This document shows, one piece after another, positions 1-64,000 of a stretch of 64,000 nt of DNA. The position numbers were made by a program, and so were the translations under genes. Below the pieces are notes generated by a model that searched no databases, was not told the origin of the DNA, and saw only the letters and a program-made list of their open reading frames with translations. The DNA comes from Prostheceraeus crozeri (lineage: Eukaryota; Platyhelminthes; Polycladida; Euryleptidae), in the NCBI GenBank assembly GCA_907163375.1, contig CAJQUW010007774.1, forward strand, positions 421,934-485,933, read 5' to 3'. Numbering within the stretch: position 1 is the stretch's first letter; the number at the start of each line of letters is the position of its first letter.

Positions 1-2879
1 CCCATCAGAAACCTATTCGCACGCCTCTTGAAAGTATCAAGATTGTATTGGTCAGGGAAAGTGGTCTGGGGAAGCTGATTCCAAAGCTGTGCCGTGCGAA
101 CAAAAAAGCTTTTCGAGCGACTCACAGTACGTGCGCGTTCTGAGCTCACATTATAGCATGTGAGTGCATTAGCTCTGCGTGTGCTTCTGGAGAAGATCTT
201 AGGTTTGGGTACGCACTCATTTACTGCAGAGCTGCTTCTACCGAAATAGTACCTGTAGAAGAGACTGAGTGAAGCAACATCCCGTCTGACGGAGAGCGGC
301 TGCAACTTGCTAGCAAGTTTTTCACCCATGAGATTCTTGACACGTTTCTCAACCCGTTCAAGGAGGTTAAGATGCGTTTGTGGGGCGCCTGCCCGCAGAT
401 GACAACAGTACTCCATCAGAGGACGAATAGTGGACTTGTAAAGATAGCAGACAGTCTGTGGTGGAAGATAGCTGCTGGCACGATAGAGACTACCAATGCG
501 TTGAGCTGCCTGCTTGCTAATGGATTGGATGTATGGTTTCCATGACAAGTCTTTCGTAACCGCCAATCCAAGGAAGGAGATGGAATCTTGTTCTCTGATC
601 CTATTATCTGACATTTTAATGCTATGATCATCATCTCCTTTAAGTCGTGAGTGCAGAATACTCTGAGTTTTTGAAGGATTGAAGGAAACAAGCCAATTGG
701 CGCCCCATTCAGAGACCCTGCGTAAGTCTTCATTAAGAACGTCGCATAACTGCTGACGTTGCTGAGTGTTTTTAGCGAGTCGCTCATTGGAATTGAAGAG
801 TGTTGTGTCATCTGCATACATCACCAATTTACTCACAAGGCAGTCTGGGAGGTCGTTGATGTACAACAGAGAAAGAGTGGGTCCCAAAATTGACCCTTGA
901 GGAACTCCTGCATTGACAAACTTGGTGGAAGACTTTTGGCCATCTAAGACGACAGATATCTGCCGGTCACTAAGGAAAGAAGCAAGAAGTTTGTGGAGTT
1001 GATTAGCAACTCCATAGGACTTTAGCTTCATAAGGAGTCCCTGATGCCAGACTTTATCGAATGCCTTGGAAATATCCAAGGCAACTAATCTCGTCTCACC
1101 TTGTCTGTCAAGGACACGACTCACATGTTCAGTGACATATGAAAGAGGATCTGCAGTTGATCGAGAGTGCCTGAAGCCATACTGTTCTTCTGATAGAAGG
1201 TTCTGAGTTTCAAGGAAGTTAACAATGTGTTGGTTAATCACTGCTTCAAAAATCTTGCCAGCAATTGGAAGCAGGCTGATAGGACGGTAACTAGATGGAA
1301 GAGATGAGTCAGAACCTTTCTTTGGAACTGGAACCACGGAAGCTACTTTCCAACAAGAGGGAAACTCACCGGTGGATACACATCTACTGAACAGTTTAGA
1401 TAAAAGTGGAGAAAGCTCAGGTGAGAGATGCTTGAAGACCGAAACCGGGATGCCATCTGGTCCACTAGACTTAGAGCTATCGAGACCGGCGATGATCTTT
1501 TTGACGTTTCGGACTGTGACTGAAGGAGGACTAACTGTCTCATCAGTGCGCGTGGGAATTGGAGGTGGAATTCTACCTCCATCGTCTAATGACGAATTCT
1601 TCGCAAACTCCTTGCAAAGAAGCTCGGCTTTGTCTGCTGAGGTTGTCGCCATAGAAGTACTGACTTCGGCATGACGGAGTGCTGGGATGGAGGATTTGTT
1701 CCTATTGGTGACACTGTTGTAAATCCTCCAGAAGTCCTTGGAGCCAAGCTTTTGGGTAGCAATGGATTTCCGTACATACAAAGCGTAACGGCTTTTGGCC
1801 TGATGTATGGTTTCCTTGCAATGTCTACGTGCGGTTTTGTACAATTCAAGATTGCCAGCGCTACTGTCACGCTTATACTTATGGAAAAAGTGGTTACGCT
1901 GGCAACTTGCAGCTGCACATTCTGGTGTAAACCAAGGTTGTGAGTGGGGCTTCATTTGGAAAGTACGGTGAGGAATGTAGGCCAACATCCCTATCTGAAG
2001 CCACTCTGTCAGTTCTTGCGCCGACTTGTGGACGTTCTCGCTCAGAATCAAATTCTGAGCTTGAACTTGACTAAGAAAAGTGCGGAAGCCACACCAGTCT
2101 GCTTTGGAGAATTGATAAACTGTTCTATGGAAGGGTGCAGACGGTGTGGAGCAAATTTGTTTGCCAGAAACTGTGATAACACAGTGATCAGACGTACCGA
2201 GGGGAGAAGTAACCTTGTGTGAAAAACAAGTTGGATTTGAGGTGAGAAACAGATCAAGGAGATATCCAGTATCCCCAGGTCGGTCAGGCACTCTGGTAGG
2301 ACAAGTGACAATTTGACTAAGGTTGTGAGAGACAGCGAAATCCTCGGCTGCCTGACCGGAGAGATCGGTGGTGCGTGAGTGCACAAGCCAGTCAACATTG
2401 TGCACGTTGAAGTCACCAAAAACGGCAACTCCAGCGCTGGGGTGCTCTTGTAGAAGAGAATCGATCTTGTCAGAAAGAACATTGAAAATATCCGCATTAG
2501 TTGATGGAGAGCGGTATAGGAAAAATAGAAGAAAAGTGGTCTTCTGCAGCGGCGCAATGAAGGCAAGATACTCATGCCTTGGATCCTCGGAGCTACGAAG
2601 CCTTCTCAAGGGAAGGCTTGTCTTGGCATAGACTCCAAGACCATGACAAGGTGCTTTATCCATCCGGTGAAATATGTATCCATCAGGAGTAACGTCGCTT
2701 GATGACACACTGGGATCTAACCTGGTTTCCGACAGGGCTAGAAGATCTGGTGACTTACCTTGCAGGAAGATGTTGATGTCGTCGTAATTGGACCTCAGTC
2801 CTCTTACGTTGCTGAAGCTGATCCTGAGAGGGGTTTTGAGCTTGACGGCTTGACTACGTTTCTTGTGTGTCTTTCTCAT
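1..2879 (-). CDS. LINE (non-LTR retrotransposon) endonuclease/reverse transcriptase ORF, 3' end beyond window
   Basis: Read from the ATG at 2879 down to base 1, the minus strand appears open for 959 codons and exits the window without a stop. An N-terminal APE-type endonuclease is visible: SNVRGL near residue 20, GDFN at about 155-158 and SDH at 230-232. The reverse transcriptase follows, with YRPISLLP, ALDISKAFDKVWH, GVPQGSILGP and the catalytic YADD at 688-691. I checked that GDFN, SDH, YADD and the last codons (NRFLM) all lie in the frame of this ATG, so any indels would have to cancel out; I did not check every codon for stops. The protein directs target-primed reverse transcription of the element. 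The domain order and motif style fit the Jockey/CR1 group, but the clade is inferred. An ORF1 is not apparent upstream. The element lies head to head with the SAP30BP-type gene, its 5' end only a few hundred bases from that gene's first coding exon. Confidence 0.9.
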   Translation of the reverse strand, partial: MRKTHKKRSQAVKLKTPLRISFSNVRGLRSNYDDINIFLQGKSPDLLALSETRLDPSVSSSDVTPDGYIFHRMDKAPCHGLGVYAKTSLPLRRLRSSEDPRHEYLAFIAPLQKTTFLLFFLYRSPSTNADIFNVLSDKIDSLLQEHPSAGVAVFGDFNVHNVDWLVHSRTTDLSGQAAEDFAVSHNLSQIVTCPTRVPDRPGDTGYLLDLFLTSNPTCFSHKVTSPLGTSDHCVITVSGKQICSTPSAPFHRTVYQFSKADWCGFRTFLSQVQAQNLILSENVHKSAQELTEWLQIGMLAYIPHRTFQMKPHSQPWFTPECAAASCQRNHFFHKYKRDSSAGNLELYKTARRHCKETIHQAKSRYALYVRKSIATQKLGSKDFWRIYNSVTNRNKSSIPALRHAEVSTSMATTSADKAELLCKEFAKNSSLDDGGRIPPPIPTRTDETVSPPSVTVRNVKKIIAGLDSSKSSGPDGIPVSVFKHLSPELSPLLSKLFSRCVSTGEFPSCWKVASVVPVPKKGSDSSLPSSYRPISLLPIAGKIFEAVINQHIVNFLETQNLLSEEQYGFRHSRSTADPLSYVTEHVSRVLDRQGETRLVALDISKAFDKVWHQGLLMKLKSYGVANQLHKLLASFLSDRQISVVLDGQKSSTKFVNAGVPQGSILGPTLSLLYINDLPDCLVSKLVMYADDTTLFNSNERLAKNTQQRQQLCDVLNEDLRRVSEWGANWLVSFNPSKTQSILHSRLKGDDDHSIKMSDNRIREQDSISFLGLAVTKDLSWKPYIQSISKQAAQRIGSLYRASSYLPPQTVCYLYKSTIRPLMEYCCHLRAGAPQTHLNLLERVEKRVKNLMGEKLASKLQPLSVRRDVASLSLFYRYYFGRSSSAVNECVPKPKIFSRSTRRANALTCYNVSSERARTVSRSKSFFVRTAQLWNQLPQTTFPDQYNLDTFKRRANRFLM

Positions 2880-2984
2880 TTTCAAAAAAATAATTAATCA
2901 ATTCATAACGATCGGTGGCCTCTAATCTTCATATCTTTTATGGTCTTAGTGATGATCGAGCTCTGTCTATCTTACAGTACTCGT

Positions 2985-2999
2985 GTTGCCGCCATGTTG
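2985..2999 (-). promoter_or_regulatory. YY1-like motif, candidate promoter of the SAP30BP-type gene
   Basis: The minus strand reads CAACATGGCGGCAAC, a good match to the YY1 consensus (ATGGCGGC core), which is common near start sites of housekeeping genes. It lies about 235 nt upstream of the first coding exon and just outside the LINE 5' end. If it marks the promoter, the pre-mRNA would begin near 3000 and carry a short outron or leader intron up to 3230. The motif is short, so this is suggestive only. Confidence 0.3.
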
Positions 3000-3208
3000 A
3001 TGTTCAATCAGGCCAAGGCGCAATTTTTTGACTTAAGCATCATTTGTCTTTTGTTGCCGCTTTGTTTGTCCGTTCTCCTATCAGACTTATTATTACTATT
3101 CCTATTCAAGTATCCGATCCGTTGATCTCGCTTATAATTCTTGCCTTCGATATCGGCGTTAAAGAATCATAGTAATGACTTTCTCCTGCATTTAGATTCA
3201 AGATAATT

Positions 3209-3230
3209 TCCATCTTGTTTTTTTTCACAG
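3209..3230 (+). promoter_or_regulatory. Splice acceptor 3 nt before the SAP30BP-type ATG (candidate trans-splice site)
   Basis: A pyrimidine-rich tract ends in TTTTTCACAG at 3230 and is followed by AGA and then the ATG at 3234. A 3-nt 5' leader is too short for a normal mRNA, so this is either a spliced-leader trans-splice site or the end of a 5'-UTR intron. The same arrangement recurs at both LACT genes. Confidence 0.6.
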
Positions 3231-3233
3231 AGA

Positions 3234-3573
3234 ATGACAGACGCTGGTCCACCAGGCCTCGTAACGTATGACGATGAAGATGATATGACAGATGACGATG
3301 AAGTAAAAAATGAAGACAGTTCTAAAGGTAACGAAGCAGATCCCGTAGTTACCGAATTAGCAGCCGAAGATATCGCTGCTGCAAAAGAAATGACAGCAGA
3401 GCTGACAAAGACAGCGTCCCATCCAACTCTTAATGGAATAGAAACGTCTAGTATTGATCAAATTTCTGACGATGACGATGATGTCCAATCTCATGCAAAT
3501 AGTCCTGTTGTTGAGCAGGCTCATCCGAGCAAGACATCTACAAAGCCACCAAAAAAGAAGGCTAAAGTGGAGG
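3234..3573 (+). CDS. SAP30BP: SAP30BP-type gene, coding exon 1
   Basis: Encodes residues 1-113 plus one base. It starts MTDAGPPG, is rich in Asp/Glu/Ser, and ends in a lysine cluster (KPPKKKAKVE) that could serve as a nuclear localisation signal. The donor is G|GTGAGT at 3574. Reading past the donor gives a short non-conserved extension, so splicing is preferred. Confidence 0.85.
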
Positions 3574-6500
3574 GTGAGTATTACATCTATCTACGACTTG
3601 TTCGTAATCAATACAAGTACCCAATCTCAAACAGAATATTATTTTGCAAGATGAGAGAAGTCCTTGTTTAACGTTCTTCTTTATTTTTGCAATACGTGCG
3701 AGGCCGCTACAGGCGACCATTGTCAGGCAAGTGAATGATGAAAGACTGAATGAGCCTCCAAAAACTTGGAGGCCAATGACTTCAGCACGGAGGAGTGTAG
3801 CCGATTCTGGATATCACGTGAATCGGAGAGAACTGGTGGTGAGGAGATGCTAGATTTCAGAGGCTTAATATCTTACGTCCGGAGTGTTTCAGAGTGGATC
3901 CGCGATGTACTCAAGCAGGTTGGTGTAAATGTCTGAATGAAACCCATTAACACTGTGAGGAACTTCCTTGTGAAGAAGCGTTCTACTCCTGCGAAAGACT
4001 TTAGCGTGGTGTATCGTCTCCCCTGTGCGGATCCTCAGTGTTGGTGGTCTTATATTGGAGAATCAGGTCGTTCATTGCCTGAGAGAAAAAATGAACATAT
4101 CAGAGCAGTCAGAGATGCTGACGTCACACACTCGGAAGTCGCTCGACATGTGATTGAAAGTGACCACAGAGTAGCCTTTGAGAGGATGGAGTTAGTGGAC
4201 AAGGAACCGGTATGGAAGAGATGAGTGATAAAGAAACATTTTGGACTCAGAGGTGTGCATCGGCGAATCGAGTAAAGTTTTCCTGAAGCAGTAGCAGAAA
4301 TTTTTGACTTTATACTTTTCCCTTGTATTTTTTGACATTTTATTACTTCTGCTGTCGGTTTGATAGTAGTATTTGTTTTATGTATTTTCTTTTACCGCAT
4401 TGTGTTTTACTCGTATTACGAACAGCTGCGCTATGTTCCGGGTTGAATGTAAGACTATGTGATGACTTGAGCTCATCCAGTCATTCATCATTCACTTGCC
4501 TGGCGATGGTCGCCTGTAGCGGCTGAAAGGCCTTGCACGTTTTGCAAAAATAAAGAAGAGCGTTAAACAAGGACTTCTCCCATCTTGCAAATTAATATGG
4601 CTGGTCCTTTATTCTCTGAAAAAACAGAATATTATGCATGTACGTAAACCAAAAGTAAGTAGCAACCATATTACAGAATTACATGCAAGAGACCAAGAAT
4701 AAGTCATAACTCAACACAATAGTTGTTTGAAAGTTTGCAGCATGAAGTCGGTAGATTATTAGAGTATAGTTCTGCCAGGAGAGAATTAGGATACTGATGG
4801 CTCACTATTAAATTGCGTTCAATTGTTCTATAATGTCATCGATTTTTTGTCAAATTCTTCCAATCTTCTTAGATATCCGTACTTCCACAATCACTCAAAA
4901 TTGGTTTAAATGAAGACCTTAAAATTACATGCTTGTCCAAATTTACTAAATGAAGTTCACCTTGATCTTGGAGGGCAGATAAACTTGGTAGAAATAATTT
5001 TAGATAATTTTGGTAGAATTGTACACGAACTACACACGAACTTATGACGAATATTTCATTGTTTTTGAACATAGAAATTTGATTAGTGAAATCACATAGT
5101 CAATTGTCAATCATAATAATTTCTTTCCTAATCACATTCATTTTGTTTTTATTCAGATTTATGAATGAAGTGGTATCAAATTGCGCAAGCTTATATATTA
5201 GAGTTCAGTTCTTAGAAATATGGCTAAAAGATAGAGAGCAAACTTCTAATATGGAGAGCATACTCATGATTTCATGATCATCTGAAGCTTTTGGTAGGTA
5301 TATTGTATTCACGAGTGAAAAATATAAACTTTGATCAATTGCGTGGCTTCAATCAGCTTCAGTGATTCAGACTAGCTGAGATTTAAAGATTTGGTTTAAA
5401 GTTAGGTTGTCTTTAATCTTAGGTTTAAAGATTATGTTATCCTTTCGTGCAACCTCACCATCGTCATTGCATGAAACGATGAATATTACTGACCGTTGAC
5501 GATCATTTGTTCTATCAGATTCCAACTACTCATCTTTCTACTCAAATTAGAAAATAGTATCAAATGATTAAATTATCCAGTGCACTCTTCGTGGGAAATA
5601 ATGGTCGGCCTTCTTTTTTGAATTATAATACTTTCAAGAAATCAGAGATTGATGGGATATTTGTGATGTCCAATCACAATGTACCTTCCTAGATTTTTCT
5701 ATCTATCTCTTTGACTTTTAAACATTTTTGTATTTTGCTATGATAATATGTCCAACCACTTACACTTTTGACAAGGCCGGTAGTGGCGAAAGCTTAAGAG
5801 GAGAGAAAATAGAATTTTTAGTAAAACAGCAGCAAGGCTTATTTCTTTGATTAAAAAACTATATAATGCTGCTTAGATCAAACGAACACCTTTTTACATT
5901 TTACTTCAGAAATTGCTTGAGTATTCCAAGCTTACACAGTTTTCGAGTGATATTTTCTAGCGCCTCAAACAAGCTGTCACATCAATTTTACCTTACCGTC
6001 ATTCATGTGTGCTCATTGTAGGTACGGTATTTATAATTAACTATTACTGGTAAAACAGCGAAATTTATTGTTGGAAAATAAATTCGTTATCTTAAGTCTC
6101 CACTTTGATTTTAGTTGAGAACGTAAATGAGTCATGTGGTTAAATATATTCCTCTTTCTTACATTGAAATTGCTGTAGTTTAAAACTAACGTAAATTCGA
6201 CAATTATAGTTAGGGTTGAAAAAAATGTTTTTTTTTATCCATCATATTTTAAATATGTTTTTTATGTGTTTGTTTCTTTATATATTTGACGAGGATTGCG
6301 GTAGTACTGAATGTGAATATAATAAATATCTTCCTTAATAGATTTGGTGAATTAAAGGAATGCATAATATAATACTTATAAGCCAAAAGGGCCTCTTTAA
6401 TTTGGGAAGCTTTTAGCTAGAATGCTTAATAATAGCATTTTAAGTTTGATTGTCACTGAAAGGGGCATTTTATTATTTATTACCATCATTCTTATGCTTA

Positions 6501-9500
6501 TCATTTTTGTTTTCTATTCATTTTAACACACGGGTTCTTTTTGATAGGTTCTTTCTTTTTAATACACATATATTCTTCAACCTTTGAAGTAATAAATAAT
6601 TTAGCCAGATACGGCTAAATAAAAGAAAATCAAACAGAAATAAATACTATATTATTATAGAGATGGTGATAGAAGACGCGAAGAGACGATTGAAAAATAT
6701 ATTGCAAAAGAAAACAAAGGCTGACATAACAGCCATATTGAATGGATACAAATTACAGCAAAAACTCATTCAGCACACTAAACATCATAAAAAACCACAC
6801 AGCGTCACTTTCATCAGCGGAATTAAGTAAGAAGTAATCATTTGAAAAAATATCTTTTTGAAGTCTGCTGTTACATGGAATCTTCATCAGTTTAGTAACC
6901 TTGTTATGTTAATGCTGATGAGAATCAGCAATAGCACCACAATTCCGCCTAAATTCTGCAACGGTGGATTCGAATTCGATTATCGCTGTAGCTGTACCAC
7001 ATGTACTAACTGTGTATCGGCAATCTACACTCGTACACCCTACAAAAGATTTACTGACATTTCGTACGCATTTATACATGCACAGAAGGGATGCATCGTC
7101 TTGAGAATTGTGGATTGTGTATCGAAGAAAGAAAAAACGGCTTTTACTGGTAAAAACAGTACAAACAATTCTTAAAAAACACATTTAGAACATTGCTTTT
7201 AACCATATTTAAAATATATGAATATCATATTTTAAATATTGCAACCCTAATTATGAGTAACACTGAGTGGTCGTAACACTCAAATTTTGTTGCACAGGAT
7301 TTACGTTAATCAGCTGAAAATAATCAACCGCTTTCATCCCTGATCATGTACTACTTAACTGACAGGTCGTTTCAATACCTAAAATACTCGGAAGGATGTT
7401 CATACAAACTTAGAAACTCGCACAGTACACACGTATTCTTCAGATTCAGGTCTTGACGATGTAATTATCTTAACATGCAGTTTAGGTGCGCAGTAAGTTG
7501 GGCTACTTGGACGTGACAATCTCATTACGGTATTGAATGCTCCGTCCCAACTCTAGCCTTTACTTAAGCTTATTATCTTAATTAAAGCATATCTGACTAC
7601 ACGAAGTGCTTCAAAAGCATGCATTTCATACTGAGTGAGATCTTCTATCAGGATTTGTTCACTTTTTGCCATTGGTTCATAGACATAAAAAAGTTCGCAT
7701 GATGATTATTTCCATCTAAATTTCTGATTAATCAGGTGGAATGTTTTGAAAGTTTCCATCCGCGGCCACTTATTGCACAAAAAGCACACAGACTAATAGA
7801 ATAATAACAGGTTTTATATATGCATGTATTTCTGCTTCCAGCCACTCTGAGTTTGGTGTCATATGGGTACGGGGAGGACGATGACGATGATGAGGTGGAA
7901 GATAATGGCAGTGATAACGATGATGATGGAGATGATGATGGGTCAGATATGGAAGTCTCTAGCGGTGCTGCCGTGTCGCGAACTGCCGGAGGAGGAAGCC
8001 ATGACAATTCTGGGGGTCAGAGTCCTCGAAGACAGAGTCCCAGAGATGCTGCAGCAAGTACTGAAGAGGATGACGAGTTCATGGATGCAGCTATTGCAAC
8101 TGCTAATCGCAGTTCTCTTGATCAAGACGTGGCCTCATCGTTATCTCGCAGCGTCAGAGACCTTGCTCCGAATGAAATCAGGATCCCCCCAGCTCCGACG
8201 GGTCGATGCTCAGCAGCTTTGTTAAATAAGGTGATGGATGCCAAGGAAAAGATGCGTCAGGATCCGAATTATGATATCAATCTTGCAATCCAGAGCAATA
8301 AGGGATTTAGAAATCCAAGCATTTATGACAAAATTGTGACTTTTCTTGGGATTGATGAAAAAGGAACAAACTATCCACCCGTGAGTTTTTATTCATTTAA
8401 TTAATGTTTAAGCATTTTGCCTTACATTAATCTCTGATGCAACATGACAAAGCCGGATTCGGTTTTTCTAACGACAACCATGGCATACCAGGACGTTTTT
8501 CATGGGTGGTTGAGTAGCTCAGGTGGTTGCGGGCAGCGCTTCGAAAGCGATAAGGAAGAGCAAAAGGATCAGGTTTCGAGTCCGTTGCGGAGGTATTGCT
8601 ACTATCACTGTCATTGTAGATTTGCTAACCTTAGTTTTGTGAGATTGGTATGATGACTGCTCCACTACTACCTCTAGATCGCATCGTTTCTTGGTTTATC
8701 ATTGGATGATAAAAACATAAAGATATGAAAGCAGTTGATGTACGAATCTGGTTGATTTTCCTACTAACCAGGGGTGTGGAAGCGATGGAAGCGATCGTTT
8801 TCATTGGAAGCGGAAGCGAATCCCCGACGATCGCTTCCGCTTCCGAAACTATCATGATACTAATGAGACTGCTGACTTTTGACCTTAAGTCTTGATATGA
8901 GTTACTTGCAAGTATTAGTTGTCATATTTAGTGCTTACCCTATTACACCTAATAACAAATTGGCACCTTTATTACTAAATGTAGTTACTTCTAATTTTCT
9001 CATTATGATGAAAACGGAGGTGTATTATCTCAGAATACTGGCATTTGAATTCAGAAAACCTCAGTATCATTTTAACAATGACAACTTTACACAATGCGGA
9101 TTGGTGTGTCTTGAGGCAATTTCATTGTAGCATTCTCAAACTCTCTTTGTCGTTTGATGTTTTTTTACTGCACGTTGGGAAAATATGACTTTTTTATTTC
9201 ACAATTTCCCAAAGGTCAAATCTTTCAGTAAATTTGAAAAATATTTGACTTTTTGGCAAGTAAAAAAAACGCATACAAGTCAGCTAGGTTTTACGACAGA
9301 AAGTTAGTGGAGACTGCGAAGTGTTAACATCAGAACCTATTTCTCGTAAAAAAGTGGAAAATGAAGACAAAGTGCCTCGAAATAGGGAGGTGTGTAGCCC
9401 ATGTCCGGTCTCCAATAATTGGAAGCGGAAGCGGTTGAGTGGAAGCGGAAGCCAATAAAAATCATTCGCTTCCGTAGCCCTGCTACTAACGATCCCTTAG

Positions 9501-12500
9501 TGCTTAATACTGTAATGAAATTCATTGCGTACTTGTTACGAGGGGCGTACCAAAAGTTCGTGACGTCTGTCTCTCCCATCTATATACGTCTGTTTTGATG
9601 CAAATGCATATATAGATATTATTTTTCATAGTTCTGACAATTGCTATTCATAGGAAAAACATCTTGCTTCCATATATACAAATATTTATTGACATCATTT
9701 AAAACATATCAACTCTCATTTTTCAACATAGTCACCTTCAATTTCAATGCACTTTTTCCATCTCTTCTCAAGTTTCTTTACTCCTCCTTCAAACCACTCC
9801 GGTGGAAATCTGGCGACTGAAGCTTTCAGTGCTCTCTTGATTTCCCTTTCGCCATTAAATCGGACACCCCTGAGTGGCTCCTTCATTGGACCGAAGAGAT
9901 GAAAGTCACTGGGAGCCAAGTCAGGGGAATACGGTGGGTGAGGAAGAAGCTGCCACTTCAGCTGCTTGATTGTCATCGTCGTCTTCGCCGTGTGGACCCA
10001 TGCGTTGTCTTGTAGAAATAGGGGACGTCGCTTTCCAGGTCTCTTCTCTGGAAGAAGCTTGTGTACAATCTGCAAGAGACTACTGTAATACTCGGCGTTG
10101 ATGGTGTGTCCAGGAGGGCAGTAGTCAACATGAATCACACCTTCGCAATCCCAAAAGACTGTCACCTGGAACTTGCCTGCAGAAGGTGCTGTCTTGGCGT
10201 GAACCGGTGGCTGCTCACCTCGCTTTATCCACTGCATACACTGCCTTTTTGTCTCTGGCATGAAATGTGGCAGCGGAGTCTCATCAGCCGTTATGAAACG
10301 TCTCCAGAATTGTTCGCCATAGTCATCCAGGAGACCAAGACAAACAGAGGAATTGGTGACCCGAACGTTCTTCTGCTCAGCAGACAGAAGCCTTGGCACC
10401 CAACGAGCCGAAACTTTGGACAACTCAAGGCGGTCATGAACGATGCGCTGAAGAGTCCCACGCGACAGACCGGACTTCTCCTCCAGTTCATCGAATGTGA
10501 GGCGTCTGTCCGACTGGATCACCCGCCAAACCAGCTCCTCATTTTCGTCATTGGCTTCAATGGATGGACGGACACAGCGCTCATCGTCCTCCAAGGACTT
10601 CCGCCCTTCTGAGAACCGACTAAACCACTTGCTAATGGTTGCTCTTGCTGCAGCATCGTCTCCGAAGGCTGTTTTCAATCGTTCAGCTGATCGGGTTGGT
10701 GCTTCACCTTCCTTGAAAAGAAATAACAGAATGACTCTCCAGTCACGATTTGTGAAGTCCGTCATGCTGGCAGAGGTAAAATTAGTTCAACAGTTATCGG
10801 CTTCAGTTCGTGTCTTTATAGGTTGCCGATCAACTGACTATAACTCACAGGCAATGTACATGATTGATACAACATGACAACAATCAATGATCAAAGAAAG
10901 CTGTCAAACTAAAGCCATAGAAATCAAACGTCACGAACTTTTGGTATGCCCCTCGTATTTGTCACTTCTGTCTTTGTCGTTGGTTATCCCATAGTTGTAA
11001 TTCCATTGCTCATGAGTCCCCATGAACACATCATGATTTCCATACGTTGAAGCTCATGAATTCTTGCATGACTAAGACTAAGTAGACCTACTCGAAACTA
11101 AGTCATCTACAAGCATTTACAATTTTTAATTTCAATTGGTCATGTTTCCATAATGTATCCACTGCAATTTGTATTAAATTATAAATAGCTGAATCTTCAG
11201 ACCTGTGTAAACTATGTTAATTCTGATTAACAATTCATTATGTGGAGATAATTCCTATTATTGGTTATTATTGCTTTGTAGGAATCCTACAATCCATATG
11301 TCTTTGGCAAGGAGTCGTTCTATGATGAATTGGCTAAGGCTCAGAAGAACGAAGTTGAGAAACGGGAAAAGGAGCGTAAAGAAAGAGGAAAGGTTGACTT
11401 TGTTTCTGGGGAATCTATCAAGAAGGAATCTATAACTGCAACAGGTGAAGAAATACACCGAAAATTGAATGCATTTGGTAAATTACAATTAATTAAACAA
11501 ATAATTCCAACCCACGTCAAATTGAATCCACTGATTCCTGAAGCAGAACAAGATTTCCCTTTATAGATAACATATTTACTTGTATGTTTGTCATTTCCAC
11601 CCATAACTCGCATTAACTTGTAAATTGAGTTCGATTTTATCGTCATAAAGCAAACTTTCATCAATAAGTGTCCGTTTTATCACAGTAATTCTGTATCGAG
11701 GGATTTACTTGTCCAGTTATGTAAACTTCATTGATAATGCAACGACGGCAGCATTGACCATTGATGAGGTAATTCTGTCAGTCTTCGATACTATTAGATT
11801 ATCATGATCCTCGATAATCCGATATCTTCTTGTCGAGATACCTTAACCTGCACTGTTCCGTTGAATATGTTAAAGCACTCAAAATGTAAAATAATTCGCT
11901 AAAGCACGCAACTCGCATCTTTGTGAAAGAATATCAAAAAAGCTGTCCGGAGATTCGCTTATCTTCGTCCACGTTGAAAAAATCAGGGATGAAATTTTTC
12001 CGGCTTTTGATATTTTTATAGTTGAATTCCGGTAACCGCTTCAAGTTAATCGTGCGAGTCTATACTTTCTAAAGCAAAGATGCAGAGCAGACATAATGTA
12101 TAAGCCTTCCACACAAATTTGGAATGTTCTGTTTATTAATTTGGTGTTTGCAGGTAGTGTGGAAACGAAATATGGACTTTGAGAGAAACTGAGCTGTCTA
12201 TTCTGAGACTTGCGGAGATGACGATGTTGAGAACTATGTGTGGCAACAAGATTATGGATAAGAGGAACACTGAAGATCTGATAAGCTTGTTGGGTTGAAT
12301 GAGGGTGTTGATAGTAAAAGGGCAAATGGAGTGAGATGGTGTGGCCATGTTTTGAGGGATGAAGGTAGTGCTTCGAGGAGAGCGTTGAATTTTGAAGTTG
12401 TAGTTAAACGGAAGCAAGGACGGACCAAGAAAATGTGGAAGACGCAAGTGGAGGAAGAATACCGTAGGATAGGTCTGTGGAATGCACCGGGAAGATGAAA

Positions 12501-14877
12501 ATGGAGACGAGGTGTGAAGGCGATTGTGGCACGCTAAGCTACATCCGGCCACCCTCGGACACGGGGAAATCGCCTGATTAAAACTGGATAACTAACTAAC
12601 TAATTAGGTATTTGTTTGACTGAACTTATAGATGGTTACGTCTAAACTTAAATCTAAATTCCTGTAGCTCTGAAGTTCTTATTGATTTTTCCTATCAGTT
12701 ATCATGTATCAAAAGATGAATTGAGCAGCGTAAACATTGGGAATTAAGCAAGATGAGTGAAGTGAAGATTGACAGTAAAGGTTAGTCGCAGCATATTGAA
12801 TATATAAAGCGAAAGACAGTTCTATAAAGTCAATAAAAGACGACAACACCCTTGATTTCTCAACCACACTCGCCTGACTCAGGGAACGAGCCGAAATCTG
12901 TGGTGGAGAAATCCGCACCTTCTTCACTTGGCCTAGTCGACATTACGGGAGAAATGTGAGTGAAGGCGGAAGTCATCTCCAAGTTATATAGACAGCTTAT
13001 TGTCCTATTATTATTGCCTGAATGCTGGCAGCATTCATTCTGCAGCGAAAACATATTGCTGTCATTCGACAACGTCAGACAGATGTAGATTGACAACACA
13101 GGTCTGTCACAATCTATTGAATATTTGAGAGATGAATATATTGAATGTCGCAATCACTAGAGATAAATTGCCTTGTCTGATTACTTCGGTCTAGAGATGG
13201 CTTTCCTCAATGCTGATGGTCACGATCAGAACCAGAGGAAGATCTCGGGGGGCAGGAAGACCAATTTTCCATTGAACGTAATGCAAATTCAGGCTGAATT
13301 CTGACGAACCAGAGAATTGACACTACATGAAACGTGCACAGTAAGTAAATTTAGATCGTGAAGAGTCGAACGATGTGAATAATATTTCCATTTGACGAAT
13401 TTATCACGCGGAGGAACATTGAGTCACGAAGTACTCAGTTTGTACGAGTTTACGAAATACAATGTAATTCTGCAATGCGCGTGCTTGGCCAGTTACACCC
13501 GTCAAAGAGAGACAAATTTCTATGTCAATTTCTATCACTTGCTACCATTGCATGCGATGACTGGGACGCTGGGTTTAACAATTTAATTGTTGTAATTCTG
13601 TTCAGATATTCAACAGGAATGAATTATGGAAAACACTGCAATTCCCTAGCAATTAATCCAAGCAAAGATGTAGCCAAGTGGAAGGATGCAGAGTTCTGGA
13701 CTTGCTGAGTTGGCAGCTCCGACCTTAGCATATGCAAGTGTCGGTGTAGAGAAATATCATTCTCAATCGATGTTTTATACCGTTGTGGGTTAGCAATCGG
13801 CACCCACTTTCAGAATTTTGGTGTAGCACATTTTATCCTATTTTTGATACAGTAGCCGAAAAACTTAATCAAAAGCTTAACACACAAAAAAATGAACCAG
13901 AAATCCTTCTTTACTGAAATGCAATCCGAGTTATTAATAAAAAGCAACCTAGTCAATTATAAAACCAATGTCTTTATTGGGTTGACGAACCCTGCCTGTA
14001 GAGTGCAAGCCGCATTGATGCGTATGCTACTGTTGAAAATCCAGACTGAAAGATTAAGGGAGAGGGAGAGGGAGAGGGAGAGGGAGGGGGGAGGGAGGGA
14101 GGGAGGGAGGGAGAGGGGGAGGGAGGGAGAGGGGGAGGGAGGGAGGGAGGGAGGGAGAGAGGGAGGGAGGGAGGGAGGGAGGGAGGGAGAGAGAGAGAGG
14201 GAGGGAGGGAGAGAGGGAGGGAGAGAGGGAGAGGGAGGGAGGGAGGGAGGGAGAGAGGGAGGGAGGGAGAGAGAGAGGGAGAGGGGTCCCACTTATTTGG
14301 ATAATTGTGGTTATGTTGAAAGTGATATACGTGTGGATTGACAAGGAGTCATCTTAGGAAGTTTCAGTTACTCATGTGCATGCTCGTATTTAGTAAACGA
14401 GTAGTATTATGCCTGAATACTAATAATAATAGTGGCGCTTACAGAAATAAACATTTAGGCACAGACCCATAAAATGAAGAAATTGCATCAGGAACAGAAT
14501 CTAAGGTAAGGTACAAAAAATATAATATATTCAAATGTACAGTTTCTATTGATAATACCAAAAAGCATTGAGTTTAATCAATCAAATACTATCACTGGAA
14601 AAGCATGCGCGAAATAGTTTTTGGTTGTATCTTCTTCAAAATTATTTAGCAGTCAGAAAATAAGTTGGTGGAATTCGCTCCCTTTGAAGTAGTTCTGTTG
14701 TTTCTAACTTATTATGCAGTAGACAGTGCTAGTCAAATTACTTCTCTCGCATTCACTAATGCATTTATTATTTTTGCAGATACAAGGAAGCGAAGGTGGG
14801 ACATGAGCCCAGGAAAGAAAACCACCCAGCAGAAGACACAGATACCCGCTGTTGGAAATATTCTGAAGAAGAAGTGA
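3234..14877 (+). CDS. SAP30BP: SAP30BP/HCNGP-family nuclear protein, 4 coding exons
   Basis: Exons 3234-3573, 7842-8380, 11282-11444 and 14780-14877 join in phase (all introns GT...AG) into a 379-residue protein. Residues 1-200 are low-complexity acidic segments; GLVTYDDEDD (exon 1) and SLVSYGYGEDD (exon 2) echo the N-terminus of human SAP30BP. The HCNGP domain runs from about 226 to 345: IRIPPAPTGRCS, FRNPSIYDKI, GTNYPP, FYDELAKAQ and a KERKERGKVDFVSG helix. The C-terminus has KRRWD and AVGNILKKK, matching KRKSKWD and VGTIVKKAKQ of the human protein. Known family role: SAP30-binding corepressor partner and an RBM17-associated splicing cofactor in the nucleus. The protein is longer than human (308 aa) because of the acidic region. 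All three introns (4.3, 2.9 and 3.3 kb) are full of transposons. The gene symbol is by homology. Confidence 0.9.
3643..4621 (+). mobile_element. Truncated Penelope-like element (PLE-1) with inverted terminal arms, in SAP30BP intron 1
   Basis: A GIY-YIG-coding fragment is bounded by imperfect inverted arms of about 115-120 bp (about 3643-3755 and 4471-4592; the right arm has a roughly 10-bp insertion). After the right arm come about 29 extra bases. The whole is flanked by a 14-bp direct repeat, AAACAGAATATTAT, at 3629-3642 and 4622-4635, read as a target-site duplication. Penelope elements are known to carry pseudo-LTRs in direct or inverted orientation with a short extra tail next to one of them, and this copy fits that. 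The reverse transcriptase is missing (5' truncated). Confidence 0.85.
3886..4224 (+). pseudogene. Penelope-like GIY-YIG endonuclease fragment
   Basis: The frame reads SVSEWIRDVLKQVGVNV, then an in-frame TGA, then MKPINTVRNFLVKKR. This joins the end of the PLE linker to the GIY-YIG domain: VVYRLPC, then SYIGESGRSLPERKNEH with the YIG-type motif and the downstream Arg and Glu-His, then VARHVIESDH. The premature stop before the domain and the missing reverse transcriptase make it a relic. In full PLE proteins this domain is the endonuclease that opens the target for reverse transcription. Confidence 0.75.
4636..6210. other. Intron 1 sequence without recognisable features
   Basis: AT-rich intron DNA between PLE-1 and the next repeat. 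I saw no ORF with recognisable protein similarity, no RNA gene and no clear repeat. Confidence 0.5.
6211..7249. mobile_element. Possible hAT-like non-autonomous element in intron 1
   Basis: The ends read TAGGGTTG and CAACCCTA. The sub-terminal sequence at both ends has AT-rich inverted similarity (TTTTAAATATG-type). The flanking octamers ATTATAGT and ATTATGAG match imperfectly, as an aged 8-bp target duplication would. TAGGG/CAGGG ends and 8-bp duplications are typical of hAT elements. No transposase is recognisable inside. Confidence 0.4.
6663..6830 (+). other. Small unrecognised ORF (55 aa) inside the intron 1 repeat
   Basis: ATG to TAA encodes a lysine-rich, helical-looking peptide beginning MVIEDAKRRLKNILQKK. 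I do not recognise it. It may be a remnant of the protein of the surrounding element, or chance. There is no nearby promoter or splice evidence. Confidence 0.2.
7250..7841. other. Intron 1 remainder, no features seen
   Basis: Nothing recognised beyond the polypyrimidine tract and acceptor of exon 2 at its end. Confidence 0.5.
7842..8380 (+). CDS. SAP30BP: SAP30BP-type gene, coding exon 2
   Basis: The acceptor is TTCTGCTTCCAG at 7841. One base from exon 1 completes the first codon and the exon ends on a codon boundary before GTGAGT. It carries a long Asp/Asn/Gly run, Ser-Pro sites (GGQSPRRQSPR, likely phosphorylated) and the first half of the HCNGP domain. Confidence 0.88.
8505..8600 (+). repeat. 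tRNA-derived SINE-like sequence in intron 2
   Basis: A box A-like TAGCTCAGGTGG at 8515-8526 and a box B-like GGTTTCGAGTCC at 8572-8583 are spaced about as in a tRNA with a longer middle part. This is the layout of the RNA polymerase III promoter in tRNA-derived SINEs. A folded functional tRNA is not convincing because the acceptor arms do not pair. The 3' limit is uncertain. Confidence 0.5.
8769..9482. mobile_element. hAT-type non-autonomous transposon (714 bp) with 8-bp target duplication
   Basis: The element starts CAGGGGTGTGGAAGCG and ends with the inverted counterpart (the minus strand reads CAGGGCTACGGAAGCG). It is flanked by a perfect 8-bp direct repeat, CTACTAAC, at 8761-8768 and 9483-9490. 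Sub-terminal GGAAGCG repeats cluster at both ends, as expected for transposase binding sites. The interior has no transposase. CAGGG ends with an 8-bp duplication are diagnostic of the hAT superfamily. Confidence 0.88.
9539..10955 (-). mobile_element. Complete mariner transposon (1417 bp) in SAP30BP intron 2
   Basis: Inverted termini of about 28 bp begin CGAGGGGCGTACCAAAAG at the left; the right end reads CGAGGGGCATACCAAAAG on the minus strand. A TA dinucleotide flanks each side (9537-9538 and 10956-10957), the standard mariner target duplication. One intact transposase gene fills the element. The two termini are nearly identical, which suggests a fairly recent insertion. Confidence 0.95.
9716..10765 (-). 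CDS. Mariner transposase (349 aa, intact)
   Basis: The cut-and-paste transposase of the surrounding mariner. The N-terminal paired-like helix-turn-helix region (about 1-110) includes WFSRFSEGRKSLEDDER and a VRPS hinge resembling the WVPHxL/GRPS region of the family. The catalytic triad is visible: Asp in ITADET (about 160), Asp in LQDNAWVHTA (about 253) and Asp in SPDLAPSDFHLF (about 287). Between the second and third Asp I count 33 residues, one fewer than the canonical DD34D. The usual Trp after the first DE is replaced (ADETPLPHF). Full length for the family (about 345 aa) with no stops or frameshifts. It lies antisense to the host gene. Activity is possible but unproven given these substitutions. 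Confidence 0.95.
   Translation of the reverse strand: MTDFTNRDWRVILLFLFKEGEAPTRSAERLKTAFGDDAAARATISKWFSRFSEGRKSLEDDERCVRPSIEANDENEELVWRVIQSDRRLTFDELEEKSGLSRGTLQRIVHDRLELSKVSARWVPRLLSAEQKNVRVTNSSVCLGLLDDYGEQFWRRFITADETPLPHFMPETKRQCMQWIKRGEQPPVHAKTAPSAGKFQVTVFWDCEGVIHVDYCPPGHTINAEYYSSLLQIVHKLLPEKRPGKRRPLFLQDNAWVHTAKTTMTIKQLKWQLLPHPPYSPDLAPSDFHLFGPMKEPLRGVRFNGEREIKRALKASVARFPPEWFEGGVKKLEKRWKKCIEIEGDYVEK
11282..11444 (+). CDS. SAP30BP: SAP30BP-type gene, coding exon 3
   Basis: The acceptor is TTGCTTTGTAG at 11281 and the donor is ACAG|GTGAAG. It encodes ESYNPYVFGKESFYDELAKA and the following charged helix. It aligns residue for residue with the human segment between TNYP and LAKAQ, so no coding exon is missing between 8380 and 11282. 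Confidence 0.88.
12160..12604 (+). pseudogene. LINE 3'-terminal relic in SAP30BP intron 3
   Basis: The translated plus strand resembles the C-terminal tail of RTE/CR1-type reverse transcriptases: MLRTMCGNKIMDKRNTEDL, VRWCGHVLRDEG, then KRKQGRTKKMWKTQVEEE and a stop at about 12498. The 3' end finishes in a short TAAC microsatellite (GATAACTAACTAACTAA), typical of LINE 3' ends. Everything upstream of the last roughly 110 codons is missing, consistent with 5' truncation on insertion. It is a different family from the LINE at the left edge. Confidence 0.75.
12699..12825 (+). repeat. Dispersed repeat, copy 1
   Basis: Shares interrupted but extended similarity with 17786-17915: ATCATG.AT.AAAAGA.GAA, then ATTGGGAAT.AAG.AAGATG, then the AGATTG.CA motif and TGAATAT. 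Family not recognised. Confidence 0.45.
13084..13146 (+). repeat. Dispersed repeat, partial copy 2
   Basis: Matches the second half of the 17786-17915 repeat (AGATTGACAACACAGGTC, GTCACAAT, TTGAATATTTGAGAGATG). Found 260 bp downstream of copy 1. Confidence 0.35.
14056..14286 (+). repeat. 231-nt pure polypurine tract (GGGA/GAGA)n in intron 3
   Basis: Every base on the plus strand is A or G, made mostly of GGGA and GA repeats. It lies in the transcribed orientation of SAP30BP intron 3. Purine tracts of this length with mirror symmetry can form triplex (H-)DNA and, with many GGG runs, G-quadruplexes in RNA. The open frames across it are repeat artefacts. Confidence 0.95.
14780..14877 (+). CDS. 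SAP30BP: SAP30BP-type gene, terminal coding exon 4
   Basis: The acceptor is TATTTTTGCAG at 14779. Two bases complete the Asp codon split across intron 3, then TRKRRWD ... AVGNILKKK and TGA at 14875-14877. The conserved KR..WD and the VG.I.KK tail identify it. Confidence 0.88.
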
Positions 14878-15252
14878 ATCTGCGCTTGTGGAGTCCTCCG
14901 ACTCAGGCAAGGAGTTGTCATTTTGGAAGCTCAGCAGCAAATTGGACCTGATGTGCATTATGACTCACTGTGGCTCATCGAAATGTGCGTCAGAGAAGAC
15001 AGACTTTGATTCAGTCGGCGATTATTCTGGTGCAGCTAAAATTTCGTGTAGCTTTCATGCAGAAGATATTATTGTTGTAGAGATTGAAATGATTAACTGC
15101 GCTGTGAGATTGCCACAAAGCCATAAATGTACCAGAATAATCGCAGGAAATGTAAAAGGTTTTTTGATCAGTCATGTGACCAGCATGCACTGGGTAAATG
15201 TGCGTCACCGATTCTTGTGAAAAACGTTTTGTAAATTATATAGCTTTTTGTA

Positions 15253-15258
15253 AATAAA
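15253..15258 (+). terminator. Poly(A) signal of the SAP30BP-type gene
   Basis: AATAAA lies 376 nt after the TGA stop of exon 4 and is the first canonical signal downstream. It is followed by a T/G-rich stretch. 14878-15258 is therefore read as 3' UTR. Confidence 0.55.
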
Positions 15259-17785
15259 TGTGGATTTTCACGCTTGTAGTCATGTATTGAGGTCTCGCCA
15301 TGCTGATGACCGGGATTTGAAAACTTCGCGGTATTCCGTTCATTTAATGATGAAACTGATCATTTTTGTGTTTCCTATAAAATGAAGCAAAAATATTTTG
15401 AAAAATTAGAAAAATTTTAGAAATGAATTTTGATTGTCAGATTATTTTCAAAAATTTTTTGTTGACCTATGGCAATACCATTTTATGACATGGCACGACT
15501 ATTTAAGAATAACCGAGTATGCTAAAAAAACAGAAGAATCCTAAACAATTGTAATTTCAGAAAATTTATGCTTCAAGAGTCACGGCCATTTTTGTTTATC
15601 GATCAATTCCTGAGCCAACTATTCGACATTATTTAGGTATCCCTCATCCCTTTGTATCTTCCAATAAGTTGCAATCTGAAGATATCATTTTATTTAAATA
15701 GTGTTCCGTGAGCGCAGGAAAAACTAAAGATTAGAAATCGCGCAACATGTCCCATTTTGATTTGGTTCCCCGATAAGCGTGTCTTCCATATTGTCCATCG
15801 AAGTCTCCAAGTTCATCCATTGCTTTCAGTGCTAGTCTTGTACGGTTAATGTATTATTGAGATCGATGGTTGCTCCTCGTATTATGTGATATTTTGATAT
15901 GAAGTTACTTTGCTAGCGTCCAGGTTTGGGGATAATGAACTTATGTCGATAAATTAATTCAGCTATAATCACGAAAATCTTCATCTCAACCACTTATTGC
16001 CTAAGGATAGTTTTCAGCAGCATTCAACAAATTTGCAGCAGAACGCTGGCTTTAGTTTTAATGCTTTCATCCACGCCGTGATGCCTTGTGCCACGTTTTA
16101 CTAATTTTCGAAACATTCGAAACTTGCAAACTGAGCCAATCGTATAATCTTCATTTTAATGGTGTAGCCGCACTGGCAAGATTATTCACTAGGAGAGGCC
16201 ACATTAATTTCATTCGAATAGCAGATTTTTGTCAGAATTGAAAACTAAGGAGAAATTCCCATTATTGATTTTTCATTGACACACAACTCTGTTTGAACTG
16301 TCGACGTACAGAAAGTCGCCTTGAAGCCGTGTAACACTGTAATGGGTCAAAAGCTATTCTGTGACACTGTAAAAAGCTATTCTGAAACCAATTCTCAAAA
16401 ATTCTAAAACTTATGACGCGTCGCTGAAAGATGGTTTACATGTAGGCTTGCGATTCATTTTCCATCTAATTTATTGAGCTGTTCAAAACCACTGCTTGAC
16501 TAAGATTAGAAAAGGAAATTCCTCCTTCTGGCTGAAGATTTTGATGCTGACTGTAAGCTGACTGCTCCGATTGCGTGAAAAGATTCGCTGGTGTTGAGTT
16601 GTTGATGATTTTTAGAGCTAAATGTGTCAATGGTTGGAAATAGGGATATTATCGACAATGAAATTGTTTTTGGGCTCTCACGGCTGTATTAGATTTGATT
16701 TGAACTGTGATATCCAAAATAATCTTATGATCGAATTTAGTTCATTGATTTAATTTGTGATTCAGGGTGAAAACTAAGGTGCGTAAGCTATGCTAACGTT
16801 CGCACAATATTGATACGTTGTTGGATAATATCGACAGTCCCAAAAAGAAGCGTCAAAATTTGACAGGTATTGTACATTTATAATTTTATATACTCGCATT
16901 ATATAAAACCAAAGTTAATATTTCTGTTGCCTCCTGGATTGTCTTATTAAACGGCGACATTTTGCAGCTGAAAACAGTCAACGAATTCATCATAATGCTT
17001 GGCACCTTCTAACACTTCTTTGGGGGATTGTCGATGCCACCTGCAATGTGTCGATATCATACGAATATCATTATAGGCTACACATGTTACTTTTCACCTA
17101 GAATCGCACATGTTAAACGGATGGATAAATAGATTCAAATAAGAAGAAATTATTTGGATGTAATAAATCAAATAATTCATTTTAATGCTGCGAAAAGCAA
17201 CCGTGAGAGCCTTTAAACTGTTTTTATCTGTCGATTTTATCCGACATTTTCCTCTTACGGTCTATAGACCTAATCATTCGTATGAGGACTTATTCAAATC
17301 TTCTGATGGTAGTATTGCATGAGACAGTATACAACAATAACAAAATACAAGGCACTTAGTCAGTGTTCTGTAGAAAAAATGCTGCTGGGTAGATATCGAC
17401 AGTGGTGTCGATATTACCCAACAGTTATTTATCGGCTCCATATAGCTCAAAACAACTACAGGATTCGACGGTGTCATTAGTATTCGGTGAAGCTTCATCC
17501 CTATAAGTTATATTGGAATAATCGCTGAACTTTCGATATTACCCGATTTTACCTACACACAACATGTAAATGTTAATCAAACGGGCACAACAGCACACTG
17601 TTAATGGCTCGATGTGACGTTGACGAACCAACTAAATTTAACACTTTCCAATTTTGTGTGTTGTTTATAACGCAAATATATGATTAAGTGGCATTCGAAT
17701 TTTCTAAATTGATTGAGATGGTCAGTATCCTGTGTTGCATGCATGCACATGTTATATTACTGATTTAGAGTGCAGTCTTCTGAAC
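15259..17785. other. Intergenic region between SAP30BP-type and first LACT gene
   Basis: AT-rich, no recognisable coding exon or RNA gene. The only structure noted is the hairpin at 17382-17424. The LACT-A promoter must lie here or just downstream, but I could not pin down a core element. Confidence 0.5.
17382..17424. other. Near-perfect 18-bp hairpin
   Basis: The arms CTGCTGGGTAGATATCGACA and TGTCGATATTACCCAACAG pair with one bulge and one mismatch around a 4-nt loop (GTGG). No attached gene is evident. It could be a small RNA precursor, a tiny palindromic element or chance. Confidence 0.5.
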
Positions 17786-17915
17786 TATCATGCATGAAAA
17801 GAGGAACTGATTCACAAAGTGAAAATTGGGAATAAGTAAGATGTAAAAAGATTGTCAACAAAGGTCAAAGGGCTGTCGCAATACATGTATGCTGAATATC
17901 TAAAGAGAATGACAA
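17786..17915 (+). repeat. Dispersed repeat, copy 3
   Basis: The third and longest copy of the element at 12699-12825 and 13084-13146, ending about 200 bp before the LACT-A acceptor. Family unknown. Confidence 0.45.
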
Positions 17916-18111
17916 AGGACCTCATTTCGAGGCGATAGTGCCGCTTTTCTACTCATTGAACTCAATTTCTGTCCACGTAAAGCTTTCCACGAGATCTAGT
18001 CTTGCGTGCTTGCAAGCCTGTGAGCCATGCATACTCGTATCTTTTTTATGCAAATTTCAAATGTTGACAATTTTATGGAAAACTTTTAGTGTCAAGTACC
18101 GTAATCATGAA

Positions 18112-18124
18112 TTTTGTTTTTCAG
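18112..18124 (+). promoter_or_regulatory. Splice acceptor 3 nt before the LACT-A ATG (candidate trans-splice site)
   Basis: TTTTGTTTTTCAG ends at 18124, followed by GGT and the ATG at 18128. The tract favours this ATG over any upstream in-frame start, because upstream sequence would be removed as outron or intron. Confidence 0.6.
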
Positions 18125-18127
18125 GGT

Positions 18128-19456
18128 ATGGGTGCCAGATTGCGTGTATTTATATCAATTGCTGTCGTAGTAATTGGATTCTTCATCTATAAAGCGATGG
18201 AAATTCCGGATGGAAAAATTGAAGGTTGGGTCGCTGAGGGATTTGAAGATCTCCGTGCAGCGTATCGTGAAATTTTCACCATGAAATTGGAGAAAGGAAG
18301 CAGTTTCGCTGCGTATTATCGCGGTAAACTAGTCGCTCATCTTTGGGCTGGTTGTAAAGATTTCTTTTGTACTGACATGTGGCAAGAAAATACAACTTCA
18401 TTGATGCATTCGACCACCAAATTTCTCGGGGCCTTGTGTTTAGCTGTAATGGCTGACCGTGGACATCTTAATTATTCTGCTCGCGTTTCGAAATATTGGC
18501 CAGAATTTGCGAATAATGGCAAAATGGAAATAACAGTGGACGACCTTCTTGCACATCGTGCAGGTCTGGTTGGTGTTTATCCTCCTTTCACCATTGACGA
18601 ACTTGTAAAGGATGATTTAATTATTGGAGAGCGATTGGCTGCTCAAAAGCCGGCTTGGAATCCTGGAACTGAAGCGCATTATCACGGTTTGACCATTGGG
18701 ATGTACATGAATGAACTCTTCAAACGTGTTGACCCCGAAAAACGATCTTGCGTTGATTTTCTCGAGAATGAAATATTTCTACCTCTCGGTCTTGATATCA
18801 AAATTGGCTTGCGTGACTCAAGTCAGATATCACGTTACGCTCATGCACATGTCTTTTCGCATCTGCGCTTAATTGCGCGACCCATTTTCAAAAATGATAC
18901 CTCGCCTCAAAAAGTGTTTCTCAAATTTTTTGTCTTTCCAAATGAAACTTACAGGAAGATCCTTTCTCCCATCGCTAATACTTTATTTGGCCATGACTTC
19001 TTTCGTTCATCGTATTTATCGATTCCTTTGCTATCTACTACTGGAGTTGCAACGACTAATAGTCTAGCTCGCTTAATGGGAATGGTTGCATTAGGGGGTC
19101 GAGACTCCTCGTCTTCCTATAACTTCCCACACGAATTGATTAAATCTCCGTATGTTATGGAAAAGCTGCTAGAACCGATTTCTGATATCAATTGGATGAC
19201 ATCTCTTAATGAGGCATATTTCAGTAGAGGTCTAACTATCATCAAAAGCCCTGTTGGTAGTAAAATGATTGGATCACCAGGTTTAGGAGGCCAAATGGGC
19301 TTCGCTGATCCTGTGAAAAGACTTGGTTGGGTGTATCTTACGAACCACATGTCTCCATATAACACCGGTGATGACCCAAGACATTTGCATCTCCAGCAAG
19401 CTTTGTATAAAATCATTGAACGCTTAGAATTGTTAGAATTAGCTAAAAGGGCTTAG
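18128..19456 (+). CDS. Membrane-anchored serine beta-lactamase-like protein, LACT family (LACT-A), active-site residues present
   Basis: A single-exon gene for a 442-aa protein. Residues 8-21 form a hydrophobic segment (VFISIAVVVIGFFI), giving a type II membrane anchor. The rest is a class C beta-lactamase/esterase fold. Ser95-Thr-Thr-Lys98 is the SxxK motif; HRAGL at 143-147 is conserved; Tyr185 in PGTEAHYHGLT is the YxN-type tyrosine; GLGGQMGFADP at 385-394 takes the place of KTG. Metazoan LACT proteins (such as the nematode lact genes) have this layout; their substrates are mostly unknown, so hydrolase activity is inferred. The start is the ATG just after the acceptor. A paralogue with altered active site lies 16 kb downstream on the same strand (35753-37096), suggesting tandem duplication. 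This is not an antibiotic-resistance gene. Confidence 0.9.
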   Translation: MGARLRVFISIAVVVIGFFIYKAMEIPDGKIEGWVAEGFEDLRAAYREIFTMKLEKGSSFAAYYRGKLVAHLWAGCKDFFCTDMWQENTTSLMHSTTKFLGALCLAVMADRGHLNYSARVSKYWPEFANNGKMEITVDDLLAHRAGLVGVYPPFTIDELVKDDLIIGERLAAQKPAWNPGTEAHYHGLTIGMYMNELFKRVDPEKRSCVDFLENEIFLPLGLDIKIGLRDSSQISRYAHAHVFSHLRLIARPIFKNDTSPQKVFLKFFVFPNETYRKILSPIANTLFGHDFFRSSYLSIPLLSTTGVATTNSLARLMGMVALGGRDSSSSYNFPHELIKSPYVMEKLLEPISDINWMTSLNEAYFSRGLTIIKSPVGSKMIGSPGLGGQMGFADPVKRLGWVYLTNHMSPYNTGDDPRHLHLQQALYKIIERLELLELAKRA

Positions 19457-19759
19457 AGTAGAAGGTTAAGTCAATTAGCGCTGCTTTCGTGTAATATAGT
19501 AAGAAAAAATGCCGGTGTCTTGAAGAAGCGTATACCGATATTAATGGAAATGAGGTTTAATTGATTTTGTGATGTTGAAATAATCCTTTTTCATGCTCGT
19601 TATTTAATAAGCATTTAAATTTGCGCAATCGACCATTCAATGTCCTACGGTTAGTAATAAGTCTTAAAGCGATGACTTGGAGTGGTCTGAACTGGACTTT
19701 TGATCTGAGACTGTTAAATTAAATATTAAGGTTGTTGATCCATATCTATAAGGCATCTA

Positions 19760-19765
19760 AATAAA
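19760..19765 (+). terminator. Candidate poly(A) signal of LACT-A
   Basis: AATAAA about 300 nt after the stop codon, the first canonical signal downstream. Isolated hexamers are common in AT-rich DNA. Confidence 0.35.
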
Positions 19766-20198
19766 TCTAGTCGCACGTCTAGGATGCTTTTCAACTACTC
19801 AGATAAATTGAAAATTACATTTTCTGAGCGTTATTCCTGAGATTCTATTTGTGTTTTTTTGTAGTTTTGCCCGGTGATCTTGTGGTTTGTTTTATTAGGT
19901 AAATTTTCGTTCAGTCTTGTGCCATTCTTTTTAAGGATTAGATTCACATTGTGCTTCGATTCACAAGTTGTAGTCAATGACTACAACAATCAATGCAGTT
20001 ATTCAGTCTCTGAAGCCGTCTATAGTTTTCGATTGTTTAACTTTTTCGTCTTTTTCTGATTTTCTTTATGGAATATGACACCATTTTCTTGCAATCATGA
20101 ATGTAATTTGAGCAGCTGAAGGCAATCAAAATATTGTGTTGATTACTTCCGAATTAATGAGTTATTTTCATTCTCATTGATTGGTAGATTCTGTGCAG

Positions 20199-20364
20199 CT
20201 TTTCAGAGACTCAGGAAGCAGATATACATCCGGCAGCTCTTTCGACTAATATTTCTGGCAATTTATCAAGCTTCATGTCAAATATTGACTGTCATGCTTT
20301 ACAAGAACTCATGACTAAGGTTAGTGACTTAGCGCAACGGCAACACAATTCAAAGTATCATTAA
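20199..20364 (+). CDS. Possible terminal coding exon of an unidentified gene
   Basis: After TTCTGTGCAG (ending at 20198) a frame reads FSETQEADIHPAALSTNISG, continues through SSFMSNIDCHALQELMTK and ends SDLAQRQHNSKYH with TAA at 20362-20364. The codon use and amphipathic C-terminal helix look coding. An alternative acceptor ends at 20206. A GTTAGT donor-like site at 20320 could instead make it an internal exon. No upstream exons were found in 19457-20198, so partners may lie further away or the whole may be chance. I do not recognise the protein. Confidence 0.3.
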
Positions 20365-21994
20365 TTACATTTCCAGTGATATAACTGAAGCAACTTAAGA
20401 GCCGAAAGTTAAGTTATGAATATAATCGACATATTTTTGACATCACAAAATTTGATCACCTCCGACACTCGTTTAAGTAACATCGACCACTTGACCTCAT
20501 GCAGTGAAACTCAAATCTGGAAACGTCTGATCATCGATCACGTTTAGTAGCTACAGTAAAACTATTACAAACGAAAAAATCAAAGATGTCACATGTCCGA
20601 TTTTCAGCATAATGTGCACCATCAATACTCAAACGTTTCATTTTGTTTTGTTTAATTAGCAAAATAGATTAAATCTTATTCGGATTTGAGGGAAAACAGG
20701 AATGACTGCCGATGTAGTTAAAAGTTTATCGATGGGATACATTTGATAGATGAGAACTTCTTTTCTAGTGTCGATCAATGCAACCGTAAGTGTGATGAAC
20801 TGGTTATTTTTATATTCTATCATGATCTCATTTATCTGTGATAGTTCTGTCCATGTGAAGTTGAGTGCATTGCACTGTTTATTCATGACATGGTTTCAGT
20901 TAGTTTGTGTCTGATGTTATTGTTGTTGTCAAATGCTGCTTTTTGTCAGGGATAATTACCGCTATTGTCCATCGATTCATTTTTGTCTTGTTTTAACAAT
21001 AATTGACATGAAGACATGCTTGTTAACGTTTCATGTCTTCTCAACCAATCTGTTAGAGTCTTTTTTGTACTTCGTTATTTCAAGAGATCTGTAACTACTT
21101 TGCAACTCACTTGTTATTGTGCTGCTAAAAACCTTTTGTTTTTGAACTTCTTTTTGTTTTCATCTAGAAGTTAGTTCTTTCATGACATTTTGTCTCCTAG
21201 TCATCATATTGTGCACTGTATAGATTTTTCATATCATCTTTTATCACATTTTGATGTGAAGTATTTTCACTTTAGACACCTTTTGACTCAAGATGTGCTA
21301 TCCACGAATCTTTCTGTACCCATTCACTAGACCGATCGAATCTCCTGTGGATCTGTTGGTAGTGTGCGGCGATTTTAATAATTTCTATGGCATAATAAGG
21401 ATTTTCCTTGGAAATTCACCGAATGATTTCAGCAAATCGATTCGATTGCACATTTTGTCGTACTTGCAATGGCTATCTGGGATTTTTTTTATTTTATAAC
21501 GCGTTTATTTCTCAATATTGAAAATCATAAGTAGCAGAATTGATACTACAATCAGTTGACATTACTATAAAAGAAGAAATTCTGGCAATCACAGAAGTTA
21601 CAATCTTGAGTTAAAAAAGGCTTGTGGCAGTGTTCACCCTTCGTTTGGGATACCTGTGTTAGAGGAGTCTACATGTATTTCATGTCAAACCTAAATCTAA
21701 AGGACAATTGCACCAGACACTACTGATACTCTAAAAGGTGACGTGTGGATGCCTTTAAAAAAAGAAGCATCACTGAGACCGGTTTTGCGATCCAGTTTTT
21801 CTATGGTGGTGTGGTGTACCGTATTCATCACTGAGTTTGTGTCTACTGTCTCCAGGGAGCAGAGGAAAGGCATGTCAACCAATTGTCACGGCAACAAATT
21901 GGATGTAAAACAATTCGACTGGAATGCAATATCTCCATAGAAAAACATTCAGAAAGTATACAATTTGTAGAGTATAAAAAATAACAGAAGTTAG
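20365..21994. other. Intergenic, no features seen
   Basis: AT-rich DNA with no recognisable gene, RNA or repeat up to the Penelope-like element. Confidence 0.5.
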
Positions 21995-22319
21995 TTGGTA
22001 ATAAAGATAAGACAAAACGATGTCATTAGTTGCGAGGCCTTTCGCCGATTCTTTTCGGGCAACACTTCGGAACGCGTACAATAAAAGAAAAATCAAGTCA
22101 TTATATACAGTTAAAATGAAAGAAAGGACGGAGTTGAAGTCACTGCCACGGAAGAGCGAGCGTTAATACAGTTTGCTTCTGGACACATAAAACCGGCCGC
22201 AATGATGCTATCATTGTCGCTTCGAGAAATGGTAGCAACATTGGGTGGCGAGCGCGAACCAGCTGCTTAAAGTAGGAGATCTTCTCGTTGGCGCGATCGA
22301 ACGATGTACACGTCATCGT
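21995..22319 (-). repeat. PLE-2 left inverted arm (inverted pseudo-LTR)
   Basis: 325-bp inverted copy of 27144-27468 with only scattered differences. Read on the minus strand it repeats the last codons of the PLE GIY-YIG ORF and its 3' UTR. Confidence 0.9.
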
Positions 22320-22492
22320 AGACTAGATATTAAAAAGCTGAAGTCCCTCATTCTTTTGTGCAGTAGTAAAATCCAATTCAAATTCAACAACAAATTATAT
22401 TTTCAAAAAGATGGCGTCGCCATGGGTAGCCCTCTCGGTCCCTGCTTAGCTGACATTTTTATGGGTTATGCTGACCCAGTGATAAATCACAT
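22320..22492 (+). pseudogene. PLE-2 reverse transcriptase, fragment upstream of insertion
   Basis: The frame reads DIKKLKSLILLCSSKIQFKF and then QKDGVAMGSPLGPCLADIFM, the Penelope RT motif that precedes the catalytic YVDD box. It begins abruptly at the inner edge of the inverted arm (5' truncation) and ends at the inserted CAGGGGCCC sequence. Confidence 0.8.
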
Positions 22493-22794
22493 CAGGGGCC
22501 CTTAACAGGTTTGCATTCAGGGGCCCCAACGGTGGTGTTCCGCAAGCTTTGATCAGGGCCCGTAGCGGTATTTAACCGCGTCCAATTTTAAAAAAAGCAG
22601 GGTTATTTGTGCTACTCATTATTCATTATATAGTAATATATCAGTAGTATACCCTTTTTTAATTTAGATCTTAAAAATCCTACCCGACAACCGTACGTGA
22701 TTGAGTTATGAAAACAGTTTGCATTCAGATTTTCTTTATATTTTTGAAGAAATCACGTTATATAAATCACCACGCAAGAAATCACATATATAAG

Positions 22795-22926
22795 TCATTC
22801 ACTGTTGGAATCCAATACACGTGGTCTTTTGACAGGTGGAGTGCCAATATCACTAGATTCCTGTTGCCTCTTTCTCCTTCCACCATACCGATCGCGGGCG
22901 TTGTTGAAGAACTTAGACACAGTCAT
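22795..22926 (-). other. Small ORF (43 aa) with nuclear-localisation-like motif, inside the insertion
   Basis: Encodes a basic peptide starting MTVSKFFNNARDRYGG, with GGRRKRQQ and TPPVKRPRV, ending at TGA. The KRPR and RRKR clusters look like nuclear localisation signals. It could be the last exon of a protein of the inserted element. No upstream exon or splice site in frame was established. Confidence 0.22.
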
Positions 22927-23208
22927 TCGACCTCCTTGCAGGTTATCTCAAATAGATCTGTAGATGACTCTGAAAGGAAAAATTCCTGTTAAATTCACTG
23001 GTAGTTAAAATATATATTCAAGTCATACCTGCAGTACAGTAATGCACAAACAACAGATTTTATGAAATTAATTAAATCGATTTTCCGAAAACAATGAAAA
23101 ATAAATACCAAGACACAATAAAATAACGTTTATTTACAATTCAATATTATTTGCAATTCAACCAGAGATTTTGACAGATATTCCATTGCTCACAATCATG
23201 AGAAACAG

Positions 23209-23209
<1 letters not shown>

Positions 23210-23240
<31 letters not shown>
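23210..23240 (+). repeat. (GA)n microsatellite
   Basis: An uninterrupted GA repeat of about 31 nt within the insertion. Confidence 0.95.
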
Positions 23241-23241
<1 letters not shown>

Positions 23242-23892
23242 GAGGACCAACACCAAAGAAATGAAAATGACACAAATAAAGAAAATGTGCTATCTATTCA
23301 TATAGTTGATAACATCAGCTACGATGATTGATTTGATGTTTATTCAATTAAAACTTGTTGGATATAGATATATTTCTTTGAAAAAATGAGATATCAATTG
23401 AAATATGGGTCAATGGAAAGGAAATGACATTAACCCAGACAAATAAAAGTTGGGTTATTACTTTATTGATGACATTAATCACATTTATTCATTTATAAAA
23501 TACTTAATGATTTAATTGAATATGTGCAAATTTTATGAAAATCAATCAAATATTTAGAGATCTTATAAAATTTAATGAAATGTTTACATATAAACGTTTC
23601 GTTATCAGCATGATATGTACGAAATATGACAGATTTTTTGCAATTTCCAAGAACATTATAATGACGGATCTGGTGGCCTTAACAAGCACAATTTGAAAAC
23701 AAGTTTGTAAAAGATTCGTTACTCTTTAAAGAATGGACGATCATTACATTGCTCACTTAATGACATTTACGGATGCAAGCATGTTTATTGCAGTCAATAT
23801 TCTTATAGTTACGCATTATATTTTAAATTTGTCATCTTCTTTCGTGCAGATAGTGGAAGAACACATGTAACATAGATCACTCAAAGTGACAC

Positions 23893-24096
23893 AGACAAAG
23901 AAAATGAATGAACTACGCAACGTATATTGTTATGGATAAAAAATTGCTTACAACTAGTATATAGCAACCAACCCACTTCGTACATTTACGCAGACAAATA
24001 AAATGAATAAACTACGTAACGTAGCTATATTGTTATGGATAAAATATTGCTTACAACTTGTATAGGAAATAGGAACCAACCCACTTCGTACATTTA
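23893..24096 (+). repeat. Two-copy tandem repeat, period about 99 bp
   Basis: Each copy runs from AGACAAA.AAAATGAA through ATTGTTATGGATAAAA to ACCCACTTCGTACATTTA; the second starts at about 23992 with a few small insertions. Confidence 0.75.
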
Positions 24097-24221
24097 TCTA
24101 ATTTGATCAAGAATTGTGTGACAAAAACCTCTTTCATTAATTTTGATATAAAATTAATCGAGGTTCTAGCTGTACTATACAAGCATTTTGAAAATTAACG
24201 GCGTCATACGGGAGGTGATTT

Positions 24222-24458
24222 TTCACTTTCATGATTGGAAATAGGCTCTCCCTGCTTTTTTTAGACAATTTATTGAAATTAAAAAATATGAGCGTTAAAA
24301 AACCCAACGTTTCGTCCGTCACGGACTTAATCATGGGCAACAAAGTCCAGCCATTTTTACAATGGGTTTATATACAGCTAGTGACAGCTCATATTTTTTA
24401 ATTTCAATAAATTGTCTAAAAATAGCAGGGAGAGCCTATTTCCAATCATGAAAGTGAT
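24222..24458. repeat. Fold-back element (72-bp inverted arms) with hammerhead-like centre
   Basis: The arms 24222-24293 and 24387-24458 are near-perfect inverted repeats (TCACTTTCATGATTGGAAAT and its complement) around a 93-nt centre. The centre, read on the minus strand, contains a hammerhead-ribozyme-like core (see 24300-24372). Penelope pseudo-LTRs and related retrozyme-like repeats are known to carry hammerhead motifs, so this may be a tiny non-autonomous relative. Confidence 0.7.
24300..24372 (-). ncRNA. Degenerate hammerhead-ribozyme-like motif
   Basis: On the minus strand: AAACCCA, then TTGTA (a GUA-type cleavage triplet), a possible short stem I (ATGG/CCAT), TGATTAA in the place of CTGATGA, stem II GTCC-GTGAC-GGAC, GAAAC, and TGGGTTT closing stem III with AAACCCA. 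The order and pairings match a type I hammerhead. Two normally invariant core bases (C3 and G8) appear changed, so it is probably inactive. Confidence 0.45.
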
Positions 24459-25487
24459 TTTGAAAATTCTTGCAAAACCTTCACCGGATTACAATTCACC
24501 GGTAGTTAGACCATAAACTCCAGTCTGACAGGACAGTTATCAAACTTCACAAATTTAAATGAAAAGGAAGTCAGTGAATAACCATGCCAAAGTGTTTGGT
24601 TCAAGCTCTCTTCTATGTTGCTTATTAGTTTTCATACTTGAATTTATTGTTTACCTTAACTACGATTCACTTGTCTGACGATGATCTCGAAATATATTAC
24701 AAAAAGAAAATATTCTAACCTTGAACAGAACATCAGTTTACTTGGTTCTTCTCACAACTTACCTACACCCTAATGAAACTTTATTTATCAATAATGAGCT
24801 CATGCAATGCTGTTGTAAGTATCAAAATAAACATCTCACCTGTAGCGGGTCCAAATTTTGATCAAATTTTGCATTCTCTTTGACTTTGGAGCAATAATCA
24901 ATATCACATGAATTTGATGGTTTTCAGCGAAAATATAGAGACAGTGCAGTACGTATTTCACTGAGTCTGCAATTAAATGCGAATCAAGACGTGTCCTGTA
25001 GATGAAGATATACCAGAAATTATTTCCAAAATGTAGGCATAATCGAATTACGACAGAATTCCTCTGAATGTCCAAAACACAAATTACTGACTTGAAGCGT
25101 CGTTAAAAGTTTTATAAATTCGCAAGTTTGATACTGCAGATATCACAATATGGTGATGCCGGAGAGTTTGCTGACTGATATGCGTACAGCCACATATCAC
25201 GATGCAGTGAGAGTCAACTAGCAAATAAATGACGCCTGCTTGGTAAACATTGCTAGCTCGCATCCTCTTGTCATGTGACTCATGGAATGAAGGTCGGTTC
25301 AGCAGGCAAGCAACGGGGAAACTATTTCATATAGTAAATCGGTGTGCGCAGACGAGTCTTACGTAATTGTAGGAGCAACAGGCATCTGAACAGCATTGTG
25401 ACTTCCCATATGTTCTAGCCCGGATAGCATTTAAGATAAGTTTCTGAATGGATAAAGAAGATGCAAGAAAATGAATAAATGAATTAC

Positions 25488-25540
25488 GAGAGAGAGAGTG
25501 AGTGAGTGAGTGAGTGAGTGAGAGAAGAGAAGAAGAGACG
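25488..25540 (+). repeat. (GAGA)/(GTGA)n simple repeat
   Basis: Purine-rich run with six GTGA units followed by AGAGAAGAGAAGAAGAGA. Confidence 0.9.
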
Positions 25541-26314
25541 GAGTAGATTGAACTAAATATTCCTTTTGCAGGTGTATAAATCACATGACCGCAATTAATT
25601 TCCAAATTTTCTATCTATTAATGAATCATATGTCTTATCTCTTCTAGATGAATTCATTTACAATTTCAGTTGAGGAATCTCCTATTGACTGACCATTTCA
25701 ATTACTTTAAAAAGATAAGAAGAGTATTCATTTAATCAATGATAATCATCAATATGTATACTTATACAATGAAATTGATAGCGCTGATATAAGACAATAT
25801 ACATTATCTTTGGCGCGCACGGTTATGTGAAAAGCAACTTCCAGAACACAATGTGACTTTACAGTCAATTTTGCGTGAACATTAGCAGTGCTCGGTATTT
25901 CACAGGCTCAGCTATGTTATATTACAGACATCTTTTCATAATGTAATTTTACGTGACCCAAAAGTTGTACGGTAAAATTATATTGCCGAGTCTGTCAAAT
26001 TGCAGAACATTTTACAATGTAGGAAGTGGCACATAACTAAGGAAGCATGTGAATGATGTGTGTGCAGCTGCAGCACCATCTAGTGTAATCAGGGCATACC
26101 CTGAGCATGCCCTACTCTGCCCTGAAATCACATTGCCCTAAGGTTACCCTAATCTTGCCCTGATATCGAATTTTGAAAAAACTTGCTCGTTATTGATTTT
26201 CTTAGGGAAATTATCAAAAATCTTGTCATTTACAAAGACAAAGAGCCTATTTTGAAAATTTATTGTTGCCCTAGTTTTGCCCGAGTGCCCTAAAGGGCCC
26301 CGTCAGGGACCCTG

Positions 26315-27323
26315 ACATCATTTATCACCGGGGAAAATCATCTTTTCAAAAATAGTCAGTGCTATAGCCCGATGCACTATTTTCGCTACGTAGATGACAC
26401 CTTTGTTGTCTTTAATGATGAAAATCACATCACTAAATTCGCCTCCATGATAAATAGCGTTCATCCTAATCTTCATTTTACTAAAGAATCGGCTGAGGCC
26501 GGAAAATTTCCCTTTCTGGATGTGTTAGTCATAAAAAACAACGACAATTCTTTATCGACCTGTATTCATAGAAAACCGACGTGGACAGGTCTTTACCTTC
26601 ATTTCTTTAACTTTGTTCCTACTTCTTACAAAAGAAATTTAGTAAAAAATCTTTTCGATCGTGCGGGACGGATCTGCAGCTCCGAGCATCTCAATGCTGA
26701 AATAAAGTTTCTCTTTGAAACATTTTCGCGATAATGGCTATCCATCCTCATTCATCGAAAAGTACAGCCTACAAAGGCAAAGAGAAGCTGTTACTGGACC
26801 TGAAAAGAAGCCAGCTTACCTGATGGTTCCGTATTTGGGAGAACAGTTCTCAAGCGAAGTGAGAATGAGAATCCGTGCTGCAACAGCTCTGGCGTTCTAT
26901 GCCATTGAGCCGAAGATCGTCTTCTCCACCACCAAGATTCCAGCTCGCCCCCTCAAGGATCCGCTGCCGCCGACCTGTGCCTCCGACATCGTTTACCAAT
27001 TCACATGTAACTGTGGTGACAGTTACGTCGGACGCACGGAGAGGTGGTTGGCCAAGCGAGCTGATGAACACCTTCCACAATGGCTGATGAAGGACAAGTG
27101 CAGGCGATCTTCAGCAGCACCGACAAGCGCGGTCACGCGTCACACGATGACGTGTACATCGTTCGATCGCGCCAACGAGAAGATCTCCTACTTTAAGCAG
27201 CTGGTTCGCGCTCGCCACCCAATGTTGCTACCATTTCTCGAAGCGACAATGATAGCATCATTGCGGCCGGTTTTATGTGTCCAGAAGCAAACTGTATTAA
27301 CGCTCGCTCTTCCGTGGCAGTGA
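26315..27323 (+). pseudogene. PLE-2 reverse transcriptase C-terminal part and GIY-YIG endonuclease, frameshifted
   Basis: The frame through 26372-26734 gives MHYFRYVDDTFVVF (catalytic YVDD), FPFLDVLVIK and the thumb-region motif KPTWTGLYLHF. It ends in an early stop at 26734 after LFETFSR. The coding sense continues in a shifted frame from about 26715: RDNGYPSSFIEKY, then YLGEQFSSEV, then the GIY-YIG domain (DIVYQFTCNCGDSYVGRTER with Arg and Asp-Glu-His downstream) to a stop at about 27323. So this copy has one frameshift at about 26725 plus the large insertion, and is dead. Confidence 0.85.
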
Positions 27324-27468
27324 CTTCAACTCCGTCCTTTCTTTCATTTTAACTGTATATAATGACTTGATTTTTCTTTTATTGTACGCGTTCCGAAGTG
27401 TTGCCCGAAAAGAATCGGCGAAAGGCCTCGCAACTAATGACATCGTTTTGTCTTATCTTTATTACCAA
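27144..27468 (+). repeat. PLE-2 right inverted arm (3' end)
   Basis: Contains the C-terminal codons (through LALPWQ and stop at about 27323) and the 3' UTR of the element, and pairs with 21995-22319. Confidence 0.9.
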
Positions 27469-27480
27469 TACGATTACGGC

Positions 27481-27771
27481 CAAGAAGTTAGTTATAAAGA
27501 CTAAGAATTAATGTTGACGTCAACAAGTACGCGATCTTAAAATAATTTCAATGGATTAAAATCGTCGCATACTATCAATTTCCCAGAAAGCTTCTGTGTC
27601 GAACATTTTATCAAACGATAAGAAATGAGGATAACTTATGAGAAGCAACTTCTCGTGATCATATCTGCATTTGATTTAACACAAGGCTTCCGATGAAATT
27701 CAATTTGATGCATTTTAAGCTTGAAAGTATGGTGTTTGAAGTATCAAAACTATTCAATTCCAATTCTATAT
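27481..27771. other. Intergenic, no features seen
   Basis: Short AT-rich spacer between PLE-2 and the tRNA-like SINE head. Confidence 0.5.
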
Positions 27772-27842
27772 CGAGGAGGCTCGACCTCTGGATCAAATTG
27801 TCGCTAGGCCAAGCACTCAACAACTGTGCTACGGAGACCACA
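27772..27842 (-). repeat. tRNA-like SINE head (copy a)
   Basis: The minus strand reads GTCTCCGTAGCACAGTTGTT, GAGTGCTTGGCCTAG, then TTTGATCCAGAGGTCGAGCC. This parallels the better preserved copy at about 28800-28880, with a box A-like AGCACAGTTGTTGAG and box B-like GGTCGAGCC. The body of the SINE is not evident here. Confidence 0.55.
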
Positions 27843-28627
27843 TTCACTCCTTATCAATTTATATATTTCCTCGTAGATAATCCTGTAATAAAGTCAATTT
27901 CATTCGCTTTTCTAAAGAAGTAATGAAGTCGCTTCATCAATTATGAAAAGATTAAATCTTTAGATTGAATTTCTCTAAGAGCTATACATGTTTTAAGATC
28001 CCACTTCTCATCACCATTATTGCATTTATCAATTTTCACTTTAATTCTTCACTTTTGAGAATGTAGTTTTGTGTTATAATATAAACGTCAGATCAATTGA
28101 GTGTTTTGTATCAAATGTCATGTAATTTCTATTAATATTTTATTGCTTGTCATTCATTTGATTCTCATCCATCAGGTGTAGTTTTGTTAGTCAATGGTAC
28201 AGCTGTTACCTTTAACACAGTTCTCGAGATAAAGCTGAAAGTCATTTCAAAATTTGTTGAATTTCTATTAATAAAACTGAAGGCAGAGACATTCAATCGT
28301 TGAAATATACCAACGGTATATCTCGTTAAAGCATTTTGGCTTCGTCCTTTAAAGTTTAATCTATCAGCGAAGAGGTTAAGATAGCAGAAACTAGTATGGA
28401 CAATTCAATACACAACATCACACAGATCAGCAATTGGTGAAGCTTCAACTTGGCAGCCTTAGTTCTATAAAAGTGATACTGTCTCGCACACGTACCTGTC
28501 CGAATGCTATGTCAGTTTAGGTTTCCCGGAAAAATATACTGACTGTCTCGGCAAAGTGTTGAATACTCGCTGAGAGCTCATAGTTCATGCTGGTAGTTGA
28601 ATATTATGGTTATTATTTGTCCAAGTT
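27843..28627. other. Intergenic, no features seen
   Basis: AT-rich DNA without recognisable gene or repeat. Confidence 0.5.
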
Positions 28628-28882
28628 ACGAGGGGTGACTGAAACCAGGAGGTTTCCCCTGTAGGATCAATGGTGTCCTTAAAATGAAGCTTCAACGTCA
28701 CTACTCCTCCATACTTAGGGCTTGGACGGTGCTGACATAGTCAGACTTTTCTGGAGTGTTGTGGTACTTTTAGTCCGGATGCCCTTCCTGCCGACTTCCA
28801 ACGACACTTTCGGGGCTCGACTGCTGGATCAAAAGATAGCTAGGCCAAGCACTTCACCACTGTGCCATGGAGACCATCATAA
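28628..28882 (-). repeat. tRNA-derived SINE (copy b, about 255 bp)
   Basis: On the minus strand a tRNA-like head (GGTCTCCATGGCACAGTGGT, AGTGCTTGGCC, GATCCAGCAGTCGAGCCC) is followed by GGCAGGAAGGGCATCCGG, a motif I recall from the central region of some invertebrate SINEs. A tail region ends near ACCCCTCGTAACTT. Box A is TGGCACAGTGG and box B is CAGTCGAGCCC. The exact ends are uncertain. Confidence 0.6.
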
Positions 28883-31062
28883 GTCTAATATATCAACACA
28901 GCGATTTCTGGAAGGACTCTGATATCAATGTTACAGAAACACGCTTAACTTTATTCATGTTGGATAAAGTTGCCACTCAAAATGCTCATGTGATCCAAGG
29001 AGGGCTGACGAAAGTGTTGATACGATGAAGAAGTCCTTTTGTATAGCCAAATATAAGGTCGCAAAATTCCTGAAACGAAGAAGAATCTTGAAGAGTCCGT
29101 TTTGGAGCCGGTGACAGAGAAAGGTGTATGCACCCGCAGATACTATCCCGGGCGACGTTGAATTTAGGCCTCAATGCTTGTCATGACGGTTGTTCTTAAC
29201 AGACATGCAGCACTGTTAATAACGGTGCCGTAAGACTCACATTAATGAAATAATGTACCAATTAGTTACACCAGGCTATGTACTCGTACTTGCAGGCCTT
29301 TATTTCAATTAATATTCAAAACTTTCGTTTGTGGTTGTGTTGGAGCTATAAATTGGTGACTGTTGAGCAGTGTTGTACGCGTCAATGAAAACAATTGACG
29401 GCGTCAGCGTCAGATGAACTGATAGTGTCATCTCCCTTACGTTATGAGAACTCTCACACGTAGTCATTGCCGACTACCGATCAAATAAAATGTCATCAAT
29501 CCATTGTGTGGATGCTGAATCAAACACTGTTCCCTTCTCTCAGCATGCAGTATACAGAAAACTTTCAAACTTCTTTCAAGTCTACAGAAAACTCGAGCGA
29601 CCGAATCTTAGCAATGACAAATTTACCCACTGTTTCTAAAATTGACGCTAACGTGTTTTTCAGAAGCAAATTGCAATTTCTTAAATTGATGGCGTCAACG
29701 TGCGGCACTGCTGTTGAGCAGCAGTGGTTAGGCACTCATGACGGTAACAGCAAGACCCTATTGTCCAAAAATTGTCTTTCATTTTTATCGGCTCATGATA
29801 GGCAAAGATAAACCTACTCCAACCATTGATCAAAGATGGAGATACAAAGAGGTGTATGTGAGTGAAGGAGACAATTATGCAAAGTGTCGCCCGAACCGAC
29901 TGGTCAGCTAACTCAATGCAGACTATTTAGCGGTATTATTTCAGCTTTTAGCTTGACTGCTGCTTGACAAAACAGAGATATCGTCCTTGGTAGCGCTCAT
30001 AAAACTATATACGTGTACTATGGATGCGCCGGATTTGAAGAACAAAATGAGTTTTCATGCATCAGTTCGTTTTATTATTTAAATGCATGTTTTTGATGCA
30101 TGCCTTTCTGTAGATTGGTGCAACTTCCGATTCATACAGTTTAACCGTAGATGTCCTATGTTCAGGACTGGTAGATGCAATTTTATCTCACCTATTTATC
30201 CACTGTCAACCAATTTATTATCATTTTTATAATTGATATTAATAGGCTGTTTCTCATCAATATTTATTGCTTTATTTTTTTGGATTTGAGCTCCTAATCC
30301 ATACTGCAGTGAATTTCACTCTCATCGACTCTTGGGTGCGAAACCCCAGGGAATCCACACAATTCATCGAACAACGATTGATAGGTAATGCGATTCCTAT
30401 CAATACTGCTTGACAGTATAGATTTGATTTATCTTCAAAAATTCGACACATTGATGACTGGAACAATAACTCCTACGACCAACCATGAGCTGAAATTGTG
30501 ATATCTGCATATGGCAAAACTGTTTATATTTTCTTGGCTACTGACAGATCCTGTTTTCCCTTATCCAGATTTTGGATCTCGAATACTCGAGAGAACCTGT
30601 TATTAGGATATTTCCAGTCGATAAGAGTTCAATGAGGCATTGTTCTTTCTGAAATTCAGAGGCTCTTCGAATTGTCGTCTACAGTCTTCCACAGAGCAAT
30701 TACCAGAGGGTTACAGAGGTTGCTTGATTTTTTGTTTATCTATAAATATCGTGTGTGGCACATGTAGTTGATAAGATTGAAAGATTTTGTCGATCTTAAT
30801 ACCTGTTCTTGTCATCTAAGCTGACAATTATTCATGTGGTTTCCTTGGCATATTCAATTGTAAGTTCAAGACTAAATAGTTTTTTCCCCGAAAATGAAAG
30901 GATATTTTAACCCATTAAGTTAACCTCATTGAAGGATATATGCTACTTTGCAGGCTTCAATTCCAGACTTTCGATGGCCTGAACAATGTAATGGCCAGTG
31001 AAGCGTCGTATTCGCATCTATTCGATAATATGCGTAAAAAATTTATGTCAATGTTATATTAC
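28883..31062. other. Intergenic, no features seen
   Basis: A 2.2-kb AT-rich stretch. The open frames here (for example 29467-29811) have no recognisable motif and no splice or promoter support. Confidence 0.5.
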
Positions 31063-31209
31063 CAGTGGTCGGATTTGGGCACGAATTTGTCGAAAGTGGG
31101 CACGAATACACGAAAAATGAGTGTGGGCACGAAAATTGAACCTCCTGAAATTCGTGCCCATCTTTTTCTTAGAATCACCTGAAATTTCCAACACAATCTG
31201 TATTAATAG

Positions 31210-32473
31210 TTGAGTCGAAAAGAGTGAGGTTTTTAAAGATGTTAGTTGTTATTATTATTACTATTATCATTACTTTTCTTATGTACAAAATTTTTCGATC
31301 ACCATCCAGCAATCATCTTCAGGTACAAAGGATTAGGGTTAGTAGAAGTTTAAGCTATAAGGAATTTGAAAATGATATTTACAATGAGATGATATGAAGG
31401 AATGTAGATATGAACAGGTTGTACTGGATTACATATCTTTTCCAGTAGCATAAATAAATTGACCTGATAGGATGGATGAATTCTATGTTGGATGAAACAG
31501 TGGAGAAATGATAAAGTTATTAGCAAAAGGAAATCACGGTAGCTGTCAAGTTCTGTTCTACTATTTATTGTTGGTTTACATTTGTTAATGATGAAAGTTT
31601 CACGGAATCTCAAATTTGTGTTGTCATGATTGTGGACCAGAATGTCAACATTGACGTCCGAATGTTGTACTTTGCACGTTTGAATATGTTTAGACATGGA
31701 AGATGGAGGGTTTGTGTTATGTTCCTTGAAGCGGGCGTGGAGAGGTCGCACGGTACTGCCAATATAAGATTGATTACATTTGTTACAGTGGATCTTGTAG
31801 ATAATGTTTTTTCGGTTGCATAATTCATTTTTTTCATTTTGCAGTTAGCAAGAGAGCATAGTTGTGTTGTACCTGTTTCATTTCGTTTAAATTGTTGACG
31901 AAGTGTTTTATTACGTCATGCAAGTCGAACATTAAGAATGTGTGTTTCAAAAGCGCGTTTTGTCCGTGAGTCAGTATTATCTGAGATGTATGGGAAAGGG
32001 AAATACAGAACATCTTTATTCGTCCATTGATTGTTGTTTCGCTTTAGTTTTGTTGATTTTTTGTTATGTTGCATTTTTGTTTCCGATTATGTAATTTGTT
32101 CGCTATATCCATATGTACATAACAGATCGTCAAAATCCTTGTGCTTCATGCGTGTTGGTTTGTCTGAGCATCGATCAGAAATTCTCTTCTTTTCATTTAT
32201 AATGAAATTAATTTCAGTCTTAGTTGGCATGTGAGAATCAGTGTACGAAAATGCTCTTTTTAGCTGCTTTTTTGTAGAATTCAAATCGTGCTTCATTGGA
32301 TGAAGATATTGTCACTGTAAAATCAACAAGACTTAAAAATCTTTTGTGCACAAGAAAAATAATGATAATTTTGTACTTAAGAAAAATAATAATATTAATA
32401 ACTAACATCTTGAAAAACCTGACTCTTTCCGACTCAACTATTACGCAATGACTGGTCAGGGCATTTTCCAAAT
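31210..32473 (-). mobile_element. Penelope-like element (PLE-3) inserted in the pogo-like transposon
   Basis: Flanked by a perfect 17-bp direct repeat, ACAATCTGTATTAATAG, at 31193-31209 and 32474-32490. Inverted arms of about 80-90 bp lie at about 31205-31295 and 32365-32450 (AATAGTTGAGTCG, AGGTTTTT.AAGATGTTAG). About 24 extra bases separate the right arm from the duplication, the same arm-plus-tail design as PLE-1. A GIY-YIG relic is coded on the minus strand. Confidence 0.8.
31350..31837 (-). pseudogene. PLE-3 GIY-YIG endonuclease relic
   Basis: Two overlapping minus frames together give the domain. One starts MKKMNYATEKTLSTRSTV, and the other continues RPLHARFKEHNTNPPSSMSK, HIQTCKVQHSD, RFRETFIINKCKPTINSR. 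This is the C-terminal GIY-YIG of Penelope proteins with Arg, the Glu-His pair, and the downstream Glu and Asn-Ser. A frameshift at about 31740 separates the halves. Further upstream (32087-32296, minus) is a lysine-rich remnant of the linker region. Confidence 0.65.
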
Positions 32474-32868
32474 ACAATCTGTATTAATAGCCGTACGCTT
32501 CATGCGTTAATTCATTGTATGTATGAAAACAATTTGATTCGTTGCTGATTTTGGAAATCAAATCTTTTTCAATTTTTTTTTCAAAAAAATAAAATGAAAT
32601 AATGCAGGTATATATGCGTCATTCGATCGAGCTATATTTACTTTTCAGCGTCGTTCAGGGAACCACTTATCACTCTAGCACACCAAGAAAACCAATCAGA
32701 AAAATGATATGTGACTCGAGTAATTTGGTGGTAAAATCTAATTAAAGATAGATTGGATGGTATAACATGCTCTTCCAATTTGGTGGTAGTATTTGATTAT
32801 ATAGTGCAGACATGAAAGGAATTACCATGAGATTATTATTATAATTTTTTCCATATTCATTCAACATA

Positions 32869-33469
32869 TCAATAAGGCTGTACCATTAATTTTTCTTGAT
32901 AATTGACGCTGCCAATGAGTAGGGGGCCTGTGTTGATAATCTGAAGTTCAACTGGATATCCTATAACTTCAGAATAGAAAATTATCAACACAATAATCCA
33001 TGAATATGACTTATTTTTGATTGCCACCGGACGATCAAATCCTCCCGCCATTTGAAGTCTAGTTCCATCCAAATTGTATAGGTCTATGAGATGAGACAGA
33101 TCTTCCAGATGCAGTTCGGCTCCGTAAGCTCCGTTCTTGCCGAAGAAGTCGTCCATTATAACGCGTTTCGCAATCGTTTCGTGATAGCGCTCTCACTGAA
33201 ATATTGTCACGTCTTTTGAAACAGGACCGCCAGTTCCAACCAATTTTACTGTTATTTCCAGCCATTGTATTCGCAAAATGACTCATATCGATTGATTTCA
33301 ATCGGAACCCTAAGCGGACTATATCTGTCGAATACTTCATTAACTCCCGCTCTTGGCTATCGATTAGGGATCGTGGGTTACCAGGATTCGGATTGATAGA
33401 AGTTTTGACATGTCTTCTCAATGTAGTCTCGAGAATGACGTATTGCCTGACGGCTTTATAGATTGACAT
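32869..33469 (-). pseudogene. Pogo/Tigger-like transposase relic
   Basis: An N-terminal pogo helix-turn-helix is visible: SIYKAVRQYVILETTLRRHV, GNPRSLIDSQERELMKY, GFRLKSIDMSHFANTMAG, then KIGWNWRSCFKRRDN, matching the psq/CENPB-type DNA-binding pattern. After a frameshift at about 33160 a second frame gives KRVIMDDFFGKN and YNLDGTRLQ, which corresponds to the first catalytic box of DDE_1 transposases (usually N-x-D-E-T-G) with the Glu changed to Gly. The later Asp residues are missing. Non-functional. Confidence 0.6.
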
Positions 33470-34076
33470 TCTGCTGACTGTTGTTTCCTTCTTAGCAGCA
33501 GCAATGTGTGTTCACCGATCCATCGTCAGCCAAGTAATGAAAAAATGCTTGATTTTCAATGAATTAGCTAAGTATCCAGCAGGTGTATTTTGATCTAGTT
33601 TGATTTGCATTGAGTTTCTAACTTGCAGCAAATGTTCAGTCAATGCATAGTTGTCTGTCGGCATTATATCATAAAATGTTGACTTTCCAACGATGTGTAT
33701 GCATGAACATCGAATTTTCGTCACATCTATGGTTATCTATACAAATAATATCGTGTAACATCACTTCCGCTGTAGAATTTTTGATCATTTTAGCATGATT
33801 GACGTAGGTCTACATATTACCTACATACTACTCGTACAGATTAGATATCCATGCGTGAAATTTAGAATATCGGATTTCTTTAAGAAAGGAAATTATTTGA
33901 TCAAATAAAATACCTCGAAAATATAGGTGCCTCTGAATTAGCCGAGTTTACCCTACAAAGATGCACGGGTCTCATCATCAGGTTGATCAATTCCCTACAT
34001 TTCATTTCGGTTCCTTTAACATCTTGGGCGATCAGCAGCAGGCGAACCCACGACCAAAAGCATGCCCCACTAAGCT

Positions 34077-34086
34077 TATAAAAGGC
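34077..34086 (+). promoter_or_regulatory. TATA box upstream of a mini-ORF in the pogo-like element
   Basis: TATAAAAGGC is a strong metazoan TATA box. It lies 50 nt before an ATG at 34127, a spacing that would place the start site near 34107. Confidence 0.4.
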
Positions 34087-34173
34087 TTGAAGTAGTACAA
34101 ACCAACTTACAAGCCAACATTACAAAATGAACAAAATCAAAGATGATAAAACGAAAGCACACATCAGAAGGAT

Positions 34174-34350
34174 ATGACGAGACTGAAAAGTCTGAAGGAT
34201 GCAGATCTGAAGGTTCTTCTGAATGAAATGTCGAAACTAGTGGATGAGAAAAATTTGGAATCAGACAGACTATTTCAAGAGTTTATGAAAAGAAAGATCA
34301 GGGTTTACCTTGACAGTGACGATGATAATTCTGTTCCTAATAAGAAATGA
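34174..34350 (+). other. Mini-ORF (58 aa), charged coiled-coil-like, downstream of a TATA box
   Basis: Starts MTRLKSLKDADLKVLLNEMS and ends with an acidic-then-basic tail DSDDDNSVPNKK before TGA at 34348-34350. A shorter frame starting MNKIKDDKTKAHIRRI (34127-34177) overlaps its start by 4 nt in another phase, so a single indel could have split one longer ORF. No family is recognised. It could be an accessory ORF of the pogo-like element or cargo it carries. Confidence 0.35.
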
Positions 34351-34652
34351 CCATAAACTTTTCCACGTAACATGCGTACTACGAATAATACTCGTACTTG
34401 TAGCTGAATACAAAGTGCATTTCTAGGCATTTCGGCATATTTTTAGTTGACTAGTTTCTATTGGATGTACATGTATATGCAACAAATGGGCATTTACGGG
34501 CTCAAAAAACAATATGAAGATTGTGCAATTCAATTAGAGCGATTTATAGTCATACATATGAAGCAGTAAGCTCTTTGAGCTGGTGGCATTGCATGGGCAC
34601 AAATTTCGAGGGGTGGGCACGAAAATCCTGAAAATTCTTAATCCGACCACTG

Positions 34653-35093
34653 TATTACCCTACAAGAGTATTTTAATTTCAATTAAGGTCATGCATTTTT
34701 TGGGATATTCCGATTTTCTATTGGTCGTTATTGTAAACAACATTGTCGCTACACGTAAAATTATCGGAAGATTTTTAAAAGTAAATTATTTGGGGAAATT
34801 AGCTTTGACTTTTATCTTTCCTGTTGACGAATTGCTAGTTCAGATCCATTTCTTGAGTGTATCAGATGCATACATTGGCAACAATCATCTGTAGGGCAAT
34901 TTTTGTCATGTGCATTTTGCACATACCGTTGCCACTGGATCATCATCATGTTTACCTTAATACGATATCGTATTAATGATAGGGTGCATCAAAAATCAGG
35001 AAAACGGCTATTTTCCATATCGCAAGTCATCATTGAAAGACAGGAGATTTCGGTAGCGATCTGACTTTTTTTGTGGTTATGTTCGTTTACAAT
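34653..35093. other. Intergenic, no features seen
   Basis: AT-rich spacer with no gene or repeat recognised. Confidence 0.5.
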
Positions 35094-35426
35094 TTAGATA
35101 ATTCCTATGGGCAACTTCCAAAAATCAGCAGCCGCATTATGTAGTTGTCGAAACAGTAGTTGATTGAATGTATTCAATTGGTTTAACATGTTTCTGAGTT
35201 GTGAGAGAAACTTCAGATCAATGATATTTAACATACTGCTGTTAGATTCGTAAGCTTCAACGCATTCACACATAGAACGATGGTGTTTTAGCATTCTCAC
35301 AGTTTTAGAATTGTAGTCAGGTTGATGCCTTCGTGGAAATGAATATTGCGCTTCATTTAATAATAATATTTGGTCAAAAGTGAATATTCTGATGATGATC
35401 ACAAATATTACACTAAAAGCTAGCAT
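35094..35426 (-). CDS. Candidate small secreted protein (110 aa), unknown family
   Basis: The ORF begins with a strongly hydrophobic stretch (MLAFSVIFVIIIRIFTFDQI) that looks like a signal peptide or anchor. A dibasic site follows (SFPRRHQPDY), then a Cys pair (SMCECVEAYE) and an amphipathic helix (LSQLRNMLNQLNTFNQLL). A TATATAT box on the same strand lies 41 nt upstream of the ATG, a good core-promoter distance. No homologue is recognised and no introns are needed. It is divergent from LACT-B, whose coding region starts 327 nt away. Chance ORFs of this size do occur in AT-rich DNA, so this is tentative. Confidence 0.4.
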   Translation of the reverse strand: MLAFSVIFVIIIRIFTFDQILLLNEAQYSFPRRHQPDYNSKTVRMLKHHRSMCECVEAYESNSSMLNIIDLKFLSQLRNMLNQLNTFNQLLFRQLHNAAADFWKLPIGII

Positions 35427-35466
35427 TCGAAAATGTTTGACTTTTGAACATGATCATAGAGTAGGG

Positions 35467-35473
35467 ATATATA
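35467..35473 (-). promoter_or_regulatory. TATA box of the candidate secreted-protein gene
   Basis: The minus strand reads CTATATATC, 41 nt before the ATG at 35426. A start site about 30 nt downstream would leave a 5' UTR of only about 10-15 nt. Confidence 0.35.
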
Positions 35474-35730
35474 GGTAGAGTGTCGACTCAAAAAGTTATC
35501 TGTATACAGTGAAAATTTCTATATGAAAGGATTCATTTTTCATTCAATTCCGTGGTAATTTCTTCATAGCTGCAAAACTTTGCATATCTCACATTTGGTA
35601 ACAATTACAAACTATATCCCCCTCGAGTTCATTTAATAAAATCCAAAGTGTATTCACATTGGGTATTCAATAGATGCGGAGTTACCACTCTACCCAATAT
35701 ACCTACTCTATATGGACATGATTTTAACTA

Positions 35731-35747
35731 TCCCAATTTCATTTCAG
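35731..35747 (+). promoter_or_regulatory. Splice acceptor 5 nt before the LACT-B ATG (candidate trans-splice site)
   Basis: TCCCAATTTCATTTCAG ends at 35747, then GTACA and the ATG at 35753. It chooses the MGGKK start over longer in-frame readings. Confidence 0.6.
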
Positions 35748-35752
35748 GTACA

Positions 35753-37096
35753 ATGGGTGGAAAGAAGATGATCATGCTCTCCACATCAGTTGTTTGTCTC
35801 GGCTATTTCATTTATAATTTATTTGAATCGATATCTGCAGAGAAAATTGACGGATGGGTGGAGAAAGGATTCGAGGAAGTAAAGGAAGCATATCTTAAAT
35901 TATTTACTACCGGTTTGGATAAAGGAAGCTCATTCGCCGTTCATTATCGTGGTAGACTTGTAGTTCATCTGTGGGGTGGTTGCAAAACTCTAACCTGCAG
36001 TGATATTTGGCGGACGGATACAACTGCATCCATGTTCTCTTCGACGAGCTTTCTAGGCGGAGTTTGCATGGCAATTTTAGCTGATCGAGGATTGCTGGAA
36101 TATTCCAAACCAGTCTCATCTTACTGGCCAGAATTCAGCATGAATGGCAAAGCAGACATAACCGTTGAAGATTTGCTTTCTTACCGTGCAGGCTTGGCCG
36201 GTATTGAACCACCATTAAGTTTAGAAGAGATTGATGTCGGTGGCCCATCTTTGGACCGACGTCTTGCTGAACAAAAACCTTTATGGACTCCTGGCAGTGA
36301 AGCCCATTTTCATCCACTGACGTTTGGTCTCTATGTAGATGAGCTTTTCAAACACATTGATCCTATGGGAAGGTCCTGTGTCAATTTCCTAGAAATGGAG
36401 GTTATAAATCCTCTGAAACTTGACATCAAAATTGGTTTACGTGATTCTAATCAGGAGAAAAGATATGCTCAGCCATATTCATTCAGTAATATTCGTCTGT
36501 TATTACGAGCGTTCTTAACTACCGCAGATTCAGCACCTCGTAGACTTTTAAGTGCTTTCTTCTGGAATCGAAATGATACATACAAGAAAATCATGTCTAC
36601 CTTCGGCGACGCGGTGTATGGATACGCGTTTCACATGACTTACTACCGACGTCTATCACTCTTGTCATCGAATGGAATATCTACTGTGGATAGTCTTGCT
36701 CGATTGATGGGGCTAATAGCTCACCCCTCAGAGAGAGACTTTCCTCATCACACTCTTGTTAGTGGGCATGTTTTGAAACAGTTAATGACGCCCATCACTA
36801 ATTTGAGTTGGATGTCATCGATAAACAATTTATCCTTCGGGAAGGGTTTTGCATTGATTTCTAGTCCTGCGAACACTACGATGGTCGGTTATCCCGGCAC
36901 AGGTGGTCAAATGGCATTTGCTGATCCAGAACATTCCATTGGATTTGCATATCTGACGAATCATTTGTCTCCGTATAGTATGGGCGATGATCCACGCCAT
37001 CTTCAGTTACAAAAGGCTTTGTACAACGTTGTGACTCGTTTGAAAAAAGAGGAAGATTATGCTGAGGAAGATGATGCTGATTATGGAAATAGATGA
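35753..37096 (+). CDS. Serine beta-lactamase-like protein, LACT family (LACT-B), active-site residues lost
   Basis: A single-exon gene for 447 aa, paralogous to LACT-A along its full length. It has an N-terminal membrane segment (about 6-21, MIMLSTSVVCLGYFIY), then KIDGWVEKGF, GSSFAVHYRGRLVVHLWGG, YWPEF.MNGKADITVEDLL and GTGGQMAFADPEHSIGFAYL. The nucleophile motif that is STTK in LACT-A is Ser96-Ser-Thr-Ser99, so the general-base lysine is gone. The YxN-type tyrosine is Phe186 (EAHFHPLT). The His of HRAGL is Tyr144. The frame is intact with no stops and the rest is well conserved, so this looks like a maintained pseudoenzyme rather than a decaying pseudogene. The C-terminus ends in an acidic tail (EEDYAEEDDADY). 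Function unknown; a binding or regulatory role is inference. Confidence 0.9.
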   Translation: MGGKKMIMLSTSVVCLGYFIYNLFESISAEKIDGWVEKGFEEVKEAYLKLFTTGLDKGSSFAVHYRGRLVVHLWGGCKTLTCSDIWRTDTTASMFSSTSFLGGVCMAILADRGLLEYSKPVSSYWPEFSMNGKADITVEDLLSYRAGLAGIEPPLSLEEIDVGGPSLDRRLAEQKPLWTPGSEAHFHPLTFGLYVDELFKHIDPMGRSCVNFLEMEVINPLKLDIKIGLRDSNQEKRYAQPYSFSNIRLLLRAFLTTADSAPRRLLSAFFWNRNDTYKKIMSTFGDAVYGYAFHMTYYRRLSLLSSNGISTVDSLARLMGLIAHPSERDFPHHTLVSGHVLKQLMTPITNLSWMSSINNLSFGKGFALISSPANTTMVGYPGTGGQMAFADPEHSIGFAYLTNHLSPYSMGDDPRHLQLQKALYNVVTRLKKEEDYAEEDDADYGNR

Positions 37097-38067
37097 TGTT
37101 GTTACAAGATAGTTCAACGCTTTGATTATTTAGCTTCTCTTTTCATTTTTGAGAGTTCTAGGTATGAAATGATTATTTACCAAGTTATTTGGGACGTTGC
37201 CAGCATCCATTTTCAGTGTCCAAAAATGCAAATGAAAATAATGTATGATTCATGCGTAGAAGAAGAAATGAAGAAAGTCGTGAATCAGTATCAGGAGCGT
37301 GTGTGAAAAATTGCTTTTTCGAATACCTTAGGGATTTTATTAATTATTCAAATTGCGCATTCAAGATGATCTTCTGGTCGGGTTACACGATTTTTGAAAC
37401 TCCCCTTGAATTAAATGACAATCCGAACGCGACCCTAACCCGAGGTCAGGGGTGGGTTGAAACATTTTACCGGAACCCTATAGTAAAACATCATAAGCCG
37501 ACCCTTCCAAATCAGATACGAAAACCTTTCGTGGTGTTCTGATAATACTTCAGGTTCAAGTCGACCTAAAGACAACGTATGCAGTTTTCAGGAATGGCAT
37601 CCAGACTTATGTGCATGCTGCTGTGATAGCTTCAGCTAATCACTACATCTCCTAATTCTAGAAAAGCTGACAAAACCGTAAGGAAAATGTAGCTGCATTC
37701 AATGAAGAAATAATGAAATTCTGAAATAATTCGCACGTGTACATTTAGGATTGGATTAGTTGTTAGATTATTTATTTTCCATTTCATTCTAGATGCAATG
37801 GAACGATTTATCTTTGACCATGCTAGCAATCAGTGTGCACTATCGAAGTAGACTGCACTTCATGGCTAAGAGTTAATTGCATTAGCATTGAGAACATTAG
37901 ATAGAATTCTTTCGATCATATGTAGAATTACGAAGTGCGTCCAGAATGCATTCTCGCATTTAAGATTGATATGTGAGTTTCATGTAACCAATCATTTTTT
38001 TTAAATCAAAGCTTGAGGTAGAAGGACGAGTCTTTATACCGAAGGTGTCCGGCATCAGAAGATAAGA
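37097..38067. other. Downstream of LACT-B, no further features seen
   Basis: LACT-B 3' UTR followed by AT-rich intergenic DNA. No canonical AATAAA was found close to the stop, and no recognisable gene or RNA. Confidence 0.45.
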
Positions 38068-38384
38068 CAAGGCTGGGATCGATAACCGGTTACTCTTTCT
38101 CTTAATCGGTTAAATCGGTTACGACGTCAAGCTCCTTTGAATAGTCGTAGACAGCAAACACAACAGCATCAATTGAACTATCATCTAAACGTGAAGTACT
38201 GTAGTCATCCAATTAAATCAAAACACTGCAGGTGTAGGAATTCGGTCGAAATCCAAATTGACAAAGTCCGATGTCGATAAACCTTGACAACTACATAAAT
38301 ACCGGGAATCCTCTTTTAGCAGGTTAACCGGTTAAAAATAAAATCGGTTAACCTGCTACAAAAGATTAACCGGTCCCAGCCCTG
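38068..38384. mobile_element. Small hAT-like MITE (about 317 bp)
   Basis: The left end CAAGGCTGGGATCGATAACC and right end (minus strand) CAGGGCTGGGACCGGTTAAT form imperfect inverted termini. Several (AAC)CGGTTA motifs follow at each end. Flanking octamers do not match cleanly (TCAGAAGA near the left, TCAGAGGC at the right). No coding content. Confidence 0.6.
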
Positions 38385-41300
38385 TCAGAGGCAAAAAGGC
38401 TGAAAATCGAAGAAAGAAAAGTGGGGAAAAAAGGAATATAACTAATTTGACGAAGTAATTGTGTAACGGCATAGCACAAAAATGAAGAAAGTCGGATGAA
38501 AGGAAAAGAATTATTTATCGAATAACCACCTAAGCGGTTTTACAATATCGATCATCAAACGCAATGCAGGCTTCCACATTTGTTCTAAACATCTCTCGTC
38601 ATTGCATACTCAAAGCTTCAATTGTCGATTTTCATAATCTTATTATTTTAGAAATATCAATGAAGCACCCCTATCGTTTTACTATATTTATGAAGTAGGT
38701 TTAATTTACAGCAAGAAGTGATCATTTCCCTCAATATTTTTTATTAAAACAACGCAAAAAGTCAAACCATTGATCAAACCAATTTCACATACTATCGCAT
38801 TACCTATGAGAAAGAAATTATATCAACTTTATTGAAAAAATTGTATTCACAAGTTCTTAAGGATTTCCTAAGTACACTCCGCCCCGAAAAGCCGAGTTCG
38901 GGCATATGGTAAAGGAGATAATCCGACGCTACCGATTTCAAAGTTGTTCTACCCGAACCCAGTGTTCCTGGTCTCATTGCTTCAGAGGACTCAGAAGTTC
39001 CTTTCTCATTCGATTATATTAATCGTCTTTTTGACTTCGTATTCAGTTGCTCATAGTTGGACAGCTGAGTAAACAGTTTGGGATAATTTAAAAATTAGAA
39101 ATTCTTCATGGTTATTCTCCATGCCTTCGTGCTTGAAATCATTTTTCTTTTTTTTCTTGTTGATTTGGGGCTATCCCGATTTTCTTTCATCTGATTATGA
39201 TATAATTCATGATCACGCAATAGGATCCCTTATAATACACGTGTTCTATTTTACTCGCTTTCAAATATGTGCATTTTCTATATTTTGCTTGCTGGAAAAT
39301 ATTTCAAAAAGCTTTATTTTTCCTGAAAATGGATGCTGCATCTAAAATAGTCGGAAATATGTTGAACATTTAATGATTTTGCACCATGCGTTCTCATCCA
39401 TAATTGAATGAAAATTCATGTTTCTGTTAATTGCTCTTGTACACTTAAATGTACGGATAATTTTTGTTTTCCATTTCCATGGTTAATTCTCCGCAAATCA
39501 GATGTGTTGTTAAGAGCGAAAGGTTTGTGTTTGCAAATGATGTTAATTCAATTGAGGTTTTTAGGCATGTCTCAAAATCTCCTGCTACTCTTGGGTTTTC
39601 GCCAATAAAATTTGAATTGTTGCTAGGTTGATCTTCACTCTTTGAATGTTGACCTTTCAAATCTTGTCGATGAAAAGTATAATAAATAGCTAAAATCGAT
39701 GGAAATAAAATGTTAAAAATATGATTAAATCATGATATTTTTGATGAATAAGACAAGCTATTATTAATGAATGCTGGTCTTATTTTCCTCAGTTTTAATT
39801 TTTTCCTATGGAGTGGAGGTTGTATTTGTCAATCTTAAATGATTTATAGAACTTCTATCGTTGATTTTCCAATGAAGACATTCATGAATTTCAAATTTTA
39901 TAGGTATACTATCTGAGAAGCCAAGAAAATCGGAAATTATTGGGAAATATGCATATTTTTAGATGTATGCCTATTTGGATGAACATGCAATTAGCATCTT
40001 GTTTATATGTAACCTGAATTTGTCTTTCTCATGCCATGTTCGATATCAACTTGCCGCTTTGTTGAGTGAACGTTTGTGTGATGTTGATGCGAAACATTTG
40101 TGAAGAAAAATGCAAAGAATTCAAACCTTCGAGAAAAAAGCATTTTTCAAATTGGTTTGGTCGGTCATAAATCGGACCTTCCACTAGGGCAAGTCCGACG
40201 ATTCTTGGTAGAAAGCTAAAAAGTACTTCAAAACTGTGAGCAACGAAAGCGTAGGTCAATTTAGTTCTCAGAGAACCTAAGCAGAAATGCGACAGGAGGG
40301 TGGAATCGCCCCTCGTGGTGTCGATGGGGGAGCATGCAGGGTTAATCCATAAGTGTTTATGGTTGATTCTTAGACTGAGACTGCATTGGCTTGCTTGATT
40401 TCCTGGAATTCAGTTTTGGCTGATATTGCACTTGTAGTCATTTCAGAAAGTCGTGTGTGGCATGGCATGTCAGTGCGCTTGCTGATCCTCGAGGACCTTC
40501 ACGTCGGATAAACTTAACGTTTTATCTCTGATGGAGAAGTTAGATCCGTTGGAGAGCTGAATTTGCATTTAAAACATAGTTTTGATTTGATAAATCCCCG
40601 TTTTATGCGTGAATCAAGTGAATCGATGTGAATTGGATTTTGTCACTGCATTGAAACTTTGTTCTCCATTTTCTATTGTTTTGTGAATTCCATTGCCCAT
40701 GACTGTTTTTATCTCACCGTTGATTCGGAATTTGATCCTAAGATAATGAAACTTGTCAGATTTACTTGGAAGAAATACATTATTTTCAGCTTGATAAATC
40801 GGTTGGTTGTGTCTTTAATTTAATTGTGAAGTCTTTGTAAAAAAACTCCTCAATTCCTTTTCTAATAGAGTCCATTACAAAATAGAGTACTCAATCCTAT
40901 TTCAGCCTTAGCTTTTAGAAGTTGCTGCTGGGCTGAAGCAGTTACTGTAGTTGAAACTATAAAAAGCAGAGATCATTCACAAGAACTAAAAGTGGAATCA
41001 CTCAGGACATCCTTATAGAATGATGATGGCATCGCAAAATTCATTTCAGGATTTATCTAACAACGTTTGCATTTGCTGTTTGCACGCTGGCCTAATGGGA
41101 TTAGTTGTTTGTTTTACGTGCTGTTGACTAAAAATATTGTCTTCTCATGCCTTGAAGAATTCTGCTTGTAGCCTACACTAGGTGGCATGCCACGCGTAAT
41201 CATGGAGCACCCCAAACATCCGTGGTTAAAGACATTCTATTCTTCCACGCGCGTACATACGCGCTGCACTGAGTCAGAAATCACTTGATCTAATGCTGTT

Positions 41301-42383
41301 GAAACATGGAGAATGTTTATTAGGGTGGTCCACAATTATATTGAAAAAATTAAAAGTTCGAAAAGTCTACCTCTCACCCCCGCATTTTGTGACACTTGGT
41401 AAGAAACGATCGCACAGAAATTTTCAGCTCGATACGATCAAGTTTAGGGGTGCCCCAAAGACCTTGAAGTTAGTGAAAATTGCAAAAAATAGCTATTTTT
41501 TAATACTACTTACACATCACTCCCTGGCAGTTCAAAAATATTTTGTAACTGTTACATATGATATTCCCTTCTTATTGAGGGCAATAAATTATGATATGAT
41601 GATTTTGTAATTAGTAAAGACTCGTAAGGCGTCATTACATGACGAAAAGGCTTATTGATCAGGTGATGACTTCATATCATTTACTTTTTATCGCATTCTT
41701 ATATTTTGTGGCGACTATTATTTGATATTTATTACGATTGATATCATTTGTTTTTAAACTTTAACTTAATCAAAGAAATGTTGCTAAAAATCGATAGGTC
41801 ACCTACTTACAAATCACCCCAGGCTGATCGAATATATCTCGCAATTGATATCAGAAGCTGCTATATAGATCTCGCAATTGATATCATATAAGCTGCTAGA
41901 TGAATGGAAGATTATCATTGCAAGTAATTTACCTCCTTGACGGCATTCGAAAGGATATTTAGGCTATGTGATACATTTCATGTCCTGTTATCATTAAGCA
42001 TGATATTCCCTTTCTATTGAGTGCAGTAAACGTGTAAGATGATAAGTGTAAATCCTTTTCGATAACATAATTTTTCGGCAATGTGATGAAATCAATCAAA
42101 AACGTTAAATGGGTTCTATATGAACTGGTATGATAGAAATTGTATACGTAGAATTGATTTAAATCATTTATTAAAGAAAAACACTTTCTGGTATAATTAA
42201 ATGTATTATTAAAAAAAATATAATAACAGCATATATAAGATCGAATATCGATCGGATGAAAAATTACAGAATGATATGATCACGATTTATGATGGATTAA
42301 GACGTTAAAATAAGAAATTTAGAACAAACAAATTACATAACTATTGATTGAAAATAGATAACGATCACTGTCTAAATCAAGAA
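38385..42383. other. Intergenic desert, minor duplications only
   Basis: 4 kb without recognised genes. Small local duplications were noted: GATATTCCCTT...ATTGAG near 41560 and 42003, and a two-copy TCTCGCAATTGATATCA repeat at about 41835-41895. The open frames (for example 41293-41610) have no recognisable features. Confidence 0.5.
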
Positions 42384-43436
42384 TCACGCGTTTTGGACAA
42401 CTGTTGACTTTCTAGAATCTGGGAAACGTTTTCGATGGGATTCAATTACATGAAATAATTGTCTTTGGTACTCATCCTTCGTCAAAATGGGAAGATAGTC
42501 CTGCATGAGTGCCACTCCTCTCTCGGCAAAGTCATTGGTCACTTTGAGAGAATGTACTCTGTCCCGACACGTAGTATAATCTTCGCAGTCACTCCATATG
42601 GATGGATCGGCATCAAGAAATCCCGATGACGATCCAATCAAGGAGAAAAATCGTCGTGTGGTACTGGTTACGAAATCCGGAATAGTTTTTGATAATAGAT
42701 CAGATTCATGTAAGTCCAGATTTAGTCGTTTATTAGGCCGAGTACTTCCTTCTCTCTGCAAGGATTCTACCATCTTTCTTTTCGTCGTAATATCAATGGA
42801 ATCATCGAAGTAAGACAGACCAACCAACTCCTCTGACAAATACCAGAGATGATTTCTGAATGAATTCGCAGCTGCCTGGGAGATGGCACGGTCATTATAC
42901 AGAAGTAGATCCTTCAGAAATTTCAGATCATTTTTTGGAGCAGATGCGGCGCTCGAGGTGGTGAACCAGTAAGGGATGTACAATGAAACAATGAAGGTTA
43001 CGAACTTCTCTATTCCGTCTTTTTCTGATTTAGTGAGATGAAACTGGTTACGGAATAAATATATCTTCATTGAGTAGATTATCTTCGCCATCCATCTGGC
43101 ACGATGGCAAGCACCGGGACGTTGGATACGCACTCCTCGGGGAGGTTCTTCCCGGACGATAAGTAATGTCAGCTCAAGAAGTTCTTGATAATCATCTCTG
43201 GGCTGTTTATTATCCAATTGATGTTCACAAAAATCAATCAGCTCATTTACTCGTAAAGGAAGATTATCAAGTGGTGAGTATTCTTTCGCATCAATTGAAG
43301 CCCATTTCTGTTTGAATCGTTTGAATATTGGGATATCTGGGCCATTCGATACTATTTTAGTGCAAGCATTGAAAACTTTATCGATCACAGTAGTAAGAAA
43401 ACGGCGAACACTCGACCGGCCCCTCTGGAACGACAT
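42384..43436 (-). CDS. Uncharacterised invertebrate-type protein (about 350 aa), probably mobile-element associated
   Basis: A clear globular, helical protein. Landmarks: VIDKVFNACTKIVSNGPDIP, DDYQELLELTLLIV, the motif GACHRARWMAKIIYSMKIYL, FRNQFHLTKSE, FVTFIVSLYIPYWF, FRNHLWYLSEELVGLSYFDD, LKVTNDFAERGVALMQDY and LTKDEYQRQLFHVIE, ending SRKSTVVQNA. I recall uncharacterised proteins with ARWMAK, HLWYLSEE and NDxAERG motifs being widespread and multicopy in hydrozoan and arthropod genomes, which suggests a mobile element. No catalytic motif or family name can be assigned. The open frame continues upstream to 43793, but that part is satellite sequence, so I place the start at the Met at 43436. 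True coding may begin a little further in, near 43400. Confidence 0.6.
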   Translation of the reverse strand: MSFQRGRSSVRRFLTTVIDKVFNACTKIVSNGPDIPIFKRFKQKWASIDAKEYSPLDNLPLRVNELIDFCEHQLDNKQPRDDYQELLELTLLIVREEPPRGVRIQRPGACHRARWMAKIIYSMKIYLFRNQFHLTKSEKDGIEKFVTFIVSLYIPYWFTTSSAASAPKNDLKFLKDLLLYNDRAISQAAANSFRNHLWYLSEELVGLSYFDDSIDITTKRKMVESLQREGSTRPNKRLNLDLHESDLLSKTIPDFVTSTTRRFFSLIGSSSGFLDADPSIWSDCEDYTTCRDRVHSLKVTNDFAERGVALMQDYLPILTKDEYQRQLFHVIESHRKRFPDSRKSTVVQNA

Positions 43437-43631
43437 AGGTCTGTCGTGGTGTGCCGGCCAGGTTGGTTCGCAAACTGTTCGCTGACGTCCCCCCCCCTCT
43501 GGAACGACAGAGTGTCGTGGTGGACTTGGGCGGCCGCCAGGATTAGTCTTGAGGCTATAGTGTGTGATGTTTTTCGTGCAATCTGCTGAATGTTGGGTTG
43601 TAAAATGGGCTGTTTCGAGTGGAAGGAGTGG
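43437..43631. other. Boundary region between the uncharacterised gene and the satellite array
   Basis: Contains two copies of CCCCTCTGGAACGAC..GTCGTGGTG (one starting at about 43420, the other at about 43494) and stray pieces of the satellite motif CTGACGTCCCCCC. It looks like scrambled satellite edge joined to the gene's 5' flank. Confidence 0.5.
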
Positions 43632-44219
43632 TCGGATGAGAAAACGGAGGCCAGATTCGGATTCAGCGTGAAATTCTGCATCCGTATGGTGAATTTGAAC
43701 GCAATCGGAGAGAAAAAATTTTCGCTGACGTCCCCCCCCTCTGGACAGCTTGCTTCGATTTTGGCTTCCAGTGGACGGATTTTGTCGTGCCATAGCTCGT
43801 TTGAAAGCTAAGAGTGAGACAAATTCAGTGAAAGAATCGGCTTGTTCCTATCTGTCTTCGTTTAGATGTGAGACGCCATTTAAGATTTTGGGACATTGTC
43901 GAAAAACGACAGAGTTAGAATTTGGGACGTTTTGGGCTGTAGCTTCAAAACGAAGCATCGGATTGGAAAACGGATTTCAGATTTGGAATCAGCGTGAAAT
44001 TCTGTATCTGTATGGTGAGTTTCAAGTCAATCGGAGAGAAAAAATTTTCAACATTTTTCGAAAAAACGACAGAGTTAGAATTTGGGACGTTTTGGTGTGT
44101 AGCGCCCAAACGAAGCATCGGATGAGAAAACGGAGGCCAGATTCGGATTCAGCGTGAAATTCTGCATCGGTATGGTGAATTTGAACGCCATCGGAGAGAA
44201 AAAATTTTCGCTGACGTCC

Positions 44220-45780
44220 CCCCTGGACTGCTTGCTTCGATTTTGGCTTCCAGTGGACGGATTTTGTCGTGCCATAGCTCGTTTGAAAGCTAAGAGTGAG
44301 ACAAATTCAGTGAAAGAAACGGCTTGTTCCTATCTGGCTTCATTCAAAAGTTAGAGCGGTTACAAGATTTTAGGTCGGAGCTCACCTGAAAAAATCCTAA
44401 GTGTCAGAGTGACTTTGTATGGGTAAAATTTTGAAAATTTTCCGAAGTGTGGAATTTCGACCTGGGACCGTCACCAAAACATTTTTCATCAAATTTTCAA
44501 ATTTCACTGACCTCCCCCCCTCTGGACAGCTAGCTTCAATCTTGGCTTCCAGTGGATGGATTTTGTCGTGCCATAGCTCGTTTGAAAGCTAAGAGTGAGA
44601 CAAATTCAGTGAAAGAAACGGCTTGTTCCTATCTGGCTTCATTCAAAAGTTAGAGCGGTTACAAGATTTTAGGTCGGAGCTCACCTGAAAAAATCCTAAG
44701 TGTCAGAGTGGCTTTGTATGGGTAAAATTTTGAAAATTTTCCAAAGTGTGGAATTTCGACCTGGGGCCGTCACCAAAACATTTTTCATCAAATTTTCAAA
44801 TTTCACTGACCTCCCCCCCCTCTGGACAGCTAGCTTCAATCTTGGCTTCCAGTGGATGGATTTTGTCGTGCCATAGCTCGTTTGAAAGCTAAGAGTGAGA
44901 CAAATTCAGTGAAAGAAACGGCTTGTTCCTATCTGGCTTCATTCAAAAGTTAGAGCGGTTACAAGATTTTAGGTCGGAGCTCACCTGAAAAAATCCTAAG
45001 TGTCAGAGTGACTTTGTATGGGTAAAATTTTGAAAATTTTCCGAAGTGTGGAATTTCGACCTGGGACCGTCACCAAAACATTTTTCATCAAATTTTCAAA
45101 TTTCACTGACCTCCCCCCCTCTGGACAGCTAGCTTCAATCTTGGCTTCCAGTGGATGGATTTTGTCGTGCCATAGCTCGTTTGAAAGCTAAGAGTGAGAC
45201 AAATTCAGTGAAAGAAACGGCTTGTTCCTATCTGGCTTCATTCAAAAGTTAGAGCGGTTACAAGATTTTAGGTCGGAGCTCGCTCACCTGAAAAAATCCT
45301 AAGTGTCAGAGTGGCTTTGTATGGGTAAAATTTTGAAAATTTTCCAAAGTGTGGAATTTCGACCTGGGACCGTCACCAAAACATTTTTCATCAAATTTTC
45401 AAATTTCACTGACCTCCCCCCCCTCTGGACAGCTAGCTTCAATCTTGGCTTCCAGTGGATGGATTTTGTCGTGCCATAGCTCGTTTGAAAGCTAAGAGTG
45501 AGACAAATTCAGTGAAAGAAACGGCTTGTTCCTATCTGGCTTCATTCAAAAGTTAGAGCGGTTACAAGATTTTAGGTCGGAGCTCACCTGAAAAAATCCT
45601 AAGTGTCAGAGTGGCTTTGTATGGGTAAAATTTTGAAAATTTTCCAAAGTGTGGAATTTCGACCTGGGGCCGTCACCAAAACATTTTTCATCAAATTTTC
45701 AAATTTCACTGACCTCCCCCCCTCTGGACAGCTTGCTTCGATCTTGGCTTCCAGTGGACGGATTTTGTCGTGCGATAGCT
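44220..45780 (+). repeat. Divergent 300-bp satellite sub-block (type C units)
   Basis: Five successive units of 298-303 bp share the first part of segment X, then diverge at GGCTTCATTCAAAAGTTAG into a different roughly 210-bp segment (GCGGTTACAAGATTTTAGGT ... TTTCATCAAATTTTCAAATT). A sixth unit of this type lies at about 46170-46470. This type is absent from the remaining 17 kb. Confidence 0.9.
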
Positions 45781-46170
45781 CGTTTGAAAGCTAAGAGTGA
45801 GACAAATTCAGTGAAAGAATCGGCTTGTTCCTATCTGTCTTCGTTTAGATGTGAGACGCCATTTAAGATTTTGGGACATTGTCGAAAAACGACAGAGTTA
45901 GAATTTGGGACGTTTTGGGCTGTAGCTTCAAAACGAAGCATCGGATTGGAAAACGGATTTCAGATTTGGAATCAGCGTGAAATTCTCTATCTGTATGGTG
46001 AGTTTCAAGTCAATCGGTGAGAAAAAATTTTCAACATTTTTCGAAAAACCGACAGAGTTAGAATTTGGGACGTTTTGGTGTGTAGCGCCCAAACGAATTT
46101 GAACGCCATCAAAAATTTTCGCTGACGTCCCCCCCCTCTGGACAGCTTGCTTCGATTTTGGCTTCCAGTG
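45757..46170 (+). repeat. XYY satellite unit with internal deletion (about 416 bp)
   Basis: One XYY-type unit sits between type C blocks. Its second Y module lacks about 70 bp around AACGAATTTGAACGCC, giving a 416-bp spacing instead of 485. Confidence 0.75.
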
Positions 46171-46796
46171 GACGGATTTTGTCGTGCCATAGCTCGTTTG
46201 AAAGCTAAGAGTGAGACAAATTCAGTGAAAGAAACGGCTTGTTCCTATCTGTCTTCATTCAAAAGTTAGAGCGGTTACAAGATTTTAGGTCGGAGCTCGC
46301 TCACCTGAAAAAATCCTAAGTGTCAGAGTGACTTTGTATGGGTAAAATTTTGAAAATTTTCCGAAGTGTGGAATTTCGACCTGGGACCGTCACCAAAACA
46401 TTTTTCATCAAATTTTCAAATTTCACTGACCTCCCCCCCCTCTGGACAGCTAGCTTCAATCTTGGCTTCCAGTGGATGGATTTTGTCGTGCCATAGCTCG
46501 TTTGAAAGCTAAGAGTGAGACAAATTCAGTGAAAGAATCGGCTTGTTCCTATCTGTCTTCGTTTAGATGTGAGACGCCATTTAAGATTTTGGGACATTGG
46601 CGAAAAACGACAGAGTTAGAATTTGGGACGTTTTGGGCTGTAGCTTCAAAACGAAGCATCGGATGAGAAAACGGATTTCAGATTTGGAATCAGCGTGAAA
46701 TTCTGCATCGGTATGGTGAGTTTCAAGTCAATCGGAGAGAAAAATTTTCGCTGACGTCCCCCCCCCCTGGACAGCTCGCTTCGATCTTGGCTTCCA

Positions 46797-47122
46797 GTGG
46801 ACGGATTTTGTCGTGCCATAGCTCGTTTGAAAGCTAAGAGTGAGACAAATTCACTGAAAGAAACGGCTTGTTCATATCTGTCTTCGTTTAGATGTGAGAC
46901 GCCATTTAAGATTTTGGGACATTGGCGAAAAACGACAGAGTTAGAATTTTGGACGTTTTTGGGCTGTAGCGTCAAAACGAAGCATCGGATGGGAAAACGG
47001 ATTTCAGATTTGGAATCAGCGTCAAATTCTCTATCAACATGGTGAGTTTCAAGTCAATCGGAGAGAAAAATTTTCGCTGACGTCCCCCCCCTCTGGAGAG
47101 CTCGCTTCAATCTTGGCTTCTA
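46797..47122 (+). repeat. Representative XY satellite unit (326 bp)
   Basis: Contains one X and one Y module. GCTTC-AAAAC-GAAGC-type short hairpins and a TATGGTGAGTTTCAAG donor-like string are present in array units. Confidence 0.9.
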
Positions 47123-47447
47123 GTGGACGGATTTTGTCGTGCCATAGCTCGTTTGAAAGCTAAGAGTGAGACAAATTCACTGAAAGAATCGGCTTGTTCA
47201 TATCTGTCTTCGTTTAGATGTGAGACGCCATTTAAGATTTTGGGACATTGGCGAAAAACGACAGAGTTAGAATTTGGGACGTTTTGGGCTGTAGCGTCAA
47301 AACGAAGCATCGGATGGGAAAACGGATTTCAGATTTGGAATCAGCGTGAAATTCTCTATCAACATGGTGAGTTTCAAGTCAATCGGAGAGAAAAATTTTC
47401 GCTGACGTCCCCCCCCTCTGGAGAGCTCGCTTCGATCTTGGCTTCTA

Positions 47448-47933
47448 GTGGACGGATTTTGTCGTGCCATAGCTCGTTTGAAAGCTAAGAGTGAGACAAA
47501 TTCACTGAAAGAATCGGCTTGTTCATATCTGTCTTCGTTTAGATGTGAGACGCCATTTAAGATTTTGGGACATTGGCGAAAAACGACAGAGTTAGAATTT
47601 TGGACGTTTTGGGCTGTAGCGTCAAAACGAAGCATCGGATGGGAAAACGGATTTCAGATTTGGAATCAGCGTCAAATTCTCTATCTGTATGGTGAGTTTC
47701 AAGTCAATCGGCGAGAAAAAATTTTCAACATTTTTCGAAAAAACGACAGAGTTAGAATTTGGGACGTTTTTGGGCTGTAGCGCCAAAACGAACCATCGGA
47801 TGAGAAAACGGAGGCCAGATTCGGATTCAGCGTGAAATTCTGCATCGGTATGGTGAATTTGAACGCAATCGGAGAGAAAAATTTTCGCTGACGTCCCCCC
47901 CCTCTGGACAGCTCGCTTCGATCTTGGCTTCTA
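47448..47933 (+). repeat. Representative XYY satellite unit (486 bp)
   Basis: Contains one X and two Y modules. The first Y joins the second at TTTTCAACATTTTTCGAAAA. The second Y of such units carries GGAGGCCAGATTCGG where the first usually has GGATTTCAGATTTGG, so the two Y positions have diverged and then been co-amplified as a higher-order unit. Confidence 0.9.
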
Positions 47934-50900
47934 GTGGACGGATTTTGTCGTGCCATAGCTCGTTTGAAAGCTAAGAGTGAGACAAATTCACTGAAAGAAA
48001 CGGCTTGTTCATATCTGTCTTCGTTTAGATGTGAGACGCCATTTAAGATTTTGGGACATTGGCGAAAAAACGACAGAGTTAGAATTTGGGACGTTTTGGG
48101 CTGTAGCTTCAAAACGAAGCATCGGATTGGAAAACGGATTTCAGATTTGGAATCAGCGTGAAATTCTCTATCAACATGGTGAGTTTCAAGTCAATCGGAG
48201 AGAAAAATTTTCGCTGACGTCCCCCCCCTCTGGAGAGCTCGCTTCGATCTTGGCTTCCAGTGGACGGATTTTGTCGTGCCATAGCTCGTTTGAAAGCTAA
48301 GAGTGAGACAAATTCACTGAAAGAATCGGCTTGTTCATATCTGTCTTCGTTTAGATGTGAGACGCCATTTAAGATTTTGGGACATTGGCGAAAAAACGAC
48401 AGAGTTAGAATTTGGGACGTTTTGGGCTGTAGCTTCAAAACGAAGCATCGGATTGGAAAACGGATTTCAGATTTGGATTCAGCGTGAAATTCTGCATCGG
48501 TATGGTGAGTTTCAAGTCAATCGGAGAGAAAAATTTTCGCTGACGTCCCCCCCCCCTCTGGACAGCTCGCTTCGATCTTGGCTTCTAGTGGACGGATTTT
48601 GTCGTGCCATAGCTCGTTTGAAAGCTAAGAGTGAGACAAATTCACTGAAACAAACGGCTTGTTCATATCTGTCTTCGTTTAGATGTGAGACGCCATTTAA
48701 GATTTTGGACATTGGCGAAAAACGACAGAGTTAGAATTTGGGACGTTTTGGGCTGTAGCGCCAAAACGAAGCATCGGATTGGAAAACGGATTTCAGATTT
48801 GGAATCAGCGTGAAATTCTCTATCAACATGGTGAGTTTCAAGTCAATCGGAGAGAAAAAGTTTCGCTGACGTCCCCCCCCTCGGGAGAGCTCGCTTCGAT
48901 CTTGGCTTCCAGTGGACGGATTTTGTCGTGCCATAGCTCGTTTGAAAGCTAAGAGTGAGACAAATTCACTGAAAGAATCGGCTTGTTCATATCTGTCTTC
49001 GTTTAGATGTGAGACGCCATTTAAGATTTTGGGACATTGGCGAAAAACGACAGAGTTCGAATTTGGGACGTTTTGGGCTGTAGCTTCAAAACGAAGCATC
49101 GGATTGGAAAACGGATTTCAGATTTGGAATCAGCGTCAAATTCTCTATCTGTATGGTGAGTTTCAAGTCAATCGGCGAGAAAAAATTTTCAACATTTTTC
49201 GAAAAAACGACAGAGTTAGAATTTGGGACGTTTTTTGGCTGTAGCGCCAAAACGAACCATCGGATGAGAAAACGGAGGCCAGATTCGGATTCAGCGTGAA
49301 ATTCTGCATCGGTATGGTGAGTTTCAAGTCAATCGGAGAGAAAAATTTTCGCTGACCCCCCCCCTCGGGAGAGCTCGCTTCGATCTTGGCTTCCAGTGGA
49401 CGGATTTTGTCGTGCCATAGCTCGTTTGAAAGCTAAGAGTGAGACAAATTCACTGAAAGAATCGGCTTGTTCATATCTGTCTTCGTTTAGATGTGAGACG
49501 CCATTTAAGATTTTGGGACATTGGCGAAAAACGACAGAGTTAGAATTTGGGACGTTTTGGGCTGTAGCGCCAAAACGAAGCATCGGATGGGAAAACGGAT
49601 TTCAGATTTGGAATCAGCGTCAAATTCTCTATCAACATGGTGAGTTTCAAGTCAATCGGAGAGAAAAATTTTCGCTGACGTCCCCCCCCTCTGGAGAGCT
49701 CGCTTCGATCTTGGCTTCTAGTGGACGGATTTTGTCGTGCCATAGCTCGTTTGAAAGCTAAGAGTGAGACAAATTCACTGAAAGAATCGGCTTGTTCATA
49801 TCTGTCTTCGTTTAGATGTGAGACGCCATTTAAGATTTTGGGACATTGGCGAAAAACGACAGAGTTAGAATTTTGGACGTTTTGGGCTGTAGCGTCAAAA
49901 CGAAGCATCGGATGGGAAAACGGATTTCAGATTTGGAATCAGCGTCAAATTTTCTATCTGTATGGTGAGTTTCAAGTCAATCGGCGAGAAAAAATTTTCA
50001 ACATTTTTCGAAAAAACGACAGAATTAGAATTTGGGACGTTTTTGGGCTGTAGCGCCAAAACGAAGCATCGGATGGGAAAACGGAGGCCAGATTTGGAAT
50101 CAGCGTCAAATTCTCTATCAACATGGTGAGTTTCAAGTCAATCGGAGAGAAAAATTTTCGCTGACGTCCCCCCCCTCTGGAGAGCTCGCTTCGATCTTGG
50201 CTTCTAGTGGACGGATTTTGTCGTGCCATAGCTCGTTTGAAAGCTAAGAGTGAGACAAATTCACTGAAAGAATCGGCTTGTTCATATCTGTCTTCGTTTA
50301 GATGTGAGACGCCATTAAAGATTTTGGGACATTGGCGAAAAACGACAGAGTTAGAATTTGGGACGTTTTGGGCTGTAGCTTCAAAACGAAGCATCGGATG
50401 GGAAAACGGATTTCAGATTTGGAATCAGCGTGAAATTCTCTATCAACATGGTGAGTTTCAAGTCAATCGGAGAGAAAAAATTTTCGCTGACGTCCCCCCC
50501 CTCGGGAGAGCTCGCTTCGATCTTGGCTTCCAGTGGACGGATTTTGTCGTGCCATAGCTCGTTTGAAAGCTAAGAGTGAGACAAATTCAGTGAAATAATC
50601 GGCTTGTTCATATCTGTCTTCGTTTAGATGTGAGACGCCATTTAAGATTTTGGGACATTGGCGAAAAACGACAGAGTTAGAATTTGGGACGTTTTGGGCT
50701 GTAGCTTCAAAACGAAGCATCGGATTGGAAAACGGATTTCAGATTTGGAATCAGCGTGAAATTCTCTATCTGTATGGTGAGTTTCAAGTCAATCGCGAGA
50801 AAAAATTTTCAACATTTTTCGAAAAAACGACAGAGTTAGAATTTGGGACGTTTTGGGCTGTAGCGCCAAAACGAACCATCGGATGAGAAAACGGAGGCCA

Positions 50901-53900
50901 GATTCGGATTCAGCGTGAAATTCTGCATCGGTATGGTGAGTTTCAAGTCAATCGGAGAGAAAAAGTTTCGCTGACCCCCCCCCCTCGGGAGAGCTCGCTT
51001 CGATCTTGGCTTCCAGTGGACGGATTTGTCGTGCCATAGCTCGTTTGAAAGCTAAGAGTGAGACAAATTCACTGAAAGAAACGGCTTGTTCATATCTGTC
51101 TTCGTTTAGATGTGAGACGCCATTTAAGATTTTGGGACATTGGCGAAAAACGACAGAGTTAGAATTTGGGACGTTTTGGGCTGTAGCGCCAAAACGAAGC
51201 ATCGGATGAGAAAACGGAGGCCGGATTCGGATTCAGCGTGAAATTCTCTATCTGTATGGTGAGTTTCAAGTCAATCGGAGAGAAAAAATTTTCGCTGACG
51301 TCCCCCCCCTCTGGAGAGCTCGCTTCGATCTTGGCTTCCAGTGGACGGATTTTGTCGTGCCATAGCTCGTTTGAAAGCTAAGAGTGAGACAAATTCACTG
51401 AAACAAACGGCTTGTTCATATCTGTCTTCGTTTAGATGTGAGACGCCATTTAAGATTTTGGGACATTGGCGAAAAACGACAGAGTTAGAATTTGGGACGT
51501 TTTGGGCTGTAGCGTCAAAACGAAGCATCGGATGGGAAAACGGATTTCAGATTTGGAATCAGCGTGAAATTCTCTATCTGTATGGTGAGTTTCAAGTCAA
51601 TCGGCGAGAAAAAATTTTCAACATTTTTCGAAAAAACGACAGAGTTAGAATTTGGGACGTTTTGGGCTGTAGCGCCAAAACGAAGCATCGGATGAGAAAA
51701 CGGAGGCCAGATTCGGATTCAGCGTGAAATTCTGCATCGGTATGGTGAGTTTCAAGTCAATCGGAGAGAAAAAGTTTCGCTGACGTCCCCCCCTCGGGAG
51801 AGCTCGCTTCGATCTTGGCTTCCAGTGGACGGATTTTGTCGTGCCATAGCTCGTTTGAAAGCTAAGAGTGAGACAAATTCACTGAAAGAAACGGCTTGTT
51901 CATATCTGTCTTCGTTTAGATGTAAGACGCCATTTAAGATTTTGGGACATTGGCGAAAAACGACAGAGTTAGAATTTTGGACGTTTTGGGCTGTAGCGTC
52001 AAAACGAAGCATCGGATGGGAAAACGGATTTCAGATTTGGAATCAGCGTGAAATTCTCTATCTGTATGGTGAGTTTCAAGTCAATCGGCGAGAAAAAATT
52101 TTCAACATTTTTCGAAAAAACGACAGAGTTAGAATTTGGGACGTTTTGGGCTGTAGCGCCAAAACGAAGCATCGGATGAGAAAACGGAGGCCAGATTCGG
52201 ATTCAGCGTGAAATTCTGCATCGGTATGGTGAATTTGAACGCAATCGGAGAGAAAAATTTTCGCTGACGTCCCCCCCCCTCGGGAGAGCTCGCTTCGATC
52301 TTGGCTTCTAGTGGACGGATTTTGTCGTGCCATAGCTCGTTTGAAAGCTAAGAGTGAGACAAATTCAGTGAAACAAACGGCTTGTTCATATCTGTCTTCG
52401 TTTAGATGTGAGACGCCATTTAAGATTTTGGGACATTGGCGAAAAACGACAGAGTTAGAATTTGGGACGTTTTGGGCTGTAGCGCCAAAACGAAGCATCG
52501 GATTGGAAAACGGATTTCAGATTTGGAATCAGCGTGAAATTCTCTATCTGTATGGTGAGTTTCAAGTCAATCGGAGAGAAAAAATTTTCGCTGACGTCCC
52601 CCCCCTCGGGAGAGCTAGCTTCGATTTTGGCTTCCAGTGGACGGATTTTGTCGTGCCATAGCTCGTTGAAAGCTAAGAGTGAGACAAATTCACTGAAAGA
52701 ATCGGCTTGTTCATATCTGTCTTCGTTTAGATGTGAGACGCCATTTAAGATTTTGGGACATTGGCGAAAAACGACAGAGTTAGAATTTGGGACGTTTTGG
52801 GCTGTAGCGCCAAAACGAAGCATCGGATTGGAAAACGGATTTCAGATTTGGAATCAGCGTGAAATTCTCTATCGGTATGGTGAGTTTCAAGTCAATCGGA
52901 GAGAAAAATTTTCGCTGACGTCCCCCCCCCTCTGGACAGCTCGCTTCGATCTTGGCTTCTAGTGGACGGATTTTGTCGTGCCATAGCTCGTTTGAAAGCT
53001 AAGAGTGAGACAAATTCACTGAAAGAAACGGCTTGTTCATATCTGTCTTCGTTTAGATGTGAGACGCCATTTAAGATTTTGGGACATTGGCGAAAAACGA
53101 CAGAGTTAGAATTTGGGACGTTTTGGGCTGTAGCGTCAAAACGAAGCATCGGATTGGAAAACGGATTTCAGATTTGGAATCAGCGTGAAATTCTCTATCT
53201 GTATGGTGAGTTTCAAGTCAATCGGCGAGAAAAAATTTTCAACATTTTTCGAAAAAACGACAGAGTTAGAATTTGGGACGTTTTGGGCTGTAGCGCCAAA
53301 ACGAAGCATCGGATGAGAAAACGGAGGCCAGATTCGGATTCAGCGTGAAATTCTGCATCGGTATGGTGAATTTGAAGTCAATCGGAGAGAAAAATTTTCG
53401 CTGACGTCCCCCCCCCCTCTGGAGAGCTCGCTTCGATCTTGGCTTCCAGTGGACGGATTTTGTCGTGCCATAGCTCGTTTGAAAGCTAAGAGTGAGACAA
53501 ATTCACTGAAAGAATCGGCTTGTTCATATCTGTCTTCGTTTAGATGTGAGACCCATTTAAGATTTTGGGACATTGGCGAAAAACGACAGAGTTAGAATTT
53601 GGGACGTTTTGGGCTGTAGCGCCAAAACGAAGCATCGGATTGGAAAACGGATTTCAGATTTGGAATCAGCGTGAAATTCTCTATCTGTATGGTGAGTTTC
53701 AAGTCAATCGGAGAGAAAAATTTTCGCTGACGTCCCCCCCCTCTGGAGAGCTCGCTTCGATCTTGGCTTCTAGTGGACGGATTTTGTCGTGCCATAGCTC
53801 GTTTGAAAGCTAAGAGTGAGACAAATTCACTGAAAGAATCGGCTTGTTCATATCTGTCTTCGTTTAGATGTGAGACGCCATTTAAGATTTTGGGACATTG

Positions 53901-56900
53901 GCGAAAAAAACAGAGTTAGAATTTGGGACGTTTTGGGCTGTAGCTTCAAAACGAAGCATCGGATTGGAAAACGGATTTCAGATTTGGAATCAGCGTGAAA
54001 TTCTCTATCTGTATGGTGAGTTTCAAGTCAATCGGCGAGAAAAAATTTTCAACATTTTTCGAAAAAACGACAGAGTTAGAATTTGGGACGTTTTGGTGTG
54101 TAGCGCCAAAACGAACCATCGGATGAGAAAACGGAGGCCAGATTCGGATTCAGCGTGAAATTCTGCATCGGTATGGTGAGTTTCAAGTCAATCGGAGAGA
54201 AAAATTTTCGCTGACGTCCCCCCCCCTCTGGAGAGCTCGCTTCGATCTTGGCTTCCAGTGGACGGATTTTGTCGTGCCATAGCTCGTTTGAAAGCTAAGA
54301 GTGAGACAAATTCACTGAAAGACTCGGCTTGTTCATATCTGTCTTCGTTTAGATGTGAGACGCCACTTAAAATTTTGGGACATTGGCGAAAAACGACAGA
54401 GTTAGAATTTGGGACGTTTTGGGCTGTAGCGTCAAAACGAAGCATCGGATTGGAAAACGGATTTCAGATTTGGAATCAGCGTGAAATTCTCTATCTGTAT
54501 GGTGAGTTTCAAGTCAATCGGCGAGAAAAAATTTTCAACATTTTTCGAAAAAACGACAGAGTTAGAATTTGGGACGTTTTGGGCTGTAGCGCCAAAACGA
54601 AGCATCGGATGGAAAACGGAGGCCAGATTCGGATTCAGCGTGAAATTCTGCATCGGTATGGTGAATTTGAACGCAATCGGAGAGAAAAATTTTCGCTGAC
54701 GTCCCCCCCCTCGGGAGAGCTCGCTTCGATCTTGGCTTCTAGTGGACGGATTTTGTCGTGCCATAGCTCGTTTGAAAGCTAAGAGTGAGACAAATTCACT
54801 GAAAGAATCGGCTTGTTCATATCTGTCTTCGTTTAGATGTGAGACGCCATTTAAGATTTTGGGACATTGGCGAAAAACGACAGAGTTAGAATTTGGACGT
54901 TTTGGGCTGTAGCTTCAAAACGAAGCATCGGATTGGAAAACGGATTTCAGATTTGGAATCAGCGTGAAATTCTCTATCTGTATGGTGAGTTTCAAGTCAA
55001 TCGGAGAGAAAAAATTTTCAACATTTTTCGAGAAAACGACAGAGTTAGAATTTGGGACGTTTTGGTGTGTAGCGCCAAAACGAAGCATCGGATGAGAAAA
55101 CGGAGGCCAGATTCGGATTCAGCGTGAAATTCTGCATCGGTATGGTGAGTTTCAAGTCAATCGGAGAGAAAAATTTTCGCTGACGTCCCCCCCCTCTGGA
55201 GAGCTCGCTTCGATCTTGGCTTCCAGTGGACGGATTTTGTCGTGCCATAGCTCGTTTGAAAGCTAAGAGTGAGACAAATTCACTGAAACAAACGGCTTGT
55301 TCATATCTGTCTTCGTTTAGATGTGAGACGCCATTTAAGATTTTGGGACATTGGCGAAAAACGACAGAGTTAGAATTTGGACGTTTTGGGCTGTAGCTTC
55401 AAAACGAAGCATCGGATTGGAAAACGGATTTCAGATTTGGAATCAGCGTGAAATTCTCTATCTGTATGGTGAGTTTCAAGTCAATCGGCGAGAAAAAATT
55501 TTCAACATTTTTCGAAAAAACGACAGAGTTAGAATTTGGGACGTTTTGGGCTGTAGCGCCAAAACGAACCATCGGATGAGAAAACGGAGGCCAGATTCGG
55601 ATTCAGCGTGAAATTCTGCATCGGTATGGTGAATTTGAACGCAATCGGAGAGAAAAATTTTCGCTGACGTCCCCCCCCTCGGGAGAGCTCGCTTCGATCT
55701 TGGCTTCCAGTGGACGGATTTTGTCGTGCCATAGCTCGTTTGAAAGCTAAGAGTGAGACAAATTCACTGAAAGAATCGGCTTGTTCATATCTGTCTTCGT
55801 TTAGATGTGAGACGCCATTTAAGATTTTGGGACATTGGCGAAAAACGACAGAGTTAGAATTTTGGACATTTTGGGCTGTAGCGTCAAAACGAAGCATCGG
55901 ATGGGAAAACGGATTTCAGATTTGGAATCAGCGTGAAATTCTCTATCAACATGGTGAGTTTCAACTCAAACGGGAAGAAAAATTTTTGCTGACGTCCCCC
56001 CCCTCTGGAGAGCTCGCTTCGATCTTGGCTTCTAGTGGACGGATTTTGTCGTGCCATAGCTCGTTTGAAAGCTAAGAGTGAGACAAATTCACTGAAAGAA
56101 TCGGCTTGTTCATATCTGTCTTCGTTTAGATGTGAGACGCCATTTAAGATTTTGGGACATTGGCGAAAAACGACAGAGTTAGAATTTTGGGACGTTTTGG
56201 GCTGTAGCGTCAAAACGAAGCATCGGATGGGAAAACGGATTTCAGATTTGGAATCAGCGTCAAATTCTCTATCTGTATGGTGAGTTTCAAGTCAATGCGG
56301 TATGGTGAGTTTCAAGTCAATCGGAGAGAAAAATTTTCGCTGACGTCCCCCCCCTCTGGAGAGCTCGCTTCGATCTTGGCTTCTAGTGGACGGATTTTGT
56401 CGTGCCATAGCTCGTTTGAAAGCTAAGAGTGAGACAAATTCACTGAAAGAATCGGCTTGTTCATATCTGTCTTCGTTTAGATGTTAGACGCCATTTAAGA
56501 TTTTGGGACATTGGCGAAAAACGACAGAGTTAGAATTTGGGACGTTTTGGGCTGTAGCTTCAAAACGAAGCATCGGATTGGAAAACGGATTTCAGATTTG
56601 GAATCAGCGTGAAATTCTCTATCTGTATGGTGAGTTTCAAGTCAATCGGCGAGAAAAAATTTTCAACATTTTTCGAAAAAACGACAGAGTTAGAATTTGG
56701 GACGTTTTGGGCTGTAGCGCCAAAACGAACCATCGGATGAGAAAACGGAGGCCAGATTCGGATTCAGCGTGAAATTCTGCATCGGTATGGTGAATTTGAA
56801 CGCAATCGGAGAGAAAAATTTTCGCTGACGTCCCCCCCCTGTGGAGAGCTCGCTTTGATCTTGGCTTCTAGTGGACGGATTTTGTCGTGCCATAGCTCGT

Positions 56901-59900
56901 TTGAAAGCTAAGAGTGAGACAAATTCACTGAAAGAATCGGCTTGTTCATATCTGTCTTCGTTTAGATGTGAGACGCCATTTAAGATTTTGGGACATTGGC
57001 GAAAAACGACAGAGTTAGAATTTGGGACGTTTTGGGCTGTAGCTTCAAAACGAAGCATCGGATTGGAAAACGGATTTCAGATTTGGAATCAGCGTGAAAT
57101 TCTCTATCTGTATGGTGAGTTTCAAGTCAATCTGCGAGAAAAAATTTTCAACATTTTTCGAAAAAACGACAGAGTTAGAATTTGGGACGTTTTGGGCTGT
57201 AGCGCCAAAACGAACCATCGGATGAGAAAACGGAGGCCAGATTCGGATTCAGCGTGAAATTCTGCATCGGTATGGTGAGTTTCAAGTCAATCGGAGAGAA
57301 AAATTTTCGCTGACGTCCCCCCCCTCGGGAGAGCTCGCTTCGATCTTGGCTTCTAGTGGACGGATTTTGTCGTGCCATAGCTCGTTTGAAAGCTAAGAGT
57401 GAGACAAATTCACTGAAAGAATCGGCTTGTTCATATCTGTCTTCGTTTAGATGTGAGACGCCATTTAAGATTTTGGGACATTGGCGAAAAACGACAGAGT
57501 TAGAATTTGGGACGTTTTGGGCTGTAGCGTCAAAACGAAGCATCGGATGGGAAAACGGATTTCAGATTTGGAATCAGCGTCAAATTCTCTATCTGTATGG
57601 TGAGTTTCAAGTCAATCGGCGAGAAAAAATTTTCAACATTTTTCGAAAAAACGACAGAGTTAGAATTTGGGACGTTTTGGTGTGTAGCGCCCAAACGAAG
57701 CATCGGATGAGAAAACGGAGGCCAGATTCGGATTCAGCGTGAAATTCTGCATCGGTATGGTGAGTTTCAAGTCAATCGGAGAGAAAAATTTTCGCTGACG
57801 TCCCCCCCCTCTGGACAGCTCGCTTCGATCTTGGCTTCTAGTGGACGGATTTTGTCGTGCCATAGCTCGTTTGAAAGCTAAGAGTGAGACAAATTCACTG
57901 AAAGAATCGGCTTGTTCATATCTGTCTTCGTTTAGATGTGAGACGCCATTTAAGATTTTGGGACATTGGCGAAAAACGACAGAGTTAGAATTTGGGACGT
58001 TTTGGGCTGTAGCGCCAAAACGAAGCATCGGATGGGAAAACGGATTTCAGATTTGGAATCAGCGTGAAATTCTCTATCAACATGGTGAGTTTCAAGTCAA
58101 TCGGAGAGAAAAATTTTCGCTGACGTCCCCCCCCTCTGGAGAGCTCGCTTCGATCTTGGCTTCTAGTGGACGGATTTTGTCGTGCCATAGCTCGTTTGAA
58201 AGCTAAGAGTGAGACAAATTCACTGAAAGAAACGGCTTGCTCATATCTGTCTTCGTTTAGATGTAAGACGCCATTTAAGATTTTGGGACATTGGCGAAAA
58301 ACGACAGAGTTAGAATTTTGGACGTTTTGGTCTGTTGCGTCAAAACGAAGCATCGGATGGGAAAACGGATTTCAGATTTGGAATCAGCGTCAAATTCTCT
58401 ATCTGTATGGTGAGTTTCAAGTCAATCGGCGAGAAAAAATTTTCAACATTTTTCGAAAAAACGACAGAGTTAGAATTTGGGACGTTTTGGGCTGTAGCGC
58501 CAAAACGAAGCATCGGATGAGAAAACGGAGGCCAGATTCGGATTCAGCGTGAAATTCTGCATCGGTATGGTGAGTTTCAAGTCAATCGGAGAGAAAAATT
58601 TTCGCTGACGTCCCCCCCCCTCTGGAGAGCTCGCTTCGATCTTGGCTTCTAGTGGACGGATTTTGTCGTGCCATAGCTCGTTTGAAAGCTAAGAGTGAGA
58701 CAAATTCACTGAAAGAATCGGCTTGTTCATATCTGTCTTCGTTTAGATGTGAGACGCCATTTAAGATTTTGGGACATTGGCGAAAAACGACAGAGTTAGA
58801 ATTTGGGACGTTTTGGCTGTAGCTTCAAAACGAAGCATCGGATGGGAAAACGGATTTCAGATTTGGAATCAGCGTGAAATTCTCTATCAACATGGTGAGT
58901 TTCAAGTCAATCGGAGAGAAAAATTTTCGCTGACGTCCCCCCCCTCGGGAGAGCTCGCTTCGATCTTGGCTTCTAGTGGACGGATTTTGTCGTGCCATAG
59001 CTCGTTTGAAAGCTAAGAGTGAGACAAATTCACTGAAACAAACGGCTTGTTCATATCTGTCTTCGTTTAGATGTAAGACGCCATTTAAGATTTTGGGACA
59101 TTGGCGAAAAACGACAGAGTTAGAATTTTGGACGTTTTGGGCTGTAGCGTCAAAACGAAGCATCGGATGGGAAAACGGATTTCAGATTTGGAATCAGCGT
59201 CAAATTCTCTATCTGTATGGTGAGTTTCAAGTCAATCGGCGAGAAAAAATTTTCAACATTTTTCGAAAAAACGACAGAGTTAGAATTTGGGACGTTTTGG
59301 GCTGTAGCGCCAAAACGAAGCATCGGATGAGAAAACGGAGGCCAGATTCGGATTCAGCGTGAAATTCTGCATCGGTATGGTGAGTTTCAAGTCAATCGGA
59401 GAGAAAAATTTTCGCTGACGTCCCCCCCCTGGGGAGAGCTCGCTTCGATCTTGGCTTCCAGTGGACGGATTTTGTCGTGCCATAGCTCGTTTGAAAGCTA
59501 AGAGTGAGACAAATTCACTGAAAGAATCGGCTTGTTCATATCTGTCTTCGTTTAGATGTGAGACGCCATTTAAGATTTTGGGACATTGGCGAAAAACGAC
59601 AGAGTTAGAATTTGGGACGTTTTGGGCTGTAGCGCCAAAACGAAGCATCGGATGGGAAAACGGATTTCAGATTTGGAATCAGCGTGAAATTCTCTATCAA
59701 CATGGTGAGTTTCAAGTCAATCGGAGAGAAAAATTTTCGCTGACGTCCCCCCCCTCTGGAGAGCTCGCTTCGATCTTGGCTTCTAGTGGACGGATTTTGT
59801 CGTGCCATAGCTCGTTTGAAAGCTAAGAGTGAGACAAATTCAGTGAAACAAACGGCTTGCTCATATCTGTCTTCGTTTAGATGTAAGACGCCATTTAAGA

Positions 59901-62900
59901 TTTTGGGACATTGGCGAAAAACGACAGAGTTAGAATTTTGGACGTTTTGGGCTGTAGCGTCAAAACGAAGCATCGGATGGGAAAACGGATTTCAGATTTG
60001 GAATCAGCGTCAAATTCTCTATCTGTATGGTGAGTTTCAAGTCAATCGGCGAGAAAAAATTTTCAACATTTTTCGAAAAAACGACAGAGTTAGAATTTGG
60101 GACGTTTTGGGCTGTAGCGCCAAAACGAAGCATCGGATGAGAAAACGGAGGCCAGATTCGGATTCAGCGTGAAATTCTGCATCGGTATGGTGAGTTTCAA
60201 GTCAATCGGAGAGAAAAATTTTCGCTGACGTCCCCCCCCCTCTGGAGAGCTCGCTTCGATCTTGGCTTCCAGTGGACGGATTTTGTCGTGCCATAGCTCG
60301 TTTGAAAGCTAAGAGTGAGACAAATTCACTGAAAGAATCGGCTTGTTCATATCTGTCTTCGTTTAGATGTAAGACGCCATTTAAGATTTTGGGACATTGG
60401 CGAAAAACGACAGAGTTAGAATTTGGGACGTTTTGGGCTGTAGCTTCAAAACGAAGCATCGGATGAGAAAACGGATTTCAGATTTGGAATCAGCGTGAAA
60501 TTCTCTATCAACATGGTGAGTTTCAAGTCAATCGGAGAGAAAAATTTTCGCTGACGTCCCCCCCCTCTGGAGAGCTCGCTTCGATCTTGGCTTCTAGTGG
60601 ACGGATTTTGTCGTGCCATAGCTCGTTTGAAAGCTAAGAGTGAGACAAATTCAGTGAAACAAACGGCTTGTTCATATCTGTCTTCGTTTAGATGTAAGAC
60701 GCCATTTAAGATTTTGGGACATTGGCGAAAAACGACAGAGTTAGAATTTTGGACGTTTTGGGCTGTAGCGTCAAAACGAAGCATCGGATTGGAAAACGGA
60801 TTTCAGATTTGGAATCAGCGTGAAATTCTCTATCTGTATGGTGAGTTTCAAGTCAATCGGCGAGAAAAAATTTTCAACATTTTTCGAAAAACGACAGAGT
60901 TAGAATTTGGGACGTTTTGGGCTGTAGCGCCCAAACGAAGCATCGGATGAGAAAACGGAGGCCAGATTCGGATTCAGCGTGAAATTCTGCATCGGTATGG
61001 TGAGTTTCAAGTCAATCGGAGAGAAAAATTTTCGCTGACGTCCCCCCCCCTCTGGAGAGCTCGCTTCGATCTTGGCTTCTAGTGGACGGATTTTGTCGTG
61101 CCATAGCTCGTTTGAAAGCTAAGAGTGAGACAAATTCCGTGAAACAAACGGCTTGCTCATATCTGTCTTCGTTTAGATGTAAGACGCCATTTAAGATTTT
61201 GGGACATTGGCGAAAAACGACAGAGTTAGAATTTTGGACATTTTGGGCTGTAGCGTCAAAACGAAGCATCGGATGGGAAAACGGATTTCAGATTTGGAAT
61301 CAGCGTGAAATTCTCTATCTGTATGGTGAGTTTCAAGTCAATCGGCGAGAAAAAATTTTCAACATTTTTCGAAAAAACGACAGAGTTAGAATTTGGGACG
61401 TTTTGGGCTGTAGCGCCAAAACGAACCATCGGATGAGAAAACGGAGGCCAGATTCGGATTCAGCGTGAAATTCTGCATCGGTATGGTGAGTTTCAAGTCA
61501 ATCGGAGAGAAAAATTTTCGCTGACGTCCCCCCCCTCTGGAGAGCTCGCTTCGATCTTGGCTTCTAGTGGACGGATTTTGTCGTGCCATAGCTCGTTTGA
61601 AAGCTAAGAGTGAGACAAATTCACTGAAAGAATCGGCTTGTTCATATCTGTCTTCGTTTAGATGTGAGACGCCATTTAAGATTTTGGGACATTGGCGAAA
61701 AAACGACAGAGTTAGAATTTGGGACGTTTTGGGCTGTAGCTTCAAAACGAAGCATCGGATTGGAAAACGGATTTCAGATTTGGAATCAGCGTGAAATTCT
61801 GCATCGGTATGGTGAGTTTCAAGTCAATCGGAGAGAAAAATTTTCGCTGACGTCCCCCCCCTCTGGACAGCTCGCTTCGATCTTGGCTTCTAGTGGACGG
61901 ATTTTGTCGTGCCATAGCTCGTTTGAAAGCTAAGAGTGAGACAAATTCACTGAAAGAATCGGCTTGTTCATATCTGTCTTCGTTTAGATGAGAGACGCCA
62001 TTTAAGATTTTGGGACATTGGCGAAAAACGACAGAGTTAGAATTTGGGACGTTTTTGGGCTGTAGCGCCAAAACGAAGCATCGGATGAGAAAACGGATTT
62101 CAGATTTGGAATCAGCGTGAAATTCTCTATCTGTATGGTGAGTTTCAAGTCAATCGGAGAGAAAAAATTTTCAACATTTTTCGAAAAAACGACAGAGTTA
62201 GAATTTGGGACGTTTTGGTGTGTAGTGCCAAAACGAACCATCGGATGAGAAAACGGAGGCCAGATTCGGATTCAGCGTGAAATTCTGCATCGGTATGGTG
62301 AGTTTCAAGTCAATCGGAGAGAAAAATTTTCGCTGACGTCCCCCCCTCTGGAGAGCTCGCTTCGATCTTGGCTTCTAGTGGACGGATTTTGTCGTGCCAT
62401 AGCTCGTTTGAAAGCTAAGAGTGAGACAAATTCACTGAAAGAATCGGCTTGTTCCTATCTGTCTTCGTTTAGATGTGAGACGCCATTTAAGATTTTGGGA
62501 CATTGGCGAAAAACGACAGAGTTAGAATTTGGGACGTTTTGGGCTGTAGCGTCAAAACGAAGCATCGGATGGGAAAACGGATTTCAGATTTGGAATCAGC
62601 GTGAAATTCTCTATCTGTATGGTGAGTTTCAAGTCAATCGGCGAGAAAAAATTTTCAACATTTTTCGAAAAAACGACAGAGTTAGAATTTGGGACGTTTT
62701 GGGCTGTAGCGCCAAAACGAACCATCGGATGAGAAAACGGAGGCCAGATTCGGATTCAGCGTGAAATTCTGCATCGGTATGGTGAATTTCAAGTCAATCG
62801 GAGAGAAAAATTTTCGCTGACGTCCCCCCCTCTGGAGAGCTCGCTTCGATCTTGGCTTCTAGTGGACGGATTTTGTCGTGCCATAGCTCGTTTGAAAGCT

Positions 62901-63187
62901 AAGAGTGAGACAAATTCACTGAAAGAATCGGCTTGTTCATATCTGTCTTCGTTTAGATGTGAGACGCCATTTAAGATTTTGGGACATTGGCGAAAAACGA
63001 CAGAGTTAGAATTTGGGACGTTTTGGGCTGTAGCTTCAAAACGAAGCATCGGATGAGAAAACGGATTTCAGATTTGGAATCAGCGTGAAATTCTGCATCG
63101 GTATGGTGAGTTTCAAGTCAATCGGAGAGAAAATTTTCGCTGACGTCCCCCCCCCTCTGGACAGCTCGCTTCGATCTTGGCTTCTAG

Positions 63188-63830
63188 TGGACGGATTTTG
63201 TCGTGCCATAGCTCGTTTGAAAGCTAAGAGTGAGACAAATTCACTGAAAGAATCGGCTTGTTCCTATCTGTCTTCGTTTAGATGTGAGACGCCATTTAAG
63301 ATTTTGGGACATTGGCGAAAAACGACAGAGTTAGAATTTGGGACGTTTTGGGCTGTAGCGTCAAAACGAAGCATCGGATTGGAAAACGGATTTCAGATTT
63401 GGAATCAGCGTGAAATTCTCTATCTGTATGGTGAGTTTCAAGTCAATCGGCGATAAAAATTTTCAACATTTTTCGAAAAAACGACAGAGTTAGAATTTGG
63501 GACGTTTTGGTGTGTAGCGCCCAAACGAAGCATCGGATGGGAAAACGGAGGCCAGATTCGGATTCAGCGTGAAATTCTGCATCCGTATGGTGAGTTTCAA
63601 GGCAATCGGCGAGAAAAAATTTTCAACATTTTTCGAAAAAACGACAGAGTTAGTATTTGGGACGTTTTGGTGTGTAGCGCCAAAACGAACCATCGGATGG
63701 GAAAACGGAGGCCAGATTCGGATTCAGCGTGAAATTCTGCATCGGTATGGTGAATTTGAACGCAATCGGAGAGAAAAATTTTCGCTGACTCCCCTCCCCT
63801 CTGGAGAGCTCGCTTCGATCTTGGCTTCTA
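63188..63830 (+). repeat. XYYY satellite unit (643 bp)
   Basis: The only unit with three Y modules. The next landmark segment X (from 63831) is altered: the usual GTGCCATAGCTCGTTTGAAA is replaced by AGTGAGTTGTCATTTGACT, which may signal approach to another array boundary. Confidence 0.8.
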
Positions 63831-64000
63831 GTGGACGGATTTTGTCGAGTGAGTTGTCATTTGACTGCTAAGAGTGAGACAAATTCAGTGAAACAAACGG
63901 CTTGTTCATATCTGTCTTCGTTTAGATGTGAGACGCCATTTAAGATTTTGGGAGATTGGCGAAAAACGACAGAGTTAGAATTTGGGACGTTTTGGGCTGT

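Follow-up and report, generated by a model that had tools for sequence, protein, structure and literature searches.

The tandem array that runs to the end of the window is very probably (about 0.87) the left terminal inverted repeat of a Maverick/Polinton transposon, whose subterminal tandem modules have undergone runaway expansion into a satellite. The window is the whole stretch of DNA that was analyzed, 64,000 nucleotides of Prostheceraeus crozeri corresponding to bases 421934-485933 of contig C6459 (assembly of 2.05 Gb in 14165 contigs). The element is virus-like, about 23 kb long, and its ends number about two thousand in the genome. As the array begins just inside a transposon end at 43389, it is not a free-standing satellite. 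A first-pass annotation was made from the window sequence alone, in which this location in a Maverick/Polinton terminal repeat is not visible, and placed the start of the feature at 43632; a truncated module does begin there, but the feature truly begins at the element end. What is visible of the window copy is the left end and the array: the contig stops at 485933 (window position 64000), within the array and before any gene or right end, and the element body would lie beyond it. The features of the window are as follows.

43383..43388, no strand: host hexamer GATCAC, candidate target-site duplication; it adjoins the element end, 6-bp duplications occur at other copies, and the partner copy lies outside the contig
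43389..43411, plus strand: exact 23-bp left end of the Maverick/Polinton, AGTAGTAAG..., recurring elsewhere with different outer flanks (counts below)
43389..43631, plus strand: terminal domain of the inverted repeat, recognized by sequence comparison with other loci, in which a TTCGCTGACGTC(C)nTCTGGA motif, found again at Y-to-X junctions, lies at 43478
43632..43739, plus strand: truncated Y module; the array starts near Y position 59, as in other copies
43740..44223, plus strand: first X-Y1-Y2 trimer, its X core identical to that of one dispersed element
44224..45722, plus strand: five X-Z units, each 297-304 bp long and outside the 162-bp ladder
45723..46136, plus strand: X-Y1-Y2 unit of 414 bp, the second Y shortened to 95 bp
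46137..46440, plus strand: sixth X-Z unit, 304 bp
46441..64000, plus strand: main array of 43 units (20 X-Y dimers, 21 X-Y1-Y2 trimers, one tetramer and one unit cut by the contig end)
56164..56354, plus strand: dimer Y lengthened to 191 bp by about 25 extra bases
57810..61050, plus strand: four tandem 810-bp blocks (X-Y, X-Y1-Y2), 98.3-99.0% identical
63156..63799, plus strand: lone 644-bp unit X-Y1-Ym-Y2; the body of Ym is mostly Y2-type and its tail Y1-type

Composition of the array

The array, whose tandem repeat scores are well over threshold, was cut at each X landmark; the 51 landmarks define 50 intervals. Measured between module starts, these are distributed as follows: 324-328 bp in 19 cases, 483-487 bp in 22 cases and 644 bp in one case. 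The eight others measure 297-304 bp (six cases), 351 bp and 414 bp. The first-pass annotation had described a ladder of about 162 bp, with steps of 325, 485 and 643 bp, and this description holds for 42 of the 50 intervals (325/485/644) but not for the remaining eight. The 297-304 bp intervals consist of X followed by a different segment, Z, and the 351-bp interval is due to the dimer Y of 191 bp. The modules are nearly constant in size: X without its C-run measures 158-160 bp in all 45 copies, as does the inner Y in all 25, and the Y that precedes an X, C-run included, measures 164-168 bp in 42 of 44 copies, the two others being of 95 and 191 bp.

The order string, in which two module boundaries were set by hand, contains 45 X, 24 Y1, 24 Y2, 20 dimer Y, one Ym, six X-Z units and one cut Y. 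It bears out the earlier description of an X followed by one, two or three Y, to which the X-Z units are an addition. Dimers and trimers follow each other in irregular order, as had also been proposed, except between 57810 and 61050, where a regular block of one dimer and one trimer is repeated four times. A search of the window for RNA families at gathering score found none.

The modules X and Y had been called unrelated, and this agrees with shuffle tests on the same strand. The score of X against Y1 was reached in 124 and 123 of 1000 shuffles (two scorings), that of X against Y2 in 97 and 170 of 1000, and that of a global X/Y alignment in 191 of 1000. A common ancestry of X and Y behind their equal lengths, suspected by eye, was rejected on these figures (97-191 per 1000), which give it no support. 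That both are of about 160 bp may be a coincidence. In other comparisons, each with two scorings, the score of X against the reverse complement of Y1 was reached in 376 and 26 of 1000 shuffles and that of Z against Y1 in 53 and 28 of 1000. The first 50 bases of the Z part match the end of X, at a score reached by 1 of 1000 shuffles under one scoring and by 71 of 1000 under the other.

Ends and genes of the element

To place the array we used 20 loci chosen through matches to module DNA, so that the presence of modules in these loci follows from the selection. The approximately 240 bp ahead of the truncated Y at 43632 also precede modules, whole or in part, in other loci. This terminal domain opens with AGTAGTAAGAAAACGGCGAACAC, which is found with at most four edits in 12 of the 20 loci and in the window; the sequence outside it is different from locus to locus. 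In the 2.05-Gb genome the exact 23-mer of the end occurs 1036 times in forward and 1033 times in reverse orientation, and a reversed-pattern control gave no occurrence in either. Among 100 places listed, 52 form 26 neighbouring forward-reverse pairs and 48 are partnerless ends. The spacing of the listed pairs is 19-29 kb in 23 of 26 cases and 11.5, 34.4 and 35.1 kb in the others. Flanks were fetched for ten end pairs: eight have perfect 6-bp target duplications, one has no duplication, and one has no right flank since its contig stops exactly at the end. The element ends read AGTAGT...ACTACT. In all three elements read at both ends, the two ends share the terminal domain and module sequence in inverted orientation, with best shared blocks of 356, 682 and 605 bp at 94.9, 95.5 and 96.2% identity; the number of X differs between the two ends of the same element.

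Gene content was taken from one copy (C4177), read in four separate stretches. In this copy, Pfam identifies an integrase core (rve, 2.6e-9) and a Chromo domain (2.9e-7) in two overlapping frames, that is, a retroviral-type integrase with chromodomain. A PDB search with the rve frame gave homeodomain matches only and no integrase. Weaker matches in the same copy concern a protease-like frame (Peptidase_C48, 0.0012 and 19.1 bits, below the cut-off of 20.7; Peptidase_C5, 0.045) and an ATPase-like frame (Pox_A32, 0.022 and 14.7 bits, below the cut-off of 22.8; an ATPase in PHROGs, 0.0062). It also carries a C2H2 frame (8.8e-8) and an open frame of 816 aa with an Endonuclease_7 segment (4.4e-7 in Pfam; endonuclease VII in PHROGs). 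This 816-aa frame matched no polymerase family in Pfam and nothing in PDB; from its motifs, judged by eye, we take it to be a putative protein-primed polymerase. A search of viral contigs for relatives of the polymerase-like frame gave one pattern match and none confirmed, and the exact 23-bp end was not found in these contigs. Frames judged by eye to be capsid-like gave no capsid match.

According to the consulted sections of a published description, Mavericks have ends of the form (AGT)2//(ACT)2 or AG...CT and 6-bp target duplications (PMC8097293). Here we observed (AGT)2//(ACT)2 ends, a 6-bp duplication, a retroviral-like integrase and a length, taken from the listed pairs, that agrees with the approximately 15-25 kb expected of the group. 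As judged from sequence features, namely ends, target duplications, size, integrase and layout, the element is a Maverick/Polinton. In the same sections, vertebrate Maverick/Polintons share with it the (AGT)2//(ACT)2 ends, the 6-bp duplications, the retroviral-like integrase and gene blocks on opposite strands. Intact vertebrate copies are reported there to measure 12.7-24.6 kb with terminal repeats of 46-1447 bp, whereas most of the listed end pairs here span 19-29 kb and one terminal repeat is longer than 20 kb. Those sections of the vertebrate description do not mention tandem modules within terminal repeats (PMC8097293).

Lineages and growth of the modules

Ordinary copies of the element have a small number of X, Y and Z modules next to the end, at both ends and inverted where both were read. 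We propose that out-of-register exchange, or its replication equivalent, multiplied these modules to about 20 kb or more, separately in the window copy and in at least two other copies. Exchange in module register would alter the length of a unit by one Y (about 160 bp), so that the 325/485/644 ladder would appear as a by-product. The irregular mixture has a second source as well, since more than half of the dimers have a Y from another terminal-repeat lineage.

Mosaic modules were examined with 14 diagnostic columns of the Y body plus the tail. Y1-type letters are present at columns 79-88 in 19 of the 20 dimer Y, together with a Y2-type tail in all 20 and with several switch points; the Ym of the 644-bp unit has nearly the opposite make-up. 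A wider comparison of Y modules covered 19 of the 20 dimer Y (without the 191-bp one) and the 24 Y2 less the 95-bp one. An AAC variant is present in 11 of the 19 dimer Y compared. The nearest non-dimer module of these AAC dimer Y belongs to the long arrays of contigs C47 or C224 in nine cases, to a dimer-type element in one case and to the local Y1 in one case. For the eight other dimer Y, the nearest module is a local Y1 in seven cases and a local Y2 in one. We therefore rejected the view that all dimers are deletion products of local Y1 and Y2: ten of the 11 AAC dimer Y are nearest to modules outside the array, and resemble a second lineage more than products of local deletion. The AAC letters lie within a 24-mer that occurs 1455 + 1276 times in the genome, so the variant is not private to the window array. 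On sequence likeness, the mixture of dimers and trimers is read as the combination of two terminal-repeat lineages with exchange between neighbours.

Likeness between neighbours depends on the module. For adjacent X, a value as low was reached in 59 of 5000 permutations; at lag two it was reached in none of 2000, X being most alike two units apart. The corresponding figures for neighbouring Y modules are 94 of 5000 for Y1, 226 of 5000 for the dimer Y and 832 of 5000 for Y2. Neighbouring units are thus somewhat more similar than expected by chance for X and Y1, less clearly so for the dimer Y and not for Y2. Dimers are on average 97.3% identical and trimers 97.7%, versus 98.3-99.0% for the four 810-bp blocks. 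The growth by module-sized unequal exchange suggested in the first-pass annotation is supported by the mosaic Y, the reciprocal-type Ym of the 644-bp unit, the four-fold 810-bp block and the likeness of neighbours. Unequal exchange in module register is the simplest growth mechanism, and slippage or strand switching during replication of the element fits too.

Two other long arrays were examined. In C224, the terminal domain, whose end has one difference, is followed by a 495-bp unit; among the matches listed the array extends to at least 212.9 kb, and it is present at 213-216 and 219-222 kb. If unbroken, it is of about 41 kb, and it is still running 3.8 kb before the contig end. In C47, X-Y dimers follow a terminal domain that lies at about 19.0 kb and is 75% identical over 185 bp; their periods are 307-326 bp at 15-20 kb as well as at 1-2 kb, the two stretches read. 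The modules extend to the first bases of the contig, for an array of about 19 kb if unbroken. All three long arrays examined, that of the window included, adjoin the terminal domain of an element, and none of the three lacks an element end.

These contigs bear on the view that the dimer/trimer order is an assembly artefact, from collapsed or mis-joined repeats. The window contig ends in the array, the C47 modules lie at a contig start and the C224 array lies near a contig end, as such an artefact might leave them. Against this, units differ by many changes, the four 810-bp blocks are 98-99% and not 100% identical, and trimers, X-Z units and (elsewhere) dimers are also present in short copies. 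We consider an artefact quite improbable.

Divergence of the X core within arrays is 2.0% in the window (45 copies), 1.7% in C47 (16) and 0.13% in the C224 interior (12), versus 4.9-5.5% between arrays. The nearest X, ties counted, belongs to the same array for 42 of 45 copies in the window, 14 of 16 in C47 and 12 of 12 in C224. In the X tree, C224 is the sole clean clade and the window modules do not form one. These values were obtained with a stricter length filter, which left out the X of the left stretch of C224 and those of the X-Z units. With a laxer filter, which also admits X of the X-Z type and those of the left edge of C224, the window shows 4.5% within and 5.6-6.5% to the others, and C47 1.0% within; X of the C224 left edge differ by 0.9% among themselves and by 2.5% from those of the interior, and a C224 array uniform throughout was rejected on that last value. 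The uniformity figures hence depend on which X modules enter the count. For the X at 43740, 45723 and 46441, dispersed elements are at least as near as the array is, and two inner window X have identical counterparts both in a dispersed element and among their array neighbours. On balance, this pattern fits local growth within separate element copies.

The reverse order of events would be the capture of a pre-existing satellite, taken up and spread by a Maverick, the long arrays being the older state. The modules do occur in arrays whose length far exceeds that of the short terminal repeats in other copies, and in the consulted part of a study of Triatoma infestans a Polinton-like sequence lies beside satellite arrays, Polintons being proposed as satellite spreaders (PMC5983683). 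However, all three long arrays adjoin a terminal domain, divergence is about 5% between arrays and less within them, and the three outer window units resemble dispersed elements. Capture is in our view unlikely.

Unit length, related systems and possible function

The first-pass annotation had also suggested length selection, in which nucleosomes phased on the array hold both X and Y near 160 bp. The near-constant lengths of X and Y in the window, and the like length of two unrelated sequences, would suit it. Yet besides the eight off-ladder intervals of the window, module lengths unrelated to 162 bp, which the annotation had named as evidence to the contrary, are found elsewhere in the genome. 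The 83 intervals of 19 other loci are distributed as follows: 293-313 bp in 62 cases, 485-492 bp in 17, 505 bp in three and 593 bp in one. The other long arrays have a 495-bp unit (C224) and periods of 307 and 326 bp (C47). Dimers of about 320-324 bp are, on the other hand, present in the three elements read at both ends. No 10-bp AA/TT/TA periodicity was detected in four sequences, 64-285 of 300 shuffles reaching the observed power. In a nucleosome-phased satellite one expects either unit lengths that are all multiples of a single nucleosomal length or a rotational signal; neither was observed. The equal module lengths in the window are explained by recent common descent of the copies, since divergence within Y classes is 2-4%. 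Length selection is thus highly improbable, and growth from the terminal repeat accounts for the 162-bp ladder without it.

The origin of a satellite is usually hard to trace. Here several stages are found side by side in one genome: short runs of modules, unequal numbers at the two ends, and three arrays of about 19-41 kb. The closest parallel is Tetris/TIR-220 of Drosophila virilis, a non-autonomous foldback element with 8-10-bp target duplications (PMC4079207, in part). As in the consulted sections on Tetris, tandem repeats lie inside terminal inverted repeats, kilobase arrays have grown within the element, unequal crossing-over is proposed, and a stretch is shared by terminal domain and repeats (PMC4079207). 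In the three elements and three arrays considered here, we likewise observed repeats at both ends, variable copy number and long arrays joined to the end, a likeness of process and not of kinship. The present element differs in that it is a Maverick/Polinton with coding capacity, its target duplications are of 6 bp, its modules include the unrelated X and Y as well as Z, and its arrays measure about 19-41 kb; membership in the Tetris family itself was rejected for its 6-bp duplications and coding capacity. The conversion of transposon to satellite shown for Tetris is extended to a virus-like Maverick.

Other cases are more distant. In Triatoma infestans, satellite and Polinton are likewise in contact and a spreading role was suggested, but the part consulted describes adjacency only (PMC5983683), whereas the modules here are part of the terminal repeats. 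The 154-bp tandem repeats of Helitron-2 in D. virilis are also abundant and stem from a portion of a transposon, in that case a Helitron without terminal inverted repeats as opposed to a Maverick (PMC12910113, in part). From the consulted sections, the oyster satellitome includes one satellite with Polinton similarity (PMC8268682), and the locust satellitome one with similarity to Polinton coding sequence (PMC4935994). In the open-access literature searched, subscription journals being mostly outside its scope, no description was found, as judged by titles and consulted passages, of a satellite grown from Maverick terminal repeats.

The modules may have been kept for a function, as putative integrase or terminal-protein sites or as an enhancer, only the runaway length being neutral; on present sequence comparisons this is possible but tentative. 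Module sequence is present at both element ends, and in seven of the 20 loci modules lie directly upstream of a TATA-like and splice-donor-like sequence. The terminal-domain motif TTCGCTGACGTC(C)nTCTGGA recurs at Y-to-X junctions; the window has 43 matches under a relaxed definition and 30 under a strict one, the copy in the terminal domain being counted. This sharing resembles that of Tetris, whose repeats share 37 bp with the terminal domain in the sections consulted (PMC4079207). A bolder version, which we find doubtful, holds that the subterminal modules are a putative working part (integrase, terminal protein or promoter sites) and that long arrays arise by strand switching between the ends during copying of the element; if true, a virus-like element would manufacture satellites. 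Against a function of the modules, many units of other lineages match X only after its first 13-28 bp, and the junction is altered in the C224 array.

Reading frames across and beside the element end

One open frame spans host DNA, the left end of the Maverick/Polinton element and the beginning of the module array:

42384-43793, minus strand, open frame of 469 aa

The initial portion of this frame consists of element DNA, and the insertion may therefore have interrupted an older frame at this position. Other frames and a simple repeat were also recorded in the window:

9716-10765, minus strand, open frame of 349 aa with mariner/Mos1-type transposase domains (Pfam PF01359, 1.7e-23, and HTH_48)
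14057-14281, AGGG tetranucleotide repeat, 56.5 copies
18089-19456, plus strand, long uninterrupted frame with a beta-lactamase domain (Pfam PF00144)
26715-27323, plus strand, frame of 202 aa with no Pfam match
35648-37096, plus strand, long uninterrupted frame with a beta-lactamase domain (Pfam PF00144)

The two PF00144 frames are apparently duplicates of one serine beta-lactamase-like host gene. The 202-aa frame resembles the GIY-YIG terminus of Penelope-like elements.

Array edges and palindromic junctions

The long array of contig C224 is composed of 495-bp units, and the X cores of its interior diverge by just 0.13%, whereas the left-edge units differ from these interior cores by 2.5% (loci L057 and L058 compared to L052). 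At six other loci of the genome (L009, L010 and L012-L015), the array terminates in Z and is directly followed by an inverted Z. This palindromic junction is located where other copies carry a promoter-like sequence.

Atypical element ends

On contig C5 (locus L033, 38399-38448), the final base of the element end is exactly the end of the contig, which could mean that the assembly breaks there or that the element has a free linear end. Among the end pairs that were scored, the one on contig C347 (L046/L047) alone lacks a 6-bp duplication. Its outer flank on the right, AGAGTCTACTAC, partially resembles the end motif, as if the motif were repeated.
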